From assembly GCA_944358375.1 (NCBI GenBank), contig CALVQT010000001.1:1-64000 (forward strand): 64,000 nucleotides of DNA, written 5' to 3'. The translations under genes and the position numbers were made by a program. This stretch comes from an uncultured Bacilli bacterium. GTDB taxonomy: Bacteria; Bacillota_I; Bacilli_A; RF39; UBA660. Under the pieces are notes generated by a model, which searched no databases, was not told where the DNA came from, and worked only from the letters and a program-made list of their open reading frames with translations. Shown piece by piece: positions 1-64,000 of the stretch (positions within the stretch are counted from its first letter, which is position 1; every line of letters begins with the position of its first letter).

Positions 1-269
1 ATTCTGGAAAAGATATTGCTAAATATCCATTTAGAATTATTCATCACGAACTAGGAATAAAATGCAGGTTTTATGATTTGAGAGGAAGTTTTGCAACTAA
101 GGTGTTAAGAAGTGGAATAGAAATAAAAGACATATCAACAGTATTAGGACATAGTAAGATTGAAACAACAGAAAATTACTATATAACTAGTACAAAAGAT
201 ACTCTAAAAAAGGTTTGTGAATCTTTTGAAAAAGAAAATAATTATAAAATATTAGATAAATTTTTATAG
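1..269 (+). CDS. Tyrosine recombinase (Tn916-type integrase), C-terminal part, cut by window edge
   Basis: The frame is open from the left edge, so this is the 3' end of a longer gene. It encodes the catalytic core of a tyrosine recombinase: the arginine box reads YDLRGSFAT, followed by LGHSKIETTENYY, which supplies the histidine and, nine residues later, the nucleophilic tyrosine. These enzymes integrate and excise conjugative elements and phages. A decayed paralogue in the same orientation lies near 7.0-7.3 kb, and an N-terminal integrase scrap at 1.46 kb. All catalytic residues visible here are intact, so this copy may be functional if its upstream part is. The TTG at 78 is internal to the domain and is not a real start. 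Confidence 0.8.
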   Translation, partial: SGKDIAKYPFRIIHHELGIKCRFYDLRGSFATKVLRSGIEIKDISTVLGHSKIETTENYYITSTKDTLKKVCESFEKENNYKILDKFL

Positions 270-329
270 AATAAATTGTTAATTGCTTAAATAAATGATA
301 TACTTAAATAAATTTAGGAGATGATTTTT

Positions 330-734
330 ATGAAAGTTGTAGGCACCATGTTTTTTGATAGAAATAAATTGTTAATAGATAAGCCTAGAAAAAGACCTAC
401 ATTTCAAATGATAGGTGGTAGAATAGAAGATGGTGAAACACCATTGGAAGCAGCCATCCGAGAATGTCATGAAGAGTTAGGAAAAGATGCTTCTTTTGAT
501 GAGTCACAATTTGAACTAGTAATGGAGTTTGACGAAATCGCTACAAGTGATGGAGTTACACCAATTCATTTTTATGTATTTAAATATAATGGAATATTAA
601 AAGGAAATTTAGAAACTTCAGAAGAAATTGAAAAGTTTTTATGGTACGATTCCTCTATGGAAAATAATATTTTGTCAAATACTTTGAAAAATGAAGTAAT
701 TCCATATTGTTTAAGTAAAAAACTAATAAAATAG
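330..734 (+). CDS. Nudix hydrolase
   Basis: A 134-residue single-domain protein with a complete Nudix box at residues 30-51 (G, five residues, E, seven residues, then RECHEELG). Nudix enzymes hydrolyse nucleoside diphosphates linked to another group, using the box glutamates to bind magnesium; the substrate cannot be read from the sequence. The start at 330 is preferred over the ATG at 321 because the AGGAG at 316-320 would abut 321 but sits nine bases before 330. The gene lies alone between integrase remnants, so it may be cargo of a degraded mobile element. Confidence 0.85.
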   Translation: MKVVGTMFFDRNKLLIDKPRKRPTFQMIGGRIEDGETPLEAAIRECHEELGKDASFDESQFELVMEFDEIATSDGVTPIHFYVFKYNGILKGNLETSEEIEKFLWYDSSMENNILSNTLKNEVIPYCLSKKLIK

Positions 735-1142
735 TAATAGATTTTATAAAAGTATAGATATATAGTAAAAATAATTATTATAAAAATTAACGATTATTGA
801 AATAAATTTGAATATGTTGCTGAAAAAAAGAAATATGTATGTGATGTTGATTAAGTAAAAAAGTAATAGAACAATTAAGGAAAAATCATCTTTATGAAGA
901 GCCTGCAATAGATATAGTTTCTCTTCTAGATGAAAAAGAATTTTATTGAAATTCACTAACCTAATTTATAGATTTAATAATCGCACATTTGCTTAAAAAT
1001 AAAGAATATGGTAACCTATAATAGGTAAATGAAATGTTGACGAAGTCATCTATTTGTCATCCGATGGTAGATTACACTAATACTATATATACTAAAAATA
1101 TGATAGGTATTAAAACTGTATTGTCTATTAAAAAGAATAAAT
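735..1142. other. Decayed coding sequence
   Basis: No intact gene is visible. On the plus strand, stretches that look protein-like are broken by stops: one frame around 850-950 reads VIEQLRKNHLYEEPAIDIVS and ends at a TGA, then continues in the same frame past two further stops to about 1020. This looks like a gene eroded by nonsense mutations, possibly the upstream body of the SEC-C remnant that follows. The family was not recognised. Confidence 0.4.
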
Positions 1143-1238
1143 AGCAATAATAACATAAATATAATAAATAAAGATAATACAAGCCATACCTGTACATGTG
1201 GCTCAGGGAAGAAATATAAACAGTGTTGTGGAAAATAG
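1143..1238 (+). pseudogene. SEC-C zinc-binding motif remnant
   Basis: This frame ends with CTCGSGKKYKQCCGK and a stop at 1236-1238. It is the C-x-C-G-S-G-K-K-Y-K-x-C-C signature of the SEC-C zinc-binding motif, found at the C-terminus of SecA and of many small unrelated proteins. No start codon with a ribosome site lies upstream in frame, and the preceding sequence is broken by stops. It is best read as the last piece of a decayed SEC-C protein; a real 30-residue peptide is possible but unsupported. Confidence 0.6.
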
Positions 1239-1409
1239 CCTATAAAACAAGGATTTAAGAGAATTTAGCGATAGTAAAAAGTGCAAAAAAACATCAAAAA
1301 AATCATAAAAATACCAAAATGTGTGCAATTTGTGTGCAAATATTTTGAATACCTTTGAAAAGCCTTATAAAACCTAGAAAAAATAGATATTGATATGTAT
1401 GCACAAATT

Positions 1410-1438
1410 AAAAAGTCAGCATTCTTGCTGACTTTTTT
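1410..1438 (+). terminator. Rho-independent terminator or leader hairpin
   Basis: AAAAGTCAGC and GCTGACTTTT form a perfect stem around a six-base loop, followed by a T run. It lies directly before the ribosome site of the integrase fragment at 1459, where it could also act as a leader attenuator. Confidence 0.8.
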
Positions 1439-1458
1439 GTTCCCTTAAAGGAGGAATA

Positions 1459-1813
1459 ATGGGAAAAGTTAGTATTATGAAAAGAGGAAATGTATATCAA
1501 TATAGATTTGAAATAGCCTCACAAGGGGGAAATCTGGCTTTAAAACAAAACGAGATGAAAATGAAGGCTTATAATGAGTATCTAAATACAGGTCGTAAAT
1601 TTGAACTTTCTAATGTGTCATTTTCGGATTATTTAGATTATTGGATGAAAGAATATTTTGAAGTAAATTATAAATATTCCACCGCAAAAAGGTATAGAGA
1701 ATCTTTGATAATATAAAAAAGAATTAGGTAATTATAAATTATCAAAATTAACATGATATATTCTTAATCAAGCATTATTAAAATTGTATCAAACATCTAA
1801 CGTAAATTTTTAG
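1459..1813 (+). pseudogene. Tn916-type integrase, N-terminal fragment
   Basis: A good AGGAGG-type ribosome site precedes the ATG. The 85 intact residues begin MGKVSIMKRGNVYQYRFEIA, typical of the arm-type DNA-binding domain of Tn916-family integrases, then enter the SAM-like core-binding domain (FSDYLDYWMKEYF). The frame stops at 1716. Homologous sequence continues in another frame (KKELGNYKLSKLT) until a TGA and a final stop at 1813, so at least one frameshift and one nonsense mutation are present. The catalytic domain is missing. It is dead unless the N-terminal domain is used alone. Confidence 0.75.
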
Positions 1814-1913
1814 ACTAAATTCCGATTGTACTTAATTATTGATTTTTAAAGATTATTTCAGTTTTTTACAAAAAAGCGAAATTCTAAATTAAAATTAAAG
1901 CATATATTTTATC

Positions 1914-1943
1914 TAGACAATTTTTTGATAAATATGATAAAAT
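1914..1943 (+). promoter_or_regulatory. Promoter of the 1242-residue gene
   Basis: TAGACA at 1914-1919 and TAAAAT at 1938-1943 are spaced by 18 bases, and the -10 is preceded by TGA, giving an extended -10. An AGGTGA ribosome site follows at 1952-1957. Confidence 0.6.
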
Positions 1944-1964
1944 AATATCATAGGTGAATAGTAT

Positions 1965-4900
1965 ATGAATTACAAGCATAAAAGAAGTCAAATATTTGCC
2001 AAGAAATTAAATGTTCCAAAAGAAGTAAAAATAAAAATTTATAATTGTGATCTATCACTCAAAGATTTTATTTATTATGACTTAATTGGTAAAGTTCCTT
2101 TTTCATGCTTGTCATTTTCAGATATAGACTTAGCATACAAAATTGGAGAAGAAGGACTAAAAAAATTAAAAGCAACTGATTTAAACTTAATGGAAAAATA
2201 TCTAAAAGATATTGAAAAATCACTTATGCAATATCATACAATGCCAAAAAACATAGTAGAACTAGTCAACCAAACAATAATCTCCAAAAGTGATAGAGAA
2301 GAAAAAAGAATTTTTTTAAAATCAATGTTAAAAAATAATTTTCAAATGAATGATCAAAACATAGAGACATTCATAAATGATTATGGAACAATATTAGATA
2401 TTTTATTTAGCAACAGCAAAATTTTAAATAATTTTGACACAAAAAGTATTATTGAAAATATAATTGAAAAGAAAGATAATCCAGAAAAGATAAAAGAATA
2501 TCTTAAAAAATTTACCGATGAAATTTTAGATAACACATATAGTGAATATAAAAAAAATTATGATGAAGAATATTTGTTATCAAACAATGAATATAAGGAG
2601 ATATTTAAATTTTCATCGATAGAAGATTATTTTAAAAAAATTAGTTGTAATCTTTTAACGGAAAAATTTGTAAATGAATTACATGAAATTTCAGAAGACT
2701 ATTTATTTGCTATGCCAATCCCATTTAAAGAATTATTAAATGAAAATGTCAGAGATTTTATTGGGTTATATGGTCTAAAAAATATCGTTAATTTTGATAA
2801 CGAATGTGGGCATTTTTTCACAAAAGATAATTGTAAAATGCTAAAATCAATGTATGATATATATCTACGAAATGATGTAAACGTTCTTGATCCTAATATG
2901 ACACTTAACGTAAAAAAGAATATTGATGAAAAAGGAAATCGTGTTGATAGACCATATACTAAAAATGAATTCTATGAAGTAATGAGAAGAATGATAATAT
3001 ACGGTCCAAGGAATTGGGATTATCATGGTCAGCACCCAGACTATAGAGAAATAACGGGAGAATTTAAAACAAGAAATCCCGAATTATTTATTTCAGAAGA
3101 AGCCCCTGAAGAATTACAAAACTTATTCTATCAAAAAAATATTAGCCCAGAAATAATACAAAGTCATCCAGAATGGAAGCAGTTTTTTCAAGGAAAAGAA
3201 ATTGACTTTGTGTGTGATGCGAACATTAGATCATTCGTTAGAAAATGCAAACAATTAGGTTTTGATAATAATAATGTTTTTGAATTATTTGATAAGTATG
3301 GCTCATATATAGTAAGTTGTCAGATAAATATTGATAATATAAATAGTAATAATTTAAGAGAATTAGACAATATTATTAGACAACAAATGATAAAAGCAAT
3401 AACTGTTAAAAGGCTTAAATACGATGAAGATGCAAAAGCAATAATTGGTCAAGACCACCCAGAATTATTCCTTGATGAGAATGCACCAGATGAATTGAAA
3501 GAAGTTTTCTATAATTATACTTTTAATACTCCTTTAACTTTTGAACTTTTAAGACAACATAGAGAATGGCTTCCTTATCTTGAAGGAAAAAATGTATTAT
3601 TAAGTCTTAAAAAGAGAAATATTGGTATTCATGGTTTGGAGCAACTATTTGAAAAGTATGGAGAACAAGAGGCCTTAAGAATAGGAATGAAAAATCCAGA
3701 ATCAGTTATGCAAATGTTAAGCGAAAATAAATTCGATATATTGTCTGATTGGTATGATAAGCTTCATTTTATTCCACATCACACAGTTATGAAAGAATTT
3801 CCTTTTGAACAAGTAGATAAATTTGTTGCTTCTGGTAAAAAATGGTCACAACTAATGAGAATTGAAAGACACAATATTAATGATGACTCAAAAGCAGCAT
3901 TGTTAAAAGCAAGCATGTGCTTTGGAGTATTTGATAATGATATGGATGGATTTAATAAAATAAAGCAATTATTTTCCGATATTCCAAAATCATTATCAAC
4001 ACAAGATATGCAAGGAATGTTAGATTTTATACAAAAACAAATTTCATCTTTGGGAGATAATCCTGATCCAAAGATGGTAGAAGAATATAATAAACAATTA
4101 GCATTGATACAACAATGTTATGGTCAAAATAAAGATGGTGCATACTCACTAAAAATAAATTCTCAACAAAATAAAAATATAGTACAAACTTTAAGAAGTA
4201 TAATGGAAGACTCTAATGTTTCAACTATATTAACTACAGATAAGTCACATAAATTATTTGGTGCTTTTGTAATGAATTATGATCCTGATTTTAGAGATTT
4301 TATCTTAAAAAATATGGATACAATACTTTCTTCTGATGAATATATATCATATATTAGTTCTATGCAAAAACAATGGTCTGAAATAAGGGCAAACAATAGC
4401 AATTTGGTTTTAACTTTGGATTTAGCATTGGCATATGTAAAGTCTAATAAATATACAAATGTGCAGACAGGCAATATAATACTTGCAGAAAAAGTTTCAG
4501 AGCGTGGGTATAATCAGGAAGATTTTGAACGGTTACAGCAAATTTATAATTATGCTAAAATGAGAGTATTTAGCACAATACCTAGAGTACATTTTGAAAC
4601 TGATGAATATATTTGTGAGATTATAAGATTAGATGACCCAATAGCACTAGTTATTGGCAAACTAACGAATTGCTGTCAAGAATTAGGTAATGCTGCAGAA
4701 TCTTGTATGATACATAGTGCAGTAGATAAAACTGGAAGACTATTTTATATTAAAGATAAAGAAGGAAGACCTATAGCTCAAAGCTGGGTTTGGAGAAATC
4801 AAAATGTATTATGCTTTGATAATATTGAGATTCCTGAAAAAGCCTTTACTAACGCAGCTAGAAATAAAATAAGCAGAGAACAGTTTGCTGATACTATATA

Positions 4901-5693
4901 TGCATTATATCAACGAGCCGCACAAGAACTAATGGAAAAAGATAAAGTAGAATTTAAAAAATTACTTGAAGAAGGAAAAATAACTGAGAAAAAATATGAA
5001 GCGTTAAAATTAGAAAAAGTTACTGTGGGGACAGGTTATAATGATATTAAAGAAGCTTTGAAGAGAACTGCTATTAAAGACTCAGGTAGATTAGTTGATC
5101 CCTTGCCTTATACATCACCTATTAATGGAAGTCACTATCTATATAATAGCGATCATCTTGAAGGACAATATATTGTAGCAGGAAAGCGAGATGTTATTGC
5201 CTCTGATTATGAAGTTCCGGCAATATATTCTGATGAATTTATAATTCACGATAATAGCAATTCAAATAAACTGGATGCACTAATGCTACAAAAACTTGAA
5301 CTGGCAACAAGAGGAGATAGTTATTCTAGAATAACTCAATCAGATGAAACAGACAAAATCGTTTCCAATATTGCTTATAACTATGGATTAAATCCTGAAA
5401 CAACAAAAATTATAATGAATGCTAATTTTGCTATAATATATGATATAACCAATGAAGAAATTATAGTAGGAGATATTTTATATAATACTTCATTCAACAA
5501 CCAAGGACAACAAGTTGATATTACTGATAAAGTTGCAATGCAAATAAGAATGGCGATAGAACAAATCGGTGTAAAGGGTAAAAAATTTAATATAAGCAAT
5601 TTAAGTGAAGAGCAACTTAAAATGTGCAATAAGGCTATGAATTTAGAAGCAGAAATAGATGAAGAAAGGGGATTATCACATGGAGCAAGATAG
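1965..5693 (+). CDS. Very large protein of unknown function with internal repeats
   Basis: This 1242-residue protein is not recognised. It has no signal peptide or clear membrane segment. The centre holds two related units of about 90 residues, starting near residues 367 and 493, each built as HPELF or NPELF, then a run of the type APEELQNLFY, then HPEWKQFFQGK or HREWLPYLEGK, then a segment ending in FDKYG or FEKYG. Near residue 900 a compact domain contains LTNCCQELGNAAESCMIHS followed by GRLFYIKDKEGRPIAQSWVW; the clustered cysteines and histidine suggest an active or metal site. The layout faintly recalls PcfJ-like proteins of conjugative elements, but that is only a hint. The downstream gene overlaps it by 14 bases, so the two are probably translated together. 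The pair is intact amid decayed mobile DNA, which suggests recent arrival or selection. Confidence 0.85.
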   Translation: MNYKHKRSQIFAKKLNVPKEVKIKIYNCDLSLKDFIYYDLIGKVPFSCLSFSDIDLAYKIGEEGLKKLKATDLNLMEKYLKDIEKSLMQYHTMPKNIVELVNQTIISKSDREEKRIFLKSMLKNNFQMNDQNIETFINDYGTILDILFSNSKILNNFDTKSIIENIIEKKDNPEKIKEYLKKFTDEILDNTYSEYKKNYDEEYLLSNNEYKEIFKFSSIEDYFKKISCNLLTEKFVNELHEISEDYLFAMPIPFKELLNENVRDFIGLYGLKNIVNFDNECGHFFTKDNCKMLKSMYDIYLRNDVNVLDPNMTLNVKKNIDEKGNRVDRPYTKNEFYEVMRRMIIYGPRNWDYHGQHPDYREITGEFKTRNPELFISEEAPEELQNLFYQKNISPEIIQSHPEWKQFFQGKEIDFVCDANIRSFVRKCKQLGFDNNNVFELFDKYGSYIVSCQINIDNINSNNLRELDNIIRQQMIKAITVKRLKYDEDAKAIIGQDHPELFLDENAPDELKEVFYNYTFNTPLTFELLRQHREWLPYLEGKNVLLSLKKRNIGIHGLEQLFEKYGEQEALRIGMKNPESVMQMLSENKFDILSDWYDKLHFIPHHTVMKEFPFEQVDKFVASGKKWSQLMRIERHNINDDSKAALLKASMCFGVFDNDMDGFNKIKQLFSDIPKSLSTQDMQGMLDFIQKQISSLGDNPDPKMVEEYNKQLALIQQCYGQNKDGAYSLKINSQQNKNIVQTLRSIMEDSNVSTILTTDKSHKLFGAFVMNYDPDFRDFILKNMDTILSSDEYISYISSMQKQWSEIRANNSNLVLTLDLALAYVKSNKYTNVQTGNIILAEKVSERGYNQEDFERLQQIYNYAKMRVFSTIPRVHFETDEYICEIIRLDDPIALVIGKLTNCCQELGNAAESCMIHSAVDKTGRLFYIKDKEGRPIAQSWVWRNQNVLCFDNIEIPEKAFTNAARNKISREQFADTIYALYQRAAQELMEKDKVEFKKLLEEGKITEKKYEALKLEKVTVGTGYNDIKEALKRTAIKDSGRLVDPLPYTSPINGSHYLYNSDHLEGQYIVAGKRDVIASDYEVPAIYSDEFIIHDNSNSNKLDALMLQKLELATRGDSYSRITQSDETDKIVSNIAYNYGLNPETTKIIMNANFAIIYDITNEEIIVGDILYNTSFNNQGQQVDITDKVAMQIRMAIEQIGVKGKKFNISNLSEEQLKMCNKAMNLEAEIDEERGLSHGAR

Positions 5694-6690
5694 TGTAAAA
5701 AATATTATAAATAATGCTTTAATAGCAAATAGAAATAATAAGTATAATTATGAAAAAGAATTAGTTTCAAATTTTGCAAAGGCAATAAGAGAAAATATTA
5801 AATTGTTTGAAAGTACAAATGAAATTGACATAAACAGCAAAAATGGATTTAAATTAGATAATAACCTAATAGATAAAATACTAAAAAAATATGAAAATGT
5901 AGATCCTTTAATAAAATCAAAAGATAAGATTTCTCTAATGGATAATCAACTTCTTTCTTCAAAGTTATATACAAAACTAGGTATTGTATTAGTTATGTTT
6001 AATGGTAATACATATACTATGTTAGAAATGATATTATTAGGTTTATTAACGCATAACACAATGATATTTGCCTATAATGGTTATATGAGTGGAACTAATG
6101 GCTTATTGTTAAATCTAATTCAAACAATTTTAGAAAAAGAAAACTTAAAAAAAGAAATGTTCCAACATTCTATAACAATTCGTTCTAGTGAATTTTTTGA
6201 TAATTTTAAATCTATAAATAAGACTGTTATTATAGGAGATAATGAGTTTATAAATAAATATGTAAGTGAGTGTACAACGGAAACTATTGTATCAGGTTAT
6301 CAAAACTACGATATTTATATAGATTCTTTAAAGAACATTGATTTTATCAAAAAAATAATAATGCAGAAATTAAATGTTAATATTTATATAAATAGTAATT
6401 TAAAAATTAAAGTAGAAAATGCAATATTTGTTGAGGATATTGATGAGGCAATAACATATATAAATTACAATAATTCAAAATATTGTTCATCTATATTTAC
6501 TGAAAATAGTGACAATGCTTCTAAATTTATAGATAATATAAATAGTAAATATGTAATGGTTAATACTAGCCCAACAATAGAACAATCATTAGATATTAAC
6601 CAAGAAGATTTACTTAAAGAGAAAAATATAATGATACCTAATATATATAAGTTTGATGGAACAAATATTAAATTAGGAAATATCAATTAG
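5680..6690 (+). CDS. Aldehyde dehydrogenase/ProA-like protein, probably non-catalytic
   Basis: A 336-residue protein. The C-terminal third (VEDIDEAITYIN, then a serine-rich stretch, SIFTENSDNASKFIDNIN, then KYVMVNTSPTIEQ) follows the pattern of gamma-glutamyl-phosphate reductase and other aldehyde dehydrogenases. No convincing catalytic cysteine box is visible, and the protein is shorter than the roughly 415 residues of ProA. A structural or binding role is therefore more likely than a reductase. The start at 5680 is chosen because AGGGG at 5667-5671 is well spaced from it; the ATG at 5659 has no ribosome site. It overlaps the end of the large gene upstream, so the two probably act together. 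The family assignment is tentative. Confidence 0.65.
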   Translation: MEQDSVKNIINNALIANRNNKYNYEKELVSNFAKAIRENIKLFESTNEIDINSKNGFKLDNNLIDKILKKYENVDPLIKSKDKISLMDNQLLSSKLYTKLGIVLVMFNGNTYTMLEMILLGLLTHNTMIFAYNGYMSGTNGLLLNLIQTILEKENLKKEMFQHSITIRSSEFFDNFKSINKTVIIGDNEFINKYVSECTTETIVSGYQNYDIYIDSLKNIDFIKKIIMQKLNVNIYINSNLKIKVENAIFVEDIDEAITYINYNNSKYCSSIFTENSDNASKFIDNINSKYVMVNTSPTIEQSLDINQEDLLKEKNIMIPNIYKFDGTNIKLGNIN

Positions 6691-6694
6691 AAAA

Positions 6695-6714
6695 AGCAAC
6701 CGATATTGGTTGCT
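6695..6714 (+). terminator. Weak terminator hairpin
   Basis: AGCAACC and GGTTGCT pair over a six-base loop just after the stop codon. There is no strong T run, so termination may be partial. Confidence 0.45.
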
Positions 6715-6783
6715 CGTATTGTTGACAAAGTAACTTTTGAAAACAGTTTTTTATTTAATCATTATAAGTGATATAATTAATAT

Positions 6784-6866
6784 GCGAGTGATAATTCATT
6801 CTCAACAAATGTATTGTCAATACTCGCTTTTTGTGCATAAATGATATAGTTGTATTGTTGAGAATG
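6784..6866. repeat. Interlocking inverted repeats
   Basis: Two inverted repeats interleave here. GCGAGT (6784-6789) pairs with ACTCGC (6822-6827). CATTCTCAACAA (6797-6808) pairs perfectly with TTGTTGAGAATG (6855-6866). The order a-b-a'-b' allows either two alternative hairpins or a pseudoknot. The region lies beside a transposase scrap, so the repeats may be element ends. Confidence 0.6.
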
Positions 6867-6879
6867 GAATGATAAAAAT

Positions 6880-6972
6880 GGATTTGTTGTATCAAAAACA
6901 ACGAATCTTGGGAATATACATGATAGTGTAGCATTTTTTGAAGCATATAAAGTTTTAATTAAAAAAATTTAA
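6880..6972 (+). pseudogene. Transposase remnant (DDE type)
   Basis: One frame reads GFVVSKTTNLGNIHDSVAFF, continues EAYKVLIKKI and stops. The GN-x-HDS-x-AFF pattern is typical of the DDE transposase core in IS1182/IS5-like elements. There is no start codon, and the rest of the gene is missing. The assignment rests on about 30 residues. Confidence 0.45.
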
Positions 6973-7004
6973 GGGAATAATAAAAAGAAAAAAAATAGAA
7001 ATGG

Positions 7005-7301
7005 TACTTGTAAAAAAAGATGGGATATATATAAGTACTGATATTATAAAATATCCATATCGAATAATATCATTAAAAAATTAACTGTAAGTTCTATGAT
7101 TTGAAAGGAAGTTTTGTAACTAAAGTGTTAAGAAGTGGATATAAAATAAAAGACATATCAACGCTATTAGGAAATAGTAAGATTGAAACAACAGAAAATC
7201 ACTATATACCTAGCACAAAAAATACTCTAAAAAAGGTATGTGAATCTTTTGAAAAAGAAATTTATTTAAAAATAATTAGTAAAAATATTATTAAGGATTA
7301 A
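7005..7301 (+). pseudogene. Tyrosine recombinase C-terminal fragment, catalytically dead
   Basis: This is a diverged copy of the integrase end at 1-269, in the same orientation. Its upstream part is interrupted by stops and a small deletion near 7080. The intact tail has lost all three visible catalytic residues: the arginine of DLRGS is lysine (DLKGS), the histidine of LGH is asparagine (LGN), and the tyrosine nine residues later is histidine (ENHY). It cannot recombine DNA. Together with the first copy it forms a direct repeat of about 250 bases, 7 kb apart. Confidence 0.8.
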
Positions 7302-7373
7302 TTGTTTAAAAAAATTATAAATGAAATAATTAATTTACAATTTTACCTTTAAAATTAATGAGAGAGCGATAAA

Positions 7374-7754
7374 GTGAAATCATATAAATTTTATATAAAA
7401 TTGTGTACATCAAAAGATGTAAAAGATATTTTTAATATTCAAAATATAGTTATAGAAAATTTTAAAGATGAAGAAAAGGGATATTTTTTGCCATTTAAAG
7501 AAGAGAGTTATATGAAAATAGTTAATTACCCAATTAATGATAGCAAAATATATGGAGCATTTTTTGAGAATAGAGCAAAAGGAAAAGGCATTACTCATAT
7601 AATTGCAGAAGTGATATTTGGAAATAAGCATAGTTTAAATAATTTGAAAGAATTAGGATATGAAATAAAAACTTGGTATCAAAAAGATGAAAACATAAAA
7701 AAGTATATATTATTAAAAAGATTGGAGGATAAATATTATAAAATGTTACAATGA
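7374..7754 (+). pseudogene. GNAT-family acetyltransferase with deleted core
   Basis: The first half (IKLCTSKDVKDIFNIQNIVI through SKIYGAF) and the last half (KGITHIIAEVIFGNKHSLNN through LGYEIKTWYQ) match the two ends of a GNAT acetyltransferase. The stretch that should lie between them, about 50 residues carrying the acetyl-CoA-binding loop (R/Q-x-x-G-x-G/A), is absent. At 126 residues it is shorter than the usual 160-175. The frame is kept across the junction, so an in-frame internal deletion is likely. A GTG start follows a GAGAG ribosome site. The product should be unable to bind acetyl-CoA. Confidence 0.65.
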
Positions 7755-7770
7755 TAGGAAGGGGATAATA

Positions 7771-8487
7771 ATAAAGAAAGATAATTTAAATACTTATGAT
7801 GATAGTATAGTATTTGAAAAATATATTGAAAGTAGAATAGACGTTAACAGCCCACATAATCAATCAATTAAAGAAAAGTTATTGGAACTAATAGGAAATT
7901 ATGAAAATAAATCTATACTTGATTTAGGATGCGGTATAGGTATATTTTCAAAAATACTATCGGATAAAGCAAAAGAAGTAATTGGAGTTGATATTTCTTC
8001 AAAATGTATAGAATATGCTATGAAAAATAATAGTTCAGAAAACATTAAATATAAGGTATTAGACATTAATGAAATATCAAAATTAGATTACAAATTTGAC
8101 ATTGTGTTTAGTGACATGGTTTTTAATTATATTGAAAATTATGATAAGTTACTATTTAATATCAATAATTTATTAAATGAAAAAGGTATTTTAGTATTTT
8201 CTCAAGTTCATCCTATCTCCACAGCTTCAATGGGTGAAAGTAGTTGGGTGATAGATAAAGGACAGTTAAAATTTCAATTAGATAATTATTCAAATGTATC
8301 AAAAAGATATAGAAGTTATTTTAATGGGAATTTTAATTTTTATCATAGAAGATTTGAAGAATTAATAAATATAGCAAAAAGCAATAATTTTGAAATAGTA
8401 AAATTGTTGGAGCCATATAGCAGTGAAAAAGAATTTAATAGGCCATCTTTTTTAATAATCAAATTAAAAAAAGTAGGAAATAGATGA
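7771..8487 (+). CDS. Class I SAM-dependent methyltransferase
   Basis: The SAM-binding motif I is ILDLGCGIGIFSK, followed by motif II ending in the acidic loop VIGVDIS and motif IV FDIVFSDMVFNYI. The fold is clear; the substrate is unknown. Conserved family sequence extends upstream of the first ordinary start (TTG at 7882): the frame back to 7771 reads DNLNTYDDSIVFEKYIESR, which is typical N-terminal sequence of this family. A strong ribosome site (AGGAAGGGG, 7756-7764) is followed not by ATG but by ATA-ATA-ATA at 7765-7773. Either translation starts at AUA, which is rare, or the start codon has been lost and only a shortened protein is made. The region upstream contains decaying genes, so loss is plausible. 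Confidence 0.75.
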   Translation: MKKDNLNTYDDSIVFEKYIESRIDVNSPHNQSIKEKLLELIGNYENKSILDLGCGIGIFSKILSDKAKEVIGVDISSKCIEYAMKNNSSENIKYKVLDINEISKLDYKFDIVFSDMVFNYIENYDKLLFNINNLLNEKGILVFSQVHPISTASMGESSWVIDKGQLKFQLDNYSNVSKRYRSYFNGNFNFYHRRFEELINIAKSNNFEIVKLLEPYSSEKEFNRPSFLIIKLKKVGNR

Positions 8488-8640
8488 AGTATAAAAAGGT
8501 ATTTAAAAAACAATAAATTTGAAAACTTAGCTGATAAAGGTAAATGCAAATAAATTGTATGACTAATACATGGTATTTAAATGCTGAATTTGATTATTTA
8601 TAATTTGAAGAATTATTAAATAATAAATAGGAGGATTTAA

Positions 8641-9186
8641 ATGAATTTTAATGTAAATAGAGTTAAGATATTTGTAACAGTACCTATTGATTATGCTGGG
8701 AATGTATTAAAACTATATTGTCCATTAAAAATAATAAATAACAATAATAACATAAATAAAGAATGTGGTTTTGTATATTTTAATAGGGATAATGAGATTT
8801 GTTATTCAAATCCTCATCATGATATAAGTAAAGAAAAAGAAGAAAAACAATTTGATATTGTTCCTTACACCATAGAAAAATTAAATAAAGCTTATGCAAC
8901 TATTTGCGATTCAAAGATAAAAACTTTTTCTCCAACTCAAGATAATCAAGTTATAATACCAATTGGAAAAGATAATATTGTAATTTTTAATCAAAATGGA
9001 GTTATTAAAGTTAATGCTCAAAATATAGTACATAGAGAGTTTGTAAGATCAAATGGTACAAGTTTTGCTATTATACAAGGAAATCTTACTAAAAATGGGT
9101 TATATAGTCATGCAATTATTGAAATTAGGAATAATATAGCATATGTGACTAATATTTATTCTGAAGAAGAATTAGCAAAACTATAA
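8641..9186 (+). CDS. Hypothetical protein, possibly truncated by an in-frame stop
   Basis: The product is 181 residues, starting after an AGGAGG ribosome site. It has no recognised domain, signal peptide or membrane segment; it looks like a soluble alpha/beta protein (IFVTVPIDYAGNVLKLYCPL near the start, RNNIAYVTNIYSEEELAKL at the end). After the TAA at 9184-9186 the same frame stays open for 51 further codons with protein-like composition, so the original protein may have been about 233 residues. Confidence 0.6.
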   Translation: MNFNVNRVKIFVTVPIDYAGNVLKLYCPLKIINNNNNINKECGFVYFNRDNEICYSNPHHDISKEKEEKQFDIVPYTIEKLNKAYATICDSKIKTFSPTQDNQVIIPIGKDNIVIFNQNGVIKVNAQNIVHREFVRSNGTSFAIIQGNLTKNGLYSHAIIEIRNNIAYVTNIYSEEELAKL

Positions 9187-9342
9187 AGGGAGTATGATCA
9201 TATAATTGCTGATGGCTTACTATCGCAAGATAGACTTAGCAAAAAAATAAATAATTTTAATAGATATGTTGGTTATATAGGTAAAACTCATAAAATATAT
9301 TATCAATCAATAATTGAAGAAGGTTTAAATATGAGAAGATAA
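9187..9342 (+). pseudogene. In-frame continuation of the preceding gene
   Basis: Directly after the stop of the previous gene, the same frame reads REYDHIIADGLLSQDRLSKK and continues to a TAA at 9340-9342. No ribosome site or plausible start lies at its head. It is best explained as the tail of the upstream gene, separated by a nonsense mutation. Confidence 0.5.
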
Positions 9343-9367
9343 TTTTTAATCAGTCTTTAAAATATTA

Positions 9368-9396
9368 TTGACATGATAAAAATATAATGTTATTCT
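9368..9396 (+). promoter_or_regulatory. Promoter of the ABC exporter leader
   Basis: A perfect TTGACA at 9368-9373 and TATTCT at 9391-9396 are separated by 17 bases, upstream of a long structured leader. Confidence 0.75.
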
Positions 9397-9418
9397 TATA
9401 CTAATTAAACAAAGGAAG

Positions 9419-9564
9419 GAGTGGAAAAAATGAGAATTTTAATTACAAAATATAAAAATAGAAAAAATAATTTGGCAGTAGATTTGGTAACTTATGATGT
9501 TTTCCACTCTTTGATATTATTTACTTTTATTATTAAAGAAAAACTACTGCAAAGTAGTTTTTTT
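9419..9564 (+). promoter_or_regulatory. Attenuator-like leader with short reading frame
   Basis: Three elements lie between the promoter and the exporter gene. A strong AGGAAGGAG ribosome site precedes an ATG at 9430. A perfect ten-base inverted repeat (GAGTGGAAAA at 9419-9428, TTTTCCACTC at 9500-9509) would bury part of that site. A terminator hairpin (AAACTACT, loop GCAA, AGTAGTTT, then T run, 9541-9564) stands just before the exporter. The leader frame runs through the terminator and into the exporter gene. This resembles translation-controlled attenuators that govern antibiotic-exporter genes; the inducing signal is unknown. Confidence 0.6.
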
Positions 9565-9583
9565 CTGGAAATAGGGAGGAATT

Positions 9584-11329
9584 ATGAAAAAATTAAAGCA
9601 TTTCAAGATATTTTGGCAATATATAAAAGATGATAAATTTAAATTGTTTTTGTATATGCTATTAGTGGCTTTAATATATTTGCCAGCAATAGTAGCAGTA
9701 TATTTTTGGGGATATGCAGTTGAATCATTGACTTCAAATAACTTTATGGAATTTGTATTATATTTGATCATTTATGAAGGAATATATATATTACTTTATG
9801 GTATGTTACAAATACCTAAAGAATATCTGTACTCATATTTTGAAATTAAATTTATTAATAATATTAGCAAAGATATTTATAAAAAAATTAATAAATTACC
9901 CGCTATAGCATTTGAAAATATTGGTGTTGGAGAATTTATAAATAGATTATATACAGATCCAGATAGAATAATGGAATTATTGGCTAAAATGGTTAAATTA
10001 ATATGTAAGGCAATAGTAGTAATTGTAATACTTGTTGTTTCTATTAGAATTTCATTAATTTTATTTGTAGAAATATTGTTATTGGGCGTTATTATGGGAT
10101 TTATTTCAACTAAATTTTTTCCTAGAATAAAAAAGACTCAAGAAAATATAAAAAGCGAAACTGATTTTTATGTAAAAGAAGCCACTGAAAATATAACAGG
10201 CATTAGAGAAATAAAATCGTTGGGTATTACCAAAATAATAGAAAAAAATATATTTAAATCTATAGATAAAATAAGTATACATACTAAAGATGCTAGAAAG
10301 TATGAAAGATGGTACTATGGATTTAATAATTTGGCTTATTTCGCTATTCAATTTTCAATATTATTGACTACTGGCAAACTTTACATAGAAGGAACAATTA
10401 ATTTAAGTTTATTCTTAATAATTGAATCATATATTTGGAGAATTGATGAAGTAGTAGAAAGTATTAGTGATTTTGGTGTAAGTTTTAATAAAGTAACAGT
10501 TTCTTTGAGAAGAATAGGTGAAATATTAAATAATGAATTATATCAAGATGAAGAATATGGTAATAAAGAATTAGTAAATACTAAAGGAATAATTAAATTT
10601 GAAGATGTTAAGTTTAAATATACTGAAAAAGATGAATATACCTTAAGAGGATTAAATTTAACAATCGAACCCAATAAAAAAATAGCTATTGTTGGACGTA
10701 GTGGAAATGGTAAAAGTACTATATTTAATTTATTGTTAAGATATTTTGATGCTACTGAAGGAAAAGTTACAATTGATGATATAAATATAAAAGATTTAAC
10801 AGAGAAGTCTTTAAGAAATAATATATCAATAATTAGACAAAGTCCATTTTTATTTAACTTAACTATATTAGAAAATTTTAAATTAACAAAAGACGATATT
10901 ACTTTAGATGAAGTAAGAGAATATTGTAAAAGAGCTTATATTGATGATTATATAATGAGTCTTCCTAATAAATATGATACTATAATTGGTGAAGGTGGAG
11001 TTAATTTATCTGGAGGACAAAAACAGAGAATAGCAATAGCTAGAACACTACTTTTGAATACAAAAATTATTTTATTTGATGAAGCTACATCTGCATTAGA
11101 TAATCAATCTCAAGAGTATATTAAAAAAACAATTGATGGCTTGGTAAAAGATCATACAGTAATTATTATTGCTCATAGGCTATCAACTATAGTTGATGCA
11201 GATATTATATATGTAATTGATAAAGGAAAGTTAATTGGAAGTGGAAAGCACAAAGAATTGTTAAAAAATTGTGAACAATATCAAAATTTATATACAGCAG
11301 AATCAGAAAATACTATATGCTTAAGTTAA
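9584..11329 (+). CDS. ABC transporter, fused permease and ATPase (exporter)
   Basis: This 581-residue half-transporter has about six N-terminal membrane segments and a C-terminal ATPase domain. Walker A is GRSGNGKST near residue 372, the signature is LSGGQKQR near 477, Walker B with its glutamate is IILFDEATSALD near 500, and the switch histidine lies in IIAHRLSTI near 530. All catalytic motifs are intact. Such proteins work as homodimers, or as heterodimers with a second half; no partner is adjacent, so a homodimer is likely. The substrate could be a drug, lipid or peptide. A terminator-containing leader upstream suggests induced expression. Confidence 0.9.
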   Translation: MKKLKHFKIFWQYIKDDKFKLFLYMLLVALIYLPAIVAVYFWGYAVESLTSNNFMEFVLYLIIYEGIYILLYGMLQIPKEYLYSYFEIKFINNISKDIYKKINKLPAIAFENIGVGEFINRLYTDPDRIMELLAKMVKLICKAIVVIVILVVSIRISLILFVEILLLGVIMGFISTKFFPRIKKTQENIKSETDFYVKEATENITGIREIKSLGITKIIEKNIFKSIDKISIHTKDARKYERWYYGFNNLAYFAIQFSILLTTGKLYIEGTINLSLFLIIESYIWRIDEVVESISDFGVSFNKVTVSLRRIGEILNNELYQDEEYGNKELVNTKGIIKFEDVKFKYTEKDEYTLRGLNLTIEPNKKIAIVGRSGNGKSTIFNLLLRYFDATEGKVTIDDINIKDLTEKSLRNNISIIRQSPFLFNLTILENFKLTKDDITLDEVREYCKRAYIDDYIMSLPNKYDTIIGEGGVNLSGGQKQRIAIARTLLLNTKIILFDEATSALDNQSQEYIKKTIDGLVKDHTVIIIAHRLSTIVDADIIYVIDKGKLIGSGKHKELLKNCEQYQNLYTAESENTICLS

Positions 11330-11332
11330 GGA

Positions 11333-11354
11333 AGGCCCATAATAATGGGCTTTT
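11333..11354 (+). terminator. Terminator of the ABC exporter
   Basis: GCCCAT (11335-11340) and ATGGGC (11345-11350) pair over AATA, followed by TTTT. Confidence 0.85.
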
Positions 11355-11385
11355 AAAATGTTATTATTATATATATACAAATTTA

Positions 11386-11394
11386 TGATATAAT
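11386..11394 (+). promoter_or_regulatory. Extended -10 promoter
   Basis: TGATATAAT lies just upstream of the DUF1653 gene with no clear -35. Confidence 0.55.
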
Positions 11395-11414
11395 TTATAT
11401 GAAGGGAAGTAATA

Positions 11415-11672
11415 ATGAAAAAAATAAAAATAAACCATGTTTATAGACATTTTAAAGGAGATTATTATCTTGTGGTAGATATAGCAAAATATTCTGAGAC
11501 AAATGAACAAGTTGTTATTTATAGAAAATTATATGATGATGGTGGATTATGGGTTAGACCACTAGATATGTTTTTAAGTGAAGTTGATCACGATAAATAT
11601 CCTAATGTTAAGCAAAAATATAGGTTTGAATTACAAAAGATATCTAGTGTTGCTAAAGAATTCGATAAATAA
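11415..11672 (+). CDS. DUF1653 domain protein
   Basis: The 85-residue protein shows the DUF1653 pattern: an N-terminal VYRHFKGDYYLVVDIAKYSE, then VVIYRKLYDDGGLWVRPLDMF, ending in a phenylalanine-rich tail. DUF1653 proteins are small, soluble and widespread in bacteria; their function is not established. The gene starts after a GGGAAG ribosome site and is transcribed alone. Confidence 0.85.
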   Translation: MKKIKINHVYRHFKGDYYLVVDIAKYSETNEQVVIYRKLYDDGGLWVRPLDMFLSEVDHDKYPNVKQKYRFELQKISSVAKEFDK

Positions 11673-11835
11673 TCTTAAATTCTCATGAATATGGACAATT
11701 TTTAATAATATATATAAGTTATTTAAATGAAAAAAAGTGAATAACTAGTATTTAGTATTGAAATAATTATATTAAATAAATATTAGAAAATGGTTTTGAT
11801 TGAGAAAATAATGAAATAATTTAAAGGAGTAGTGT

Positions 11836-12738
11836 ATGATGGCAGATAAAAATATTTTAATAGCATTTGTTTTAAACATATCATTTTCAATTTTTGAATT
11901 AGTAGGAGGAATATTTACAAATAGTATATCAATTATCTCAGATGCAGTACATGATTTTGGTGATGCATTAAGTATTGGCTTTTCTTTTGTTTTAGAAAAG
12001 ATAAGCAAGAAGAAACCTAATGAAAAATATACATATGGATATATTAGATATTCAGTCTTAGGTGCATTTATTACAACAATTGTTTTAACTTTAGGCTCTA
12101 TTTTAGTGATAATAGGTGGTATATGCAGAATTTTAAATCCAGAAACAATAAATTATAATGGAATGATTATATTTGCAATATTTGGAGTAGTAATTAATTT
12201 TTTAGCTGCATACTATACTAAAGATGGTGATTCATTAAATAAAAAAGCAGTTAATTTACATATGCTTGAAGATGTACTTGGATGGGTAGTTGTATTAATT
12301 GGCTCTATTTTAATGAAATTTACAGATATATCATTAATAGATTCAATTATGTCTATTGGAATAGCTATATTTATATTATTAAATACATTTAAAAATTTAA
12401 AAAATATTTTAGATTTATTTTTAGAAAAAACACCTAGCAATATATCAATTGAAAAAATTAAATTTCATATAAGCAAAATAAAAGGAATTAAAGGAATTCA
12501 TCATATTCATATTTGGAGTATGGATGGAGTTAACAATTATTCAACAATGCATGTTATAACTGATATCAAAAATACAAATGAAATAAAAAAATTAATAAAA
12601 AAAGAAATGGCTGAGCTTGGTATTTCACATACTACAATAGAAATTGAAAATAGTAATGATCATTGCGAAGAAATAAATTGTAAAGTAGAGGCAAAAGTAT
12701 CACATGATCATAATAATGCGCATCATCACCATTATTAA
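11836..12738 (+). CDS. Cation diffusion facilitator, zinc-type exporter
   Basis: This 300-residue membrane protein has six predicted transmembrane segments and a cytosolic C-terminal domain. The metal site of CDF transporters is visible as DAVHDFGDALS in segment 2 and HMLEDVLG in segment 5. The C-terminal domain carries HHIHIWSMDG, the usual dimerisation and metal-sensing fold, and the protein ends in a histidine-rich tail (SHDHNNAHHHHY). CDF proteins exchange zinc or a related divalent ion for protons and protect against metal excess. An AAGGAG site precedes two adjacent ATG codons, and either could be used. Confidence 0.9.
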   Translation: MMADKNILIAFVLNISFSIFELVGGIFTNSISIISDAVHDFGDALSIGFSFVLEKISKKKPNEKYTYGYIRYSVLGAFITTIVLTLGSILVIIGGICRILNPETINYNGMIIFAIFGVVINFLAAYYTKDGDSLNKKAVNLHMLEDVLGWVVVLIGSILMKFTDISLIDSIMSIGIAIFILLNTFKNLKNILDLFLEKTPSNISIEKIKFHISKIKGIKGIHHIHIWSMDGVNNYSTMHVITDIKNTNEIKKLIKKEMAELGISHTTIEIENSNDHCEEINCKVEAKVSHDHNNAHHHHY

Positions 12739-12835
12739 TATATGAAATTAACAATACATGATTAACAACGATATATATTACTATAAAAAATATGATATAT
12801 GGAAAAATACTAGATTATTTTTATCTTTAAATTTA

Positions 12836-12844
12836 TGTTATAAT
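12836..12844 (+). promoter_or_regulatory. Extended -10 promoter
   Basis: TGTTATAAT lies about 30 bases upstream of the DUF3592 gene. Confidence 0.5.
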
Positions 12845-12872
12845 ATTAATAGATAAAAATAAGGAGTTGATG

Positions 12873-13565
12873 ATGTTTATGTTTAAAAAACATGCAGATA
12901 GTATAATGTTTACTATATTTTTTATTATAGGGGTCTTTCTTTTTCCTTTTGGTATATATGTATCAATAAATACATTTAACTATGATGATAAAATTGAAAC
13001 AACCGCAACTATTACAGACATAATATCATATGAAAATCGAGATGGAGAAATAAGTTATGAAGTATACGTTGAATATTTTATTGATGGTCAAAGATATGAA
13101 TCAGAATTAAATGGATATTTAATGACTTTTTCTGAAGGAGATAAAATAAACATTTATTATGATATAAATAATCCCAGAGTAATTTCAACTAAATCATTGG
13201 ATCTTTTGGTATTGATAGTTCCATTTATGGGTATTATATTTGTATTGATAGGAGCATTAGGAATAAAAAAGAAAATCAAACAAAGAAGGCAAGATAAATA
13301 TATAGAAGAACATGGAGAGTTAATTTATGCAACATATGTTGAAACGATTGTGAATTATTCTTATGCAGTGAATGATGAACATCCATATCAAATAGTTTGT
13401 GAATGGACAGACCCTACGACAAATATACAATACACATTTAAAAGTAAAAATCTTTGGAGAAATCCTGAAATATTCATAAATATGAATAATATTGAATCAT
13501 TCCCTGTATATGTCGATAAAAATGATAAGCAAAAGTATTTGATGGACACAGATGGTTATATATAA
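12873..13565 (+). CDS. DUF3592 membrane protein
   Basis: The 231-residue protein has an N-terminal membrane segment (residues about 10-32), an external beta-rich DUF3592-like domain (TATITDIISY, then YEVYVEYFIDGQRYES, then INIYYDINNPRV), a second membrane segment (LIVPFMGIIFVLIGALGI) and a further beta-rich domain. Function is unknown for this family. The ATG at 12873 is chosen for its spacing from AAGGAG at 12861-12866; a TTG at 12867 and an ATG at 12870 are closer to the site than usual. Confidence 0.75.
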   Translation: MFMFKKHADSIMFTIFFIIGVFLFPFGIYVSINTFNYDDKIETTATITDIISYENRDGEISYEVYVEYFIDGQRYESELNGYLMTFSEGDKINIYYDINNPRVISTKSLDLLVLIVPFMGIIFVLIGALGIKKKIKQRRQDKYIEEHGELIYATYVETIVNYSYAVNDEHPYQIVCEWTDPTTNIQYTFKSKNLWRNPEIFINMNNIESFPVYVDKNDKQKYLMDTDGYI

Positions 13566-13708
13566 TAGATTTTTATACATAATAAATTAATATTATGTAT
13601 AATATAGTATAATTTACAATTTAATAATCAATTTTACATATATATTATTAATTAAATATTTATTTATTATTATAAATTTGATACAATTAATCAACGAAGG
13701 GAGAAATT

Positions 13709-14509
13709 ATGAATAAAATAAAGGCTGCTAAAAAAGAAGAAAATAAAATTATAAAAAAAGAAAATAGTATAAAATTTTATAGTATTATTATAACAATTAT
13801 TGCAATTGTTTTATTGTTAATTATTTTGATATCCGGTGCTTCTATTGGAGTTAACGAAGCAAAAAGAAAAGCTTTAAATTATGGTAATTTTAAAGAAGAT
13901 GATATTATATATATAAATATTGATAGAGATTATGAAGATAAAGTTTACGAAATAAAGTTTAAAGATGATAGTTATATTTATGAAATAGATGTACATATGA
14001 AAACTGGTGAAATTATTAATTTTGAAAAAGATGCTATAAATCAATCATCTGTTTCTATTCCAGATGCATCAAATCTAATTGATGAAGAAGAAGCAAAAAA
14101 AATTGCTTTAAATCATACTAATCAAAAAGAAGAAAATGTAACATTTACTAAAGTAAAAACAGATATTGAATCAGGACGTGAAGTATATGAAATAGAATTT
14201 AGTTCTACTGATGCGTTTTATGAAGTGGTTATTGATATTAATACTAAAGAAGTGATTAAATATGATATAGATTATAAAGAACAGCAAATATCTGAAGATA
14301 AATATATTGGTGTTGATAAAGCAAAAGAAATTGCACTAAAACATGCGGGATTAAAAGAATCTCAAATAATATGGCATAAAGCAAAATTAGATGTCGAATA
14401 TAACTACTCAGTTTATGAAATAGAATTTAGTTATCAATACAAAGAATATGAATATGAAATAAATGCAGCAAGTGGAGATATTATTAAATACGAAATAGAT
14501 CGTTTTTAG
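13709..14509 (+). CDS. Membrane-anchored protein with three PepSY repeats
   Basis: The protein has 266 residues. A lysine-rich cytosolic head is followed by one membrane anchor (about residues 25-48) and then three PepSY-like domains outside the cell. Each begins with an alpha helix of the type EAKRKALNYG, EAKKIALNHT or KAKEIALKHA and ends with a strand pair ending in GEIINFE, KEVIKYD or GDIIKYE. PepSY domains are thought to inhibit peptidases or bind wall components. The gene stands alone with its own terminator. Confidence 0.85.
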   Translation: MNKIKAAKKEENKIIKKENSIKFYSIIITIIAIVLLLIILISGASIGVNEAKRKALNYGNFKEDDIIYINIDRDYEDKVYEIKFKDDSYIYEIDVHMKTGEIINFEKDAINQSSVSIPDASNLIDEEEAKKIALNHTNQKEENVTFTKVKTDIESGREVYEIEFSSTDAFYEVVIDINTKEVIKYDIDYKEQQISEDKYIGVDKAKEIALKHAGLKESQIIWHKAKLDVEYNYSVYEIEFSYQYKEYEYEINAASGDIIKYEIDRF

Positions 14510-14520
14510 TATAAATTATT

Positions 14521-14556
14521 AATCTTTTAAAATTAAATTTTAAAAGATTTTATTTT
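14521..14556 (+). terminator. Terminator
   Basis: AATCTTTTAAAAT and ATTTTAAAAGATT form a perfect 13-base stem with a three-base loop, followed by T-rich sequence. Confidence 0.8.
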
Positions 14557-14583
14557 AAATAATTTTACACTTGGTTTTTACTA

Positions 14584-14592
14584 TGCTATAAT
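14584..14592 (+). promoter_or_regulatory. Extended -10 promoter
   Basis: TGCTATAAT lies upstream of the phospholipase-C-like gene. Confidence 0.55.
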
Positions 14593-14627
14593 GTTTAAGA
14601 GTTAAAATTTAAGAAAGAAGGAATAGC

Positions 14628-15194
14628 GTGCCAAGTATAGCATCACATATTGTAACAGCTAAAATTATATCTAAAAATTTAGATATTAATGATGATAATT
14701 TTATAAGAGGCAACATATTACCAGATGTAATTAGTAGAGATAAAAGAAAAACTCATCACAGAATAAATGGTAAATTATTTTTGGTGCCTGATATTGATTA
14801 TTTTAAAAAAACTTTAGATTTTAATAATATGTTAGAATTAGGATATTATACTCATGTATTATTAGATAAATATTATCTTGATGATTTTTTAGTTAATAAT
14901 GTTGGAAATCCAAATATTTTTAACAATTTTGCAATATATTCTGATTATAGTGTTATTAATGATATGCTTATTGAAAAATATAAATTGGATTTAAAAAAAT
15001 TAGAAAGAACATTATTATTGTTAAGAAAAGAAGGGGTTGATGAAAATCTTTTAAAAATGAATATTGCTTTTTTATTTAATGGTCAAAAGCATGATACACT
15101 CTACATAGATTTAGAGCAATATGATAGATTTTTATACGATACATCTTTTAAAATAGCGCAAGATATAAAATCAAGATTAATATTGAAAAAATAA
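14628..15194 (+). CDS. Zinc-dependent phospholipase C-like protein
   Basis: The 188-residue protein begins MPSIASHIVTAKII and contains FIRGNILPDVI, THHRING and LGYYTHVLLDKYYLDD. These histidines and aspartates match the metal-binding helices of the zinc-dependent phospholipase C / S1-P1 nuclease superfamily in its short cytosolic form. There is no signal peptide, so a secreted lecithinase role is unlikely; the substrate is unknown. The start is GTG, preceded by GAAGGA. Confidence 0.7.
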   Translation: MPSIASHIVTAKIISKNLDINDDNFIRGNILPDVISRDKRKTHHRINGKLFLVPDIDYFKKTLDFNNMLELGYYTHVLLDKYYLDDFLVNNVGNPNIFNNFAIYSDYSVINDMLIEKYKLDLKKLERTLLLLRKEGVDENLLKMNIAFLFNGQKHDTLYIDLEQYDRFLYDTSFKIAQDIKSRLILKK

Positions 15195-15247
15195 AATATT
15201 TATATATTTATAAAATAATGTTATACTCTTCCTAGGAGGAGAAAAGT

Positions 15248-16117
15248 ATGGAATTAATTCAAGTTGGTAAAAAAACATATTATATTAAAAATAATACAAA
15301 TATTGGTATATATAAAATTGATGAAGAGTCAGTTTATATAATTGATAGTGGTAATGATAAAGAGGCTGGAAAGAAAATATTAAAAATAGTTAATGAAAAT
15401 AATTGGAAAGTATCTGGTGTAATAAATACTCATTCAAATGCTGATCATATAGGAGGAAATAAAGTAATACAAGATAGAACTTCTTGTGATATTTATTCAT
15501 ATAAAATAGAAAAATGTATCACAGAAAATCCAATATTAGAGCCATCATTTTTATATGGTGGATATCCATATAAAGATTTAAAAAATAAATTTTTATATGC
15601 TAGCGAATCAAAAGTAAAAAATATTGAAGAATTAAATATACCAGGTTTAGAATATTTTAATTTGCCCGGACACTTTTTCAATATGATAGGTATAAAGACT
15701 GATGATAATGTTTACTTTTTAGCGGATAGTTTATTTAGTGAAGAAGTTATATCAAAATATCATTTATTCTTTATATATGATGTCAAAGGATATTTAGAAA
15801 CATTAGATTATCTAGAAACATTAGATGGGATATTTATACCATCACATACCAGCATGTCAAATGATATTAAATCTTTAATTAGAAATAATAGAAATAAAAT
15901 AAATGAAGTATTAGATGAAATATATAATTATTTATCAACTGGAAAAACTTTTGAAAATATATTGAAACACATTTTTGATAAATATGAATTAATTATGAAT
16001 ATAAATCAATTTGTATTAATCGGAAGTACTATTAAATCATATTTATCATATTTATTTGATAATGAAAAAATAACTTATGAATTCATAAGCAATGAAATGC
16101 TTTGGAAGCAAAAATAA
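15248..16117 (+). CDS. Metallo-beta-lactamase-fold hydrolase
   Basis: The 289-residue protein carries the fold's signature: a strand ending VYIIDSGND, then NTHSNADHIGGN, LPGHFFNMIGI, FLADSLFSEEV and a final FIPSHTS. The canonical H-x-H-x-D-H box has asparagine for the second histidine (HSNADH). This variant would alter one metal site, so the enzyme may be mononuclear or use different ligands. The substrate is unknown. A GGAGG ribosome site lies at the right distance, and a terminator follows. Confidence 0.85.
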   Translation: MELIQVGKKTYYIKNNTNIGIYKIDEESVYIIDSGNDKEAGKKILKIVNENNWKVSGVINTHSNADHIGGNKVIQDRTSCDIYSYKIEKCITENPILEPSFLYGGYPYKDLKNKFLYASESKVKNIEELNIPGLEYFNLPGHFFNMIGIKTDDNVYFLADSLFSEEVISKYHLFFIYDVKGYLETLDYLETLDGIFIPSHTSMSNDIKSLIRNNRNKINEVLDEIYNYLSTGKTFENILKHIFDKYELIMNINQFVLIGSTIKSYLSYLFDNEKITYEFISNEMLWKQK

Positions 16118-16121
16118 TTAG

Positions 16122-16145
16122 AGAAACTTTTAAGTTTCTTTTTTG
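16122..16145 (+). terminator. Terminator
   Basis: AGAAACTT and AAGTTTCT pair over two bases, followed by a long T run. The -35 region of prfB would fall within this T run. Confidence 0.85.
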
Positions 16146-16154
16146 TTATTTTTT

Positions 16155-16163
16155 TGATAAAAT
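16155..16163 (+). promoter_or_regulatory. Extended -10 promoter of prfB
   Basis: TGATAAAAT ends only six bases before the prfB start codon, so transcription should begin at or next to the ATG. No ribosome site is visible. Confidence 0.6.
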
Positions 16164-16169
16164 AGAATT

Positions 16170-17252
16170 ATGGAAATAAAAATATTGGAGAAAAAATTAA
16201 AGGAATTTAATGATGAATTAACTAATTTAAAAATAAAGTTAAATTTAGATTTAAAAATAAAAAGGATTATAGAACTAGAAAAAGAAACTTCTAGCGTTGA
16301 TTTTTGGTCTAAAAGTGATAATAAAAAAGTATTAGAAGAACTTAAGAATATTAAATCAATTGTGAATAAATATAATGATATTTTATTAAGTGTTAATACT
16401 TATAGTGAAATGATAAAACTTGATTTGGATGATGTTGAACTAGATGAATTAAGTAAAGAATTAAAAAGTGTTGAAAATGATTTAGAAGATATTAAATTAT
16501 CTACTTTTTTAAATGGAGAATATGATTCATCAAATGCTTATATTGAAATACATTCAGGAGCTGGTGGCACAGAAAGTAATGATTGGGCAAATATGTTGTA
16601 TAGAATGTATACAAGATATTTTGAAAAAAATAATTATACTTTTGAAATAATAAGTAAAAGTGATGGAGAAGAAGTAGGGATTAAAGGAGTAACATTACTT
16701 GTTAAAGGATATTACCCTTATGGATTTTTAAAAGGCGAAACTGGTGTACACAGATTAGTTAGAATAAGCCCTTTTGATAGCAATAAAAGAAGACACACAT
16801 CATTTGCATCAGTATTAGTAACGCCTGAAATTGACAAAAATTTAAATGTGGATGTTAAAGAAAGTGATTTAAAAATAGATGTATATCATTCTAGTGGGGC
16901 TGGTGGTCAAAGCGTAAATACAACAGATTCTGCAGTTAGAATAACACATATCCCAACTGGTATTGTAACATCATCTCAAGTTGAAAGAAGCCAAGTTAAA
17001 AATAAAGAAAGAGCTTTAGAAATGTTAAAATCAAAAATATTTTTATTGAACCTTAATAATTTCAATAAAAAGATAAAAGAGTTAAAGGGTGATGTAATGG
17101 ATGTTAATTTTGGAAGTGCAGTTAGAAGTTATGTAATGTGTCCATATACATTAGTTAAAGATAATAGAACTAATTATGAAACATCTAGTATTGATAAAGT
17201 ATTAGATGGTGATATTCAAAAGTTTTTAGATGAATATTTGAAATTAAATTAA
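16170..17252 (+). CDS. prfB: Peptide chain release factor 2
   Basis: RF2 ends translation at UGA and UAA. The 360-residue protein shows the N-terminal helical domain, the SPF tripeptide (VRISPFDSNKR) that reads the stop codon, and the GGQ motif (SSGAGGQSVNTTDSAVR) that triggers peptide release. RF2 genes are often autoregulated by a programmed frameshift at an in-frame UGA near codon 25. Here that region (residues about 20-30, LKIKLNLDLKIKRI) runs straight through, so the gene lacks this control. The start is supported by family alignment, although the message appears leaderless. Confidence 0.95.
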   Translation: MEIKILEKKLKEFNDELTNLKIKLNLDLKIKRIIELEKETSSVDFWSKSDNKKVLEELKNIKSIVNKYNDILLSVNTYSEMIKLDLDDVELDELSKELKSVENDLEDIKLSTFLNGEYDSSNAYIEIHSGAGGTESNDWANMLYRMYTRYFEKNNYTFEIISKSDGEEVGIKGVTLLVKGYYPYGFLKGETGVHRLVRISPFDSNKRRHTSFASVLVTPEIDKNLNVDVKESDLKIDVYHSSGAGGQSVNTTDSAVRITHIPTGIVTSSQVERSQVKNKERALEMLKSKIFLLNLNNFNKKIKELKGDVMDVNFGSAVRSYVMCPYTLVKDNRTNYETSSIDKVLDGDIQKFLDEYLKLN

Positions 17253-17269
17253 CAAATAGGAGGATATAA

Positions 17270-19843
17270 ATGGAAGACGCTTATTTAAAAACTGTTGATA
17301 AAGTTATGGAAGAACTTGAAACTTCAGACAAAGGTATAAATTCTAAAAACATCAGCAATATACAAAAAAAATATGGTAAGAATGTATTAATAGAAAAAGA
17401 TAAAAAAACAAAATTGCAAATATTTTTAGCTCAATTTAAAAACATAATGGTTTTATTGTTATTAGTAGTTGGTGTATTATCATTGATTTATGCTATTGTT
17501 AATAGAGCTGATTTTTTAGAACCAATTGTTATACTTAGTACTACTTTTGTTAATTGTTTTATGGGATTTTTACAAGAATCTAAGGCAGAAGATGCGATAG
17601 GAAAATTAAAAAAATATTCATCTCATTATGTTACTGTTAAAAGAAATAATCGCTTTAAAAAAATAGAATCTAAAAAGATAGTAGTTGGTGATTATATAAT
17701 TTTAGAATCAGGGGATAAGATACCTGCGGATGCTAGAATAGTTAAAAGTTATTGTGCTAAAGTAAATGAATCAATATTAACTGGAGAATCAGAAAATGTT
17801 GAAAAAATAGAAGACATTATTAGTGAAACTAATATAATTGCCGAGAAAAAGAATATGATATTTTCAGGTACTATATTAGTAGAAGGTAAAATAGAGGCAA
17901 TAGTAACAGCTGTTGGTATGAATAGTGAACTTGGTAAAATTGCTTCATCTATGGATACTAAAGAAGAGCCACTAACGCCACTTCAAGTTAAAGTAAATAA
18001 AACAAGCCATTTTATTTTAGGGGTTGCAAGTATATTAATTACTTTTGTATTAATATATAGTTTAATCAATAATTATGATTTTATGACAATAATTATGTTA
18101 TGCATTTCGATGATAGTAGCAAGTGTTCCAGAATGTTTGCCAATAGCAATAACTGCCACTTTATCTATTGGTGTAGGCCAAATGGCAAAGAAAAAATCTA
18201 TTGTGAGAAATTTAGCTGCAATAGAAACATTAGGTGCCACAGAGGTAATATGTACTGATAAAACAGGGACTTTAACTCAAAATATAATGGAAGTAACTAA
18301 AGTTTATCAGTCATTAGAAGAAGTAAAAGAAGTAGATGAGGTATTCAAAAACATAATGTATTTTTGTAATATGGCTATTTTTAATGATGAAGGAAAGCTT
18401 ATTGGAGATGCTGTTGATGTTGCATTGAAAAAATATGTGAAGAATAATATAGATGGTCAAAAAATAGAAGAATTACCATTTGACTCTAATAGAAAAATGA
18501 TGAGTGTTGTTTACAAAATTGGAAAAGATGTAATGTTTTATACTAAAGGTAGTTATGAAACAGTTGTTGAAAAATGTAATAGTGTATTAATTGATGGAAA
18601 AGTTAAGAAATTAACATCTGATGTAAAAAATGAATATATGAAAATAGAATCTAATATGTCTAAACAAGCATTAAAAGTATTAGCATTCGCATATAAAGAA
18701 ACTAGAGAAAAAGAAAATTATAATAATGAAGAAGATAAGTTAATATTAGTAGGTTTGGTAGGATTAAAAGATCCTGTTAGAGAAAATATTAAAGAAAGTA
18801 TAGAAGAATGCTTATCTGCTGGAATTAGGCCAATAATGTTAACAGGTGATAATGTTGTTACAGCTTATGCAATTGCTAAAGAAGTAGGGATTGTTAGTAG
18901 TAAAGAAGAATGTATTAATGCAAGTGAATTAGATGATTTAGATGATTCTGAATTAATTAAATATATTAAAAAATATAGTGTATTTGCAAGAGTAAGTCCT
19001 CAAAATAAATTACAAATAGTTAAATCTATTCAAAAAATGCATAAAGTAGTTGCTATGACAGGAGATGGTGTAAATGATGCTCCTGCAATTAAACTAGCTA
19101 ATGTTGGTATTGGAATGGGTAAAAGTGGAACAGATGTAACTAAAGATACTGCAGATATAATACTTTTAGATGATAGTTTTAATACAATAACAGTTGCAGT
19201 AAATGAAGGAAGAAGAATATATGATAATGTTATTACTAATATTCTTTATAATCTTTCAAGTAATTTTACTGAGATTGCAATTATTATATTTGGAATGCTA
19301 AGTGGAAATACAATAATATCCGCAATACATGTATTATATATAGATTTAGTAGCAGATACAATTCCTTCTATAACATTAGCATTTGAACAATCATCAAAAA
19401 ATATTATGAAAAGAAAACCAAATGGTTTAAATAAAAAGATATTTACAAAATTTTTTAGTGCATTCTTAATAGTTTCTGTAATATTAGAAACATTAATTAG
19501 CTTATTTGTCTATTATCACTTCTTAGATCAAGGAAAAGAAATAGCTCAAACATTAGCATTATTTAGCATTGTAATTAATGAATTTGTATTTGCATATAAT
19601 TGTAGAAGTTTAAAAGAACCTATATATATAAGAGGAATATTTAGCAATAAATATTTAAATATTGGAATATTAGCATTAATTTTAGTACAGTTTTTAGTGT
19701 TTTTTACACCAATTGGATTTATATTTGGTTTAGTAGTTATAAATGTAAAACAAGTAGTTTATGTAGTAATTGTTAACATTATATCATTTATAGCAATAGA
19801 AATATTAAAACCAGTTTTAGTTAAGTTATTTAAGGATGAATAA
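17270..19843 (+). CDS. P-type cation-transporting ATPase, calcium type
   Basis: This 857-residue P-type ATPase has the actuator motif ILTGES near residue 170, membrane helix 4 with VASVPECLPIAIT, the phosphorylated aspartate in CTDKTGTLT near 330, the hinge MTGDGVNDAPAI near 598, and six C-terminal membrane segments. The layout is that of type II ATPases, which pump calcium out of the cytosol. The usual PEGLP of helix 4 is PECLP here, a change next to the ion site that might affect selectivity. An AGGAGG ribosome site gives a firm start 17 bases after prfB, so it may be co-transcribed with it. Confidence 0.9.
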   Translation: MEDAYLKTVDKVMEELETSDKGINSKNISNIQKKYGKNVLIEKDKKTKLQIFLAQFKNIMVLLLLVVGVLSLIYAIVNRADFLEPIVILSTTFVNCFMGFLQESKAEDAIGKLKKYSSHYVTVKRNNRFKKIESKKIVVGDYIILESGDKIPADARIVKSYCAKVNESILTGESENVEKIEDIISETNIIAEKKNMIFSGTILVEGKIEAIVTAVGMNSELGKIASSMDTKEEPLTPLQVKVNKTSHFILGVASILITFVLIYSLINNYDFMTIIMLCISMIVASVPECLPIAITATLSIGVGQMAKKKSIVRNLAAIETLGATEVICTDKTGTLTQNIMEVTKVYQSLEEVKEVDEVFKNIMYFCNMAIFNDEGKLIGDAVDVALKKYVKNNIDGQKIEELPFDSNRKMMSVVYKIGKDVMFYTKGSYETVVEKCNSVLIDGKVKKLTSDVKNEYMKIESNMSKQALKVLAFAYKETREKENYNNEEDKLILVGLVGLKDPVRENIKESIEECLSAGIRPIMLTGDNVVTAYAIAKEVGIVSSKEECINASELDDLDDSELIKYIKKYSVFARVSPQNKLQIVKSIQKMHKVVAMTGDGVNDAPAIKLANVGIGMGKSGTDVTKDTADIILLDDSFNTITVAVNEGRRIYDNVITNILYNLSSNFTEIAIIIFGMLSGNTIISAIHVLYIDLVADTIPSITLAFEQSSKNIMKRKPNGLNKKIFTKFFSAFLIVSVILETLISLFVYYHFLDQGKEIAQTLALFSIVINEFVFAYNCRSLKEPIYIRGIFSNKYLNIGILALILVQFLVFFTPIGFIFGLVVINVKQVVYVVIVNIISFIAIEILKPVLVKLFKDE

Positions 19844-19866
19844 GGAAGTTTATGCTTCCTTTTTTC
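19843..19866 (+). terminator. Terminator of the P-type ATPase
   Basis: AGGAAG and CTTCCT pair over six bases, followed by a T run; the stem overlaps the stop codon. Confidence 0.85.
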
Positions 19867-19886
19867 TTTAAAAACATCAATATTTT

Positions 19887-19895
19887 TGATATAAT
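19887..19895 (+). promoter_or_regulatory. Extended -10 promoter of addB-addA
   Basis: TGATATAAT lies 16 bases before the addB start codon, with a GAGGA ribosome site between them. Confidence 0.6.
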
Positions 19896-19910
19896 TTTTA
19901 TGAGGAAATT

Positions 19911-22253
19911 ATGGAAATAAATGAATTAAATAACAAAATTGTAATAATAAGAGATAGTTATAAAAAAACATTATTAAAAAATATATGTGATTTTAAAACC
20001 CTTATTAATATTAAAATAATTACTTTAAACGAATTAAAGAAAAAGTATTGTTTTGATTATAATAAAGAGTGCATTTATTATGTGTGTAATAAATATAATG
20101 TTGTTTATGATATAGCTAAGACATATATAGAAAATTTATATTATGTAAATAATGAAAGTGATAATGAACAAATTCGATTTTTATATAATTTAAAAAATGA
20201 ATTATTGGAAAAAAAATTAATAAAAGTAAATTATTTGTTTAAAGAGTTTTTAAAAAATAAAGAAATTTTATTATATAATTTAGGATATGTTGATAAATTT
20301 TATAGTAATATATTTAATGAAATAAAAAGTTTTTCAAAAGTCAATGAATATAATTATGAGAATGAAGAAGGTAAGAAAATTTTATATATAGCAGATAATC
20401 AAGAAGAAGAAATTTCATTTGTGGCTTCAACTATTTGCAATTTAATAAAATCAGGCATTGATATTAATAAAATAAAATTATCTAATGTGAACAAAGAGTA
20501 TTACTTTGTTATAAAAAAAATATTCAAGTTATTTAATATACCCATAAATTTAAAGAGTAACTATGTATTATCAGGTACTTTTTTAGTTAATAAATTTAAA
20601 GAGTTATATTCAAATAATATGGAAGAAGTATTTAATAAATTAAAAATATTTATTAATACTAATGAAGATAATAATATATATTCACAACTTATTAACATTG
20701 TAAATGATTATTCTTTTATAGATGATTATGAAAAAGTTAAACAATTAATATATAATGATATAGATAATACATATATAAAATTAAATAAGTTAAGTAACGC
20801 TGTTGAAATTATTGATTTTGAAAGTATACCTAATAATGATGAGTATGTTATTTTGATTAATTTCAATGAAGGTATAATACCAGTTAATCATAAAGATGAA
20901 GATTATTTAAATGATAAAAATAAAAAAGAATTAAATATATCTACTAGTGACGAATTAAATTATAATGATGTAAAAAACATTCAAAATAATATAAAATATT
21001 CAAAACATGTAATGTTAACATGCTCTACGCATAACAATAGTGGAGAGATATATAAATCAAGTGCTTATTCATCATTATTTATTGATATTAAGAAAGTAAA
21101 AATAACTTATAATGATTCAAATTCTTTTAATAAATTAAAACTTGTCGGTTTAAAAGACGAAAATGTTAAGTTTGGTAGTATTAGTGAAGATTTAGTTTTA
21201 TTAAATAGTACATATAAAGATGAGAAATATTTAACTTATAATAATCAGTACAAAAAAATAAGTGTTGATAAACTTAAAATATATCTAGATAATCACTTAA
21301 CTTTATCATATACAAGTATAAATGATTATTATAAATGCAAATTTAAATATTATTTAAACTATATATTAAAAATAAATAAGTATGAAGAGTCTTTTGAAAT
21401 TAATATTGGAAACATATACCATAAGATTCTTTCTGAATGTTTCGTTGAAAATTATGATTTTAATAAAAGATTCGATGAAGAAGTTTCAAAATGTACATAT
21501 TCATTTAATAATATGGAAAAATTTTTTATAAAAAAATTAAAAAAAGAATTATTTTACATTATTGATATCATTAAAAAGCAATCAAAATATACACAATTAA
21601 ATAAAAATATGTATGAAAAAGTCATTATAATCGAAGTAGATAAAAATTTAAACATTAATTTTAAAGGTATTATAGACAAGATATTATATGACGAAATTAA
21701 TGATGAAACAATTGTGTCTATCATTGATTATAAAACTGGGAATCCAAGTGTAAATATTAAAAATATTAATTATGGAATAGATATGCAATTGCCAATATAT
21801 GTATATTTAATTAAAAATATGAGAGAGTTTAATAATATTAAAATCGGTGGGTTCTATTTACAAAAATTGTTAAGTGCATATAAAAATGATAATGAAAAAA
21901 TTAATAATTTAAAGTTACAAGGATATACAAATTTAGATTTAAATATTATCAAATATGTTGATAGTAGTTATAAAGATTCGAGTATTATTAAAGGTTTAAA
22001 AATGTCTAATAATGGTTTTTATACATATTCTAAAGTTATCAGCGATGATGAAATAAATAACTTGACTGCATTAGTTGAAGAAAAAATTAAGCAAGCAGGA
22101 AAAGATATATTTGATGCGTCGTTTGAAATAAATCCAAAGTCAATAAATAATCAATTAATAGGGTGTAATAATTGTAAATATAAAGATATATGTTATATGA
22201 ATAATAAAGATATAGTTATCTTGGAAGATTTAGCAGGTGATAATAATGAATAA
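19911..22253 (+). CDS. addB: AddB/RexB-like subunit of the recombination nuclease-helicase
   Basis: The partner gene addA directly follows with an eight-base overlap, and the C-terminal half carries a RecB-like nuclease: FKGIIDKILYDE, then SIIDYKTGNPS, then DMQLPIYVYLI. One cysteine (YKCKFKYYLNY, near residue 475) and the trio GCNNCKYKDIC near 750 are placed like the ligands of the AddB iron-sulfur cluster. The complex processes double-strand breaks for recombination. The protein has only 780 residues, against about 1150 in Bacillus, and its N-terminus has no Walker A motif. It therefore resembles RexB of lactic-acid bacteria and should contribute a nuclease but no ATPase. Confidence 0.85.
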   Translation: MEINELNNKIVIIRDSYKKTLLKNICDFKTLINIKIITLNELKKKYCFDYNKECIYYVCNKYNVVYDIAKTYIENLYYVNNESDNEQIRFLYNLKNELLEKKLIKVNYLFKEFLKNKEILLYNLGYVDKFYSNIFNEIKSFSKVNEYNYENEEGKKILYIADNQEEEISFVASTICNLIKSGIDINKIKLSNVNKEYYFVIKKIFKLFNIPINLKSNYVLSGTFLVNKFKELYSNNMEEVFNKLKIFINTNEDNNIYSQLINIVNDYSFIDDYEKVKQLIYNDIDNTYIKLNKLSNAVEIIDFESIPNNDEYVILINFNEGIIPVNHKDEDYLNDKNKKELNISTSDELNYNDVKNIQNNIKYSKHVMLTCSTHNNSGEIYKSSAYSSLFIDIKKVKITYNDSNSFNKLKLVGLKDENVKFGSISEDLVLLNSTYKDEKYLTYNNQYKKISVDKLKIYLDNHLTLSYTSINDYYKCKFKYYLNYILKINKYEESFEINIGNIYHKILSECFVENYDFNKRFDEEVSKCTYSFNNMEKFFIKKLKKELFYIIDIIKKQSKYTQLNKNMYEKVIIIEVDKNLNINFKGIIDKILYDEINDETIVSIIDYKTGNPSVNIKNINYGIDMQLPIYVYLIKNMREFNNIKIGGFYLQKLLSAYKNDNEKINNLKLQGYTNLDLNIIKYVDSSYKDSSIIKGLKMSNNGFYTYSKVISDDEINNLTALVEEKIKQAGKDIFDASFEINPKSINNQLIGCNNCKYKDICYMNNKDIVILEDLAGDNNE

Positions 22254-25200
22254 ATGGACTCCTGAGCAACAAATGGCAATATGCGAAAGTGGCAAAAATA
22301 TAATAGTAAGTGCAGGTGCCGGATCTGGTAAAACTGCTGTATTAACACAAAGAGTTATTAAAAAAATACAAGATGGTATTCATATAAATGAATTACTAAT
22401 TTTAACTTTTACAAGGGCAGCAGCTAATGAAATGAAAGATAGAATAAGAGATGAATTATCTAAATCAAGTAAATTTGAAAAAGAATTAGAATTACTTAAT
22501 TCATCATATGTTACAACATTTGATTCTTTTGCTTTATCGGTTGTAAAAAAATATCATTATCTATTGAATATACCTAAAACTATATCTATTAGTGATGATG
22601 CAATTGTGAGAATAAAACAAAAGCAAATTATTGATAATTTATTTGAAAAATTGTATCAAAAAGATAGTGAAGATTTTAAAGATTTAATTGAAAAATATTG
22701 TATCAAGAATGATAATGCTCTAAGAAAATTAATATTAAAAATATCAACAACTATAGATGGATTTGTAGATAAAGAAGAATTTGTAAATAAAATTCAAAAT
22801 AATTTTTATAAAAATGAAAATATTAATAAATTGTTAGATGAATATTATGATTTTTTAAATGAAAAAAGAAAATTAATATTATTAGAGTTTGATAATTTGA
22901 AATATTATTTTGATGAAGAATATTTATTAAAAGTAAAAAAATCTATTAATTCAATAATTAATAATGATATACAAGAATTATATTTAATAAGTAAAATATC
23001 TCTTCCAAATGTGCCTAGAAATACTTCTCCTGAAGGTAAAGAAGCTAAAAAAGCGTTTAAAAGTGTAGTTGATGAATTAATAAGCTTTTCTAAATATGGG
23101 AATGCTGAAAAAGTAAAAGAAAGTATTTTATCTACTAATAAACAAGTCAATACAATATTAAATATAGTTAAAGAATATATTGAAAAATTAAGCAACTATA
23201 AAAAAGAAGAACAAATATATACTTTTAATGATATAGCATTTTATGCAATCAAGATTGTAAAAGAAAATAAAAATGCAAGAGAAGAGCTGAAAAATAAATT
23301 TAAAGAAATAATGATAGATGAATATCAAGACACTAACGATATACAAGATATATTTATAAGTTATATTGAAAATAATAATGTATATATGGTTGGTGATATT
23401 AAACAATCAATTTATAGATTTAGAGGCTCTAACCCTAATTTATTTAAATTAAAATATGATAATTATTCTAAAAACAATGGGGGTATTAAAATAGATTTGA
23501 TAAAAAATTTTAGATCTAGAGATGAAGTTTTGAGTGGCATTAATAATATATTTGAATTAATAATGGATTATAATTTAGGAGGAGCTAAATATAAAGAATC
23601 TCATGAAATGATATATGGAAATAAAATATATGAAGAAATGAAATCTCCAAATTTCGATTATAAAATAGAAATATTAGAATATGAAAATAATACTGATAAA
23701 AAATTTTCTGATGATGAGATAGAAATATTTGCTATTGCTAATGATATTAAAAACAAAATGAAATCCAATATGAAAATATTCGATAAAAAAACTAATAAGT
23801 TAAGAGATATTAATTATAATGATTTTGTTATTATTTGTGATAGAGGAAAATATTTTACTAAGTTTAAAAAAATATTTGAATATGTCGAATTGCCTTTATC
23901 AATACTAAGAGAAGATGATTTAAGTATTAATGTTGATTTGTATATTATTAAAAATATCATTGATTTAATTATAAGAATAAATAGTAATGATTATGGTATT
24001 GAATATAAATATGATATTTTAAGTATTGGAAGAAGTTTTTTATATGAATTAAATGATGAATATTTATTTGATGTAATAACTAATAATAAATTAAAAGATA
24101 ATGTTATTTATAATGACTTTAGTAAAATAAAATCTATTAATTCTAAAACATCAACTATGATATTAGAGGAAATATTAAATATAACAGATTTTTATAATAA
24201 GATATATAAAATAGGGGAATATGAAAATATTAATTTAAGATTAAAGACAATATATGAATTATCTTATTCTTTAAGTAGTATTGGTTATGATTTGGTAAAA
24301 TTTCGAGACTATTTAGATAATATAATCAATGATGGAATAAATATTAAATATAATTCATATTTATCAAATTCTGAAAGTATAAAAATACTTACCATACATA
24401 AATCTAAAGGATTAGAATATCCAATTTGTTATTTCGCTGATTTGAACCATGGATTTAATTATAAAGATGCTAATGAAAAAATAATAGTTGATAGAAAATA
24501 TGGTATAATAATTCCTGATCAATTAGAAGAAAATTCTATTACTCCATTAAAAGAAATATTTAAAAATAATTATGTAAAAGAAGAAATAAGTGAAAAGATC
24601 AGATTGTTTTATGTGGCTCTTACAAGAGCGAGAGAGAAAATAATAATTGTTCTTCCATACAAAAATACAATTAAATGTGAAAAAGACGATACTGGAGTAA
24701 TCAATGAAATAAGAAGATCAAGATTTAATAAATTATCTGATTTTGTTTATGCTATTAAAGATTACTTAAACGAATATTTTAGTAGTATTGATTTAACTAA
24801 AATAGGATTATCAAAAAATTATTTGTATGCAAAAGAAATTAAAAATGAAATAAATTATATTAATAATAATATTGAAGTAAAAGAAATAAGTATTAATAAT
24901 ACTATAGAAGAGGAATTACATTTTTCAAAAGAAGAAAATCTATTAATGGATAAGAAGACTAAAAATAATATGGAATATGGTACTTTATTGCATGAAATAT
25001 TTGAATTAATAGATTTAAAACAATTTAATGATGAATTAATAAAAGATAATTTTATTAACAAAAAGATTAAGTTATTTTTAGAAAATGATTTATTTAAAAA
25101 TATTAAAAATTCTAATATATATCACGAATATGAATTTGAATATAAAAAAAATAATATATTATACCATGGAGTTATAGATTTAATGTTAGAATATAATGAC

Positions 25201-25362
25201 TATATAGATATAGTAGACTTTAAATTAAAAAACACTTTAGATAAAGCTTATAAAAGACAATTAAAAGGGTATAAAACATATATACAAAGTATTTCAAACA
25301 AGAAAGTTAATTTATATTTATATTCAATTATAGATGGAAAAATTATTAAAGTAAACATATAA
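22246..25362 (+). CDS. addA: AddA helicase-nuclease subunit
   Basis: This UvrD-type helicase of about 1038 residues is fused to a C-terminal RecB nuclease. Walker A is SAGAGSGKTAVL near residues 20-30, motif II DEYQDTND, motif III GDIKQSIYRFRGS, motif V LTIHKSKGLEYP, and motif VI VALTRAREK. The nuclease is seen at GTLLHEIFELID and GVIDLMLEYNDYIDIVDFK near the C-terminus. The helicase unwinds DNA from broken ends while its nuclease and that of AddB degrade the strands. The ATG at 22246 is chosen for its spacing from AGGTGA; a GTG at 22237 is within that site. Confidence 0.92.
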   Translation: MNKWTPEQQMAICESGKNIIVSAGAGSGKTAVLTQRVIKKIQDGIHINELLILTFTRAAANEMKDRIRDELSKSSKFEKELELLNSSYVTTFDSFALSVVKKYHYLLNIPKTISISDDAIVRIKQKQIIDNLFEKLYQKDSEDFKDLIEKYCIKNDNALRKLILKISTTIDGFVDKEEFVNKIQNNFYKNENINKLLDEYYDFLNEKRKLILLEFDNLKYYFDEEYLLKVKKSINSIINNDIQELYLISKISLPNVPRNTSPEGKEAKKAFKSVVDELISFSKYGNAEKVKESILSTNKQVNTILNIVKEYIEKLSNYKKEEQIYTFNDIAFYAIKIVKENKNAREELKNKFKEIMIDEYQDTNDIQDIFISYIENNNVYMVGDIKQSIYRFRGSNPNLFKLKYDNYSKNNGGIKIDLIKNFRSRDEVLSGINNIFELIMDYNLGGAKYKESHEMIYGNKIYEEMKSPNFDYKIEILEYENNTDKKFSDDEIEIFAIANDIKNKMKSNMKIFDKKTNKLRDINYNDFVIICDRGKYFTKFKKIFEYVELPLSILREDDLSINVDLYIIKNIIDLIIRINSNDYGIEYKYDILSIGRSFLYELNDEYLFDVITNNKLKDNVIYNDFSKIKSINSKTSTMILEEILNITDFYNKIYKIGEYENINLRLKTIYELSYSLSSIGYDLVKFRDYLDNIINDGINIKYNSYLSNSESIKILTIHKSKGLEYPICYFADLNHGFNYKDANEKIIVDRKYGIIIPDQLEENSITPLKEIFKNNYVKEEISEKIRLFYVALTRAREKIIIVLPYKNTIKCEKDDTGVINEIRRSRFNKLSDFVYAIKDYLNEYFSSIDLTKIGLSKNYLYAKEIKNEINYINNNIEVKEISINNTIEEELHFSKEENLLMDKKTKNNMEYGTLLHEIFELIDLKQFNDELIKDNFINKKIKLFLENDLFKNIKNSNIYHEYEFEYKKNNILYHGVIDLMLEYNDYIDIVDFKLKNTLDKAYKRQLKGYKTYIQSISNKKVNLYLYSIIDGKIIKVNI

Positions 25363-25390
25363 AAAGTGAATAAATTTATTCACTTTTTAT
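25361..25390. terminator. Bidirectional terminator
   Basis: AAAAAGTGAATAAA and TTTATTCACTTTTT form a perfect stem between the convergent addA and the helicase-IV-like gene, with T runs on both strands. Confidence 0.9.
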
Positions 25391-27496
25391 AGTAGAATAT
25401 TCAGTAGGTGTCATTATTCTTCTACAACCTTTATTATAATTAGTACAACCTAATATATAGTTATTAAACATAGTTTTTTTAATAATTAAGTATCCAGTTT
25501 TACATTTATCACATTTAATTATAGATAATTTTTTAATTTTTATGTTGTTCGTAATAAAACCACAAATATTTGTATCATTAGTACATATAAATAAATGAAT
25601 CTTATATTTTGTACTATATCTATATTGCATATCATATCCACACTTAGGACATTTATAAGATTTAATTATCTTTTTAATCGACTTTGTATTCCATTTTCCA
25701 ATTAATTTTACATTAGAATAATTATTTTTTATTTCAATTAAAAATGCTGATGGATTATCTTCAGGGGTAATAAAATAAACTCTATTTTTAGTTCTTGTCA
25801 TAGCAACATAAAAAAGTCTTCGCTCTTCTGCATAATCTATAGAAATATCTTTTTTTATTACATAAGATAAAATTACATCATCTTCTATTTTTGAGGGGAA
25901 ACCATATTTTTCATTTTTAGAATTAATTATGATAACATTATCGTATCCAAGCCCTTTTGAAGCATGTGCAGTCATAAAAGTAATATTTAACAATGGATAT
26001 TTTTTGCAAATAATTTTAGTATTTTCATATTTAAATAATTTTGTATTGAGTAAATTTTTTAAATCATGATTGAATCTACCAAGCAGTAGTATAGAACTAT
26101 AGTAAGATTTATTCTCATATTCATTATATTTTATTATTTGTTCTAAAATTTTTTGTAATGTTTTTGAAAATTCTAAATCATAATTAGATTTTTTATTATT
26201 AAATGTGTATATTATTATTGGATTTTTTATTGTCTTATTTGATTTTAATTTTTTAGTAATTTGAAATTTATTTTTTTGAATAAAATTACCAGCAATATCA
26301 ATTATTTCTTGTGAATTTCTATATGTATTTAATATTTTTAGTTGTTTTGCATATCCCACCATTTTAGTAAAATCAGTAAATAAATTAATATCAGAACCAC
26401 TAAAAGCATATATTGATTGCCAATCATCACCTACAGCTATTATTTTAGCATTACATAATTTATGTAAATTATTAATTAAATTAAATCTTTGTTTAGAAAT
26501 ATCTTGATATTCATCAACTATAATATATTTATATTTTAAATTTATATTATTATTGGTTAATATTTTAGCTGACTCGTTAATCATATCTTCAAAATCTATC
26601 ATATTATTTTTATATAAATAATTTTGATATTTTATATAACAAGATTTACAAATTTGTAAGAATAACTTATTTCTTTCATTTCTAGTAAGCTTTATTAACT
26701 CATCAAAATAATTTTCTAAATATCCATTAGTTTTAAAATTACTAATGAATCTACAAATTAAAAAAAATAATCTATCAAATGAAATTTTCTCATCCTCTAA
26801 TATATCTATATATGATGGAAATAATGTTTTTAAACTATTTTTATAATTATTATCATTTAGTATATTATTATTAATGTAATTTGATATTATGTCAAATATT
26901 TTGCTTGATTCAACTATATTAATTTTATTTTTTAATTTAGTATTAAGTATATTAAATCCAATAGAATGAAATGTAGAAATAGGGCAAGGAATGTTTAAAT
27001 TTTTATTTAATTTATCTTTTAGTTCATCAACAGCTTTATTTGTAAAAGAAATTATCAATATTTCTTGTGGTATAATATTTTTCTTTTCAACTAAATATTT
27101 AACTTTAGCAGCTATTGTTGTTGTTTTTCCAGCACCGGCACCAGCAATTACTAAGCAATAATCTTCATCATTTAAAACAATTTCTCTTTGGTTTTTATCA
27201 AGGCAAATTTCAGGGCTAACATCTTTTAGTATATTATCTAAATAGTCTTTCTCTATAATTAAATGGTTTTTAATATATTTATTGTTATGTATTTTAACAA
27301 GTTTGTCAAATCTATAATATTTTTTAATAATTTTTTTTTGATTTTTGTCTAATTTAATTTTTTTGCATTTTTGAATTAAATTATCATAATAAAAAATTTG
27401 ATTACAACTTTTTTTTGAAATATATTCATCTTTAGATAAAATATTTATTATATAGTTATTTAATTCTATAAGTTTGTTATTATAATCATTATTCAT
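25376..27496 (-). CDS. Helicase IV-like UvrD-family helicase with C-terminal zinc ribbons
   Basis: The 706-residue SF1 helicase has Walker A VIAGAGAGKTT (residues about 117-126), motif II IIVDEYQD, motif III VGDDWQSIYAFSGSD and motif V TAHASKGLGYDNVII; the VGDDWQSIY form is typical of DNA helicase IV. After the helicase core come two zinc ribbons of the topoisomerase C-terminal kind: CPKCGYDMQYRY with a later CTNDTNICG, and CDKCKTGYLI with CTNYNKGC. These probably bind single-stranded DNA. It likely takes part in repair or replication restart, and stands opposite addAB. Confidence 0.88.
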   Translation of the reverse strand: MNNDYNNKLIELNNYIINILSKDEYISKKSCNQIFYYDNLIQKCKKIKLDKNQKKIIKKYYRFDKLVKIHNNKYIKNHLIIEKDYLDNILKDVSPEICLDKNQREIVLNDEDYCLVIAGAGAGKTTTIAAKVKYLVEKKNIIPQEILIISFTNKAVDELKDKLNKNLNIPCPISTFHSIGFNILNTKLKNKINIVESSKIFDIISNYINNNILNDNNYKNSLKTLFPSYIDILEDEKISFDRLFFLICRFISNFKTNGYLENYFDELIKLTRNERNKLFLQICKSCYIKYQNYLYKNNMIDFEDMINESAKILTNNNINLKYKYIIVDEYQDISKQRFNLINNLHKLCNAKIIAVGDDWQSIYAFSGSDINLFTDFTKMVGYAKQLKILNTYRNSQEIIDIAGNFIQKNKFQITKKLKSNKTIKNPIIIYTFNNKKSNYDLEFSKTLQKILEQIIKYNEYENKSYYSSILLLGRFNHDLKNLLNTKLFKYENTKIICKKYPLLNITFMTAHASKGLGYDNVIIINSKNEKYGFPSKIEDDVILSYVIKKDISIDYAEERRLFYVAMTRTKNRVYFITPEDNPSAFLIEIKNNYSNVKLIGKWNTKSIKKIIKSYKCPKCGYDMQYRYSTKYKIHLFICTNDTNICGFITNNIKIKKLSIIKCDKCKTGYLIIKKTMFNNYILGCTNYNKGCRRIMTPTEYSTIKSE

Positions 27497-28376
27497 TAAT
27501 CCTCCATTTCAAATATAGTATATAAATTATTAATATAAAATTCAAAAATCAAAATTTATATTTTATAATGATTATTTAATTAAAAAAAGAATTTTTTCAT
27601 ATAATTAATTTAAAATTTACTTTTTTTAATAAGTGCTTCGCTTAATAGGGGAGGTAAGAATAAACTAATATAAAATAATTAAATCTTAACAAAATAGTTC
27701 AAAAATAGATATACTTGAAAAAAACAAAAAGAATAAGTAGATAAAAAATAATAAGAGATCAAATATTAAATTTTGATTATAAATCATATTTATCTAAATA
27801 TAATGAAGTAGAATTAAAATAGATGTTGATTTTTATAATAGTAATAATATATCATTCGATAGTTATAAAAAATTGTTATAGTTTGGTGTAATAGAGTAGA
27901 TGAAATAAAAATATTATTATACCAGTCCAAAATGAAAGTAGTAAGTACTATACTCAATATGCGATAGATAATAATTTTATATTAATTTTAAACTATATAG
28001 TAGTGGTTATAAATTAGGCAAATTGTATAATATAATATATCATCATTAGAAAAAATGATATGATAATACAAAAATCTATTGAGAATATTATTATTTTTGT
28101 AGTTGAAATTATCCTAGCAATATCACATCAGTATTTTTTTCAACAATAAGTATGTTATATATATAATATGTGCGATATAGTATCTGTTATAGAGACATTA
28201 TTGTACCAAGTAAATATTATATACCAAATAAAAAATATGATGGTTATAGTAATAATGTATATATGTTTATTGTTTAATATAGAAAAAGGTAAAAGATTTA
28301 ATTAATCATAAAAAAATATTTCAAGATCAAAAAACACATAAATATAATATTACGTGTTTTTTAAATTTAAAAATTT
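27497..28376. other. Intergenic stretch with decayed plus-strand coding sequence
   Basis: There is no intact gene in about 880 bases. Between 27,770 and 28,280 the plus strand shows several protein-like pieces in changing frames, for example KNIIIPVQNESSKYYTQYA and RDIIVPSKYYIPNKKYDGY, the latter continuing SNNVYMFIV to a stop. The pieces look like the remains of a secreted or surface protein, but the family is not recognised. The end near 28,330 is the terminator of the amidase remnant. Confidence 0.45.
28329..28362 (-). terminator. Terminator downstream of the amidase C-terminal half
   Basis: AAAAAACAC (28329-28337) and GTGTTTTTT (28354-28362) pair around a 16-base loop, giving a T run on the minus strand. 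Confidence 0.65.
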
Positions 28377-29160
28377 TTAAGAAATAGGTATTAATAATTC
28401 TTGATTTATTTGTAAAATAGTTGTGGATAAATTATTTAACTTTTTAATATTAGCGACAGTTGTATTATATTTTTTAGCAATAGAATACAATGTATCACCT
28501 TTTTTAACAACATATGTAATATAATTGTTTGGTATTTTCAATATTTGATTAATTTGTATAATATTTGAAGTTAAATTATTTAATTTCTTTATTTCATCTA
28601 CTGTTGTATTGTATTTATTAGCTATTGAATATAAATTATCTCCTTTTTTAACAGTGTATTTTATAAAAGAACTTTCATTAGTAGAATCTTGGGCGTCGTT
28701 AGTAGTATTAATTTTTAGTATTTGTCCTATTTTTAAATTATTAGAACTTAAATTATTTAATTTCTTAAGATTATCTACAGTTGTATTAAATTTTCTTGCA
28801 ATAGCCCATAATGTATCACCTTTTTTAACAACGTAAGAATCATTATTATTTGGTATATATGGTACATTTAAATATTCAGTAACTGCTCTAACTACAGCTT
28901 CTGCATAATTTTCATAATTATTTTTAATTTGATCTACATCATCTTTCGTACTATCAATAAATCCGTATTCTATAATTATACTCTCATTATTGGCTGTATC
29001 TCTTAACATAAAATAGTAATCTTTTTGTGGATTACTTGGAAGTCTTAATTGATAATATTTTCGTATATTTTGACCTTCTTTTTCTAATTCATTCAATATT
29101 AATTTAGATAGTGTAGATGTATTTCTTAAAGCATATATTACTTCGGCACCATCTCCACCT
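28377..29160 (-). pseudogene. N-acetylmuramoyl-L-alanine amidase, C-terminal half with three LysM domains
   Basis: The frame is open from the junction at 29160 and begins GDGAEVIYALRNTSTLSKLI, then QNIRKYYQLRLPSNPQKDYY and IIIEYGFIDSTKDD; this is the second half of an amidase_3 domain, including the catalytic glutamate of EYGF. Three LysM peptidoglycan-binding domains follow, each starting YVVKKGDTL or YTVKKGDNL and ending LKIGQILKI or similar. The first half with the zinc histidines is absent here and lies at 41.9-42.2 kb on the same strand. The gene is therefore split by the 12.76-kb insertion. The TTG at 29096 is only an internal codon. Excision of the insert would restore a protein of about 346 residues. 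Confidence 0.9.
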
Positions 29161-29186
29161 GGTGAGTTTAGTTTCCATTAGTAAAA
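29158..29186. other. Left attachment site of the integrated element
   Basis: The amidase frame breaks here. CCT at 29158-29160 is shared with the right junction (41915-41917). Immediately inside lies GAGTTTAGTTTCCATTA (29164-29180), whose reverse complement matches 14 of 17 bases of TAATGGTAAGTGAACTC at the other end. Confidence 0.85.
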
Positions 29187-29225
29187 TTAATCGATGACTT
29201 TTACTTAGCCATCAATTATATTATT

Positions 29226-29804
29226 TTAATTATCTGTTTGTAATTTTAAAGTTTTTACCATACTATTTGTTAATGTTGATTTTGCAAATTGTTCTTCTAA
29301 TATTAAAACACTATTTTTATATCTGCTGTATGCTTTATCATAGTTTCCTTGTTCTATTTGTTCAACACAGTAATCAACTATATTATCGTATATATAATCA
29401 TAAATAATATCAGATTTTTCTTCTCTATTAATTGTTTCAACAATTATTGGTGCTACTTCATAGTAATGTTCTATATCTTCCTTTGAAACAAAATTATCTC
29501 TAAACCATCTTAATACTGTTAATTCGTAACAATTGTCATCAAATTTCTCTTGAAAATATTTCATACAAGCAGAAGTCAAATAACAACCGCCAGATCCTGA
29601 ACTTGTATCACTTTTATCAGGTCCATGTGTTGTAGAACTCCATGAGCCCTTATCATAATTTACATTAACATGAGCTGCATCATGTGGTTTATCAACCGCT
29701 CCTCCATAAAAACTAACATGATCATTCCCTTTTTTATCAGTTGTTATTTTTATAGTAACCCCTTTATCATTTACATAATTTCCATACTTATCTCTATCTG
29801 CCAT
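29226..29804 (-). CDS. CFI-box-CTERM-like protein, element cargo
   Basis: The 192-residue protein has a glycine- and lysine-rich head (DRDKYGNYVNDKGVTIKITT, then FYGGAVDKPHDAAH) joined by a serine-glycine linker to GGCYLTSACMKYF followed by YELTVLRWFRDNFV. The last part matches the CFI-box-CTERM pattern, a cysteine-containing tail motif of unknown role; the head is not recognised. The start at 29804 follows a good GGGAGGTG site. It overlaps the end of the next gene upstream by 11 bases, so the two are translationally coupled. It is the gene closest to the left end of the element. Confidence 0.7.
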   Translation of the reverse strand: MADRDKYGNYVNDKGVTIKITTDKKGNDHVSFYGGAVDKPHDAAHVNVNYDKGSWSSTTHGPDKSDTSSGSGGCYLTSACMKYFQEKFDDNCYELTVLRWFRDNFVSKEDIEHYYEVAPIIVETINREEKSDIIYDYIYDNIVDYCVEQIEQGNYDKAYSRYKNSVLILEEQFAKSTLTNSMVKTLKLQTDN

Positions 29805-30153
29805 TATTAACACCTCCCATTTTAATTTCTGACATCCTTAAAGAAATAATTGCATCTAACCACACCAAAGACCACTCAGCAAAATAAGATTTCAAAGATT
29901 TCGTTTCAGTATCTAAATCAATTAAATCAAATTTAATATTTTGTAATATTTCTTCATTTATAGATACTAAACTTTCTTTATTCACATATGTTGCTAAAAT
30001 CGAATTAATTTCAACTAAAACTTTTTCAAAATTTTCTTTTTGCTCTTTGTATATATCTAATTGAGTTGAAGCTGTAACATAATAAATTAAGTTTTTAAAA
30101 GCATAATCGATATTTTCTCTTGTTGGGCGTCCTACGTTAAAAGTTTCTTCCAT
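29794..30153 (-). CDS. Hypothetical protein, coupled to the CFI-box gene
   Basis: The 119-residue protein is helical and acidic, without signal peptide, membrane segment or recognised family (begins MEETFNVGRPTRENIDYAFK). A GGAAA-rich ribosome site is present. It overlaps the following gene by 11 bases and lies downstream of the serine recombinase, so it belongs to the element. It may be a partner of the CFI-box protein; nothing else can be said. Confidence 0.7.
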   Translation of the reverse strand: MEETFNVGRPTRENIDYAFKNLIYYVTASTQLDIYKEQKENFEKVLVEINSILATYVNKESLVSINEEILQNIKFDLIDLDTETKSLKSYFAEWSLVWLDAIISLRMSEIKMGGVNNGR

Positions 30154-30225
30154 TACAAAGTTTCCTTTCTTGTCTTTTATTATAGACTTTTTTTAAAATA
30201 AATCAATAATTATAATAATTAAATT

Positions 30226-31878
30226 CTATTTTTCCTTTTTTCCATAAGGATTTCTAACTAAATACCTATTTTCATACATAAAATTAATATCTGGTATTAC
30301 ATCATACTTAAAAATAATAGTTATATTTCTATTTTCATCAATTACTATTTTATCTATTAAAGTATTTATTAACTCTTTTCTGGGTTTCTTTAAATCCAAT
30401 AGTTCTTTTATTTTCTTTGTATAATCCGGAAGTATATTTGCTTTATTCTTTATATTTTGTTTTTTTATTTTTTCTTCTTCAATTATGTCATTAATCTTTT
30501 TTAATTTAATTTCTGACTCTGTAGATAATTCCTTATATAATTCAGGTGAAATTATATTATTACATCTATCACTATATAAAATGGATAACTTATTCATAAT
30601 TTGTTCTTTTTCTTTTAATAAGTCATTTGTTTTTTTATCTATATCTTCTGTTTCTTTATGAATATTTTTTTGTACTTCTTTATTTAATTCTTCTATATTT
30701 ATCTCTTTTATAAATATTGATACTGAATTATTAAATTGTTCTAGTATTTGTTCCTCTAAATAATCATATGGATAAAAGTGTGAACTACATCTTCCTCTCT
30801 TTGGATCTCTAGAATATTTATTACAATTAATAGACCAATAATCAAGTTTTTTTCTATAATAAACAGATAATCTATTACCACACTCTTTACAAAATATTTT
30901 GCCTTCTAAAATTCTTTTTGGTCTTTCTGTTTTTAAACTATAATTTCTAGTTTTTCTTTTTCCTAAAGAATTAACATATTTAAAAGTTTCTTTATTAACT
31001 AAAGGTTCATGAGTATCTTCAACTATTACCCATAAACTTTCATCTAATGTTATTTTCTTCTTTGACTTATAATTTACTTTTGTTTGAGTATGCTGAACCA
31101 TATCTCCAGAATAGATTCTATTGCTTAAAATTTTCTTTACTGTTGATATATTCCAACTATCCCTATCGATTAATCTAGAAGAATAATTTGTTTTCTTATA
31201 TCCTGCTGGTGTAGGAACATTCATATCATTTAATCTTGTTGCTATTTCTGTTGGCCCTATTCCTTCTGCTCTCCACTTGAATATTTTTTTTACAATTGGT
31301 GCAGTTTCTGGATTAGGTATTAAATGTCCTTTATCTAATGGATCTCTCATATATCCATAGCATGGAAGACTTCCTACAAATTTACCACTTTTTCTTTTTT
31401 CATTTAATACATTTCTAATTTTAATAGAATTTTGTTTACTATAATAATCATTACATGCAATTATAAATGTTGAAGAATCATTACTAGCTTGATTTTTAAA
31501 ACTATCATAAGATTCTAATATAGAAATAAATCTTATATTGTTCTCTGGAAAAAATGTTTCAATGTAATAACCAGTCATAACATGATCACGGCCAAGTCTT
31601 GATAAATCTTTTACTATTACACAATTAATTTTTTTATTATTAATATCTTCTAATAAACTTTTAAATCCGGGTCTTTCAAAATCAGTTCCAGAAAATCCAT
31701 CATCAACATATTCTTTAACTAAATTAAAATTATTATTTTTAACATAATTTCTTAATAATTCTTTTTGATTTATTACACTTTCACTATCAGATTCATATTT
31801 TTTGTCCTTATCTTCTTGAGATAATCTTATATAGATTCCAACATTGAAATCTAATCCATTTAAGTAAGTATTATTCAT
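30226..31878 (-). CDS. Large serine recombinase (integrase of the element)
   Basis: The 550-residue protein starts with a resolvase catalytic domain: GIYIRLSQED holds the nucleophilic serine at residue 20, and VKDLSRLGRDHVMTGYYIE the conserved arginines. A recombinase domain follows (GPTEIATRLNDMNVPTPAG, then WNISTVKKILSNRIYSGD), then a zinc ribbon beginning CKECGNRLSVYYRKK, then a coiled coil that in this class controls the direction of recombination. It would insert the element by joining attP to attB in the amidase gene. All visible catalytic motifs are intact, so the element is probably able to excise given its directionality factor. Confidence 0.93.
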   Translation of the reverse strand: MNNTYLNGLDFNVGIYIRLSQEDKDKKYESDSESVINQKELLRNYVKNNNFNLVKEYVDDGFSGTDFERPGFKSLLEDINNKKINCVIVKDLSRLGRDHVMTGYYIETFFPENNIRFISILESYDSFKNQASNDSSTFIIACNDYYSKQNSIKIRNVLNEKRKSGKFVGSLPCYGYMRDPLDKGHLIPNPETAPIVKKIFKWRAEGIGPTEIATRLNDMNVPTPAGYKKTNYSSRLIDRDSWNISTVKKILSNRIYSGDMVQHTQTKVNYKSKKKITLDESLWVIVEDTHEPLVNKETFKYVNSLGKRKTRNYSLKTERPKRILEGKIFCKECGNRLSVYYRKKLDYWSINCNKYSRDPKRGRCSSHFYPYDYLEEQILEQFNNSVSIFIKEINIEELNKEVQKNIHKETEDIDKKTNDLLKEKEQIMNKLSILYSDRCNNIISPELYKELSTESEIKLKKINDIIEEEKIKKQNIKNKANILPDYTKKIKELLDLKKPRKELINTLIDKIVIDENRNITIIFKYDVIPDINFMYENRYLVRNPYGKKEK

Positions 31879-31956
31879 TCATTCCTCCAATCCTCTTACT
31901 TAATTGGGTATTTAGACAAATGAATGATAACATCATTAATGAATAATTGCAAATCA

Positions 31957-32055
31957 TTAATTATTGTTTACTCCTTCTTCTTTCATTATCTCTTCGATTA
32001 AGTACTTCAAAATAAGATCTTTAAATGAAATTTTATTCAAATAGGCTCCTTTCAT
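31957..32055 (-). CDS. Small 32-residue protein next to the recombinase
   Basis: A strong AGGTGG site (about 32063-32068) stands seven bases before the ATG. The frame reads MKGAYLNKISFKDLILKYLI and ends EEIMKEEGVNNN. It is helical and charged, with no known relatives that I recognise. It lies in the 366-base gap directly upstream of the serine recombinase. Small proteins in this place may serve as recombination directionality factors, but that is inference. Confidence 0.55.
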   Translation of the reverse strand: MKGAYLNKISFKDLILKYLIEEIMKEEGVNNN

Positions 32056-32244
32056 ATTTAAACCACCTATTTAAATTTATGTTTAAAATTATTTTTTTAT
32101 CATGCATATATCAACTTCCTTTCTCTTTTTAAATATATAAAATAATTTTATAATAAATATATAATATTAATATTTTTTATATTCTATTTATTATATTATT
32201 ATGGATATAAAGATCCATTGAATGTAAAATATACATCCAATTAA

Positions 32245-32544
32245 TTAGAACATTTCTTCTAAAGTAACGGATGTATATTTATCTTTGTTAATGTAAATTT
32301 TTCTTTGAAATTTATGTTTATATTCCATAGTTATATAATTATTATCTGATAATTCTTTTAATAGTTTAGTTATTCTTCTAGATCCTACTCCTATTAAATT
32401 ACCTAAGTAACTATTATCAGCATAACAATATCCTTCTTTATATGTAAGTAATAACAGTCTAGCATATAACAATTTACCACTATGTCCTATATTCTTATCA
32501 TCAGCTAAAAACATTGGAATTTTTAAATATTTGTCAAAGTTCAT
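32245..32544 (-). CDS. Helix-turn-helix protein, replication-initiator-like
   Basis: The 99-residue protein opens with FDKYLKIPMFLADDKNIGHSGKLLYARLLLL, shown here by its parts KYLKIPMFLAD and GKLLYARLLLL, which matches the N-terminal winged-helix domain of RepA_N/HTH_36 proteins. The recognition helix is probably SRRITKLLKELSDNNYI. Only the DNA-binding part is present, so it could be a regulator or origin-binding protein rather than a full replication initiator. It overlaps the RHH gene upstream by four bases (ATGA), so the two form an operon. Confidence 0.7.
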   Translation of the reverse strand: MNFDKYLKIPMFLADDKNIGHSGKLLYARLLLLTYKEGYCYADNSYLGNLIGVGSRRITKLLKELSDNNYITMEYKHKFQRKIYINKDKYTSVTLEEMF

Positions 32545-32711
32545 TTATCAGTCTCCTTTCTTAATTCTTTAGTATTAATTTTTAACATTTCTAAATAACC
32601 CATTTCCATTAATTGAGTCATCATTTTAGAAATAGATATTTGATAGAAATCTGCCATTAATTTAATTCTATCAAATAGTTCTATTGGTAAATATAATTTA
32701 AATATTCTCAT
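32541..32711 (-). CDS. Ribbon-helix-helix DNA-binding protein
   Basis: The 56-residue protein starts MRIFKLYLPIELFDRIKLMA and continues ISISKMMTQLMEMGYLEML: a beta strand followed by two helices, the arrangement of Arc/CopG repressors. Such proteins bind operators as dimers and often control plasmid copy number or partition. The start at 32711 follows AGGAGG with a six-base gap; the upstream extension to 32789 has no support. It precedes the HTH gene with a four-base overlap. Confidence 0.7.
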   Translation of the reverse strand: MRIFKLYLPIELFDRIKLMADFYQISISKMMTQLMEMGYLEMLKINTKELRKETDK

Positions 32712-32803
32712 AACATTCCTCCTATCTTTATTTAAATTAAACAACAAAAAAGACTTACATTTTATAAGCCTAATTACATAAAATAGCAAACAAAATCCCT
32801 CTA

Positions 32804-32930
32804 AAGGAGAAAATCTCCTTTAATATGTTTAAACTATAACATATGTTTTTTACCCCTTTTCATATTTCATTTTAGTTCTTTGAAATATGTTATAGTTTAA
32901 ACTGTATTCATCTTATATTTCTATAAGATA
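32804..32930. repeat. Folded intergenic DNA with 18-base inverted repeat
   Basis: GTTTAAACTATAACATAT (32827-32844) is repeated exactly in inverse at 32885-32902, separated by 40 bases. Two further hairpins flank it: TAAAGGAGA/TCTCCTTTA near 32804-32823 and ATCTTATA/TATAAGAT near 32911-32930. The region separates the RHH-HTH pair from the next HTH gene on the same strand. It could be an operator pair for the RHH protein, an origin, or a folded leader. Confidence 0.65.
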
Positions 32931-32989
32931 GGTTCTAACATAAGCCTTATATCTTACTGAGCCTCTTATAACTAACGTCCTTTGACTCT

Positions 32990-33247
32990 TTAGTTAAGTG
33001 TTACTGTGTACATTCCGTTTGAGTATTCTTGATATATTAGATAATTTAACTCTTCTAATATCTTAAGACTTTTTCTCAAACCTTTGTTTTTGATGTTAAC
33101 TACTTGCTGTATCTCTCCTACATTTATATCTGTTATTATTCTTCCGAATCCCTTGGTGTAAATGTAAGAGTAGATATATTTAGTCTCTTTTGGAATATTT
33201 TTATTCTTCCAAATCTCTTTTGGTACTTCTAAATACCTAATTCTCAT
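32990..33247 (-). CDS. Helix-turn-helix (HTH_36-like) DNA-binding protein
   Basis: The 85-residue protein begins MRIRYLEVPKEIWKNKNIPK, followed by ETKYIYSYIYTKGFGRI and a helix-turn-helix (VGEIQQVVNIKNKGLRKSLK, then a wing). The layout matches HTH_36 domains found in plasmid replication and regulatory proteins. It is the first gene of the leftward operon and is read from a consensus promoter that faces the XRE gene. It is likely a regulator or origin-binding protein of the element. Confidence 0.65.
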   Translation of the reverse strand: MRIRYLEVPKEIWKNKNIPKETKYIYSYIYTKGFGRIITDINVGEIQQVVNIKNKGLRKSLKILEELNYLIYQEYSNGMYTVTLN

Positions 33248-33297
33248 CTACTCTATCTGTCTCCTTTCTATTGATGTAAAACTCATCAATTGCAATT

Positions 33298-33326
33298 ACT
33301 ATACTATTATATATTGAGTTTGTCAA
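33298..33326 (-). promoter_or_regulatory. Leftward consensus promoter of the element
   Basis: On the minus strand TTGACA (33321-33326) and TATAGT (33298-33303) are 17 bases apart. The promoter drives the HTH operon and lies back to back with the XRE promoter. Confidence 0.75.
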
Positions 33327-33345
33327 TACTTTTTTATACAATTTG

Positions 33346-33374
33346 TTGACTTTTACATCACATTGTGATATTAT
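33346..33374 (+). promoter_or_regulatory. XRE promoter with operator between -35 and -10
   Basis: TTGACT (33346-33351) and TATTAT (33369-33374) are 17 bases apart. The spacer contains ATCACATTGTGAT (33357-33369), a palindrome about one central base. A protein bound there would block RNA polymerase; the XRE protein encoded downstream is the obvious candidate. Confidence 0.7.
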
Positions 33375-33403
33375 TAACTTGTATTTGAAAGAGGTGTATT
33401 TTT

Positions 33404-33934
33404 ATGCGTAAAAATAATACAACTGAATTAGGAGAATTAATTAAAAATAAAAGAGAAGAATTGGGTATTTCACAAAGAGCTCTTGCTCGTGAAGTTAATA
33501 TGGATTGTGCTGAAGTTTCTCGAATTGAAGCTGGTAAAAGACAAAAACCTAATATTCTCTACTTAAAAGGTATATCTGAAACACTTAATATTAGTTTAGT
33601 ACAATTAATGAAACTTGCCGGATATAGTGATGTAGAAATAAATTGGGGTACTGATTTTTCAAATAAAAGATCAACTACTGATTACCAAAAACAAATTGAA
33701 AGCTATGAAAAGTTTTATTTTGATGTATTAGAAGATATAGAAATTAGAAGAAAAAGTGCATTTGAATGTAAAGGCATATTTGCTGATATTATAGATAGAA
33801 TTGATAACCCTGGATATTATTCATCAGAAATAACTTTAAAAGATATTTCAGAAAAACTAAAAGAAGCCTCAAGAGTAATAAACAAAAATATGGAAAAATT
33901 TGATAAAGATAAATTACCTAAAAACTTATTTTAA
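33404..33934 (+). CDS. XRE-family regulator of the element
   Basis: The 176-residue protein has an N-terminal HTH: LIKNKREELGISQRALAREV, then MDCAEVSRIEAGKRQ, typical of Cro/C1 and SinR relatives. The C-terminal 100 residues form an unassigned helical domain that may dimerise or sense a signal. It is transcribed divergently from the leftward HTH operon, and its promoter contains a palindrome. This is the usual layout of the master switch of an integrative element, so it probably controls excision or replication genes and its own synthesis. Confidence 0.85.
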   Translation: MRKNNTTELGELIKNKREELGISQRALAREVNMDCAEVSRIEAGKRQKPNILYLKGISETLNISLVQLMKLAGYSDVEINWGTDFSNKRSTTDYQKQIESYEKFYFDVLEDIEIRRKSAFECKGIFADIIDRIDNPGYYSSEITLKDISEKLKEASRVINKNMEKFDKDKLPKNLF

Positions 33935-34368
33935 TAACTATCCTACTTTATCTGATTTTTTTATGCAAAAATTACATTCTTAAATAAGCAGGATAAGAAG
34001 ATGGCGCCACAAAGTAAAAAATCCTTATAAAATAAGGAAACTTAGTGGTGCCATTCTTATTTCGTACTTACGAAATTCATCCTACTTAGTAGGTTGAGAT
34101 AAAGGATAATTAATAGGTTTATCATTATTTTATAAGACAATTAATATCTTATATATCATCCTACATTTGAAAAATATAGGGAAATAGTAGGATAGTAGAC
34201 TTTGTTACAAAAATTCGCACACAAAAAACTCAAGTTATTAAAATTAGATAAAAATAAAAAATGAAATAATATAGACATAGTTCTTACCAACTAATTATTT
34301 CATTTCTTTAAATTTTTATAAAAATAGATGAATATTATTCCAGCTGATTTTAATATTAAATTTAATTT
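33935..34368. other. Folded non-coding region, candidate origin or structured RNA
   Basis: No gene is visible in 434 bases. Four hairpins follow each other. First, 33995-34014 pairs imperfectly with 34041-34060, enclosing a perfect TCCTTAT/ATAAGGA hairpin (34022-34038). Second, ATTTCGTA/TACGAAAT at 34059-34076. Third, CCTAC/GTAGG at 34081-34093. Fourth, ATCCTAC (34158-34164) with GTAGGAT (34187-34193). ATCCTAC or its complement occurs at 33940, 34079, 34158 and 34187, with a fifth partial copy, GTAGG, at 34089, like iterons. A mobilisation or replication origin fits best; a structured RNA is an alternative. Confidence 0.55.
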
Positions 34369-35541
34369 CTATCGTTCATCAATACTAAATAATTTTTCTG
34401 CCATTGTTCTAATAACATCTACATTAACAGCATTTCCGAACTGTTTATAAGCTTGTTGATCTATTTCATTAGGAACAAATGTATCTGGGAAACTTTGTAA
34501 TCTTGCCGCTTCTCTAACAGTTAGTTTTCTTTTGTATTTACCAACAATTGGAATTTGAACCATAGCAACTAATGCAGGAAAACAAGTTGGCTTTTTTACC
34601 CTAATCCCTGAAGGTCTGCATTGAATCAAACCATCCCACAATGTATCAATACTATCCCCTGCTTGCCATTCCATTTTTCTTTGCGTAGGTGTAAAATCTT
34701 TTAAATTATTATATTTTTTTAACCACTCATTAATAAATTCTTTATTATTCTTATAAAGTTCATTATTTTTTCTAACAAATTCTGCTTTCCACTCTGGCAT
34801 TTCTTTTGTTGGCTTTTTTTTAAAATATTCAGCCCATATTGGGAATCCTATAATTTTTTCATCAATCCCTTTATAAAATTCATCCCACGCATTTAAAATG
34901 TATTCTTCTTTATCACTTATATAATATTTATCTTCTACTCGTTTATTTACTAATATATCTTCAATATTATTTTCTTCTTTTGTTTTTAAATTATCTAAAC
35001 ATATTTCTAAATCATTATCTTTATTTTCAGGGTCATATATACCTAAAATAACTACTCTTTCTCTCAATTGAGGAACTCCTAATTGATGTGGACTTAGAAT
35101 AATAGGTTTTGGTGTTAGCCTGTAACCTATATCTTTTAAATGTTTATAAATTGTTTTCCATGTATTTCCACTATCATGAGAAACAAGATTTCGAACGTTT
35201 TCTAAAATTATATATTTTGTTTTATGATATTTAAGTATTCTCTCTATTTCAAAAAATAAAGTACCTTTTGTTTCATCTTTAAATCCAAGTTGTTTACCCG
35301 CTTTTGAAAACGCTTGGCATGGGAAACCAGCACATAAGACTTCGTGCTTAGGTATATCTTTTTCATTAACCTCTCTAATATTGCAATCTGCATTTATTCC
35401 ATAATTTTTATTATAAGTTTCTATAGCATACTTATCTATTTCAGAAGCAAAAACACATTTGCCCCCAAGTTGTTCCATAGCTTGATGAAATCCACCGATA
35501 CCTGCAAATAAATCGATAAATTTGAATTCTTTTCTTTTCAT
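34369..35541 (-). CDS. DNA cytosine-5 methyltransferase of a type II R-M system
   Basis: The 390-residue enzyme shows all main motifs: I FIDLFAGIGGF (residues 8-18), IV GFPCQAFS with the catalytic cysteine at 75, VI ENV at 114-116, VIII QLRERV at 158-163, IX RLQSFPD and X GNAVNVDV. It transfers a methyl group from SAM to C5 of cytosine in a target sequence set by the variable region, about residues 175-330; the target cannot be read from the sequence. The neighbouring upstream gene encodes the cognate endonuclease. The start at 35541 follows GGTGG; the TTG further upstream does not have a ribosome site. Confidence 0.93.
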   Translation of the reverse strand: MKRKEFKFIDLFAGIGGFHQAMEQLGGKCVFASEIDKYAIETYNKNYGINADCNIREVNEKDIPKHEVLCAGFPCQAFSKAGKQLGFKDETKGTLFFEIERILKYHKTKYIILENVRNLVSHDSGNTWKTIYKHLKDIGYRLTPKPIILSPHQLGVPQLRERVVILGIYDPENKDNDLEICLDNLKTKEENNIEDILVNKRVEDKYYISDKEEYILNAWDEFYKGIDEKIIGFPIWAEYFKKKPTKEMPEWKAEFVRKNNELYKNNKEFINEWLKKYNNLKDFTPTQRKMEWQAGDSIDTLWDGLIQCRPSGIRVKKPTCFPALVAMVQIPIVGKYKRKLTVREAARLQSFPDTFVPNEIDQQAYKQFGNAVNVDVIRTMAEKLFSIDER

Positions 35542-35589
35542 TTTTACCACCCTATACAATTATAATCTATTTTGTTTGAAAAAGCTACC

Positions 35590-36867
35590 CTAATCTGACA
35601 ATAATTCACTTAAAATTATTTCTTCTTCTGTTAGTTTATCCAAATTAATTACAAGTTTATCTCTCCTTATGTTTCCGTTTGGATTTTTTAAACCTCTAAG
35701 CAGGGTATGTTTAGTTAATCCTTTACTATCTATTGTAATAACTTTTATTTCTTTTGGTATAAACTTTGTTTTTAATTTCCTATGTTTCTTTTTTTTAGCA
35801 ATATTATCGAGTTGATTTTTGCTTAAACCACCCTTTAACTCGTTACGCCAATCACTAAATTCCCTATCCACTTCTTTTTCTGCATCTCCACTTAAAATAA
35901 TAAACCCAATTTTTCCATAGTCATTTAAAGCTAATTCTATTGCTTCCATATCATTTGTTATTATTTGATTATTATCATTAACATGTACTTTAAAATCCCA
36001 TGGTATATTATAAAAACTATCAAAGACCGTTTTTCCATATCTAGGTCCAGGAATTTCTAATAATTGCTCAATTCTACTCTCTTCTCGTCTTAATTCTCTT
36101 TGCATTAAATATTCTAAAAAGAATCCTTGCCATTCTGTTTGAGCCCAATTTCTATAATTATTTTCTTTCATTTCTTTTAAACATTCTTTACCGTCCCAAA
36201 CAGAATTTCTTCCAATCAAATCTTCTTTTAAATAACCAACTATTCCGTCTAAAAACATATATTCATCAATATCTTTATTAAATTCATTTAAATATTCAAT
36301 AAAAGAAATTTGATGTTCCAGATAAAAATAATTATAGTTTATGAAATCATTTAAATATTCTGGTTTAAAACAATATATATTATTTCCAACTTTATCTTTT
36401 CTTTGACTTACACCATTTTTTGCAGCTAATAATATATCATTGGTATATACGTGACTTGATTTTGATTTTCCTGCTTTCTTATTAGAACTAGAATCCCACG
36501 CTACTAAAATTAAATTATTTTCATCATATAAATATAAACCTATCATCAATGTTATATTATCATGAGTATTATCTTTTTCTAAAAAACTTCTATCTGCAGA
36601 ATCAGACAATTGCATACGTTTTTTATATTTTGGATGAGGTTTTCCTAAATATGTTACACATGATAAATATAAATTTATTTGAGTTATCCCACTGCTAAAA
36701 GACATTCTAAAATTATATGGTTGTTGTTTTTTATTTATCCACTCTATATCTACATTACTTTTTTTTAATATTTTTTCAAATATATCACATTTTTTATTGT
36801 TTGAACGTATATATTTATCATATCCCTCAATTATTTCCTCATTATATACTTGTTGAACTAAAAACAT
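35590..36867 (-). CDS. Type II restriction endonuclease, unknown specificity
   Basis: The 425-residue protein lies 48 bases upstream of the cytosine methyltransferase in the same direction. A PD-(D/E)XK-like nuclease site is visible in the second half: GPRYGKTVFDSFYNIPWDFK gives D283 and the pair D291-x-K293, with E245 (AQTEWQGFF) as a possible helper. The remainder has no recognised domain and presumably includes the target-recognition part. The pairing with the methyltransferase supports restriction; the isoschizomer group is unknown. The ATG at 36867 follows AGGTGG directly; the GTG three codons upstream is part of the site. Confidence 0.8.
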   Translation of the reverse strand: MFLVQQVYNEEIIEGYDKYIRSNNKKCDIFEKILKKSNVDIEWINKKQQPYNFRMSFSSGITQINLYLSCVTYLGKPHPKYKKRMQLSDSADRSFLEKDNTHDNITLMIGLYLYDENNLILVAWDSSSNKKAGKSKSSHVYTNDILLAAKNGVSQRKDKVGNNIYCFKPEYLNDFINYNYFYLEHQISFIEYLNEFNKDIDEYMFLDGIVGYLKEDLIGRNSVWDGKECLKEMKENNYRNWAQTEWQGFFLEYLMQRELRREESRIEQLLEIPGPRYGKTVFDSFYNIPWDFKVHVNDNNQIITNDMEAIELALNDYGKIGFIILSGDAEKEVDREFSDWRNELKGGLSKNQLDNIAKKKKHRKLKTKFIPKEIKVITIDSKGLTKHTLLRGLKNPNGNIRRDKLVINLDKLTEEEIILSELLSD

Positions 36868-36883
36868 ATTAACCACCTATATA

Positions 36884-36892
36884 ATTATAACA
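36884..36892 (-). promoter_or_regulatory. Extended -10 promoter of the R-M pair
   Basis: The minus strand reads TGTTATAAT here, directly after the terminator of the upstream ATPase gene and 17 bases before the endonuclease start. The R-M pair can thus be expressed independently. Confidence 0.6.
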
Positions 36893-36893
36893 T

Positions 36894-36921
36894 AAAAACT
36901 CAGTCAACTAACTGAGTTTTT
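36894..36921. terminator. Terminator between ATPase and restriction genes
   Basis: AAAAACTCAGT and ACTGAGTTTTT form a perfect 11-base stem with a six-base loop and a T run on both strands. Confidence 0.85.
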
Positions 36922-36929
36922 AGTATATT

Positions 36930-38822
36930 TTATACATTATCAAAATGGTTTTTTATATCAATTATTTCCTTGGTAATATCATCAAATGTTAGATTTAAAG
37001 AATAATAAAATGGCATTTTTTGACTTTTTGAATGTACTTGTTGATTTAACATTACTTTTTTACTCATTAAATATTCTTTTGTTACTTTGCTTGAACCAGA
37101 CCATCTGTTTCCACTAAATACATATCTTACTTTTTGACCAAATAGTTTTCCATTTAAATTTTCATCACCATTTAAATTATCATAAAATTGCTTTTCAACC
37201 CAAGCTCTTATTGCTGCATTGTATATTATTTTATTTGCAGTATTATTAAGGTATGATTCGTTTTGAAATGTAGTTGGTTCAAAGTTATCAATTAAATTAA
37301 CCAAGTAATCATTTGTATAAACAACACCATTTATTGTCTTAGAAAATGGTGAATCATAATGAAAAATCAAATGATTGTCATCAGTTTCTTCCCATGAATC
37401 TTTATCTAACAATAATTTTAAATAATTAAAATGCACATAAGTATTATCTATATTATCCATTAATTTCTCAACACTTAATACATTCGCTGTAGTAGTATAA
37501 GGCAAAGAATTTAGAAATAAAGTGTTATTTTTCTTTTCAATTATTTCATATTCAAAAAGAGCATTATATTGTGAGTTTGCAATATTAATTGTATCTATAT
37601 TATGAGTAAATATTAATATGTTTTTGTGCTCTTTTTTTGACGAAGTAATTTCATAGATTATTCTATATTGATTTGGTATATCGTAACTACTTAGTGGGTC
37701 ATCAATAACCAAAGTAGTTTTATCACTAGATATAAACTCAAGAATACATATAATAAAAGTCATTAAATTAATTTCTCCAGTACTATAAGTTTCAACATTT
37801 CTACGTAACTTTATTTTAATAGTTTTTTGTATATCATCAAAAGAAATGTCACTTTCTTCTACTGAAAATTGTAACTTAAAAGTTGAAATAACATCTTCTT
37901 TATGTAATTTTAAATTATTATAGAATTGCTCCTTTTCTACTTCTAATTCATTTATTCTTTCATTTATGTCAGATAAAGTTTGTTTTGAAGCCATTATTAA
38001 TTCAGCTTTATCTGAATTTCCACCACATAAACAATAATTTTCAACATTTTGAATGGTAATATTATTTTCACTTATAACATTTTTAATAGAATTTAGATTT
38101 TCCATTATTTCCTCTGGTTTTAAATCAGAGTGAGTATCTTGATAATTTTTAATAATTTCATTTTCTATTTCTCTAATTTCTGATATTTTTCTATTAATTA
38201 TGTTTTTAATCGGTTCATCAGATGTATGTCCACAAACTGGACAAACGCAACTACTGTTATCTAAAAAGTTATTAATTTCCTCTAAAACTTTTTTTCTATA
38301 ACTATCTTTTAATTCCTCGACTTGAATTTGAAGTTCTTCAGCTTCTATAAACCTTTTAGCATTTGTGCGAAAAAAAGCTTGGTTATCTTCTGACATTTCA
38401 AATATACAGTCTAAATTTTCATTATTAAATTGTAAAATTGCAGTCTCTAAATTTTTCCTTTTAACCTCCATGTTGTCAGAAATAGATTTTGCTGTTTTTG
38501 TGCTAGTAATACCAACATTTTTTAAATTTCCTTTAATATCTATCGCATCTAACAATGATTGCTTTTCACTATTCTTCTTGGTTAGTTCAACAATACTTGC
38601 TCCGATTACAATATTATCTTTTTTACCTATTATAGAATCTTCTATGTCTTCATAATCTATAAATGCATAATCTTTATGTCTTTGTTTTATATTTTTATAA
38701 ATAGACGATTTTCCTGTTCCATTTGGACCTAAAATTATTTTTATTTTGTCACCTAAATTAATACTGAAATTTGAATCAAAATTTAAATGACCTATTTCTG
38801 TAAAATTATTTGAATCAAACAT
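36930..38822 (-). CDS. Zinc-hook ABC-type ATPase with PrrC/RloC-like C-terminus
   Basis: This 630-residue AAA_13-type ATPase has Walker A GPNGTGKS at 32-39, coiled coils on both sides of a zinc-hook motif C195-P-V-C198, a signature-like STGEINLM near 347-354, Walker B LVIDDP at 371-376 and the switch histidine in FTHN at 406-408. The ATPase part resembles RloC and Rad50. The C-terminal 220 residues contain R539-x3-E543 and N593-x3-H597, spaced like the R-E-H catalytic triad of the PrrC/RloC anticodon nucleases. If that holds, it is a suicidal tRNA nuclease kept silent by ATP and released by phage attack. It starts 13 bases after the AbiEii-like gene and is co-transcribed with it. Confidence 0.75.
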   Translation of the reverse strand: MFDSNNFTEIGHLNFDSNFSINLGDKIKIILGPNGTGKSSIYKNIKQRHKDYAFIDYEDIEDSIIGKKDNIVIGASIVELTKKNSEKQSLLDAIDIKGNLKNVGITSTKTAKSISDNMEVKRKNLETAILQFNNENLDCIFEMSEDNQAFFRTNAKRFIEAEELQIQVEELKDSYRKKVLEEINNFLDNSSCVCPVCGHTSDEPIKNIINRKISEIREIENEIIKNYQDTHSDLKPEEIMENLNSIKNVISENNITIQNVENYCLCGGNSDKAELIMASKQTLSDINERINELEVEKEQFYNNLKLHKEDVISTFKLQFSVEESDISFDDIQKTIKIKLRRNVETYSTGEINLMTFIICILEFISSDKTTLVIDDPLSSYDIPNQYRIIYEITSSKKEHKNILIFTHNIDTINIANSQYNALFEYEIIEKKNNTLFLNSLPYTTTANVLSVEKLMDNIDNTYVHFNYLKLLLDKDSWEETDDNHLIFHYDSPFSKTINGVVYTNDYLVNLIDNFEPTTFQNESYLNNTANKIIYNAAIRAWVEKQFYDNLNGDENLNGKLFGQKVRYVFSGNRWSGSSKVTKEYLMSKKVMLNQQVHSKSQKMPFYYSLNLTFDDITKEIIDIKNHFDNV

Positions 38823-38835
38823 ATATTTATACCTC

Positions 38836-39675
38836 CTACTTTACTAAAACAGTTTCTATTGTTTCTACTAAATTACCAATATATTCTAATATTTGATCAT
38901 ATTCTATATCTTTAGCATAGCTATATTTTTTAGAATACATTATCCATCTTTTTCTTAAGATATTACTTTCTTTTACTATTTTATAATTTTCAATAATATT
39001 TCCCCTAAATTCTCTTTTATTAAATGTATTTTCTATAGCTGTTCTTAAGTTACTCTTATTTATTTTTTCAGAATCTTTACTATATATTAAAAAAATATCA
39101 TAGAAGTCTCTCATTCTTCCATTAAGTTCTAACCTACTTAATATTGTCTCTAATTTTTCGGCTAATACCGTTTCGATATTATATGTATATACATTAATAT
39201 ATCTATCACCAAGAAGAGGTATATATTTAAAAATAATTGCTCTTGGAGTGATTGGATCTCCTGTTGCTACATCAATATGAAATTTTTCATTAATATTTTC
39301 TAAATTTGCAACAAAATTAAACCTAAAACCTCCATATTCGTCTTCATCTCGAATTGTATCTACATCAATTATTTTAAACGTTATACCATCATTTAAATCA
39401 ATATTAATAATATCAGAAAACATATCTATTAAAACTTTTTCATCAAACTTAGCATTTCTAAACATTGTGTCAATATCCATTGTACTTCTTGATTCAATAC
39501 CATATAATGTACTTAAATAAAATCCACCTTTAATAACAAAGTTTTTACTATGCTTACTATTAGATAATCTTTCAATAAATCTATCATACATATAAATTCT
39601 TAATAAAGTATTAAAATCAACATTTTTTTCAATAGATAAATTTCTTAATTTTGCTTTTAACTGCATACTATTCAT
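38836..39675 (-). CDS. AbiEii-type nucleotidyltransferase toxin
   Basis: The 279-residue protein has the AbiEii/MenA nucleotidyltransferase motifs: FVIKGGFYLSTLYG, then STMDIDTMF with the two metal-binding aspartates, FHIDVATGDP, and VLAEKLETILSR. Members add nucleotides to tRNA or another RNA and stop growth during phage infection. Its start overlaps the antitoxin gene by eight bases, the usual AbiE arrangement. Unusually, it is followed closely by a zinc-hook ATPase, which suggests that the three form one unit. Confidence 0.88.
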   Translation of the reverse strand: MNSMQLKAKLRNLSIEKNVDFNTLLRIYMYDRFIERLSNSKHSKNFVIKGGFYLSTLYGIESRSTMDIDTMFRNAKFDEKVLIDMFSDIINIDLNDGITFKIIDVDTIRDEDEYGGFRFNFVANLENINEKFHIDVATGDPITPRAIIFKYIPLLGDRYINVYTYNIETVLAEKLETILSRLELNGRMRDFYDIFLIYSKDSEKINKSNLRTAIENTFNKREFRGNIIENYKIVKESNILRKRWIMYSKKYSYAKDIEYDQILEYIGNLVETIETVLVK

Positions 39676-40294
39676 ACATCATACCTACATAATCCATTAC
39701 AATTTCTTTAACACCAAGTTTTTCTGCATATGAAGACAGTTTAACAATGTCTTTATCCTTTCTTTTAATATATTCTCTAACACTATATTTAATATGTTCT
39801 GAATCCATTCTATTTTTAGATCTGATAATATCGCAAATACATCTTTCAATATCATAAGCTTTTACTTTATTTCCCATAGGTGTTTCTACTTCTGTAAGAC
39901 CAAGTTCATAATTATCATTATCTACATAAAATACATTATGTTTTTTTAGATGCACACTATTGTAACTTCTTTTAACAGTTATATCATAAATATCATTTGG
40001 TGCTTTTATAGATAGTCCATAAAAATAAAGTGCTGTCATGTGAGAATATATTACGTTTGGCATACTTAAACTGAATACATAATAACTATCTTCTATTTTA
40101 TTGGAATCTATATAAATACCTGGTGATACTTTTTCTATCATTCCTTTTTCTTGCATAATCGATAGATACATTCTATGTATATCAAACATATCTAACTCTT
40201 TAGAAGTAATATAACCATTATTCTTTTTCATTAATTCTTGAATAATTTCTATATTGCTTTTATTTTTAAATTCTTTGAGAGACATCTTTTCCAT
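39668..40294 (-). CDS. AbiEi-type antitoxin and autorepressor
   Basis: The 208-residue protein has an N-terminal winged helix-turn-helix (NNGYITSKELDMFDIHRMYL, then EKVSPGIYI) and a C-terminal domain with VIYSHMTALYFYGLS and IERCICDIIR. This is the AbiEi antitoxin layout: the C-terminus counteracts the toxin, and the head binds inverted repeats in the promoter. Such repeats flank the -10 of the promoter 30 bases upstream, so negative autoregulation is likely. The ATG follows AAGGTGA. Confidence 0.88.
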   Translation of the reverse strand: MEKMSLKEFKNKSNIEIIQELMKKNNGYITSKELDMFDIHRMYLSIMQEKGMIEKVSPGIYIDSNKIEDSYYVFSLSMPNVIYSHMTALYFYGLSIKAPNDIYDITVKRSYNSVHLKKHNVFYVDNDNYELGLTEVETPMGNKVKAYDIERCICDIIRSKNRMDSEHIKYSVREYIKRKDKDIVKLSSYAEKLGVKEIVMDYVGMMYE

Positions 40295-40316
40295 ATTATC
40301 ACCTTTTTGACATTTC

Positions 40317-40352
40317 TACTGAAATTATACATTTATTCAGTAATTTTGTCAA
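40317..40352 (-). promoter_or_regulatory. AbiE promoter with operator repeats
   Basis: On the minus strand TTGACA (40347-40352) and a perfect TATAAT (40324-40329) are 17 bases apart. TACTGAA (40317-40323) and its exact inverse TTCAGTA (40336-40342) stand on either side of the -10, fitting an AbiEi operator. Confidence 0.8.
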
Positions 40353-40389
40353 GGTTGACATATAAAGTTTTTAAAAATGCTATTGTATG

Positions 40390-40398
40390 TGCTATAAT
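40390..40398 (+). promoter_or_regulatory. Extended -10 promoter
   Basis: TGCTATAAT lies upstream of the membrane protein gene; transcription diverges from the AbiE operon. Confidence 0.6.
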
Positions 40399-40423
40399 AG
40401 AAAACATTTAGAAGGTGATTTAT

Positions 40424-41107
40424 TTGTTTAAAAATATTGAAAAAAAATATAAAAATAACTTAAGAGAAAGTAAATTTAATAAATATTATTGGACTATTGC
40501 ATTAACATTAATGTTTATTTCTTTAATATTTAAAATGCCAAATAATATTAAAGCATATTTTATTTATATTTCACTTTTTATTTTAGTAATTATATATTTC
40601 GGAGTTGATTTTGTAAAAATTACTAAAAATTACACCATTAATAAAAAAACTACATTTTTAACTAAATTTAAAATTTATATTAAAGAAGTTGAAAATCAAA
40701 ATATAAATAATCTTATATCATTACTTAAACAATATAATTTTAAAACAAAAAATGATTTAAAAATGGCAATTGACTATTACAATAGTGAAAAACCAATTAA
40801 AGTTGAATCTAATTACTTAGGATGGATTGTATCTATTGCGCTAACCTTATCTTCATTTATAGAAATCGCATATAATACTGAAACTCAAGCAATAGACACT
40901 ACTAAGATATCTGTTATACTAGGTTCTACAGCAGGAATAATAATCGTATTTTTAATATCTATAATTTTTTTAAATTTTTTCATAAACTCAGTTGTTATTT
41001 CAAAAAAAAGATTACACTCAAATTTAAGCGAAGACTTAACATATATATATTTAAATTTTGACAAATATAAAAATCAATTATCAAAACAAAACAATCCTAA
41101 AAAATAG
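40424..41107 (+). CDS. Four-helix membrane protein of unknown function
   Basis: The 227-residue protein has two N-terminal membrane segments (YYWTIALTLMFISLIF and AYFIYISLFILVIIYFGVDF), a cytosolic stretch of about 70 residues, and two more segments (WIVSIALTLSSFIEIAY and VILGSTAGIIIVFLISIIFL). No family is recognised. It starts with TTG after AAGGTG and has its own promoter and terminator. Lying next to the AbiE genes inside the element, it may contribute to defence or to exclusion of related elements; there is no direct evidence. Confidence 0.7.
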   Translation: MFKNIEKKYKNNLRESKFNKYYWTIALTLMFISLIFKMPNNIKAYFIYISLFILVIIYFGVDFVKITKNYTINKKTTFLTKFKIYIKEVENQNINNLISLLKQYNFKTKNDLKMAIDYYNSEKPIKVESNYLGWIVSIALTLSSFIEIAYNTETQAIDTTKISVILGSTAGIIIVFLISIIFLNFFINSVVISKKRLHSNLSEDLTYIYLNFDKYKNQLSKQNNPKK

Positions 41108-41119
41108 GATTGTTTTTAG
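41090..41119 (+). terminator. Terminator
   Basis: AACAATCCTA and TAGGATTGTT form a perfect ten-base stem over five bases, then a T run. Confidence 0.85.
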
Positions 41120-41265
41120 TTATTATGATACTAACTTGAGCAAATTAATTTCATCGTCTAGAATCGTTTATTTTTCATTACAACTGTATTTCACCTTGAG
41201 TCATAATACTTTGCATAAATTTCTTTTTTATCAATAATATTATAGATGATATTCATTTAATGTAT

Positions 41266-41679
41266 TTAATTTACAGTCTCTTCTAATTTTTCGACAAACT
41301 TATTATATAAGTTCTCGTTATTATTATTTATTAGATCATCTTCTAATAATTCTTTACCTTTTCTTTTCAAAATCCGCATTATTCCAACTCTTACTAATGA
41401 GTGTCTTATATTTAAAAGCCATTGTTTATAACTATTGTTCGGACTATTAAACTCTGTTATTTGAAAACCTCTTAATCTTTTTTCTAAATTTTCAAGATGA
41501 TCTAAATCTTCTTTATATTTATATATTATTTTTTCTATTAAATTTTTATCAAATGGAATAATGCCATTAATCATATTATCTATTGTAAACAAATCATTAA
41601 TATATTCAGCATCTTCTTTACTATCCTTTACTTCATCTATTTTTTTAATAAGACTCATAATTGCATTGGTTTCAATCAT
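41266..41679 (-). CDS. Hypothetical soluble protein at the right end of the element
   Basis: The 137-residue protein begins MIETNAIMSLIKKIDEVKDS, is helical and rich in charged residues, and has no recognised domain. The ATG at 41679 follows AGGAGG with a seven-base gap; the hydrophobic extension encoded upstream to 41751 has no ribosome site and is probably not translated. It lies about 240 bases from the right attachment site and so belongs to the element. Confidence 0.65.
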   Translation of the reverse strand: MIETNAIMSLIKKIDEVKDSKEDAEYINDLFTIDNMINGIIPFDKNLIEKIIYKYKEDLDHLENLEKRLRGFQITEFNSPNNSYKQWLLNIRHSLVRVGIMRILKRKGKELLEDDLINNNNENLYNKFVEKLEETVN

Positions 41680-41769
41680 TATATTTCCTCCTTTCATAAA
41701 ATTACTTAACATTATTATAAACCATAAAAAGCATAAAAAGTATAAATACAATAAAAGATTTTAAAAAAA

Positions 41770-41810
41770 ACTAAAATAGTGTCTATTTATTACATAAACA
41801 CTATTTTAGT
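41770..41810. repeat. Perfect 13-base inverted repeat near the right element end
   Basis: ACTAAAATAGTGT (41770-41782) and ACACTATTTTAGT (41798-41810) flank a 15-base loop. It may be a terminator for leftward transcription entering the element, or a site used by an accessory factor about 100 bases from the crossover. Confidence 0.65.
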
Positions 41811-41883
41811 CGATTTAATCCATCAATTTAATTAACTAAACTAATTAATCAATTTATTCAAATATAGCCGTCTAAATGCCCAA

Positions 41884-42174
41884 TTAAATTATGTAATGGT
41901 AAGTGAACTCCGCTCCTCCTGCGTTTAAGTGATTAGAAATAACTAGTACATCATTTCCATTGCCATAAAAATCTTGAACTCTTGATGTTCTTTCATCAGG
42001 GGATAGGGAAGTATCATCATCTCTTGTTAATTGAACAGGAATTCCTAATTCTTTGAATCTATCATACATATATTTACTTATTAATAAATTATAATCTTTT
42101 TCTTTTATACCATTAGCAACAGCTCCAGGATCGTTTCCTCCATGGCCAGGATCAATTACTATTTTTTTATTCAT
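41884..42174 (-). pseudogene. N-acetylmuramoyl-L-alanine amidase, N-terminal half
   Basis: The frame starts at 42174 after AGGTGA and reads IVIDPGHGGNDPGAV with the first zinc histidine, KEKDYNLLISKYMYDRF with the zinc glutamate, and VLVISNHLNAGG with the second zinc histidine. After the GG encoded at the junction, the sequence leaves the family and ends ten residues later (AEFTYHYII). The second half of the domain and the LysM tail lie at 28.4-29.2 kb. The protein lacks the catalytic glutamate and cannot cleave peptidoglycan as it stands. Confidence 0.9.
41891..41920. other. Right attachment site of the integrated element
   Basis: TAATGGTAAGTGAACTC (41894-41910) is the right-end arm, followed by the crossover region with CCT at 41915-41917 and again at 41918-41920. 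The amidase reading frame resumes beyond it. Confidence 0.85.
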
Positions 42175-42298
42175 TTTTATCACCTAGTTTATTTTATGAG
42201 TATTAAAAAAAACGGTGTCGTATTAATAATTTATTATTCGAGTATATATATATTTAGACTTTTTATTTGCTTATTTATATCTATGTTTTAACGATTTT

Positions 42299-43018
42299 TT
42301 AACAATTTTTTCTTTTATTAGAATTTAGTTCTAATTTAAGAGCTTTATTTTTTTCTATTGAGACTATTATATCTACTTGATTTTTATCAGAGTAAAAATA
42401 TTTTTTTTGTATAGATTGATTAATATTTTTAAAATATGCTAAATACTCATGGTATTTTTTAAGTTGTTCAATGCTAGCTTTTTCGATTAAATCATTAAAA
42501 GTTATATCAGTTTCTTTTTTATCAATAATTTTATATGTATGGTTTAAAAGTAATGAATCTTCTTTTTTTAGTTCATCTTTAATTACATTTTTTTTCTTTT
42601 CATATATTGGAGTCAATTTTTTTATTAATTTATTAATTCTAATACCATTATATCTTTGTAGCATAATACAATATAAATTTACCCCTATACAGGTAAAATA
42701 AACTAAAGTTAAAGGTGAAAAGTTTAAGTTACTTATATCTTTTATAAAGTCAGGAAGGCAAAATTTTAATGCCCAAATATGAATACATGTATTAATTATT
42801 AATTGTTTTTTAAATTTTTTAACACTTTCTAAATTTTTAACTTTTCCTATATTATAGTTACTTGCTGTATTATATAAAAAATTATATTTTTCTTCTTTAC
42901 TCATTTTAAAAGTTAAAGGATAAGCTAATATATCTCGCAACTTAAATGCCATTTTTCTAAAAGCTTTAATTCCCAACAGCTCATATAAGCGCATTTCAAT
43001 ATTTTTTTTATTTCTCAT
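42299..43018 (-). CDS. Hypothetical membrane protein
   Basis: The 239-residue protein begins MRNKKNIEMRLYELLGIKAF and carries two hydrophobic segments in the middle (LIINTCIHIWALKFCLPDFI and LTLVYFTCIGVNLYCIML) followed by a charged, helical C-terminal half. The order resembles small bacterial membrane proteins that begin RxYExLGIK, including glycosyl-diapolycopenoate acyltransferase-like ones, but this is weak. The ATG at 43018 is preferred; the GTG at 43033 is within the likely ribosome site. It stands between the interrupted amidase and a decayed glycosylase gene. Confidence 0.6.
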   Translation of the reverse strand: MRNKKNIEMRLYELLGIKAFRKMAFKLRDILAYPLTFKMSKEEKYNFLYNTASNYNIGKVKNLESVKKFKKQLIINTCIHIWALKFCLPDFIKDISNLNFSPLTLVYFTCIGVNLYCIMLQRYNGIRINKLIKKLTPIYEKKKNVIKDELKKEDSLLLNHTYKIIDKKETDITFNDLIEKASIEQLKKYHEYLAYFKNINQSIQKKYFYSDKNQVDIIVSIEKNKALKLELNSNKRKNC

Positions 43019-43289
43019 TATAAATAACCCCACTAATTTATTAAATATAAAATTTGATATATTATAACATTAAAAGGAATAAATATCAAAGTAAGATAAA
43101 ATAAATATGTTTAATTATATTTATAACTTGATAAGTTTTAAGTTTTTAATATTTTATTTCTGGCTATTAAGTGCTCATTTTGATATATGCATTAGATTAT
43201 CTATTTATTTTTAAAATTTTTCAAAATAAATATTAAATGCTACTTTAATTTTATAAATAATTATTACTATATTTAATGATAAATATTCA

Positions 43290-43869
43290 TTAATTTAATA
43301 TATTTTTAATGATTTTTCCTATTTCAATTATTCTTTCACTCATAAATTTAGGATGATCTTTAAACCATTTTATATTAAGTGGAGAAGGGTGGGGTAATAC
43401 AATTGTTAATTTATTGTTTATATAATTATTTTTAAAGACTAAATTATTAAATTCTTCATTTGGAAAAAATATTTTTGCTGCTTTTGAACCAATTATTATA
43501 TATAGTTTATTATTTACATATAGAAGTTCTTTTTTATCCAAGTTTCATAATAAATTTTGGGTGGTATTTTATCATTACCATTTTTATCTTTTCCTGGATA
43601 ACAATGTGAAAGTGAAGTAATATAGAAATTTTTAGGATTATAAAATGTATCATCATCTATCATATACCATTCATACTTTAATTTTTTACCACTTTGTCTG
43701 TAAAAAGCTTTAATGTTTGATGAACATTAGCTGATGGTGCCTGACTAATTTGAACTATTTTGGAATCAAAATTACCCCAAAATACAGGATGAGGTTGAAA
43801 TCTAAATTTTTCTTTACAAATTTCGCAAATTTTTAAATCTTCTATTAATTTATTAAATTTTTCTTGCAT
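43290..43869 (-). pseudogene. Uracil-DNA-glycosylase-superfamily protein with two frameshifts
   Basis: Three successive frames give one continuous protein. The first (43869-43678) reads CEICKEKFRFQPHPVFWGNF and VQISQAPSANVHQTLKLFTD. The second, absent from any single open frame, gives KLKYEWYMIDDDTFYNPKNF and YITSLSHCYPGKDKNG. The third (43541-43290) gives LYIIIGSKAAKIFFPNEEF and VLPHPSPLNIKWFKDHP. The final HPSP and the early Q-AP-S motif are those of uracil-DNA glycosylase relatives. Each shift is one missing base, the second in a run of A. It is a pseudogene, unless homopolymer sequencing errors explain both. Confidence 0.75.
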
Positions 43870-43924
43870 GGTTACACTCCTTAAAATATTTTTATTATAT
43901 ATTAAAACTACACAAATGTGTAGT

Positions 43925-45001
43925 TTAATCTTTTAATGTAAAACTATTGTTTACTAATATAGTATTATATAAGAATAATATATCTTGATCAACAAATTTA
44001 ATTTTATCTTTATATATTTGACTTGATATATATCTTGTATCAATTACGGTGATTTTTTTGTAATATGGTGTAAGTAGGGGGACAATACTACTCCCAAAAG
44101 AATCTCTAAATATTATTAGTTCTTTATCATTTATAGATTCATCATTTTCAATTGTAATAAAGGATGATGCGCCATCTAGAAATACTTCATAACTATCTAA
44201 ACTATTTAACTTATTTGTATTGTATAATGAATGTAAAGTGCTGTTTTCTAAGTAAGTTATTTTTAAATTGTTTTGTAAATCATTTGTCAAGTAAATTAAT
44301 TTATCTGGATTTTTATTTAAAGCAGATTGTCCATAATATACACCATAAAAATTATCATAAATATTCTCATCGTATTTTATATTTGAGTATTTAAAATTCA
44401 TTATCTCACTTAATTTTAATATTACTTTATTTAAGTTTTCTTGCCTCCAGTGAGTATCGGTATTATAATAATCGTCCAAATTCATTATATTTGTAATATC
44501 TATTTTAGTAGTATTTAATTTATTTAGTTTTGAATACATTAAATCATAATCCATATTTAGAAATAAGTTGTCTTGAATGAAATAATTTTTATCTGGAATT
44601 ATAACCGAATAAATATTATTTTTATTAGTAGTATTTTCTATTATATTATTTATTTTATTAATAAAATTATCTATTGATGATATATTCATTGGATATTCTA
44701 TTTTAAATATATAATTATCATCAATATAAATATTATTATTATCAAGCATTTGTAAAACAAAATAGTTATAGTTGGCTTTTAATGATCTGAAACTATTACG
44801 AAATGGAAACTGATCTAGTGCATAATCTTCAAAATCATCCATGAAATTGGTAGAAATAATATTGTTGATAGATACTTTTGGAAAAGTATTTAATTTTCTT
44901 CTTTCTTCAACACTTATTTCTTTATCTTTAATTAAAATATTTAATATAAAGAATATTTCTAAAAATGAAACAAATGTTATAACTAATATCTTATTTTTCA
45001 T
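43925..45001 (-). CDS. DHHW-family/AlgX-like accessory protein for surface acylation
   Basis: The 358-residue protein has an N-terminal membrane anchor (ILVITFVSFLEIFFILNIL) and an extracellular domain with the DTHWRQE motif, close to the D-x-H-W signature, and FRDSFGSSIVPLL, which supplies a serine in SGNH-hydrolase style. Proteins of this group work with a membrane O-acyltransferase to attach acetyl or similar groups to wall polymers. The MBOAT gene lies only nine bases upstream, so the two form one unit. Confidence 0.82.
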   Translation of the reverse strand: MKNKILVITFVSFLEIFFILNILIKDKEISVEERRKLNTFPKVSINNIISTNFMDDFEDYALDQFPFRNSFRSLKANYNYFVLQMLDNNNIYIDDNYIFKIEYPMNISSIDNFINKINNIIENTTNKNNIYSVIIPDKNYFIQDNLFLNMDYDLMYSKLNKLNTTKIDITNIMNLDDYYNTDTHWRQENLNKVILKLSEIMNFKYSNIKYDENIYDNFYGVYYGQSALNKNPDKLIYLTNDLQNNLKITYLENSTLHSLYNTNKLNSLDSYEVFLDGASSFITIENDESINDKELIIFRDSFGSSIVPLLTPYYKKITVIDTRYISSQIYKDKIKFVDQDILFLYNTILVNNSFTLKD

Positions 45002-45010
45002 TTTGCCTCC

Positions 45011-46393
45011 TTAAAACCTGAAATATAGAAATGGATTAAAAGATCCATCTATTAAATAAGCTGTTATTAGTAACATTAGTATTATGTACATTATAGGTTC
45101 TAAAAAATTTAATTTTTGTAATATTTTAGATTTTATATATATATTTTTTAATAATGGCGTAGATAATATCATAGATATAATAAAAAATATTGAATAACTT
45201 TTTATATAATAAAAGGTTTCTAAATTTATAAATGGTAAATTATTAAATCCAAACATATTATATAAAAAATTTATTAGTTTTGATAATGATTCATATTTAA
45301 ATATTATAAAACTTATAATTATGAAAAATAAAGAGTAAATATATTTAAATATTTTAGATTTTTCCAAGTATTTACCATAAAACTTTTTTTCAAAAACTAA
45401 TATTATAGCAAAATATAATCCCCATATTATATAATTCCAACTAGCACCATGCCAAAAGCCAGTTAAGAACCAAACAATAAATATATTTCTAATCCATTTT
45501 AATATAGATACTCTATTTCCTCCCAAGGGTATATAAACATAATCTTTAAAGAAACTAGAAAGTGAGATATGCCATCTTCTCCAAAAATCAGTTATTGATG
45601 ATGATATTAATGGATAATTAAAATTTTCTAAAAAGTGAAATCCAAAAAATAATCCAAGGCCAATAGCCATATCTGAGTATCCACTAAAATCAAAATATAT
45701 TTGCATAGTATATGATATAGCAATTAATATGTATGATAATACTGATTGATTTGATAATGATGCAAATGAATTACAGCATTCAGCAAGCATATTTGATATT
45801 AACACTTTTTTTGCAGCTCCAATAACAAATCTTCTAACTCCATTTGAAAAATCATTATAACTAGCTTTCCTTGTTTTTATTTCTTTATCAATTGTTTCAT
45901 ATCTTACAATTGGGCCAGCTATTAATTGTGGAAACAATGATACATACATTGTAAAATCTACTATATTATTTGCACTTTTAACTTTCTTTTTATATACATC
46001 AACAATATAACTTATTATTTGAAAAGTAAAAAAACTTATTCCGATAGGCATAACAATATATAATAATGAAAAATTAGTGTTAAATAATTTATTAAAATTT
46101 TCTATAAAAAAATCTAAGTATTTGAAATATAATAATTGTCCAATATCATATGATAATGCAATTATTAAGTATATAAAAGCATGTTTTCTATCTTTTTCTA
46201 TTCTCTTAGATAATAAATAATTGATAATGCATGTTAATATAAGTAAAAATCCAAATTTAGGTTCACCATAAAAATAAAAGAATAAACTTGCGATTAACAA
46301 AATTAAGTTTTTATATTTTTTAGGTGTTATAAAATATGTTATTAATAAAATAGGTAAAAAATAATATAAAAATGTAATGCTTGAAAATACCAT
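45011..46393 (-). CDS. MBOAT-family O-acyltransferase (AlgI/DltB-like)
   Basis: This polytopic membrane protein of 460 residues shows the AlgI family landmarks: an N-terminal FLYYFLPILLITYF, LFPQLIAGPIVRYE, YFDFSGYSDMAIGLGLFFGF, FWRRWHISLSSFFKDYVYIPLGGNR and FLTGFWHGASWNYIIWG, in which the conserved histidine of the MBOAT catalytic site appears. It should pass an acyl group across the membrane to an extracellular sugar polymer, with the following DHHW protein as its partner. The ATG at 46393 follows AAGGAG; the upstream ATG at 46420 has no ribosome site and overlaps a terminator. Confidence 0.9.
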   Translation of the reverse strand: MVFSSITFLYYFLPILLITYFITPKKYKNLILLIASLFFYFYGEPKFGFLLILTCIINYLLSKRIEKDRKHAFIYLIIALSYDIGQLLYFKYLDFFIENFNKLFNTNFSLLYIVMPIGISFFTFQIISYIVDVYKKKVKSANNIVDFTMYVSLFPQLIAGPIVRYETIDKEIKTRKASYNDFSNGVRRFVIGAAKKVLISNMLAECCNSFASLSNQSVLSYILIAISYTMQIYFDFSGYSDMAIGLGLFFGFHFLENFNYPLISSSITDFWRRWHISLSSFFKDYVYIPLGGNRVSILKWIRNIFIVWFLTGFWHGASWNYIIWGLYFAIILVFEKKFYGKYLEKSKIFKYIYSLFFIIISFIIFKYESLSKLINFLYNMFGFNNLPFINLETFYYIKSYSIFFIISMILSTPLLKNIYIKSKILQKLNFLEPIMYIILMLLITAYLIDGSFNPFLYFRF

Positions 46394-46410
46394 AAAACGC
46401 TCCTTAATAA

Positions 46411-46432
46411 AAGTCTTCATTTATGAAGACTT
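46411..46432. terminator. Terminator between DUF4358 and MBOAT genes
   Basis: AAGTCTTCAT and ATGAAGACTT form a perfect hairpin with a T run on the minus strand. Confidence 0.8.
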
Positions 46433-46437
46433 AATTG

Positions 46438-46896
46438 TTATAAATTAATGAAATTATTTTGTATTTCAGTTGCTGTATCTTCAGAAGCCATAACTAATAA
46501 TATTAAGTTTCCTCTACTTTCAACAACTACTTTTTCTGCACTGACACAAACCCATTTATCAGGTTTGACATTATCTTTAATTTTAGTTTTAGCATCTTCA
46601 ACATCCTCTGCGTCTTTTAGTCTAATTAATACGACAGAGTGAGCTATTGAACCAACAGCAGATTCAGAAACTAAAATTTCATTATAATTTATATCATTAG
46701 TTCCAATATATCCTTCAACTTGTTCAGCTTCAGGTGTAATATTTTGAAGCATCATAGGTCTTTCTTCTTGTGGAATAGTAGCATATATCTTTTCCATTAT
46801 TTCTTCTAAAGAACCCTCTACTTCTTTTTCTCCACAACCTACTAAGGCAAAAATACTAATACCCAATAAAAAAATTAATAATATCTTTTTGAACAT
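46438..46896 (-). CDS. DUF4358 lipoprotein
   Basis: The 152-residue protein has a lipoprotein signal peptide (MFKKILLIFLLGISIFALVG then C as the lipidated residue). The mature part shows the DUF4358 pattern: EEIMEKIYATIP, then a central SAVGSIAHSVVLIRLKD and a final LILLVMASE with a short tail. Function is unknown, but genes of this family are often found with MBOAT and DHHW genes, as here. The start follows AAGGAGA; the upstream extension to 46923 is unlikely. Confidence 0.85.
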   Translation of the reverse strand: MFKKILLIFLLGISIFALVGCGEKEVEGSLEEIMEKIYATIPQEERPMMLQNITPEAEQVEGYIGTNDINYNEILVSESAVGSIAHSVVLIRLKDAEDVEDAKTKIKDNVKPDKWVCVSAEKVVVESRGNLILLVMASEDTATEIQNNFINL

Positions 46897-47048
46897 TTTA
46901 AAATTCTCCTTCCTTATCGTCAAAACATTATATCAAATAAAATTGTATTTGCATAGTAAAAAAATAAAAAAGTTTAAAAAATATAAAAAATTTAATCAAT
47001 AAATCTTATTAGATATAAAAATTATTACTTTGAGTTTATTATTTAAAA

Positions 47049-47057
47049 TGATATAAT
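47049..47057 (+). promoter_or_regulatory. Extended -10 promoter of the nuclease gene
   Basis: TGATATAAT ends 14 bases before the start codon, leaving a very short or absent leader; no ribosome site is visible. A weak TTGAGT stands at 47030-47035. Confidence 0.55.
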
Positions 47058-47071
47058 ATAATAGATGTAGT

Positions 47072-47785
47072 ATGAAAAATAAAAAAATGATAAAAATAAT
47101 ATTAGTTATTTTTATATTATTTTGTGTTAATTATTTAAAAGAAGAAAATGTATTTGAAATAGTAAATAATAAGAATTCTACAAATCAAGTGTTTATACAA
47201 GATAACATACCAGAGTATAATAAAAATGACTATATTATTATTAATGATAATAATCCTGATTTCGATGATTTATCTAAAAGCAATGTAAGTTTTGAAGTGT
47301 ATAGTGAGCTTGATGATTTAGGGAGATGCCAAATGGCATATGCTAATTTATCAAAAGATTTAATGCCAACAGAAGATAGAAAAAGTATTGGTTCAGTAAA
47401 GCCATCTGGATGGCATACGGTTAAATATGATATAGTCGATGGAAAATATTTATACAATAGATGCCATTTAATAGGATTTCAATTGGCAGGAGAGAATGCC
47501 AATAAAAATAATTTAATAACATGTACAAGATATATGAATACTGGCGTAATGCTTGATTATGAAAATAAAGTTGCTGAATACATAAAAGAAACTAATAATC
47601 ATGTACTATATAGAGTAACGCCTGTATATAAAAATGCTAATTTATTGGCAAGTGGTGTACAAATGGAAGGATTATCTATTGAAGATGATGGTAAAGGTAT
47701 AAAATTTAATATTTTTGTTTATAATATACAGCCTGGAATAATAATTGATTATAAAACAGGAGAAAGTAAACTTGATGTAAAATAG
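47072..47785 (+). CDS. Secreted DNA/RNA non-specific endonuclease
   Basis: The 237-residue protein has an N-terminal signal anchor (MIKIILVIFILFCVNYL) and an EndA-type nuclease domain: DDLGRCQMAYANLSKDLMP, then YNRCHLIGFQLAGENANKNN, LITCTRYMNTGVMLDYEN and VLYRVTPVYKN. In the usual DRGH-type box the catalytic histidine is kept (RCHLIG), and the metal-binding asparagine is in KNNLIT. Such nucleases degrade extracellular DNA for nutrition, competence or biofilm control. The next gene, about 60 bases on, has its own promoter-like sequence. Confidence 0.85.
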   Translation: MKNKKMIKIILVIFILFCVNYLKEENVFEIVNNKNSTNQVFIQDNIPEYNKNDYIIINDNNPDFDDLSKSNVSFEVYSELDDLGRCQMAYANLSKDLMPTEDRKSIGSVKPSGWHTVKYDIVDGKYLYNRCHLIGFQLAGENANKNNLITCTRYMNTGVMLDYENKVAEYIKETNNHVLYRVTPVYKNANLLASGVQMEGLSIEDDGKGIKFNIFVYNIQPGIIIDYKTGESKLDVK

Positions 47786-47843
47786 CGCATTATGTTGAAA
47801 AAAAAATAATTTATAGTATAATGTAACTATGTGGTGATTTATT

Positions 47844-49844
47844 ATGGAAAAAATAAAAAAAACAAATAAAATACTACATAAGCAAAGAATTAAAGGGATA
47901 TTTAAAGAAGCAATTAATTTTATAAATAATAATAAATATATATTATGGTTATGTGTTCCTTTTATTTTAATGGATGTATTTACATTTGTTTTTGGATTGA
48001 ATATAAGTTTTGTAAATTATAGGATATATGCTCCTATATTATTTTCATTTTTATGGATTATGTTATTTGTTGGTATAACAGTTACTTTAAAAAAGAAAAT
48101 TGCTGTAGGTGTATATTTAGTTATTAATATTTTATTTTTAATATTTTATTTGGTTAATAATGTATATTTTTCAATGACTAAAACATTTTTTGATTTTACT
48201 TTGTTAGAGTCAGCAGGAGAGGGGGCACCTTATTTATTAGATGCAATTAAAAATTGTAATGTTTTTGTGTATATAACATTTATAATTATAATTATTTCAC
48301 TCGTTTATTCAGTTAAAAAGATACCTAATAGAGAAAAGAATAATTACAAAGTATTAGCAGTAATAGTTGTTGTATTTTTAATAGCGCATGCGTTTGTTCC
48401 GCTAACATTAGGCAAAGCGAATGATGAGTTAACTTGGTCAAATTGGAGAAATGCTAGAAATATATATATATCTTTTAATGATAGTAATAAAAGTATCAAA
48501 ATATCTGGGCTATATGAATATGTTATTAGAAATTTCTATATAACATTTATTAGAGCAAATGATAATATTACGCAAGAAGATATAGATTTTTTAGATGCCG
48601 CATTTGAGGATTTAGGAGAACATAAAAATAAATATACTGGTATATTCGAAGGAAAAAATTTAATTTTGTTACAATTAGAAGGTATGGATAGTTGGTTAAT
48701 TAACAAAAATGATACACCTGTTTTATATAATATGATCAATAGTGGATATAATTTTACTAATCATTATTCATATTATAATGGAGGAGGATCAACATTTAAT
48801 TCTGAGTTTGCTGTAAATACTGGATTTATAACACCACTTTCTTATAATAAAAACGCATATACATTTAATAAAAATAACTTTCCATATTCACTTGCAAATT
48901 TATTTAAAGATAAAAATTATAGTGTAAATGCTTTTCATATGAATACTGGAGAATATTATTCAAGAACAGTTAATTATTTAAATTGGGGATATGATAATTA
49001 TTATGGATTAATAGATATAGATGATTATGATGATAATAGTTATGAATTGGATAGAGAACTTATCTTAAATGAAAAATTTAATGAGTTATTATTTAGGGAA
49101 GATGGAGGAAATTTTGTAGATTATATTATTTCATATTCAGGACATTTACCTTTTACTAATACTAAAGGTGTTTGTAAGATGCTATATGATTTAGACATGG
49201 AAGAATTAAAATTAGAAAATTCTACATTAGAAATTGAATTTACGCAAATGACTGAAGAAGAATGTGTTAGAAGACAAGCGCAGGAAACTGATTATATGGT
49301 TCAATTATTGATTGAAAATTTAGAAAAAAGAGGTTTGTTAGAAAATACTGTAATTGTTGGTTTCACAGATCATTATTTATATACACTTGAAGATAAAACA
49401 ATATTAGACAAATACAAAAATACTTCTAATAATTTAATAAATCATACTCCATTCTTTATATGGACTTCTGATATAAAAAAAGTAAGTGTAAAAGAAGTTA
49501 CTTCTCAATTAAATATATTACCTACAGTACTAAATTTGTTTGGTATTGAATATAATCCAAATAACTATATAGGAGAAGATGCATTAGATCCATCTTATGA
49601 TGGAACAGTATTTTTTAGTGATTACTCTTGGTATGATAGAGAATACTATGTTGATTCTGGTATTGTAACAAATAATAAATATATAGATCCTATTTTGTTA
49701 GAAGAAAAAAATAGTTATATAAATTATTTAATAAAGAAAAATGATTTAGCCCTTAAATATAATTATTTTAAAAATGTTAAGAAGGAAAATAATGAAGAAG
49801 AAGTCTCAACTAGTGAAGATTTAAAAGAAATAAAAATGCCATAA
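47844..49844 (+). CDS. Lipoteichoic-acid-synthase-like sulfatase-fold membrane protein
   Basis: The 666-residue protein has five N-terminal membrane segments up to about residue 180, then an extracellular alkaline-phosphatase-fold domain. NLILLQLEGMDSW gives the metal-binding glutamate, NGGGSTFNSEFAVN the catalytic threonine near residue 317, and VIVGFTDHYLY the later aspartate and histidine. These match LtaS, which transfers glycerol phosphate from phosphatidylglycerol to growing lipoteichoic acid. The specific polymer is inferred. The protein ends in an acidic tail rather than a wall anchor. Confidence 0.87.
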   Translation: MEKIKKTNKILHKQRIKGIFKEAINFINNNKYILWLCVPFILMDVFTFVFGLNISFVNYRIYAPILFSFLWIMLFVGITVTLKKKIAVGVYLVINILFLIFYLVNNVYFSMTKTFFDFTLLESAGEGAPYLLDAIKNCNVFVYITFIIIIISLVYSVKKIPNREKNNYKVLAVIVVVFLIAHAFVPLTLGKANDELTWSNWRNARNIYISFNDSNKSIKISGLYEYVIRNFYITFIRANDNITQEDIDFLDAAFEDLGEHKNKYTGIFEGKNLILLQLEGMDSWLINKNDTPVLYNMINSGYNFTNHYSYYNGGGSTFNSEFAVNTGFITPLSYNKNAYTFNKNNFPYSLANLFKDKNYSVNAFHMNTGEYYSRTVNYLNWGYDNYYGLIDIDDYDDNSYELDRELILNEKFNELLFREDGGNFVDYIISYSGHLPFTNTKGVCKMLYDLDMEELKLENSTLEIEFTQMTEEECVRRQAQETDYMVQLLIENLEKRGLLENTVIVGFTDHYLYTLEDKTILDKYKNTSNNLINHTPFFIWTSDIKKVSVKEVTSQLNILPTVLNLFGIEYNPNNYIGEDALDPSYDGTVFFSDYSWYDREYYVDSGIVTNNKYIDPILLEEKNSYINYLIKKNDLALKYNYFKNVKKENNEEEVSTSEDLKEIKMP

Positions 49845-49863
49845 ATAATTTTATGACATTTTT
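49832..49863. terminator. Bidirectional terminator
   Basis: AAAAATGCCATAAA and TTTATGACATTTTT pair at 13 of 14 positions between two convergent genes. Confidence 0.8.
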
Positions 49864-50053
49864 ATTTTAATTTATTGTATAAAATGTATGCACCTATAGC
49901 TATAAATATTGTTGTATAAAATATTTTAATTAATAATGATAGTATTTTAACTAATGTTTTATTTTTAACTTTTCTTTTAACAAATTTTATTGGTTTTAAA
50001 TAAAATGTTGTTCCAAATCCTTCAGTGTAAAACTGCTTTATTAAATTTTTCAT
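49862..50053 (-). CDS. Small single-pass membrane protein
   Basis: The 63-residue protein has a basic head (KFVKRKVKNKTLVK) and one C-terminal membrane segment (LLIKIFYTTIFIAIGAYIL). Its start overlaps the stop of the glycosyltransferase gene by four bases (ATGA), so it is translated with it. It may assist or anchor the glycosyltransferase. No family is recognised. Confidence 0.7.
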   Translation of the reverse strand: MKNLIKQFYTEGFGTTFYLKPIKFVKRKVKNKTLVKILSLLIKIFYTTIFIAIGAYILYNKLK

Positions 50054-51555
50054 TTTTTCACCTCATTCTTTGAAAGATCATCTATTGTAATTTTACTTTC
50101 ATGAGGAATTGGTTTCCAAGTGACATTCATAAATATTGCCGCATATGTTGTATATCTACCTATAATATCAAATGTAGGCCATGTAAATATAAACAACAAT
50201 TTTTCCCAAAATTTAATTTTTTTAATTCTTGCATCTTCAATAATAAAAATATAAATTGCCATAATCATATTTGAAAAATACATTGCTATTCTATATAGTA
50301 TTCTAAACCATATTGTAAATATTATTCCAAGTAGCATTGCATTAATTCCAGGAGCACTTGATATTTTTATGGTTATAATATTTCTTAAAAATTTAGCTAA
50401 ATATGAACCTCCTTGAAATAAATTAATATCATTAAATCCATTAGTATATGTATAACACCCATATATTATTACAGAGAACACTAACCATCTACATAAATTT
50501 ATAAATGTTATTGGTGTTAATTGAGATAATGTATCAAATGATGCAAATCTATGTCTTATAGATTCAATTATATCAAGTAATTTTTGTTTGAATGTTCTTT
50601 TTCCTTTTTTTCCTTTTTTATGATTTTTCCAATTAACTTTTAAAAATCTTTTCCCAAAAAATATATTTATAAATAAATATGGTCCAGATTCAACAAATGC
50701 TTGTAAGTGACCTTTAGACCAACGTAATCTTTGCCTTAGAGCAATTTTTAAATTAGTCGGTTGTTCATCATAGAACTCAGCTTCATCTTGATATGTGATT
50801 TGATAGCCTTGAGCAACTGCATCAGCAGTTAGTGCCCTATCTTCAGTTAATGAAGTGTAATGCCAACCATCTTTAATTATTTCGTTAGAAAATAAAAATC
50901 CTGTTCCTTGGATATTAGTAGCAAGTCTTAATATACTTCTTGCTCTATGATTTGTTCTAATAGATCTTAACCAGTGAAGAGCATATGTTGAAGCTACCCA
51001 ATTTTCATCAAAATTTTTGGTATTTCTATATGAAGTAATTATTTTACAACCTTCATCAAATGCATTATTCATTTTTTTTAAGTAATCTGACTTAAGTAAG
51101 TTATCAGCATCGAATATAAAATAGCCTTCAAATGATTCGATTCCATAATCTTTTTTAATATTATCTACTAAAAATTCTAATGCGTAGCCTTTTGTTCTAT
51201 GATCATTATCAAATCTTTCATATACGATTGCTCCTTTTTCTCTCGCAATTTGTGCTGTATTGTCAGTACAATTATCTGCAACTACAAAAATCGTATATAA
51301 ATCACTTGGATAATCTTGCTTTTTAATGCTATCTATTAAATTACCAATAACATATTTTTCATTTCTTGCGGCTATTAAAATACCATATTTATGTAATTTT
51401 TTAGCTTCTTTGAATTTCCTTGTAAAAAACATGCCAATTACAACATAAAATCCTTTATGAAAAACCATTATTGCTAGAATTGTTGCTAATATGTTATTGA
51501 TTGTTAATCCTGTTTTGTAAAAGCTTCCAATAGCCTCTATTATAGATTCTATCAT
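50050..51555 (-). CDS. Family 2 membrane glycosyltransferase
   Basis: The 501-residue processive-type glycosyltransferase has an N-terminal membrane segment, then GILIAARNEKYVIGNLIDSI, FVVADNCTDNTAQIA, the metal-binding FDADN, SLTEDRALTA and the acceptor motif QRLRWSKGHL, followed by several C-terminal membrane segments. This is the layout of cellulose-synthase and hyaluronan-synthase relatives and of glycolipid-forming enzymes. The product is probably a surface polysaccharide or glycolipid. The ATG follows GAGGTGA. Confidence 0.9.
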   Translation of the reverse strand: MIESIIEAIGSFYKTGLTINNILATILAIMVFHKGFYVVIGMFFTRKFKEAKKLHKYGILIAARNEKYVIGNLIDSIKKQDYPSDLYTIFVVADNCTDNTAQIAREKGAIVYERFDNDHRTKGYALEFLVDNIKKDYGIESFEGYFIFDADNLLKSDYLKKMNNAFDEGCKIITSYRNTKNFDENWVASTYALHWLRSIRTNHRARSILRLATNIQGTGFLFSNEIIKDGWHYTSLTEDRALTADAVAQGYQITYQDEAEFYDEQPTNLKIALRQRLRWSKGHLQAFVESGPYLFINIFFGKRFLKVNWKNHKKGKKGKRTFKQKLLDIIESIRHRFASFDTLSQLTPITFINLCRWLVFSVIIYGCYTYTNGFNDINLFQGGSYLAKFLRNIITIKISSAPGINAMLLGIIFTIWFRILYRIAMYFSNMIMAIYIFIIEDARIKKIKFWEKLLFIFTWPTFDIIGRYTTYAAIFMNVTWKPIPHESKITIDDLSKNEVKK

Positions 51556-51593
51556 TTGCTCACCTCAGCAAATATTATAACAAATCTTGCAAA

Positions 51594-52022
51594 TTAATAC
51601 AATTCTTGACAAACTCCGGGATCAGGTGCATAAAAGCAATGATTTTTATACCTTCCGCTATTTCTTTGATTAAACCAAGTTGCTCTACAATCATCATCAC
51701 CACTTGGAGAATAAAACCATAGTGCATTGGTAGCAGGATAATAATATTCTCCTTTTAAAACTCTTTTTGCTAGTTCTTTTTCTTTAGTTGTTGCACTTCC
51801 ACTATAAAATAATTGGCTATTTGTACCAACAAAACCTCCTGGATTTTGGTAAACCACATCACTTATGCTTCTTATATTTTTAAAATCCAAACAATTTGCA
51901 ATTGCTCTATTAACTATAACATTTCCCACCATTAGCATCCCCAAGTCTCCTTCACCTAAAGCCTCTGCTCTCATTAATCTAGCACATAAGTCTAATTCTT
52001 TAGTTGTATAATTGATTAACAT
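51594..52022 (-). CDS. SleB/CwlJ-type cell wall hydrolase
   Basis: The 142-residue protein consists of one Hydrolase_2 domain: LCARLMRAEALGEGDLGMLM with the catalytic glutamate, VGNVIVNRAIANCL, and the late ALWFYSPSGDDDCRATWF. SleB and CwlJ degrade spore cortex, but many relatives in non-sporulating Firmicutes act on vegetative wall. No signal peptide is visible, so export would need another route. The start at 52022 follows AGGTGA. Confidence 0.82.
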   Translation of the reverse strand: MLINYTTKELDLCARLMRAEALGEGDLGMLMVGNVIVNRAIANCLDFKNIRSISDVVYQNPGGFVGTNSQLFYSGSATTKEKELAKRVLKGEYYYPATNALWFYSPSGDDDCRATWFNQRNSGRYKNHCFYAPDPGVCQELY

Positions 52023-52130
52023 AAAAATCACCTAGAATATTATATGATTATATATAAAATAAGTAATTATCTGTTGAAATTATGTTATTTATGTTATATA
52101 ATTAGTTTGTCTCATGAAATAATAGATCAT

Positions 52131-52204
52131 AGGGGTGTAATTTAGTGGTAAAATTTTGGTCTCCAAAACCAACTTCGGGAGTTCGACTCTCTCCACCCCT
52201 GCCA
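52131..52204 (+). tRNA. tRNA-Trp (CCA anticodon)
   Basis: A full cloverleaf can be drawn: acceptor AGGGGTG with CACCCCT, anticodon stem TTGGT/ACCAA around the loop CTCCAAA (anticodon CCA), T stem GGGAG/CTCTC with loop TTCGACT, and an encoded 3' GCCA. A CCA anticodon reads UGG only. No UCA-anticodon tRNA is seen, and several genes end in TGA, so UGA is a stop codon here. Confidence 0.96.
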
Positions 52205-52244
52205 GAACAAATATTCGCTTTTTATAGCGACTTAATATATATTT

Positions 52245-52270
52245 TCCTAGAGTAATCTAGGATTTTTTTA
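52245..52270 (+). terminator. Terminator after tRNA-Trp
   Basis: TCCTAGA and TCTAGGA pair over GTAA, followed by seven T. A second small hairpin, TCGCT/AGCGA, lies between it and the tRNA. Confidence 0.85.
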
Positions 52271-52326
52271 TAATTTATAAATTATTAAAAATCTAGTTTA
52301 TTAACTAGAATAAAATTGAGAATGGT

Positions 52327-52506
52327 TTACTTTCTTCTACATAACCAATCTAGTGATATGCTATATGTGATACATATTTGGTAAGCAATGGCAGTAAGTA
52401 TTAGTTTTTCTCCATTTTTATATGCATGGATTGTAGAATGAGAAGTATTTAAAACATTTGCTAAATCTCTAAATATTAAATTGTTATTTTTCGTATACTC
52501 TTTCTT
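52327..52506 (-). pseudogene. XRE regulator fragment beside tRNA-Trp
   Basis: The minus strand encodes LIFRDLANVLNTSHSTIHAY followed by KNGEKLILTAIAYQICITYS and ISLDWLCRRK, the typical end of a phage-type XRE regulator (normally ISIDWLCGR). A TAG stops the frame six codons before a usable head, and no start is present. It is a remnant, probably of an element that once used the tRNA-Trp gene as its target. Confidence 0.75.
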
Positions 52507-52584
52507 CTACTACCTATAACTGCTTTATCTAAAATTTTTGCTTAAATATAGTATCTATATAATTTTTTTATTTTAGAAGTTTTA

Positions 52585-52593
52585 TGTTATAAT
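52585..52593 (+). promoter_or_regulatory. Extended -10 promoter
   Basis: TGTTATAAT lies 16 bases before the metallo-hydrolase start at 52610. Confidence 0.55.
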
Positions 52594-52609
52594 ATTTTTG
52601 GGTGATAGT

Positions 52610-53323
52610 ATGGAAATTTTATTTTTGGGCAGAGGTTCTGCATTTAATTTTAAAGAGGGTAATACTTCTGCTTATTTTATTGAAAATAAACAACTTTTTT
52701 TAATTGATTGTGGTGAAAGTATATTTGAAAGATTAATGAATAAAAATATATTAAAAAATATTGAAACTATCAATATTTTAATAACCCATACACATTCAGA
52801 TCATGTTGGAAGTTTGGGAAGTTTAATTTCTTATTCTTTTTATAAACTTCATAAACAAATAAATATAATTGTTCCTAGAAATTATAAATTTAAAAAAAAT
52901 CTTAAGAATTTATTAAATATATTTGGATGTAAAAAAAACAAATTTAATTTTATTGATGAGAAAAAATATGATAATAAATTTAAAAGTTTTAAAAAAATAC
53001 GTTTTATAAAGACAAAACATTCTAAAAATTTGATTTGTTATAGTATTATTTTTTATACTGATAAAGGAATAATATTTTATTCTGGAGATACAAAAGATAT
53101 AAATAATATTATAAAATTAATTTCGAGTAATGAAAAAATTGATAAAATTTTTGTTGATACAACAACGGAAGATTATAATAATAATATACATTTATTTATT
53201 GGGGATATAGATGAAAATATTCCAAAAAATCTTAAGAAAAAAGTATATTGTATGCATTTAAATGATACAAATAATACACAAATGATTAAAGAGTTTGGAT
53301 TTAATGTTGTTGAAATTAAATAA
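52610..53323 (+). CDS. Metallo-beta-lactamase-fold hydrolase (RNase Z-like)
   Basis: The 237-residue protein starts MEILFLGRGSAFNFKEGNTS, then LFLIDCGES, and has the canonical metal box LITHTHSDHVGSLGSL, KTKHSKNLICYS, and FYSGDTKDI. This is the ribonuclease Z / phosphodiesterase branch of the fold. It lacks the exosite of true tRNase Z and is shorter than the roughly 300 residues of that enzyme, so a different nucleotide or phosphodiester substrate is likely. The ATG follows GGGTGA; the TTG at 52598 is not needed. Confidence 0.82.
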   Translation: MEILFLGRGSAFNFKEGNTSAYFIENKQLFLIDCGESIFERLMNKNILKNIETINILITHTHSDHVGSLGSLISYSFYKLHKQINIIVPRNYKFKKNLKNLLNIFGCKKNKFNFIDEKKYDNKFKSFKKIRFIKTKHSKNLICYSIIFYTDKGIIFYSGDTKDINNIIKLISSNEKIDKIFVDTTTEDYNNNIHLFIGDIDENIPKNLKKKVYCMHLNDTNNTQMIKEFGFNVVEIK

Positions 53324-53675
53324 TTGAATTTAAATATGTTAATTTAAAAATTACAAAAGCTAATAATAAATTAATATGAAATACAAAATTTTACTGTATA
53401 TGAATTGAATATAAAAAGATAGAAGCTATGTGACTAAATAAATAATGTTTGATTGTTTTATATATTTTAAAATAAATTTTTAAAAGCATAGGCATTTTAA
53501 TATCATATAGAAATAATGATTGTTTTATTTTTAATAATTATAAATTTATTGATTATTTAAAAGATGATTATGCATAGGGCTTTATTTTGAATGTTGATAT
53601 AGATAAATATGTTAAAAAATAATTTAAATATTTTTAATTAATCAAATGTTATCAATTGCATGAAAGGAAAGAAAA
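53324..53675. other. Intergenic stretch with short decayed coding piece
   Basis: Nothing intact is visible. From about 53,500 to 53,622 one plus-strand frame reads YRNNDCFIFNNYKFIDYLKD, passes a TAG, and continues GFILNVDIDKYVKK to a stop, which looks like the tail of a dead gene of unknown family. Confidence 0.4.
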
Positions 53676-54353
53676 ATGGATAAATTTTTAAAATTAAAGA
53701 TATCTAAGGAAAATGAATTAAAATCTATCAATGCGTTGATAGATTCTAGCAATCTTGAAATATATAAATCAGAAATTAATATAAGACAAATAGATGAATT
53801 ACTTTTAAAATTAGAAAGAGAACAACAAAAAAACGATGAGTTGAAGAAAAAAATATTTAAATTTCCAAAACTAAAAAAAAGTATAATCATTACTAAAATA
53901 TTAATATTTATTATTTTGTGTTTAATTCCGGCTATTATAGCAACAATATTATTAAAATCAGTGTCTATAATTTTATTTTATATATTTTGCCTTATATCAA
54001 TTAATTTAATAATTGGCTTTCAGTTAAATAATAGTTTTAAAAAGATAATAATTTCTTATGAAAATGAACTAAAAGATCTTACGATTGATAATTTAGAAGA
54101 AAAAAATAATAATATTATTAAAGAAAAATTAAAATTAAATAATAAAAAAGTATTTAATGAAAGAAAAAAAGCTGAATTAAGCACACAATTAGAACAATAT
54201 AAATTTAGAAAAAAAAAGATACAAGAAGCTATTAATTACATTGATAATATAAGAAATGAAATAATAGAAAGACTATGTACTGAAACATTAGATGGTGAAT
54301 TTGAAACTGAACAAGTTAAACAAAACATACAAAGGGTTTTATTTAAAAAATAA
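53676..54353 (+). CDS. Coiled-coil membrane protein of unknown function
   Basis: The 225-residue protein has an N-terminal coiled coil of about 60 residues (from SKENELKSINALIDSSNLEI), two membrane segments (IIITKILIFIILCLIPAIIA and SIILFYIFCLISINLIIGF) and a long C-terminal coiled coil rich in lysine and glutamate. Both coiled coils should be in the cytosol. No family is recognised. An AAAGGAAAG ribosome site precedes the ATG, and a strong terminator follows. Confidence 0.7.
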   Translation: MDKFLKLKISKENELKSINALIDSSNLEIYKSEINIRQIDELLLKLEREQQKNDELKKKIFKFPKLKKSIIITKILIFIILCLIPAIIATILLKSVSIILFYIFCLISINLIIGFQLNNSFKKIIISYENELKDLTIDNLEEKNNNIIKEKLKLNNKKVFNERKKAELSTQLEQYKFRKKKIQEAINYIDNIRNEIIERLCTETLDGEFETEQVKQNIQRVLFKK

Positions 54354-54370
54354 TAATTTTTTAATTAAAA

Positions 54371-54400
54371 TAAAATTCTACTGATAGTAGAATTTTATTT
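54371..54400 (+). terminator. Terminator
   Basis: AAAATTCTACT and AGTAGAATTTT form a perfect 11-base stem with a three-base loop, followed by T-rich sequence. Confidence 0.85.
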
Positions 54401-54449
54401 TATAAAAAGAATTAATATATATTGTATAATTTATTTGTAAGGAGTATAT

Positions 54450-55781
54450 ATGAAAAATATTGATTTTGGGAATTATTTATATCAACTTAGAAAAGAAAAT
54501 AACTTAACTCAAAGATATGTTGCATATCAACTTAATGTTAGTGACAAGACAATTAGTAAATGGGAATTAGGCAAATCTAATCCTGATTTAGAAAAATTAA
54601 AATTATTATCAATATTATATAATGTTTCATTAAATGAATTATTATTTAATCAAGAAGAAAAAAAAGAAATAAAAATGAGTAAAATTGTTTTAACTGGTGG
54701 ACCATGTGCTGGGAAGACTACAGCATTAACTTGGATTTACAATTATTTTTCAAAAAGAGGATATTTTGTTTTATTAGTTTCTGAAAGTGCAACTGAATTA
54801 ATAACAAGTGGTATTGCTCCATGGACATGTAAAACGAACTATGAATTTCAAAAATTACAAATTAAATTTCAAAAAATGAAAGAAAAAATTTATGAGGATG
54901 CTGCAAAGTGCATGAAAAGTAATAAAATTCTTATTATTTATGATCGTGGAATATTAGATAATAAAGCATATATGAAGGATGTAGAATTTAAAAGAATATT
55001 AAAAGAATTAGAAACTAATGAAGTAAAAGAAAGAGATTCTTATGATGCAGTTTTTCATCTTGTAAGCGCAGCAAAGGGAAAGCAATCAGAATATACTTTA
55101 TCTAATAATATTGCAAGAACAGAAAGCATTGAAGATGCGATTATATTAGATGATAAAATAATTTCAGCATGGACAGGGCATCCACATTTCAGAATAATAG
55201 ATAATAGTACTGAATTTGAAAAAAAATTAAAAAGATTACTAAAAGAAATATCTATATTTTTAGGGGAACCAGAACCATTAGAAATTGAAAAAAAGTTTTT
55301 AATATGTTATCCAAATATAAAAAAACTAGAAAGTATGAAGAATTGCACTAAGGTGGATATTATACAAACATATTTAAAAAGTATAGATGGTATAGAAAGA
55401 AGAGTAAGGGCAAGAGGGATTGATAACGATTATATTTATTATTTAACAGAGAAAAGAAAAATTTCTGGATTGAAAAGAATAGAAACTGAGAAAAAACTTA
55501 CTAAAGACCAATATTTATCTTTATTAATGCAAGTCGATAATAAATTACACACAATACATAAAACTAGATATTGCTTATCTGAAAATAATCATTATTTTGA
55601 AATTGATATTTATCACGAGTGGAAAAATCAAGCAATATTGGAAATTGAATTAAATAGTGAAAATGAAATTATTAAATTTCCAGACTTTATTAATATAATC
55701 AAAGAAGTAACTAATGATGATAATTATAAAAATTATCAAATGGCGAAAGAAATGCCAAAAGAGTTAGTAATGAAAAAATAA
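54450..55781 (+). CDS. XRE - P-loop ATPase (AAA_28) - CYTH fusion protein
   Basis: Three domains lie in one 443-residue chain. Residues 7-67 are a helix-turn-helix (LRKENNLTQRYVAYQLNVSD, then KTISKWELGKSNP). Residues 76-270 are a P-loop domain of NadR/AAA_28 type with Walker A LTGGPCAGKTTAL (81-93) and LIIYDRGILD. Residues 277-443 are a CYTH domain (EIEKKFLI, then RRVRARGIDNDYIYYLTEKR, EIDIYHEW, ILEIEL). CYTH domains bind triphosphates such as thiamine triphosphate, polyphosphate or cyclic-AMP precursors. The combination suggests a regulator that senses or modifies a phosphorylated metabolite. A GGAG ribosome site precedes the start; Met76 could start a short form. Confidence 0.88.
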   Translation: MKNIDFGNYLYQLRKENNLTQRYVAYQLNVSDKTISKWELGKSNPDLEKLKLLSILYNVSLNELLFNQEEKKEIKMSKIVLTGGPCAGKTTALTWIYNYFSKRGYFVLLVSESATELITSGIAPWTCKTNYEFQKLQIKFQKMKEKIYEDAAKCMKSNKILIIYDRGILDNKAYMKDVEFKRILKELETNEVKERDSYDAVFHLVSAAKGKQSEYTLSNNIARTESIEDAIILDDKIISAWTGHPHFRIIDNSTEFEKKLKRLLKEISIFLGEPEPLEIEKKFLICYPNIKKLESMKNCTKVDIIQTYLKSIDGIERRVRARGIDNDYIYYLTEKRKISGLKRIETEKKLTKDQYLSLLMQVDNKLHTIHKTRYCLSENNHYFEIDIYHEWKNQAILEIELNSENEIIKFPDFINIIKEVTNDDNYKNYQMAKEMPKELVMKK

Positions 55782-56160
55782 ATTTTATTCCATATACGAT
55801 AATTATTTGGTATTATGAAGAATAAATGAGAAAATTAGATTTTTTAATTAATATTAGAGATTCAAATATAGAATTATATTTTTTAACAAATGATTTTATT
55901 AAAATTCTATACAAATATGGAATAGTTATTGAGATAAAAATATTCCCAATATTTTAGAAAAATAAGACTAAATAAAATTACAATTGAGAATCTGACATTA
56001 GTAATAAATGTTGGAATTAATATCAATTATGAAATTAAAACAAAAGTGAAAAATGATAAAATAATTATTGATAAAACAATTTATAAATATTTTTACATAT
56101 GCATGAATTACTTGAAGAAGAAAAAAATATATAAATTATACTAGAATGTAAAAACAATAT
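55782..56160. other. Intergenic stretch with decayed coding sequence
   Basis: An ATG at 55826 opens a frame of 43 codons (MRKLDFLINIRDSNIELYFL and so on, stop at 55955-55957) without a good ribosome site. Further downstream a frame from 55,960 continues in protein-like fashion to about 56,140. The pieces could be the remains of one gene, perhaps a nucleotidyltransferase-like one, but this is not secure. Confidence 0.35.
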
Positions 56161-56205
56161 AAAATGATATTTGAATAAATACTAATATCATTTTATTTTA
56201 TTTTT
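56161..56205 (+). terminator. Terminator
   Basis: AAAATGATATT (56161-56171) and AATATCATTTT (56184-56194) form a perfect stem followed by T-rich sequence, just before the kinase promoter. Confidence 0.75.
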
Positions 56206-56237
56206 TTATAAAAGTATTTGAGACTAATAAAAAAGTG

Positions 56238-56246
56238 TGCTATAAT
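56238..56246 (+). promoter_or_regulatory. Extended -10 promoter of the kinase pair
   Basis: TGCTATAAT lies 30 bases before the first kinase start. Confidence 0.6.
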
Positions 56247-56276
56247 AATGATAGTAAGATAGAGGGAGTTGAAAGT

Positions 56277-58136
56277 ATGGTAAGTTCTTTTTTTATAGGC
56301 TCTGGGTTTGCGGTATGCGCATTAATAGTAATGATGTTGTTATTATTTGTATTTATTTACAAAAATAAAAAGTGGACATTACAATCTTCAATATTCTTTA
56401 TTGATTCATTTATTACAATACTAATATTAGTATTGGAAATATTAATTTCTTATACAATTATTAATAGAAGTTCATTTCCTACATTAAATATTGTACTTTG
56501 TAGAATATTTTTATTTTTAAATATAATGTGGTTTTTCTTAGCTACTGCTTATGTTATTTCTGTTTTTATAAATAAAGAAAATAAGAAAAAAATTAAAATA
56601 ATTTCTATTGTATATTTATCTATATCACTTATTGTCTCATTATTATTTGCATTAAAATATAGATTAACTTTTGATATATGTGTAGAAGGACAACCATGTT
56701 TTATTTCAGGTTCGTATTATTTAATAATGAAAATAATAAGTATTATCTCTAGTACTTCTCATATATCTATATTGTTCTTTAATCGTAAAAAAGTAAATCA
56801 TGTTAATATGATATCTATATTTTTTTTAGGATTTATGTTTTTAATAGGAAATTTAATTTTGTACATTTCCAACATTGAATTAAATATATTAAGTATAACT
56901 TTAGCAGCAACAATTGTTATTTTGTTTTTTACTATTGAGAATCAAGATATAAAATTATTAGAAGAATATGAAGCTATAAAAAAAGAAAGTATAAAGTCTG
57001 ATAAAGCAAAAACTAATTTTTTGGTTAATATGTCACATGAAATAAGAACACCATTAAGTACAATTTTAGGCTTTGGTCAAACTTTACTTTATAAATCAGA
57101 TTTAACGGAAGAAGTATTAAAGAAGGATTTATTAAACATAAAAAAAGCTAATAACAATTTATTAAATTTAATAACAAGTTTATCGGATATATCTAGGCTT
57201 GAAAATAATAAAGTTGTATTAAATGAAGAAGATTATAGTTTAGAAAGTTTAATATTTGAAATATATAGCTATATTCCTCCAAAAATAGTTAAGGAAAATC
57301 TAAAATTTAATATTAAAGTCAATCCGAATATTCCTAAAAAATATTATGGTGATGCAGCTAAAATATATAAAGCAATAACATATGTCATTTTAAATGCAAT
57401 AGAGTATACAAATTATGGTGAGATAACATTATTTATCGATGCACACAAAAAAGAACATTCCTATTATGAATTAGAGTTCATTGTATCTAATACTGGGCAC
57501 GCTATGCAAGAGAAAAATTTTAATTTAACTTTTAATGATTATATTGAGCTTAGTGATAATGCAAATAATGTAAGTTTGAATTTAATAATTGCAAAAGAAT
57601 TAATAAACTTAAATAAAGGTAAAATTGAGTTTATTAACAAAAGTGGGCAAGGTACAAAATATATAATAAAAGTAGATCAAAAAAATTATTCTGAAGAGAT
57701 ATTAGGAAATATATTTGAAAATCATACTGTAACAAATTTATCTTCAGATTTACTTAATTGTAGTAATAAAAGAGTGCTTATTGTTGATGATAAAACAGAT
57801 AATTTAAGTATTATGAGTGAATATTTAGAAAATTATCATTTCGAAATAATTAGTGCAAAAAGTGGAAAAGAAGCTGTTTCTGCATTACAAAGGGAAAGAT
57901 TCGATATTGTATTTTTAGATGAAACGATGTCTGATATGAGTGGTCTTGATGTATTGATAACTATAAAAACTGTTTTACCTAATTTGCCAATAATGGTCAT
58001 ACTTTTAAATAACACAGAAGTTAGTAAGTCACAAAAATTTATTTTAGAAGGCTTTAATGATTATTTAGAAAAGCCAATAATATTTAAAAATTTAAATAAA
58101 TTAATTAACAAGTATTTTAAAAATGAAAATAAGTAG
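56277..58136 (+). CDS. Hybrid histidine kinase with intact H-box but degenerate ATP site
   Basis: The 619-residue protein has an N-terminal region of about seven membrane segments (to residue 220), a HisKA domain with FLVNMSHEIRTPLSTIL (phosphoacceptor His254), an ATPase domain and a receiver. The ATPase domain keeps the N box (ILNAIEYTNYGEI) but not the nucleotide lid: the DxGxG box reads SNTGHAM and the GxGLGL box is replaced by NNVSLNLIIAKEL. It should bind ATP poorly or not at all. The receiver has VDDKTDN and FLDETMSDMSG, with asparagine in place of the usual threonine (VILLNN). The next gene has the opposite defect. The ATG at 56277 follows GAGGGAG. Confidence 0.85.
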   Translation: MVSSFFIGSGFAVCALIVMMLLLFVFIYKNKKWTLQSSIFFIDSFITILILVLEILISYTIINRSSFPTLNIVLCRIFLFLNIMWFFLATAYVISVFINKENKKKIKIISIVYLSISLIVSLLFALKYRLTFDICVEGQPCFISGSYYLIMKIISIISSTSHISILFFNRKKVNHVNMISIFFLGFMFLIGNLILYISNIELNILSITLAATIVILFFTIENQDIKLLEEYEAIKKESIKSDKAKTNFLVNMSHEIRTPLSTILGFGQTLLYKSDLTEEVLKKDLLNIKKANNNLLNLITSLSDISRLENNKVVLNEEDYSLESLIFEIYSYIPPKIVKENLKFNIKVNPNIPKKYYGDAAKIYKAITYVILNAIEYTNYGEITLFIDAHKKEHSYYELEFIVSNTGHAMQEKNFNLTFNDYIELSDNANNVSLNLIIAKELINLNKGKIEFINKSGQGTKYIIKVDQKNYSEEILGNIFENHTVTNLSSDLLNCSNKRVLIVDDKTDNLSIMSEYLENYHFEIISAKSGKEAVSALQRERFDIVFLDETMSDMSGLDVLITIKTVLPNLPIMVILLNNTEVSKSQKFILEGFNDYLEKPIIFKNLNKLINKYFKNENK

Positions 58137-58153
58137 AAAGGAGAATATAGTAC

Positions 58154-60001
58154 ATGTATAGTTTAATATTTGCAGTTTCTTGTTTTATATTTTTAGGAAT
58201 ATTAATATTAGTATATTATTCAAAGCAACATTTTGAGTTAGCTAAATCCTCAATTTATAAAATTATGTTATATTCTACCTTGTTTTTTATAATTTTTCAA
58301 ATAATAAGTATAACACTTTTACATTATGCAAATATAGATGCTTTGATATTTGTTAGTTGGAGAATTGCTTGGTCATCATGTATAGTATGGTATGGAATGT
58401 TTTATTTTTATTTTATTTCATTTATTACAGATGATAATTCAAAAAATTTCTTTGAATTTTTAAAAATTAACAAAAGTTATAAAATAATTGCTATATTGCT
58501 ATTAATTTCAATTTTTTGTTATTTTGTATTTTTACCATTTGAAGGATTAGATGGTAATAATTTTACTTTTTTACCAGGAAAGACAGCATATATGGTATAT
58601 GGTTTTTGCTTAATAATAAATGTATTTATAATTTGGAAATTATTTCAAAATTATAAAAAGTTAAAAGCAATCGATAAAATAATAGTAGGATTATCTATTA
58701 TAATGACAATATTATTAATGATTTTTCAAATGAAATATCAAAATATATTAATTATACCAGTAGGATTTTTGATAGAAATGTATTTACTTTATTTTACAAT
58801 TGAAAATCCTGATTTAATAATGTTAAAAAATACAAAAAAAATTAGTGATGAAGTTAAAAGATCAAATAGAGTAAAATTAGATTTTTTATCTAATGTTTCC
58901 TATGAAATTAAAAATCCTATGGAATCAATTTCAAGTTTGACAGATACTTTGATAAACACTCCTTTTAATAGCCATTCTGCAAAAAATTATTTGAAACAAA
59001 TATGTAATTCAGGTTCAGATTTATTGGATATAACAAACAATATTCTTGATTTGTCTACCATTGAATCTGGTACAAATTTGGTAAAACCTAAAAATTATAA
59101 TATTTCTCAAATGATTACTAGTATTGTTGATATTATTAAAAATAAAATAGGATATAGTAAAATACAATTCAACGTAAATGTCGATACAAATATTCCTAAA
59201 GTATTAAATGGTGATGAATCTAAAATATATCAATGTGTATTAAATATATTAACTAATGCTGTTAAATATACTGAAATAGGAAAAATAGATTTTTCAGTAA
59301 CTTGTAAAGTAGAAGGTAATCAAGCAAAGCTATTATTTAAAGTTATGGATACAGGAATTGGAATTAAAGAAGAAGATAGCAAATATTTATTTCAAAAGTT
59401 TGCTAGATTAGATGATGCTATTAGTAAAGAAATTGAAGGTAGTGGATTAGGGCTTGCTATAGCAAAAAAATATTTAGATTTAATGGGAGGAAAAATTTGG
59501 TTTGAAAGTAAATATTTAGCTGGAAGTACCTTTTATATTGAATTGTCACAAAATGTTGTTGATTCAACTCCAATAGAAAATATTATTTTTGATACTAAAT
59601 TAATAGATTACAATGAGAAATTTGATTATTCTAAGTATAAATTATTAGTAGTAGATGATAACGAACTTAATGTTAAAATGTTAAAAAGGTTACTTGAAAG
59701 ATATAATTTGAATTTTGATGCTGTTGAAAATGGAGATAAATGTATAACTAAAATTAAATCTGATGAAAAGTATGATTTAATTTTTATGGATGATAGTCTT
59801 CCGGTCATTAGTGGAACAGAAACAATGAAAATATTGAGAAAGTTAGATGGTGAATTACCTCCTATTGTAGTTTTGACAGCAAATGCAATACTTGGTATGA
59901 AAGAACAATATATTGCAGATGGATTTGATGATTATTTATCCAAACCTATCGATATGAATGAACTTGATAGAGTAATAAATAAATATTTAAATAAGAAGTA
60001 G
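58154..60001 (+). CDS. Hybrid histidine kinase with intact ATP site but no phosphoacceptor histidine
   Basis: The 615-residue protein shares the layout of the gene before it and starts 17 bases after it. About seven membrane segments are followed by a HisKA domain whose box reads FLSNVSYEIKNPMESI, with Tyr250 in place of the histidine. The ATPase domain is complete: NAVKYTEIGKI, MDTGIGI and EGSGLGLAIAKKYL. The receiver is canonical (VVDDNELN, FMDDSLPVISG, VVLTANA, LSKPI). It cannot phosphorylate itself, but it could phosphorylate His254 of its neighbour in a heterodimer. Co-transcription is almost certain. Confidence 0.87.
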   Translation: MYSLIFAVSCFIFLGILILVYYSKQHFELAKSSIYKIMLYSTLFFIIFQIISITLLHYANIDALIFVSWRIAWSSCIVWYGMFYFYFISFITDDNSKNFFEFLKINKSYKIIAILLLISIFCYFVFLPFEGLDGNNFTFLPGKTAYMVYGFCLIINVFIIWKLFQNYKKLKAIDKIIVGLSIIMTILLMIFQMKYQNILIIPVGFLIEMYLLYFTIENPDLIMLKNTKKISDEVKRSNRVKLDFLSNVSYEIKNPMESISSLTDTLINTPFNSHSAKNYLKQICNSGSDLLDITNNILDLSTIESGTNLVKPKNYNISQMITSIVDIIKNKIGYSKIQFNVNVDTNIPKVLNGDESKIYQCVLNILTNAVKYTEIGKIDFSVTCKVEGNQAKLLFKVMDTGIGIKEEDSKYLFQKFARLDDAISKEIEGSGLGLAIAKKYLDLMGGKIWFESKYLAGSTFYIELSQNVVDSTPIENIIFDTKLIDYNEKFDYSKYKLLVVDDNELNVKMLKRLLERYNLNFDAVENGDKCITKIKSDEKYDLIFMDDSLPVISGTETMKILRKLDGELPPIVVLTANAILGMKEQYIADGFDDYLSKPIDMNELDRVINKYLNKK

Positions 60002-60018
60002 AATTACTTCTTATTTTC
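59990..60018 (+). terminator. Terminator of the kinase pair
   Basis: AATAAGAAGTA and TACTTCTTATT form a perfect 11-base stem over GAAT, overlapping the stop codon, with a T run. Confidence 0.85.
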
Positions 60019-60072
60019 TTTACAGTTTAAAAGTATATTTTATTTGCTAATATTAAGAAATATATATATTTA

Positions 60073-60081
60073 TGATAAAAT
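60073..60081 (+). promoter_or_regulatory. Extended -10 promoter
   Basis: TGATAAAAT lies upstream of the phosphomannomutase gene. Confidence 0.5.
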
Positions 60082-60106
60082 TGTTAATAGAAAGGATATA
60101 TAATTT

Positions 60107-61477
60107 ATGGAAATAAATAAAAATATTTTTAGGGAATATGATATTAGGGGAATATATGGTAAAGATTTAAATAATGAAATATCTAATTTGATTGGTAAAG
60201 CATTTGGGACAAAATTAAATAATTTAGGAATAAAAACTACAGTAGTTGGTTGTGATAATAGACTATCTTCTCCAGCATTAATAAAAAGTATGGTAGATGG
60301 TATTGTTAGTACAGGTATAAATGTTAAGATGCTTGGTTGCGTTACAACACCTATGTGTTATTATGCGGCAGATTATTATAAAGCGTTTTCTAGTATGATG
60401 ATAACTGCTTCACATAATCCAAAAGAATATAATGGTTTTAAATTTTCTTATAATGGAAAGCATAATGCATATGGACATAGCGTTAAAGAAATATATGATG
60501 TAATTAAAAATGGTGATTTTTCTCATGGTGATGGGGTTATTGAATATTGTGATATATCTAGACCATATATAGATTTAGTTGTTGATGGTTTAAAATTTGG
60601 TAATAGAAAAATAAAAGTTATATATGATTGTGGAAATGGCACATCTAGCTTAATTGCTGAAAAAATATTTAAAAGAATAAGTGATAAAGTAGATTATATT
60701 GGTATATTTAATGAATCAGATGGTAATTTTCCTAATCATCATCCAGATCCTTGTGTGTATGAAAATTTAACTTTTTTAAGGGAGAAAGTGTTAAAAGAGC
60801 ATGCGGATATTGGGATTGGATATGATGGGGATGCTGATAGAGTAGGTTTCATTGATGAAAAAGGAAATATGATTGAAATAGATAAATTTTTAATTATTAT
60901 GTGGAAATATTTATATAATAAAGTTGATAAAAAAGAATGCTTATTTGATGTAAAGTGTTCAAAAGCACTCGAAGATGAGTTGTTAAAATTAGGCGTGAAA
61001 CCTATTGAATATAGAACAGGTAATTCATATACAAGAGCTGCATCATATCAAGGAAATTATCCTCTTAGTGGAGAATTATCTGGTCATGTATATTTTAGAG
61101 ATAGATGGCCAGGATATGATGATGGAATATATGTTGGTATGAGACTTATTGAAATGCTATCTAATACTGATAAACCTTTAAGTAGTTTTTTAGAAAATAT
61201 AGTTAAGTATTATTCTACACCAGAAATTAAAATTAAAGTAGACGATAATAAAAAATTTATTATAGTAGATAAAATTAAAGAATATGTTGAATTTAAAGGA
61301 TATAATTTTATCACTATAGATGGTGTAAAAGCTAAGTTCGATGATGGATTTGCACTCGTTAGAGCGAGTAATACAGGTCCAAATATAACTATGAGGTTTG
61401 AAGCAACAAATAAAAATAGGTTAAAAGAGATCCAAGAAGAGTTTATTAATGAATTAAATAAATATATTAAGATGTAA
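60107..61477 (+). CDS. Phosphomannomutase/phosphoglucomutase
   Basis: The 456-residue alpha-D-phosphohexomutase has the phosphoserine loop MITASHNPKEYNGFKF near residue 101, the metal loop GYDGDADRVGF near 240, the sugar-recognition GELSGHVYFRDRW near 322 and the phosphate-binding RASNTGPNITMRFEA near the C-terminus. It interconverts the 1- and 6-phosphates of mannose or glucose, feeding nucleotide-sugar and surface-polysaccharide synthesis. The GELSGH form is typical of the dual-specificity PMM/PGM group. The start follows GAAAGGA. Confidence 0.92.
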   Translation: MEINKNIFREYDIRGIYGKDLNNEISNLIGKAFGTKLNNLGIKTTVVGCDNRLSSPALIKSMVDGIVSTGINVKMLGCVTTPMCYYAADYYKAFSSMMITASHNPKEYNGFKFSYNGKHNAYGHSVKEIYDVIKNGDFSHGDGVIEYCDISRPYIDLVVDGLKFGNRKIKVIYDCGNGTSSLIAEKIFKRISDKVDYIGIFNESDGNFPNHHPDPCVYENLTFLREKVLKEHADIGIGYDGDADRVGFIDEKGNMIEIDKFLIIMWKYLYNKVDKKECLFDVKCSKALEDELLKLGVKPIEYRTGNSYTRAASYQGNYPLSGELSGHVYFRDRWPGYDDGIYVGMRLIEMLSNTDKPLSSFLENIVKYYSTPEIKIKVDDNKKFIIVDKIKEYVEFKGYNFITIDGVKAKFDDGFALVRASNTGPNITMRFEATNKNRLKEIQEEFINELNKYIKM

Positions 61478-61515
61478 ATAAAATGTTTATATTAATTCTA
61501 AATGTAATTTTATTA

Positions 61516-61524
61516 TGATATAAT
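61516..61524 (+). promoter_or_regulatory. Extended -10 promoter
   Basis: TGATATAAT lies 20 bases before the alpha/beta hydrolase start, with GAGAGGAAG between. Confidence 0.6.
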
Positions 61525-61544
61525 TTAATGAGAGGAAGTGTTTT

Positions 61545-62282
61545 ATGCAATTAAAATACAAGGGTATCAATGTAAATTATGTTTATTATGATAATGATTC
61601 AGATATTAACCTTATATATTTGCATGGTTGGGGACAAAATATAGATATGATGTTGCCAATAGCAAAACCATTTATCAAAAAATATAATGTATTAATAATA
61701 GATTTGCCTGGATTTGGATTAAGTGATGAACCTAAGGAAGTATGGGCAATTAGTGATTATACGGAATTAATATATAAGTTTGTAAAAGATTTTAAAATAA
61801 AAAGTCCAATAATTATAGGACATTCATTTGGTGGCAAAATAACAATAGATTATGCTAGCAAGTATGATGTAAAAAAAATAGTTTTATTAGCTAGCCCTTA
61901 TAGGATAAAGAAAGTAAATTTAACATATAAAACTAGAATATTAAAAATATTAAAGAAAATACCTGTTTTAAATAAGTTTGAAAATTTTGCTAAAAAACAC
62001 ATAGGATCTACAGATTACAAAAATGCATCTGTAATGATGAGAAATGTACTTGTCAAACATGTAAATTTAGATTTAACACCAGAAGTAAAAAAAATAAAAT
62101 GTCCAACATTATTAATATGGGGAACTAAAGATTTTGAAGTTCCATATGAAGATGCAATATTGCTTGAAAAATTAATACCAGATTGTGGATTAGTGACTTA
62201 TGATGGATGTTCCCATTATGCATATTTAGAAAAACTTAATCAAACTATAAGTGTTTTAAGAAGTTTTATAGGAGAGAAATAA
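61545..62282 (+). CDS. Alpha/beta hydrolase
   Basis: The 245-residue protein shows the fold's main marks: LIYLHGWGQNIDMM (oxyanion region), VLIIDLPGFGLSDEP, the nucleophile elbow IIGHSFGGKI with its serine, an acidic residue in LLIWGTKDFEVP, and the late histidine in CSHYAYLEK. All three catalytic residues are present. The substrate is unknown; esters or lipids are usual. The gene abuts the MurF-like gene (stop codon directly followed by ATG), so the two are co-translated. Confidence 0.88.
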   Translation: MQLKYKGINVNYVYYDNDSDINLIYLHGWGQNIDMMLPIAKPFIKKYNVLIIDLPGFGLSDEPKEVWAISDYTELIYKFVKDFKIKSPIIIGHSFGGKITIDYASKYDVKKIVLLASPYRIKKVNLTYKTRILKILKKIPVLNKFENFAKKHIGSTDYKNASVMMRNVLVKHVNLDLTPEVKKIKCPTLLIWGTKDFEVPYEDAILLEKLIPDCGLVTYDGCSHYAYLEKLNQTISVLRSFIGEK

Positions 62283-63863
62283 ATGAAAATATATTTTATA
62301 TTATCAATGTTTGTATATATATATTATATTTTATATAAATCTAAAAAATATATGCATATGTTACAACAAAATTGGTACAACGATGGGAATAGATATTTAA
62401 AATGGATTTTAAATAATTTATCTAATGTATTTGTAAGTATAGAATTATTAATAATATTATTTTTAATTATTCCAGATAAATTTTCAATTTATGCTTTTAT
62501 TATATTATATATAATTGGGTGCTTTATATTAAAGAACAATTATTCAAAGGAACAATCTAAAAAACCTCTTGTTATAACAGCAAGAATTAAAAGATTATTT
62601 ATAGCTATGTTATTATTATATTTAATATTATTTATATTATTAATTAATAATTATAGTGATAATAGTGTCAATTTATTATATTTTATATTGGGTATATTTT
62701 GTTATTTGAATCCATTTGTTATATTTATTTCAAATATAATTAATAAGCCTATTGAAAAAATGGTATTTAATTATTATAAAAGAAAAGCAAAAAGTAAGCT
62801 AAATTCAATGTTAACTTTAAAAAGAGTAGCAATTACAGGAAGTTATGGAAAAACAAGCACAAAAAATATATTAAATACTATATTAAATGTTAAATTTAAT
62901 TCATTTGCAACTGAAAAAAGTTTCAATACTATGAATGGACTTATGATTTCAATTAATAATAAGCTTGATAAATTTAGTGATATCTTTATAGCAGAAATGG
63001 GTGCTTTTAAAAGAGGTGAGATAAAAGAAAAGTGTGAATTTTTTGAGCCAAAATATGGGATTTTAACAACGATTGGTGAAGCTCACTTAGAAAGTTTTGA
63101 AAGTAGAGAAAATGTTTGTAAAGCTAAGTTTGAATTAGTTGAGTCATTACCTGAAGATGGGGTTGCTATATTAAATATGGATGATGAATATCAAGAAAAT
63201 TATAATATTAAAAGTAAATGTAAGAAAGTATGGATTTCTATTAAAAATAAAAAAGCAGATGTATATGCTAGCGATATTGAGTTATCAAGCAAAGGTATGA
63301 CCTTTACTTGTACATTTAGTGATAGTAAAGAAAAACTAAAGTTAACGACAAGGCTATTGGGGTTTGCCAATGTATATAATATTTTGCAAGCGGTAGCTTT
63401 AAGTTATGAATTTGGTTTAACTTTGGAAGAAATAGCAATTGGTGTTAGCAAAATATTACCGACTGAACATAGATTAGAACTTAAAAAATATAACGATATA
63501 AATATTATTGATGATGCATATAACTCAAATCCAATTGGATCTTCAATGGCATTAGATGTTCTTAATATGATGGAAGGCAAAAAAATTATTGTTACACCTG
63601 GTATGATTGAACTTGGTGAAAAACAATATGAATATAATAAAGAATTTGGGAAACATATTGCTAAGGTTTGTGATGAGGTAATTTTGATTGGAAAAAAACA
63701 AACTAAACCAATAATGGATGGTTTAAAAGAAGAAAAATATAATGAAGAAAATATACATATATTAAACGATGTGAAAAAAGCATTTCCATTAATAAAAAAA
63801 CTTAGTGGGAAAGTAACATATGCATTGTTAGAAAATGATTTACCAGATATATTTAATGAATAG
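62283..63863 (+). CDS. MurF-like Mur ligase with N-terminal membrane domain
   Basis: The 526-residue protein has about four membrane segments in the first 150 residues, then a Mur ligase: ATP loop VAITGSYGKTSTKNIL near residue 185, FIAEMGAFKRGEIKE, ILTTIGEAHLESF, TEHRLELKK and DDAYNSNPIGS. MurF adds D-Ala-D-Ala to the UDP-MurNAc-tripeptide. The membrane part is absent from classical MurF, so the enzyme is probably membrane-bound; a related role in modifying wall polymers is an alternative. Its place before ddl supports MurF. Confidence 0.85.
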   Translation: MKIYFILSMFVYIYYILYKSKKYMHMLQQNWYNDGNRYLKWILNNLSNVFVSIELLIILFLIIPDKFSIYAFIILYIIGCFILKNNYSKEQSKKPLVITARIKRLFIAMLLLYLILFILLINNYSDNSVNLLYFILGIFCYLNPFVIFISNIINKPIEKMVFNYYKRKAKSKLNSMLTLKRVAITGSYGKTSTKNILNTILNVKFNSFATEKSFNTMNGLMISINNKLDKFSDIFIAEMGAFKRGEIKEKCEFFEPKYGILTTIGEAHLESFESRENVCKAKFELVESLPEDGVAILNMDDEYQENYNIKSKCKKVWISIKNKKADVYASDIELSSKGMTFTCTFSDSKEKLKLTTRLLGFANVYNILQAVALSYEFGLTLEEIAIGVSKILPTEHRLELKKYNDINIIDDAYNSNPIGSSMALDVLNMMEGKKIIVTPGMIELGEKQYEYNKEFGKHIAKVCDEVILIGKKQTKPIMDGLKEEKYNEENIHILNDVKKAFPLIKKLSGKVTYALLENDLPDIFNE

Positions 63864-63875
63864 GAAGTGAGTAAA

Positions 63876-64000
63876 ATGAAAATTAAGATTGGGGTAATAT
63901 TTGGAGGAGAAACAGTTGAACATGAAGTTAGTATAATTTCAGCTTTACAAGCAATAGAACATTTGGATAAAGAAAAGTATGAAGTAGTTCCTATATATAT
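63876..64000 (+). CDS. ddl: D-alanine--D-alanine ligase, N-terminal part, cut by window edge
   Basis: The frame starts 12 bases after the MurF-like gene, after a GGAAGTGAG ribosome site, and reads [20 protein letters not shown] to the edge. The GVIFGG-x(3)-EHEVS signature is characteristic of Ddl, which makes the D-Ala-D-Ala dipeptide used by MurF. Only the first 41 residues are visible. Confidence 0.92.

Follow-up and report, generated by a model that had tools for sequence, protein, structure and literature searches.

A defence-type island carrying a large serine recombinase splits a LysM amidase gene at a recurrent codon in uncultured, predicted spore-forming Bacilli

Here, we have analysed a 64,000-nucleotide stretch of DNA from an uncultured Bacilli bacterium (hereafter the window) and showed that its LysM amidase gene is interrupted between codons 87 and 88 by a 12,757-bp island of a large serine recombinase. 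Related islands split the same gene, at the same codon, in many relatives. We regard the island and its site as practically certain. The island, the site and the mother-cell character of the gene taken together, timed excision apart, are held with good confidence. The features that define the insertion are as follows.

41914 to 42174, minus strand: N-terminal half of the amidase, 87 codons ending HLNAGG (Amidase_3 2.6e-20, profile 1-78 of 174; comparison with protein P0001)
28377 to 29156, minus strand: C-terminal half (GDGAEV..., three LysM repeats), 259 residues plus stop (Pfam LysM; P0001)
29158 to 29160, no strand: left crossover repeat CCT (attL), central dinucleotide CC at 29158-29159 (sequence read and element alignment)
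41915 to 41917, no strand: right crossover repeat CCT (attR), central dinucleotide CC at 41915-41916 (sequence read and element alignment)

Both junctions were read directly. The open reading frame of the N-terminal half starts with the ATG at 42174, follows amidase codons to 41914, and then runs through nine element-derived codons into a stop, ending at 41884. The C-terminal half reads from 29156 to 28377, and a start codon is absent at its junction. The first-pass annotation had proposed that the element splits the amidase, that the intact enzyme would have 346 residues, and that excision would restore an unbroken frame. The 87 and 259 codons add up to this length, and protein P0001 carries the uninterrupted junction HLNAGGGDGAEV exactly as foretold, its frame being continuous where the element is absent. 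P0001 and the window are almost certainly from the same species, judging from the sequences: the first 104 residues of the C-terminal half, which were those examined, are identical, and one residue differs in the N-terminal half when compared by eye. P0001 is itself cut further downstream, at the first LysM motif.

The attachment sites could be reconstructed from the element ends, which are resolved no finer than the CCT repeat, 12,757 bp being the crossover-to-crossover length. In the window element, the dinucleotide CC, which is GG on the coding strand, lies exactly at the centre of attP, and the arms on its two sides match in register at 14 of 17 positions. Moving the register by 1-4 bases left 2-6 matches. 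Among 18 complete elements, the arms match at 9-14 of 17 positions (mean 12.4), as compared with a mean of 4.8 when their letters were shuffled, and the shuffles never reached 14. Together with the direct reading, these comparisons bear out the shared CCT, the near-inverted repeat and the exact centre that had been read from the window alone. The GG centre and the crossover fall at the same amidase codon in all 18 complete elements, GG is found at the same position in 73 of 73 split C-terminal halves, and at least six types of attP arm, sorted by eye, occur at this site.

The end of the island next to the C-terminal half carries the integrase and a control module.

30226 to 31878, minus strand: large serine recombinase (integrase), 550 residues (Resolvase, Recombinase and Zn_ribbon_recom; PDB matches TnpX, SPbeta YokA and TP901-1 integrase)
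31957 to 32107, minus strand: pair of overlapping tiny ORFs immediately upstream of the integrase gene, 24 residues (32107-32033) and 32 residues (32055-31957), read by eye
32245 to 33934, both strands: control module of an HTH_36 protein and two small ORFs (minus) and an XRE regulator at 33404-33934 (plus), from Pfam
29226 to 29804, minus strand: CFI-box-CTERM-like ORF (NCBIfam match below cut-off), relatives at 6 of 49 integrase loci
29794 to 30153, minus strand: 119-residue ORF, relatives at 0 of 49 integrase loci

Each of the three integrase domains (PF00239, PF07508, PF13408) scores above its cut-off, and the match to SPbeta YokA in the PDB spans residues 12-514. Large serine recombinases catalyse attP × attB recombination, and need a directionality factor as well for attL × attR; that of SPbeta is SprB. 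ORFs similar to the tiny upstream pair are present in many relatives, and we suggest the pair as a candidate directionality factor. The control-module proteins are 96-100% identical to those of three other loci (L005, L017 and L021).

The remaining cargo is predicted to serve in anti-phage defence, and comprises a methyltransferase paired with a restriction-like protein, an AAA ATPase, and the toxin and antitoxin of an AbiE system.

34369 to 35559, minus strand: C5-cytosine DNA methyltransferase (PF00145 8e-84; PADLOC DruM2|DruM 1.2e-109, MTase_II 5e-99)
35590 to 36876, minus strand: restriction-enzyme-like partner with MTaX1 domain (PF20296 1.1e-25; PADLOC REase_II 1.8e-16)
36930 to 38822, minus strand: AAA ATPase with weak likeness to candidate defence ATPases (AAA_13 2.7e-4, below cut-off; PADLOC PDC-S06 3.3e-11, LmuB 1.5e-7), with a 62% relative at locus L022
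38836 to 39675, minus strand: AbiEii toxin-like nucleotidyltransferase (PF08843 6.8e-35; PADLOC 7.5e-92)
39668 to 40294, minus strand: AbiEi antitoxin-like protein (PADLOC 2.1e-58; Pfam AbiEi_4 below cut-off)

The element is a non-phage mobile island. Pfam matches of its ORFs include no phage structural or packaging genes, and none of 601 phage records with a match to the integrase reaches 60% identity; a phage origin was rejected on these grounds. Relaxase or conjugation genes were found neither in the window element by Pfam nor in the most frequent 25 of 47 families (96 ORFs) in 17 relatives. Like SCC, which uses serine Ccr recombinases, these islands place variable cargo at a single chromosomal site. 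The site is a different one in SCC, which leaves rlmH functional, and the window integrase matches the NCBIfam CcrB model weakly (6.7e-29, 101 bits against a cut-off of 900), so that identity with SCC was rejected.

Related integrases were located at 49 named genome loci, and amidase fragments lie at 45 of these. The search of relatives for a contiguous amidase, called for in the first-pass annotation, was also informative: among 80 loci drawn from a single bacterial family, the amidase gene is uninterrupted in 52 copies and split in 26, with 7 contig-edge cases kept apart from this count. Most of the loci compared are from metagenome assemblies. Integrase DNA identity exceeds 0.90 in 75 pairs of loci, and in 65 of them amidase identity is lower by at least 0.15 (for example, 1.000 for the integrase vs 0.790 for the amidase, and 0.998 vs 0.738). 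Since near-identical integrases occupy strongly diverged amidases, the islands travel from one species to another and insert anew. Similarities of integrase and amidase are only weakly coupled (Spearman 0.15, 903 pairs, 43 loci), and vertical inheritance of the skin type was rejected as the sole account. Synteny of flanking genes, which we also considered, is weak, the commonest neighbour, a SleB-like hydrolase, being near 14 of 53 copies. At locus L033, islands at the shared codon are stacked in tandem. A second recombinase family (INT2) targets the LysM repeats of the same amidase gene family.

The hosts are genetic spore formers by their gene content. Spo0A is above cut-off in 107 and SpoIIP in 98 of 117 genomes, and the sigma-K model is matched in 24 of 24 genomes, nine of which pass the strict cut-off. 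The amidase itself is preceded by a promoter-like motif.

42190 to 42218, minus strand: sigma-K-type promoter AC-N-CATAAAATA, a short way upstream of the amidase ATG (sequence motif)

Among 64 copies of the amidase, 32 carry this promoter word, as compared with 20 of 1129 control ORFs (Fisher p 1.9e-31), the strict word being absent from the other half of the copies. No amidase was detected in 14 of 19 genomes without SpoIIP vs 11 of 98 with it (p 6.6e-8). Judging from promoter, phylogenetic profile and domain, the amidase is very probably a late mother-cell lysis enzyme like CwlC, which has amidase activity. It is strongly suggested that, for a mother-cell lysis gene in a spore former, loss is cheap for the growing cell. 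CwlC and CwlH of Bacillus subtilis are described as late mother-cell wall hydrolases in PMC517825, where a reference title gives CwlH as sigma-K-dependent.

How such an island may behave during sporulation is suggested by the gene-intervening elements skin, SPbeta and gin, to which we liken it, with excision taken from the analogy. PMC5595907 describes gin in gerE of Bacillus cereus ATCC 10987 as a 28.6-kb element with three recombinases, identical in two strains, for which sporulation-timed excision is proven. Like the window island, gin is of non-phage nature, encodes serine recombinase and restriction-modification functions, and interrupts a sporulation gene of the mother-cell type; both have a short core repeat and inverted-repeat att sites (PMC5595907). 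Unlike gin, the window island has one recombinase and a wall-amidase target, its relatives occur in dozens of species, and its excision is proposed by analogy. In B. subtilis, spsM is interrupted by SPbeta and sigK by skin, both of them prophages or remnants of prophages whose excision is proven; these elements share with our island a serine recombinase and a gene that is, or would be, re-formed in frame, spsM being under sigma-K, and differ from it in their phage nature and in that excision is a proposal here (PMC4191935). As the amidase is probably a late mother-cell gene, the analogy with skin is stronger than the first-pass annotation had it.

We propose that the recombinase of the island would join attP to an attB lying in conserved catalytic-domain codons of the LysM amidase gene, and that the island would leave precisely in at least some sporulating cells, restoring the amidase of 346 residues much as the genes interrupted by skin, SPbeta and gin are rebuilt when those elements leave. 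Developmentally timed excision is, by this analogy, a serious possibility that we hold with less than even confidence. Exact attP words of three element types gave 0 matches in viral contigs, the only source searched for the excised circle, and none of 61 integrase genes has a sigma-K motif ahead of it. Sigma-E-like words precede the integrase in 19 of 61 cases vs 2.4 in letter shuffles; they lie in conserved tiny-ORF codons, that of the window (32074-32100) overlapping coding sequence, so that they say little about whether sigma-E controls the integrase, and that reading was not retained. Sigma-E words upstream of ORFs in the 18 elements (4 vs 0.4 expected) were too thin to be used. Of the skin-like switch that the first-pass annotation had proposed, the spore-former genes (Spo0A, SpoIIP and a sigma-K-like factor), the sigma-K-type promoter and the open C-terminal halves speak in its favour, while its excised form, timing and directionality factor were not found in these searches.

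Two accounts of the split gene deserve comparable weight. Integration may be ordinary and effectively one-way, the conserved codons serving as attB and the gene being killed, with rare excision and no developmental role, and loss tolerated because other wall amidases or a SleB-like hydrolase suffice; we put this at close to an even chance. Frequent movement between species and the replaceability of the element fit this account, as does the failure to find timing or circle evidence. Another full-length Amidase_3 gene exists in 18 of 24 carriers checked (in 14 of those 18, a frame of 183-241 codons), so the split gene may be redundant, and an apparently intact close paralogue is present in at least 8 of 49 carriers among the matches listed. 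Decay, however, is not seen: 68 of 73 split C-terminal halves are open over at least 200 residues, and the remaining five are contig ends, second insertions or a partial extra copy. Six of the 24 carriers (G009, G021, G022, G029, G033 and G034) show Amidase_3 fragments only, in assemblies that are possibly incomplete, and the target is of the mother-cell type, a class with known timed excision. At the other end lies a fully programmed, skin-like switch, with excision confined to the mother cell and required for its lysis, which we think somewhat less probable than one-way integration. The sigma-K-type promoter on the split gene, the spore-former hosts, the preservation of both halves and the known precedents of skin, SPbeta and gin argue for it. 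Against it, neither the integrase nor the directionality factor has a securely placed sporulation promoter, islands are passed among species, and roughly two thirds of the copies classified are uninterrupted, which means that the switch is not required.

To a third account, in which the halves are two separate genes resembling parts of an amidase or an assembly chimera, we give almost no credence. The predominance of metagenome assemblies, one record being titled Methanobrevibacter, could invite it; P0001 crosses the junction exactly, and all 18 complete elements break at one codon with a matching inverted repeat. We take it as refuted.

An amidase gene split in this manner was not reported in the titles and abstract openings of the open-access literature searched, and the word amidase is absent from the main texts of the papers on intervening elements examined. 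In those papers, gene-intervening elements are described singly, one element in one gene, in cultured bacilli and clostridia. Here, insertions recur in one wall-lysis gene over dozens of uncultured species, and anti-phage islands replace one another at the same codon. This amounts to a natural replicated experiment on whether mother-cell genes are chosen for the low harm done or for the host's gain of a switch, and the many matched attP/attB pairs, with different integrases and one conserved attB, should be useful to recombinase work. As part of the boldest reading, several diverged recombinase types may conceivably have converged on one amidase codon. It is possible, though rather doubtful, that exchangeable defence islands act as developmental switches in many species of this small-genome, spore-forming gut lineage, the lysis amidase being off in growth and the island leaving in the mother cell. 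If true in its boldest form, the excised circle would be released into the very cell whose lysis gene the island switches on, which would give an exit route to an island without transfer genes of its own.

The first-pass annotation had proposed that a serine-recombinase element divides a cell-wall amidase gene, and the window sequence, together with Pfam, bears out the two halves, their order and their junctions:

42174-41914, minus strand: amidase N-half, ending HLNAGG, Amidase_3 profile positions 1-78 (Pfam)
29156-28377: amidase C-half, beginning GDGAEV, with LysM repeats (Pfam)
29158-29160 and 41915-41917: CCT common to both junctions

When the element ends are joined (attP), the 17-base arms agree at 14 positions around a 10-base spacer centred precisely on the core dinucleotide, as had been reconstructed; arms set out of register by 1-4 bases give 2-6 matches and shuffled arms 4.8 on average. 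The unbroken frame claimed for the rebuilt amidase is found in P0001, a protein on 3 contigs and almost certainly from the window's own species, whose sequence continues without a break across HLNAGGGDGAEV. Over C-half residues 1-104 this protein matches the window exactly, and by eye a single residue separates it from the N-half. An unoccupied form of the att site thus exists, with P0001 as an example. P0001 is itself broken downstream of the junction, within the first LysM motif (terminus GDTLFMGNNE), evidently by another element.

A second serine-recombinase family, INT2 (521 aa in locus L049), splits these amidases too, at GDT-x-W within their LysM repeats, leaving the tail FMGNNE. It is 33-40% identical to the first integrase family, and in L049 both element types are inserted, so that the amidase gene lies in three pieces.

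L049:13642-16842, and also in L092, L111, L124 and L134: INT2 insertions (proteins P0001, P0002, P0006 and P0010)

The landing site of the first family is recurrent. Integrase alignment led to 49 genome loci, most titled uncultured Bacilli, and BLAST found amidase fragments in 45, the others being L015, L016, L025 and L033. The contig end of L016 reaches amidase sequence, and L015 ends a few bases beyond the same core. In L033 (11880-11920), a GG links an island end to the right arm of another kind of island. That arm agrees with left arms of the L107/L131/L150/L157 type at 13-16 of 17 positions, versus 5-6 for three other types. With a second integrase at 20524-21639, L033 apparently holds two islands in tandem at one site. 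The GG stands at the same place in all 73 split C-halves and at both ends of all 18 complete elements; by eye, at least six sequence types can be told apart among the arms, with the target codon unchanged throughout. In some loci (L037, L040, L042-L047) the integrase is oriented opposite to the amidase.

DNA identities of integrase and amidase are weakly coupled (correlation 0.15; 43 loci, 903 pairs), so the islands pass from one species to another and insert anew at this codon. Integrase identity exceeds 0.90 in 75 pairs, and in 65 of these amidase identity is lower by at least 0.15; integrase versus amidase values are 1.000 versus 0.790 for L038/L039, 0.998 versus 0.738 for L004/L010 and 0.990 versus 0.631 for L022/L023. 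The halves show no visible decay among the 73 split C-halves and 25 N-halves checked: 68 C-halves are open for at least 200 aa, and all N-halves ending at the site are open (at least 79 aa). Of the five short C-halves, L038 and L049 have second-site insertions, L046 and L138 run into contig ends, and L050 is a partial extra copy. Recent insertion would account for the open halves, as would selection for re-formation, or the two combined.

Within one family, 92 of 117 genomes have an amidase match. Eighty listed places were fetched, giving 52 intact copies, 26 C-halves, seven contig-edge C-halves and 11 N-type fragments (three from split genes, eight from a more distant paralogue). A panel serine recombinase lies within 3.4 kb of 17 of the 26 C-halves; four of the remaining nine (L107, L131, L150, L157) share a common other arm type, their integrase presumably lying at the far end, beyond the stretch fetched. 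The split share is understated, since six known carriers of the family were not fetched again. A C-half is followed by an intact copy in tandem in L141 and, at a contig edge, in L116, and L144 has two intact copies in tandem.

The window integrase has all three large serine recombinase domains (Pfam), in keeping with the annotation; the relatives of solved structure found for it were TnpX, YokA from SPbeta and the TP901-1 integrase. Cargo genes encode a C5-methyltransferase with a restriction-like partner, an AbiE pair and, on weak matches only, an AAA ATPase (Pfam, PADLOC); genes for phage structure, relaxase or conjugation are absent from the island's Pfam hits. Besides their integrases, 17 complete relatives have 96 ORFs of 100 aa or more, among them 12 C5-methyltransferases, two McrBC, two D12 methylases, two MutH-like proteins, one EcoRI-type methylase and one AlwI; PADLOC returned the same methyltransferases. 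Modules are exchanged among islands, since proteins of the control module (32245-33934) share 96-100% identity with those of L005, L017 and L021 although the integrases of these loci are just 84% and 72% identical to that of the window. Adjoining the integrase (29226-29804, minus strand) is a CFI-box-CTERM-like protein (NCBIfam match below cut-off), with relatives in six of 49 integrase loci. The viral contig L001 (15.8 kb) carries an integrase relative at 57%; adjoining it are another serine recombinase and a protein of 673 aa that resembles, by eye, a VirD4/TraG-type coupling ATPase, so conjugative elements may carry some relatives.

Two tiny overlapping ORFs (31957-32107, minus strand) immediately upstream of the integrase form a candidate directionality factor; the pair appears as a single ORF in more distant elements. 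A word that recurs in these ORFs is AACATAAATTTA. A sigma-E-like word is enriched before the integrase (19 of 61 versus 2.4 in letter shuffles) but overlaps conserved codons of a tiny ORF, and a sigma-K word precedes none of the 61. Excised attP was not found in viral contigs. Among known elements, gin, which lies in gerE of B. cereus, comes closest: it is a non-phage element with serine recombinases, restriction-modification cargo, a mother-cell target gene and proven sporulation-timed excision (PMC5595907). Excised forms of yin, the yabG element, were detected at every time point (PMC10747680). Within the literature searched, four features are new: the target gene, the species breadth, the use of one codon by diverged integrases that have converged on it, and a second recombinase family, INT2, cutting this gene family at its LysM repeats.

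What could be the role of the split amidase? By gene content, the family consists of genetic spore formers: Spo0A_C exceeds its cut-off in 107 of 117 genomes and SpoIIP does so in 98. A sigma-K model matches in all 24 carrier genomes (best score at least 274 bits in 21, over the strict cut-off in nine), and generic sigma factors also match it in 11 of 14 control genomes, always below the cut-off. The sigma-K consensus letters are AC and CATAnnnTA. Counted 30-52 bases before the start, AC-N15..18-CATAnnnTA precedes 32 of 64 amidase copies (22/45 intact, 10/19 split) versus 20 of 1129 control ORFs. Since those 20 include 11 of the SleB-like hydrolase family, besides one overlooked amidase copy and one collagen-like ORF, sporulation genes seem to be what this word marks out.

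42190-42218: sigma-K-type promoter word before the window amidase
51594-52031, minus strand: SleB-like Hydrolase_2 gene, with the same word at 52038-52064

In a published sigma-K consensus, 14-16 bases separate a -35 element of five bases from a -10 element of ten, and cwlC and cwlH of B. subtilis are described as late mother-cell lysis hydrolases (both PMC517825). Genomes without SpoIIP lack the amidase in 14 of 19 cases, those with it in 11 of 98 (9/13 versus 10/94 when genomes of 0.8 Mb or less are removed), and by eye the amidase has no evident signal peptide. Taken together, the promoter, the co-occurrence with SpoIIP, the spore-former hosts and the lack of an evident signal peptide fit a CwlC-like mother-cell lysis amidase. 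Since 18 of 24 carriers have another full-length Amidase_3 gene (fragments only in the other six), lysis may be independent of the split amidase.
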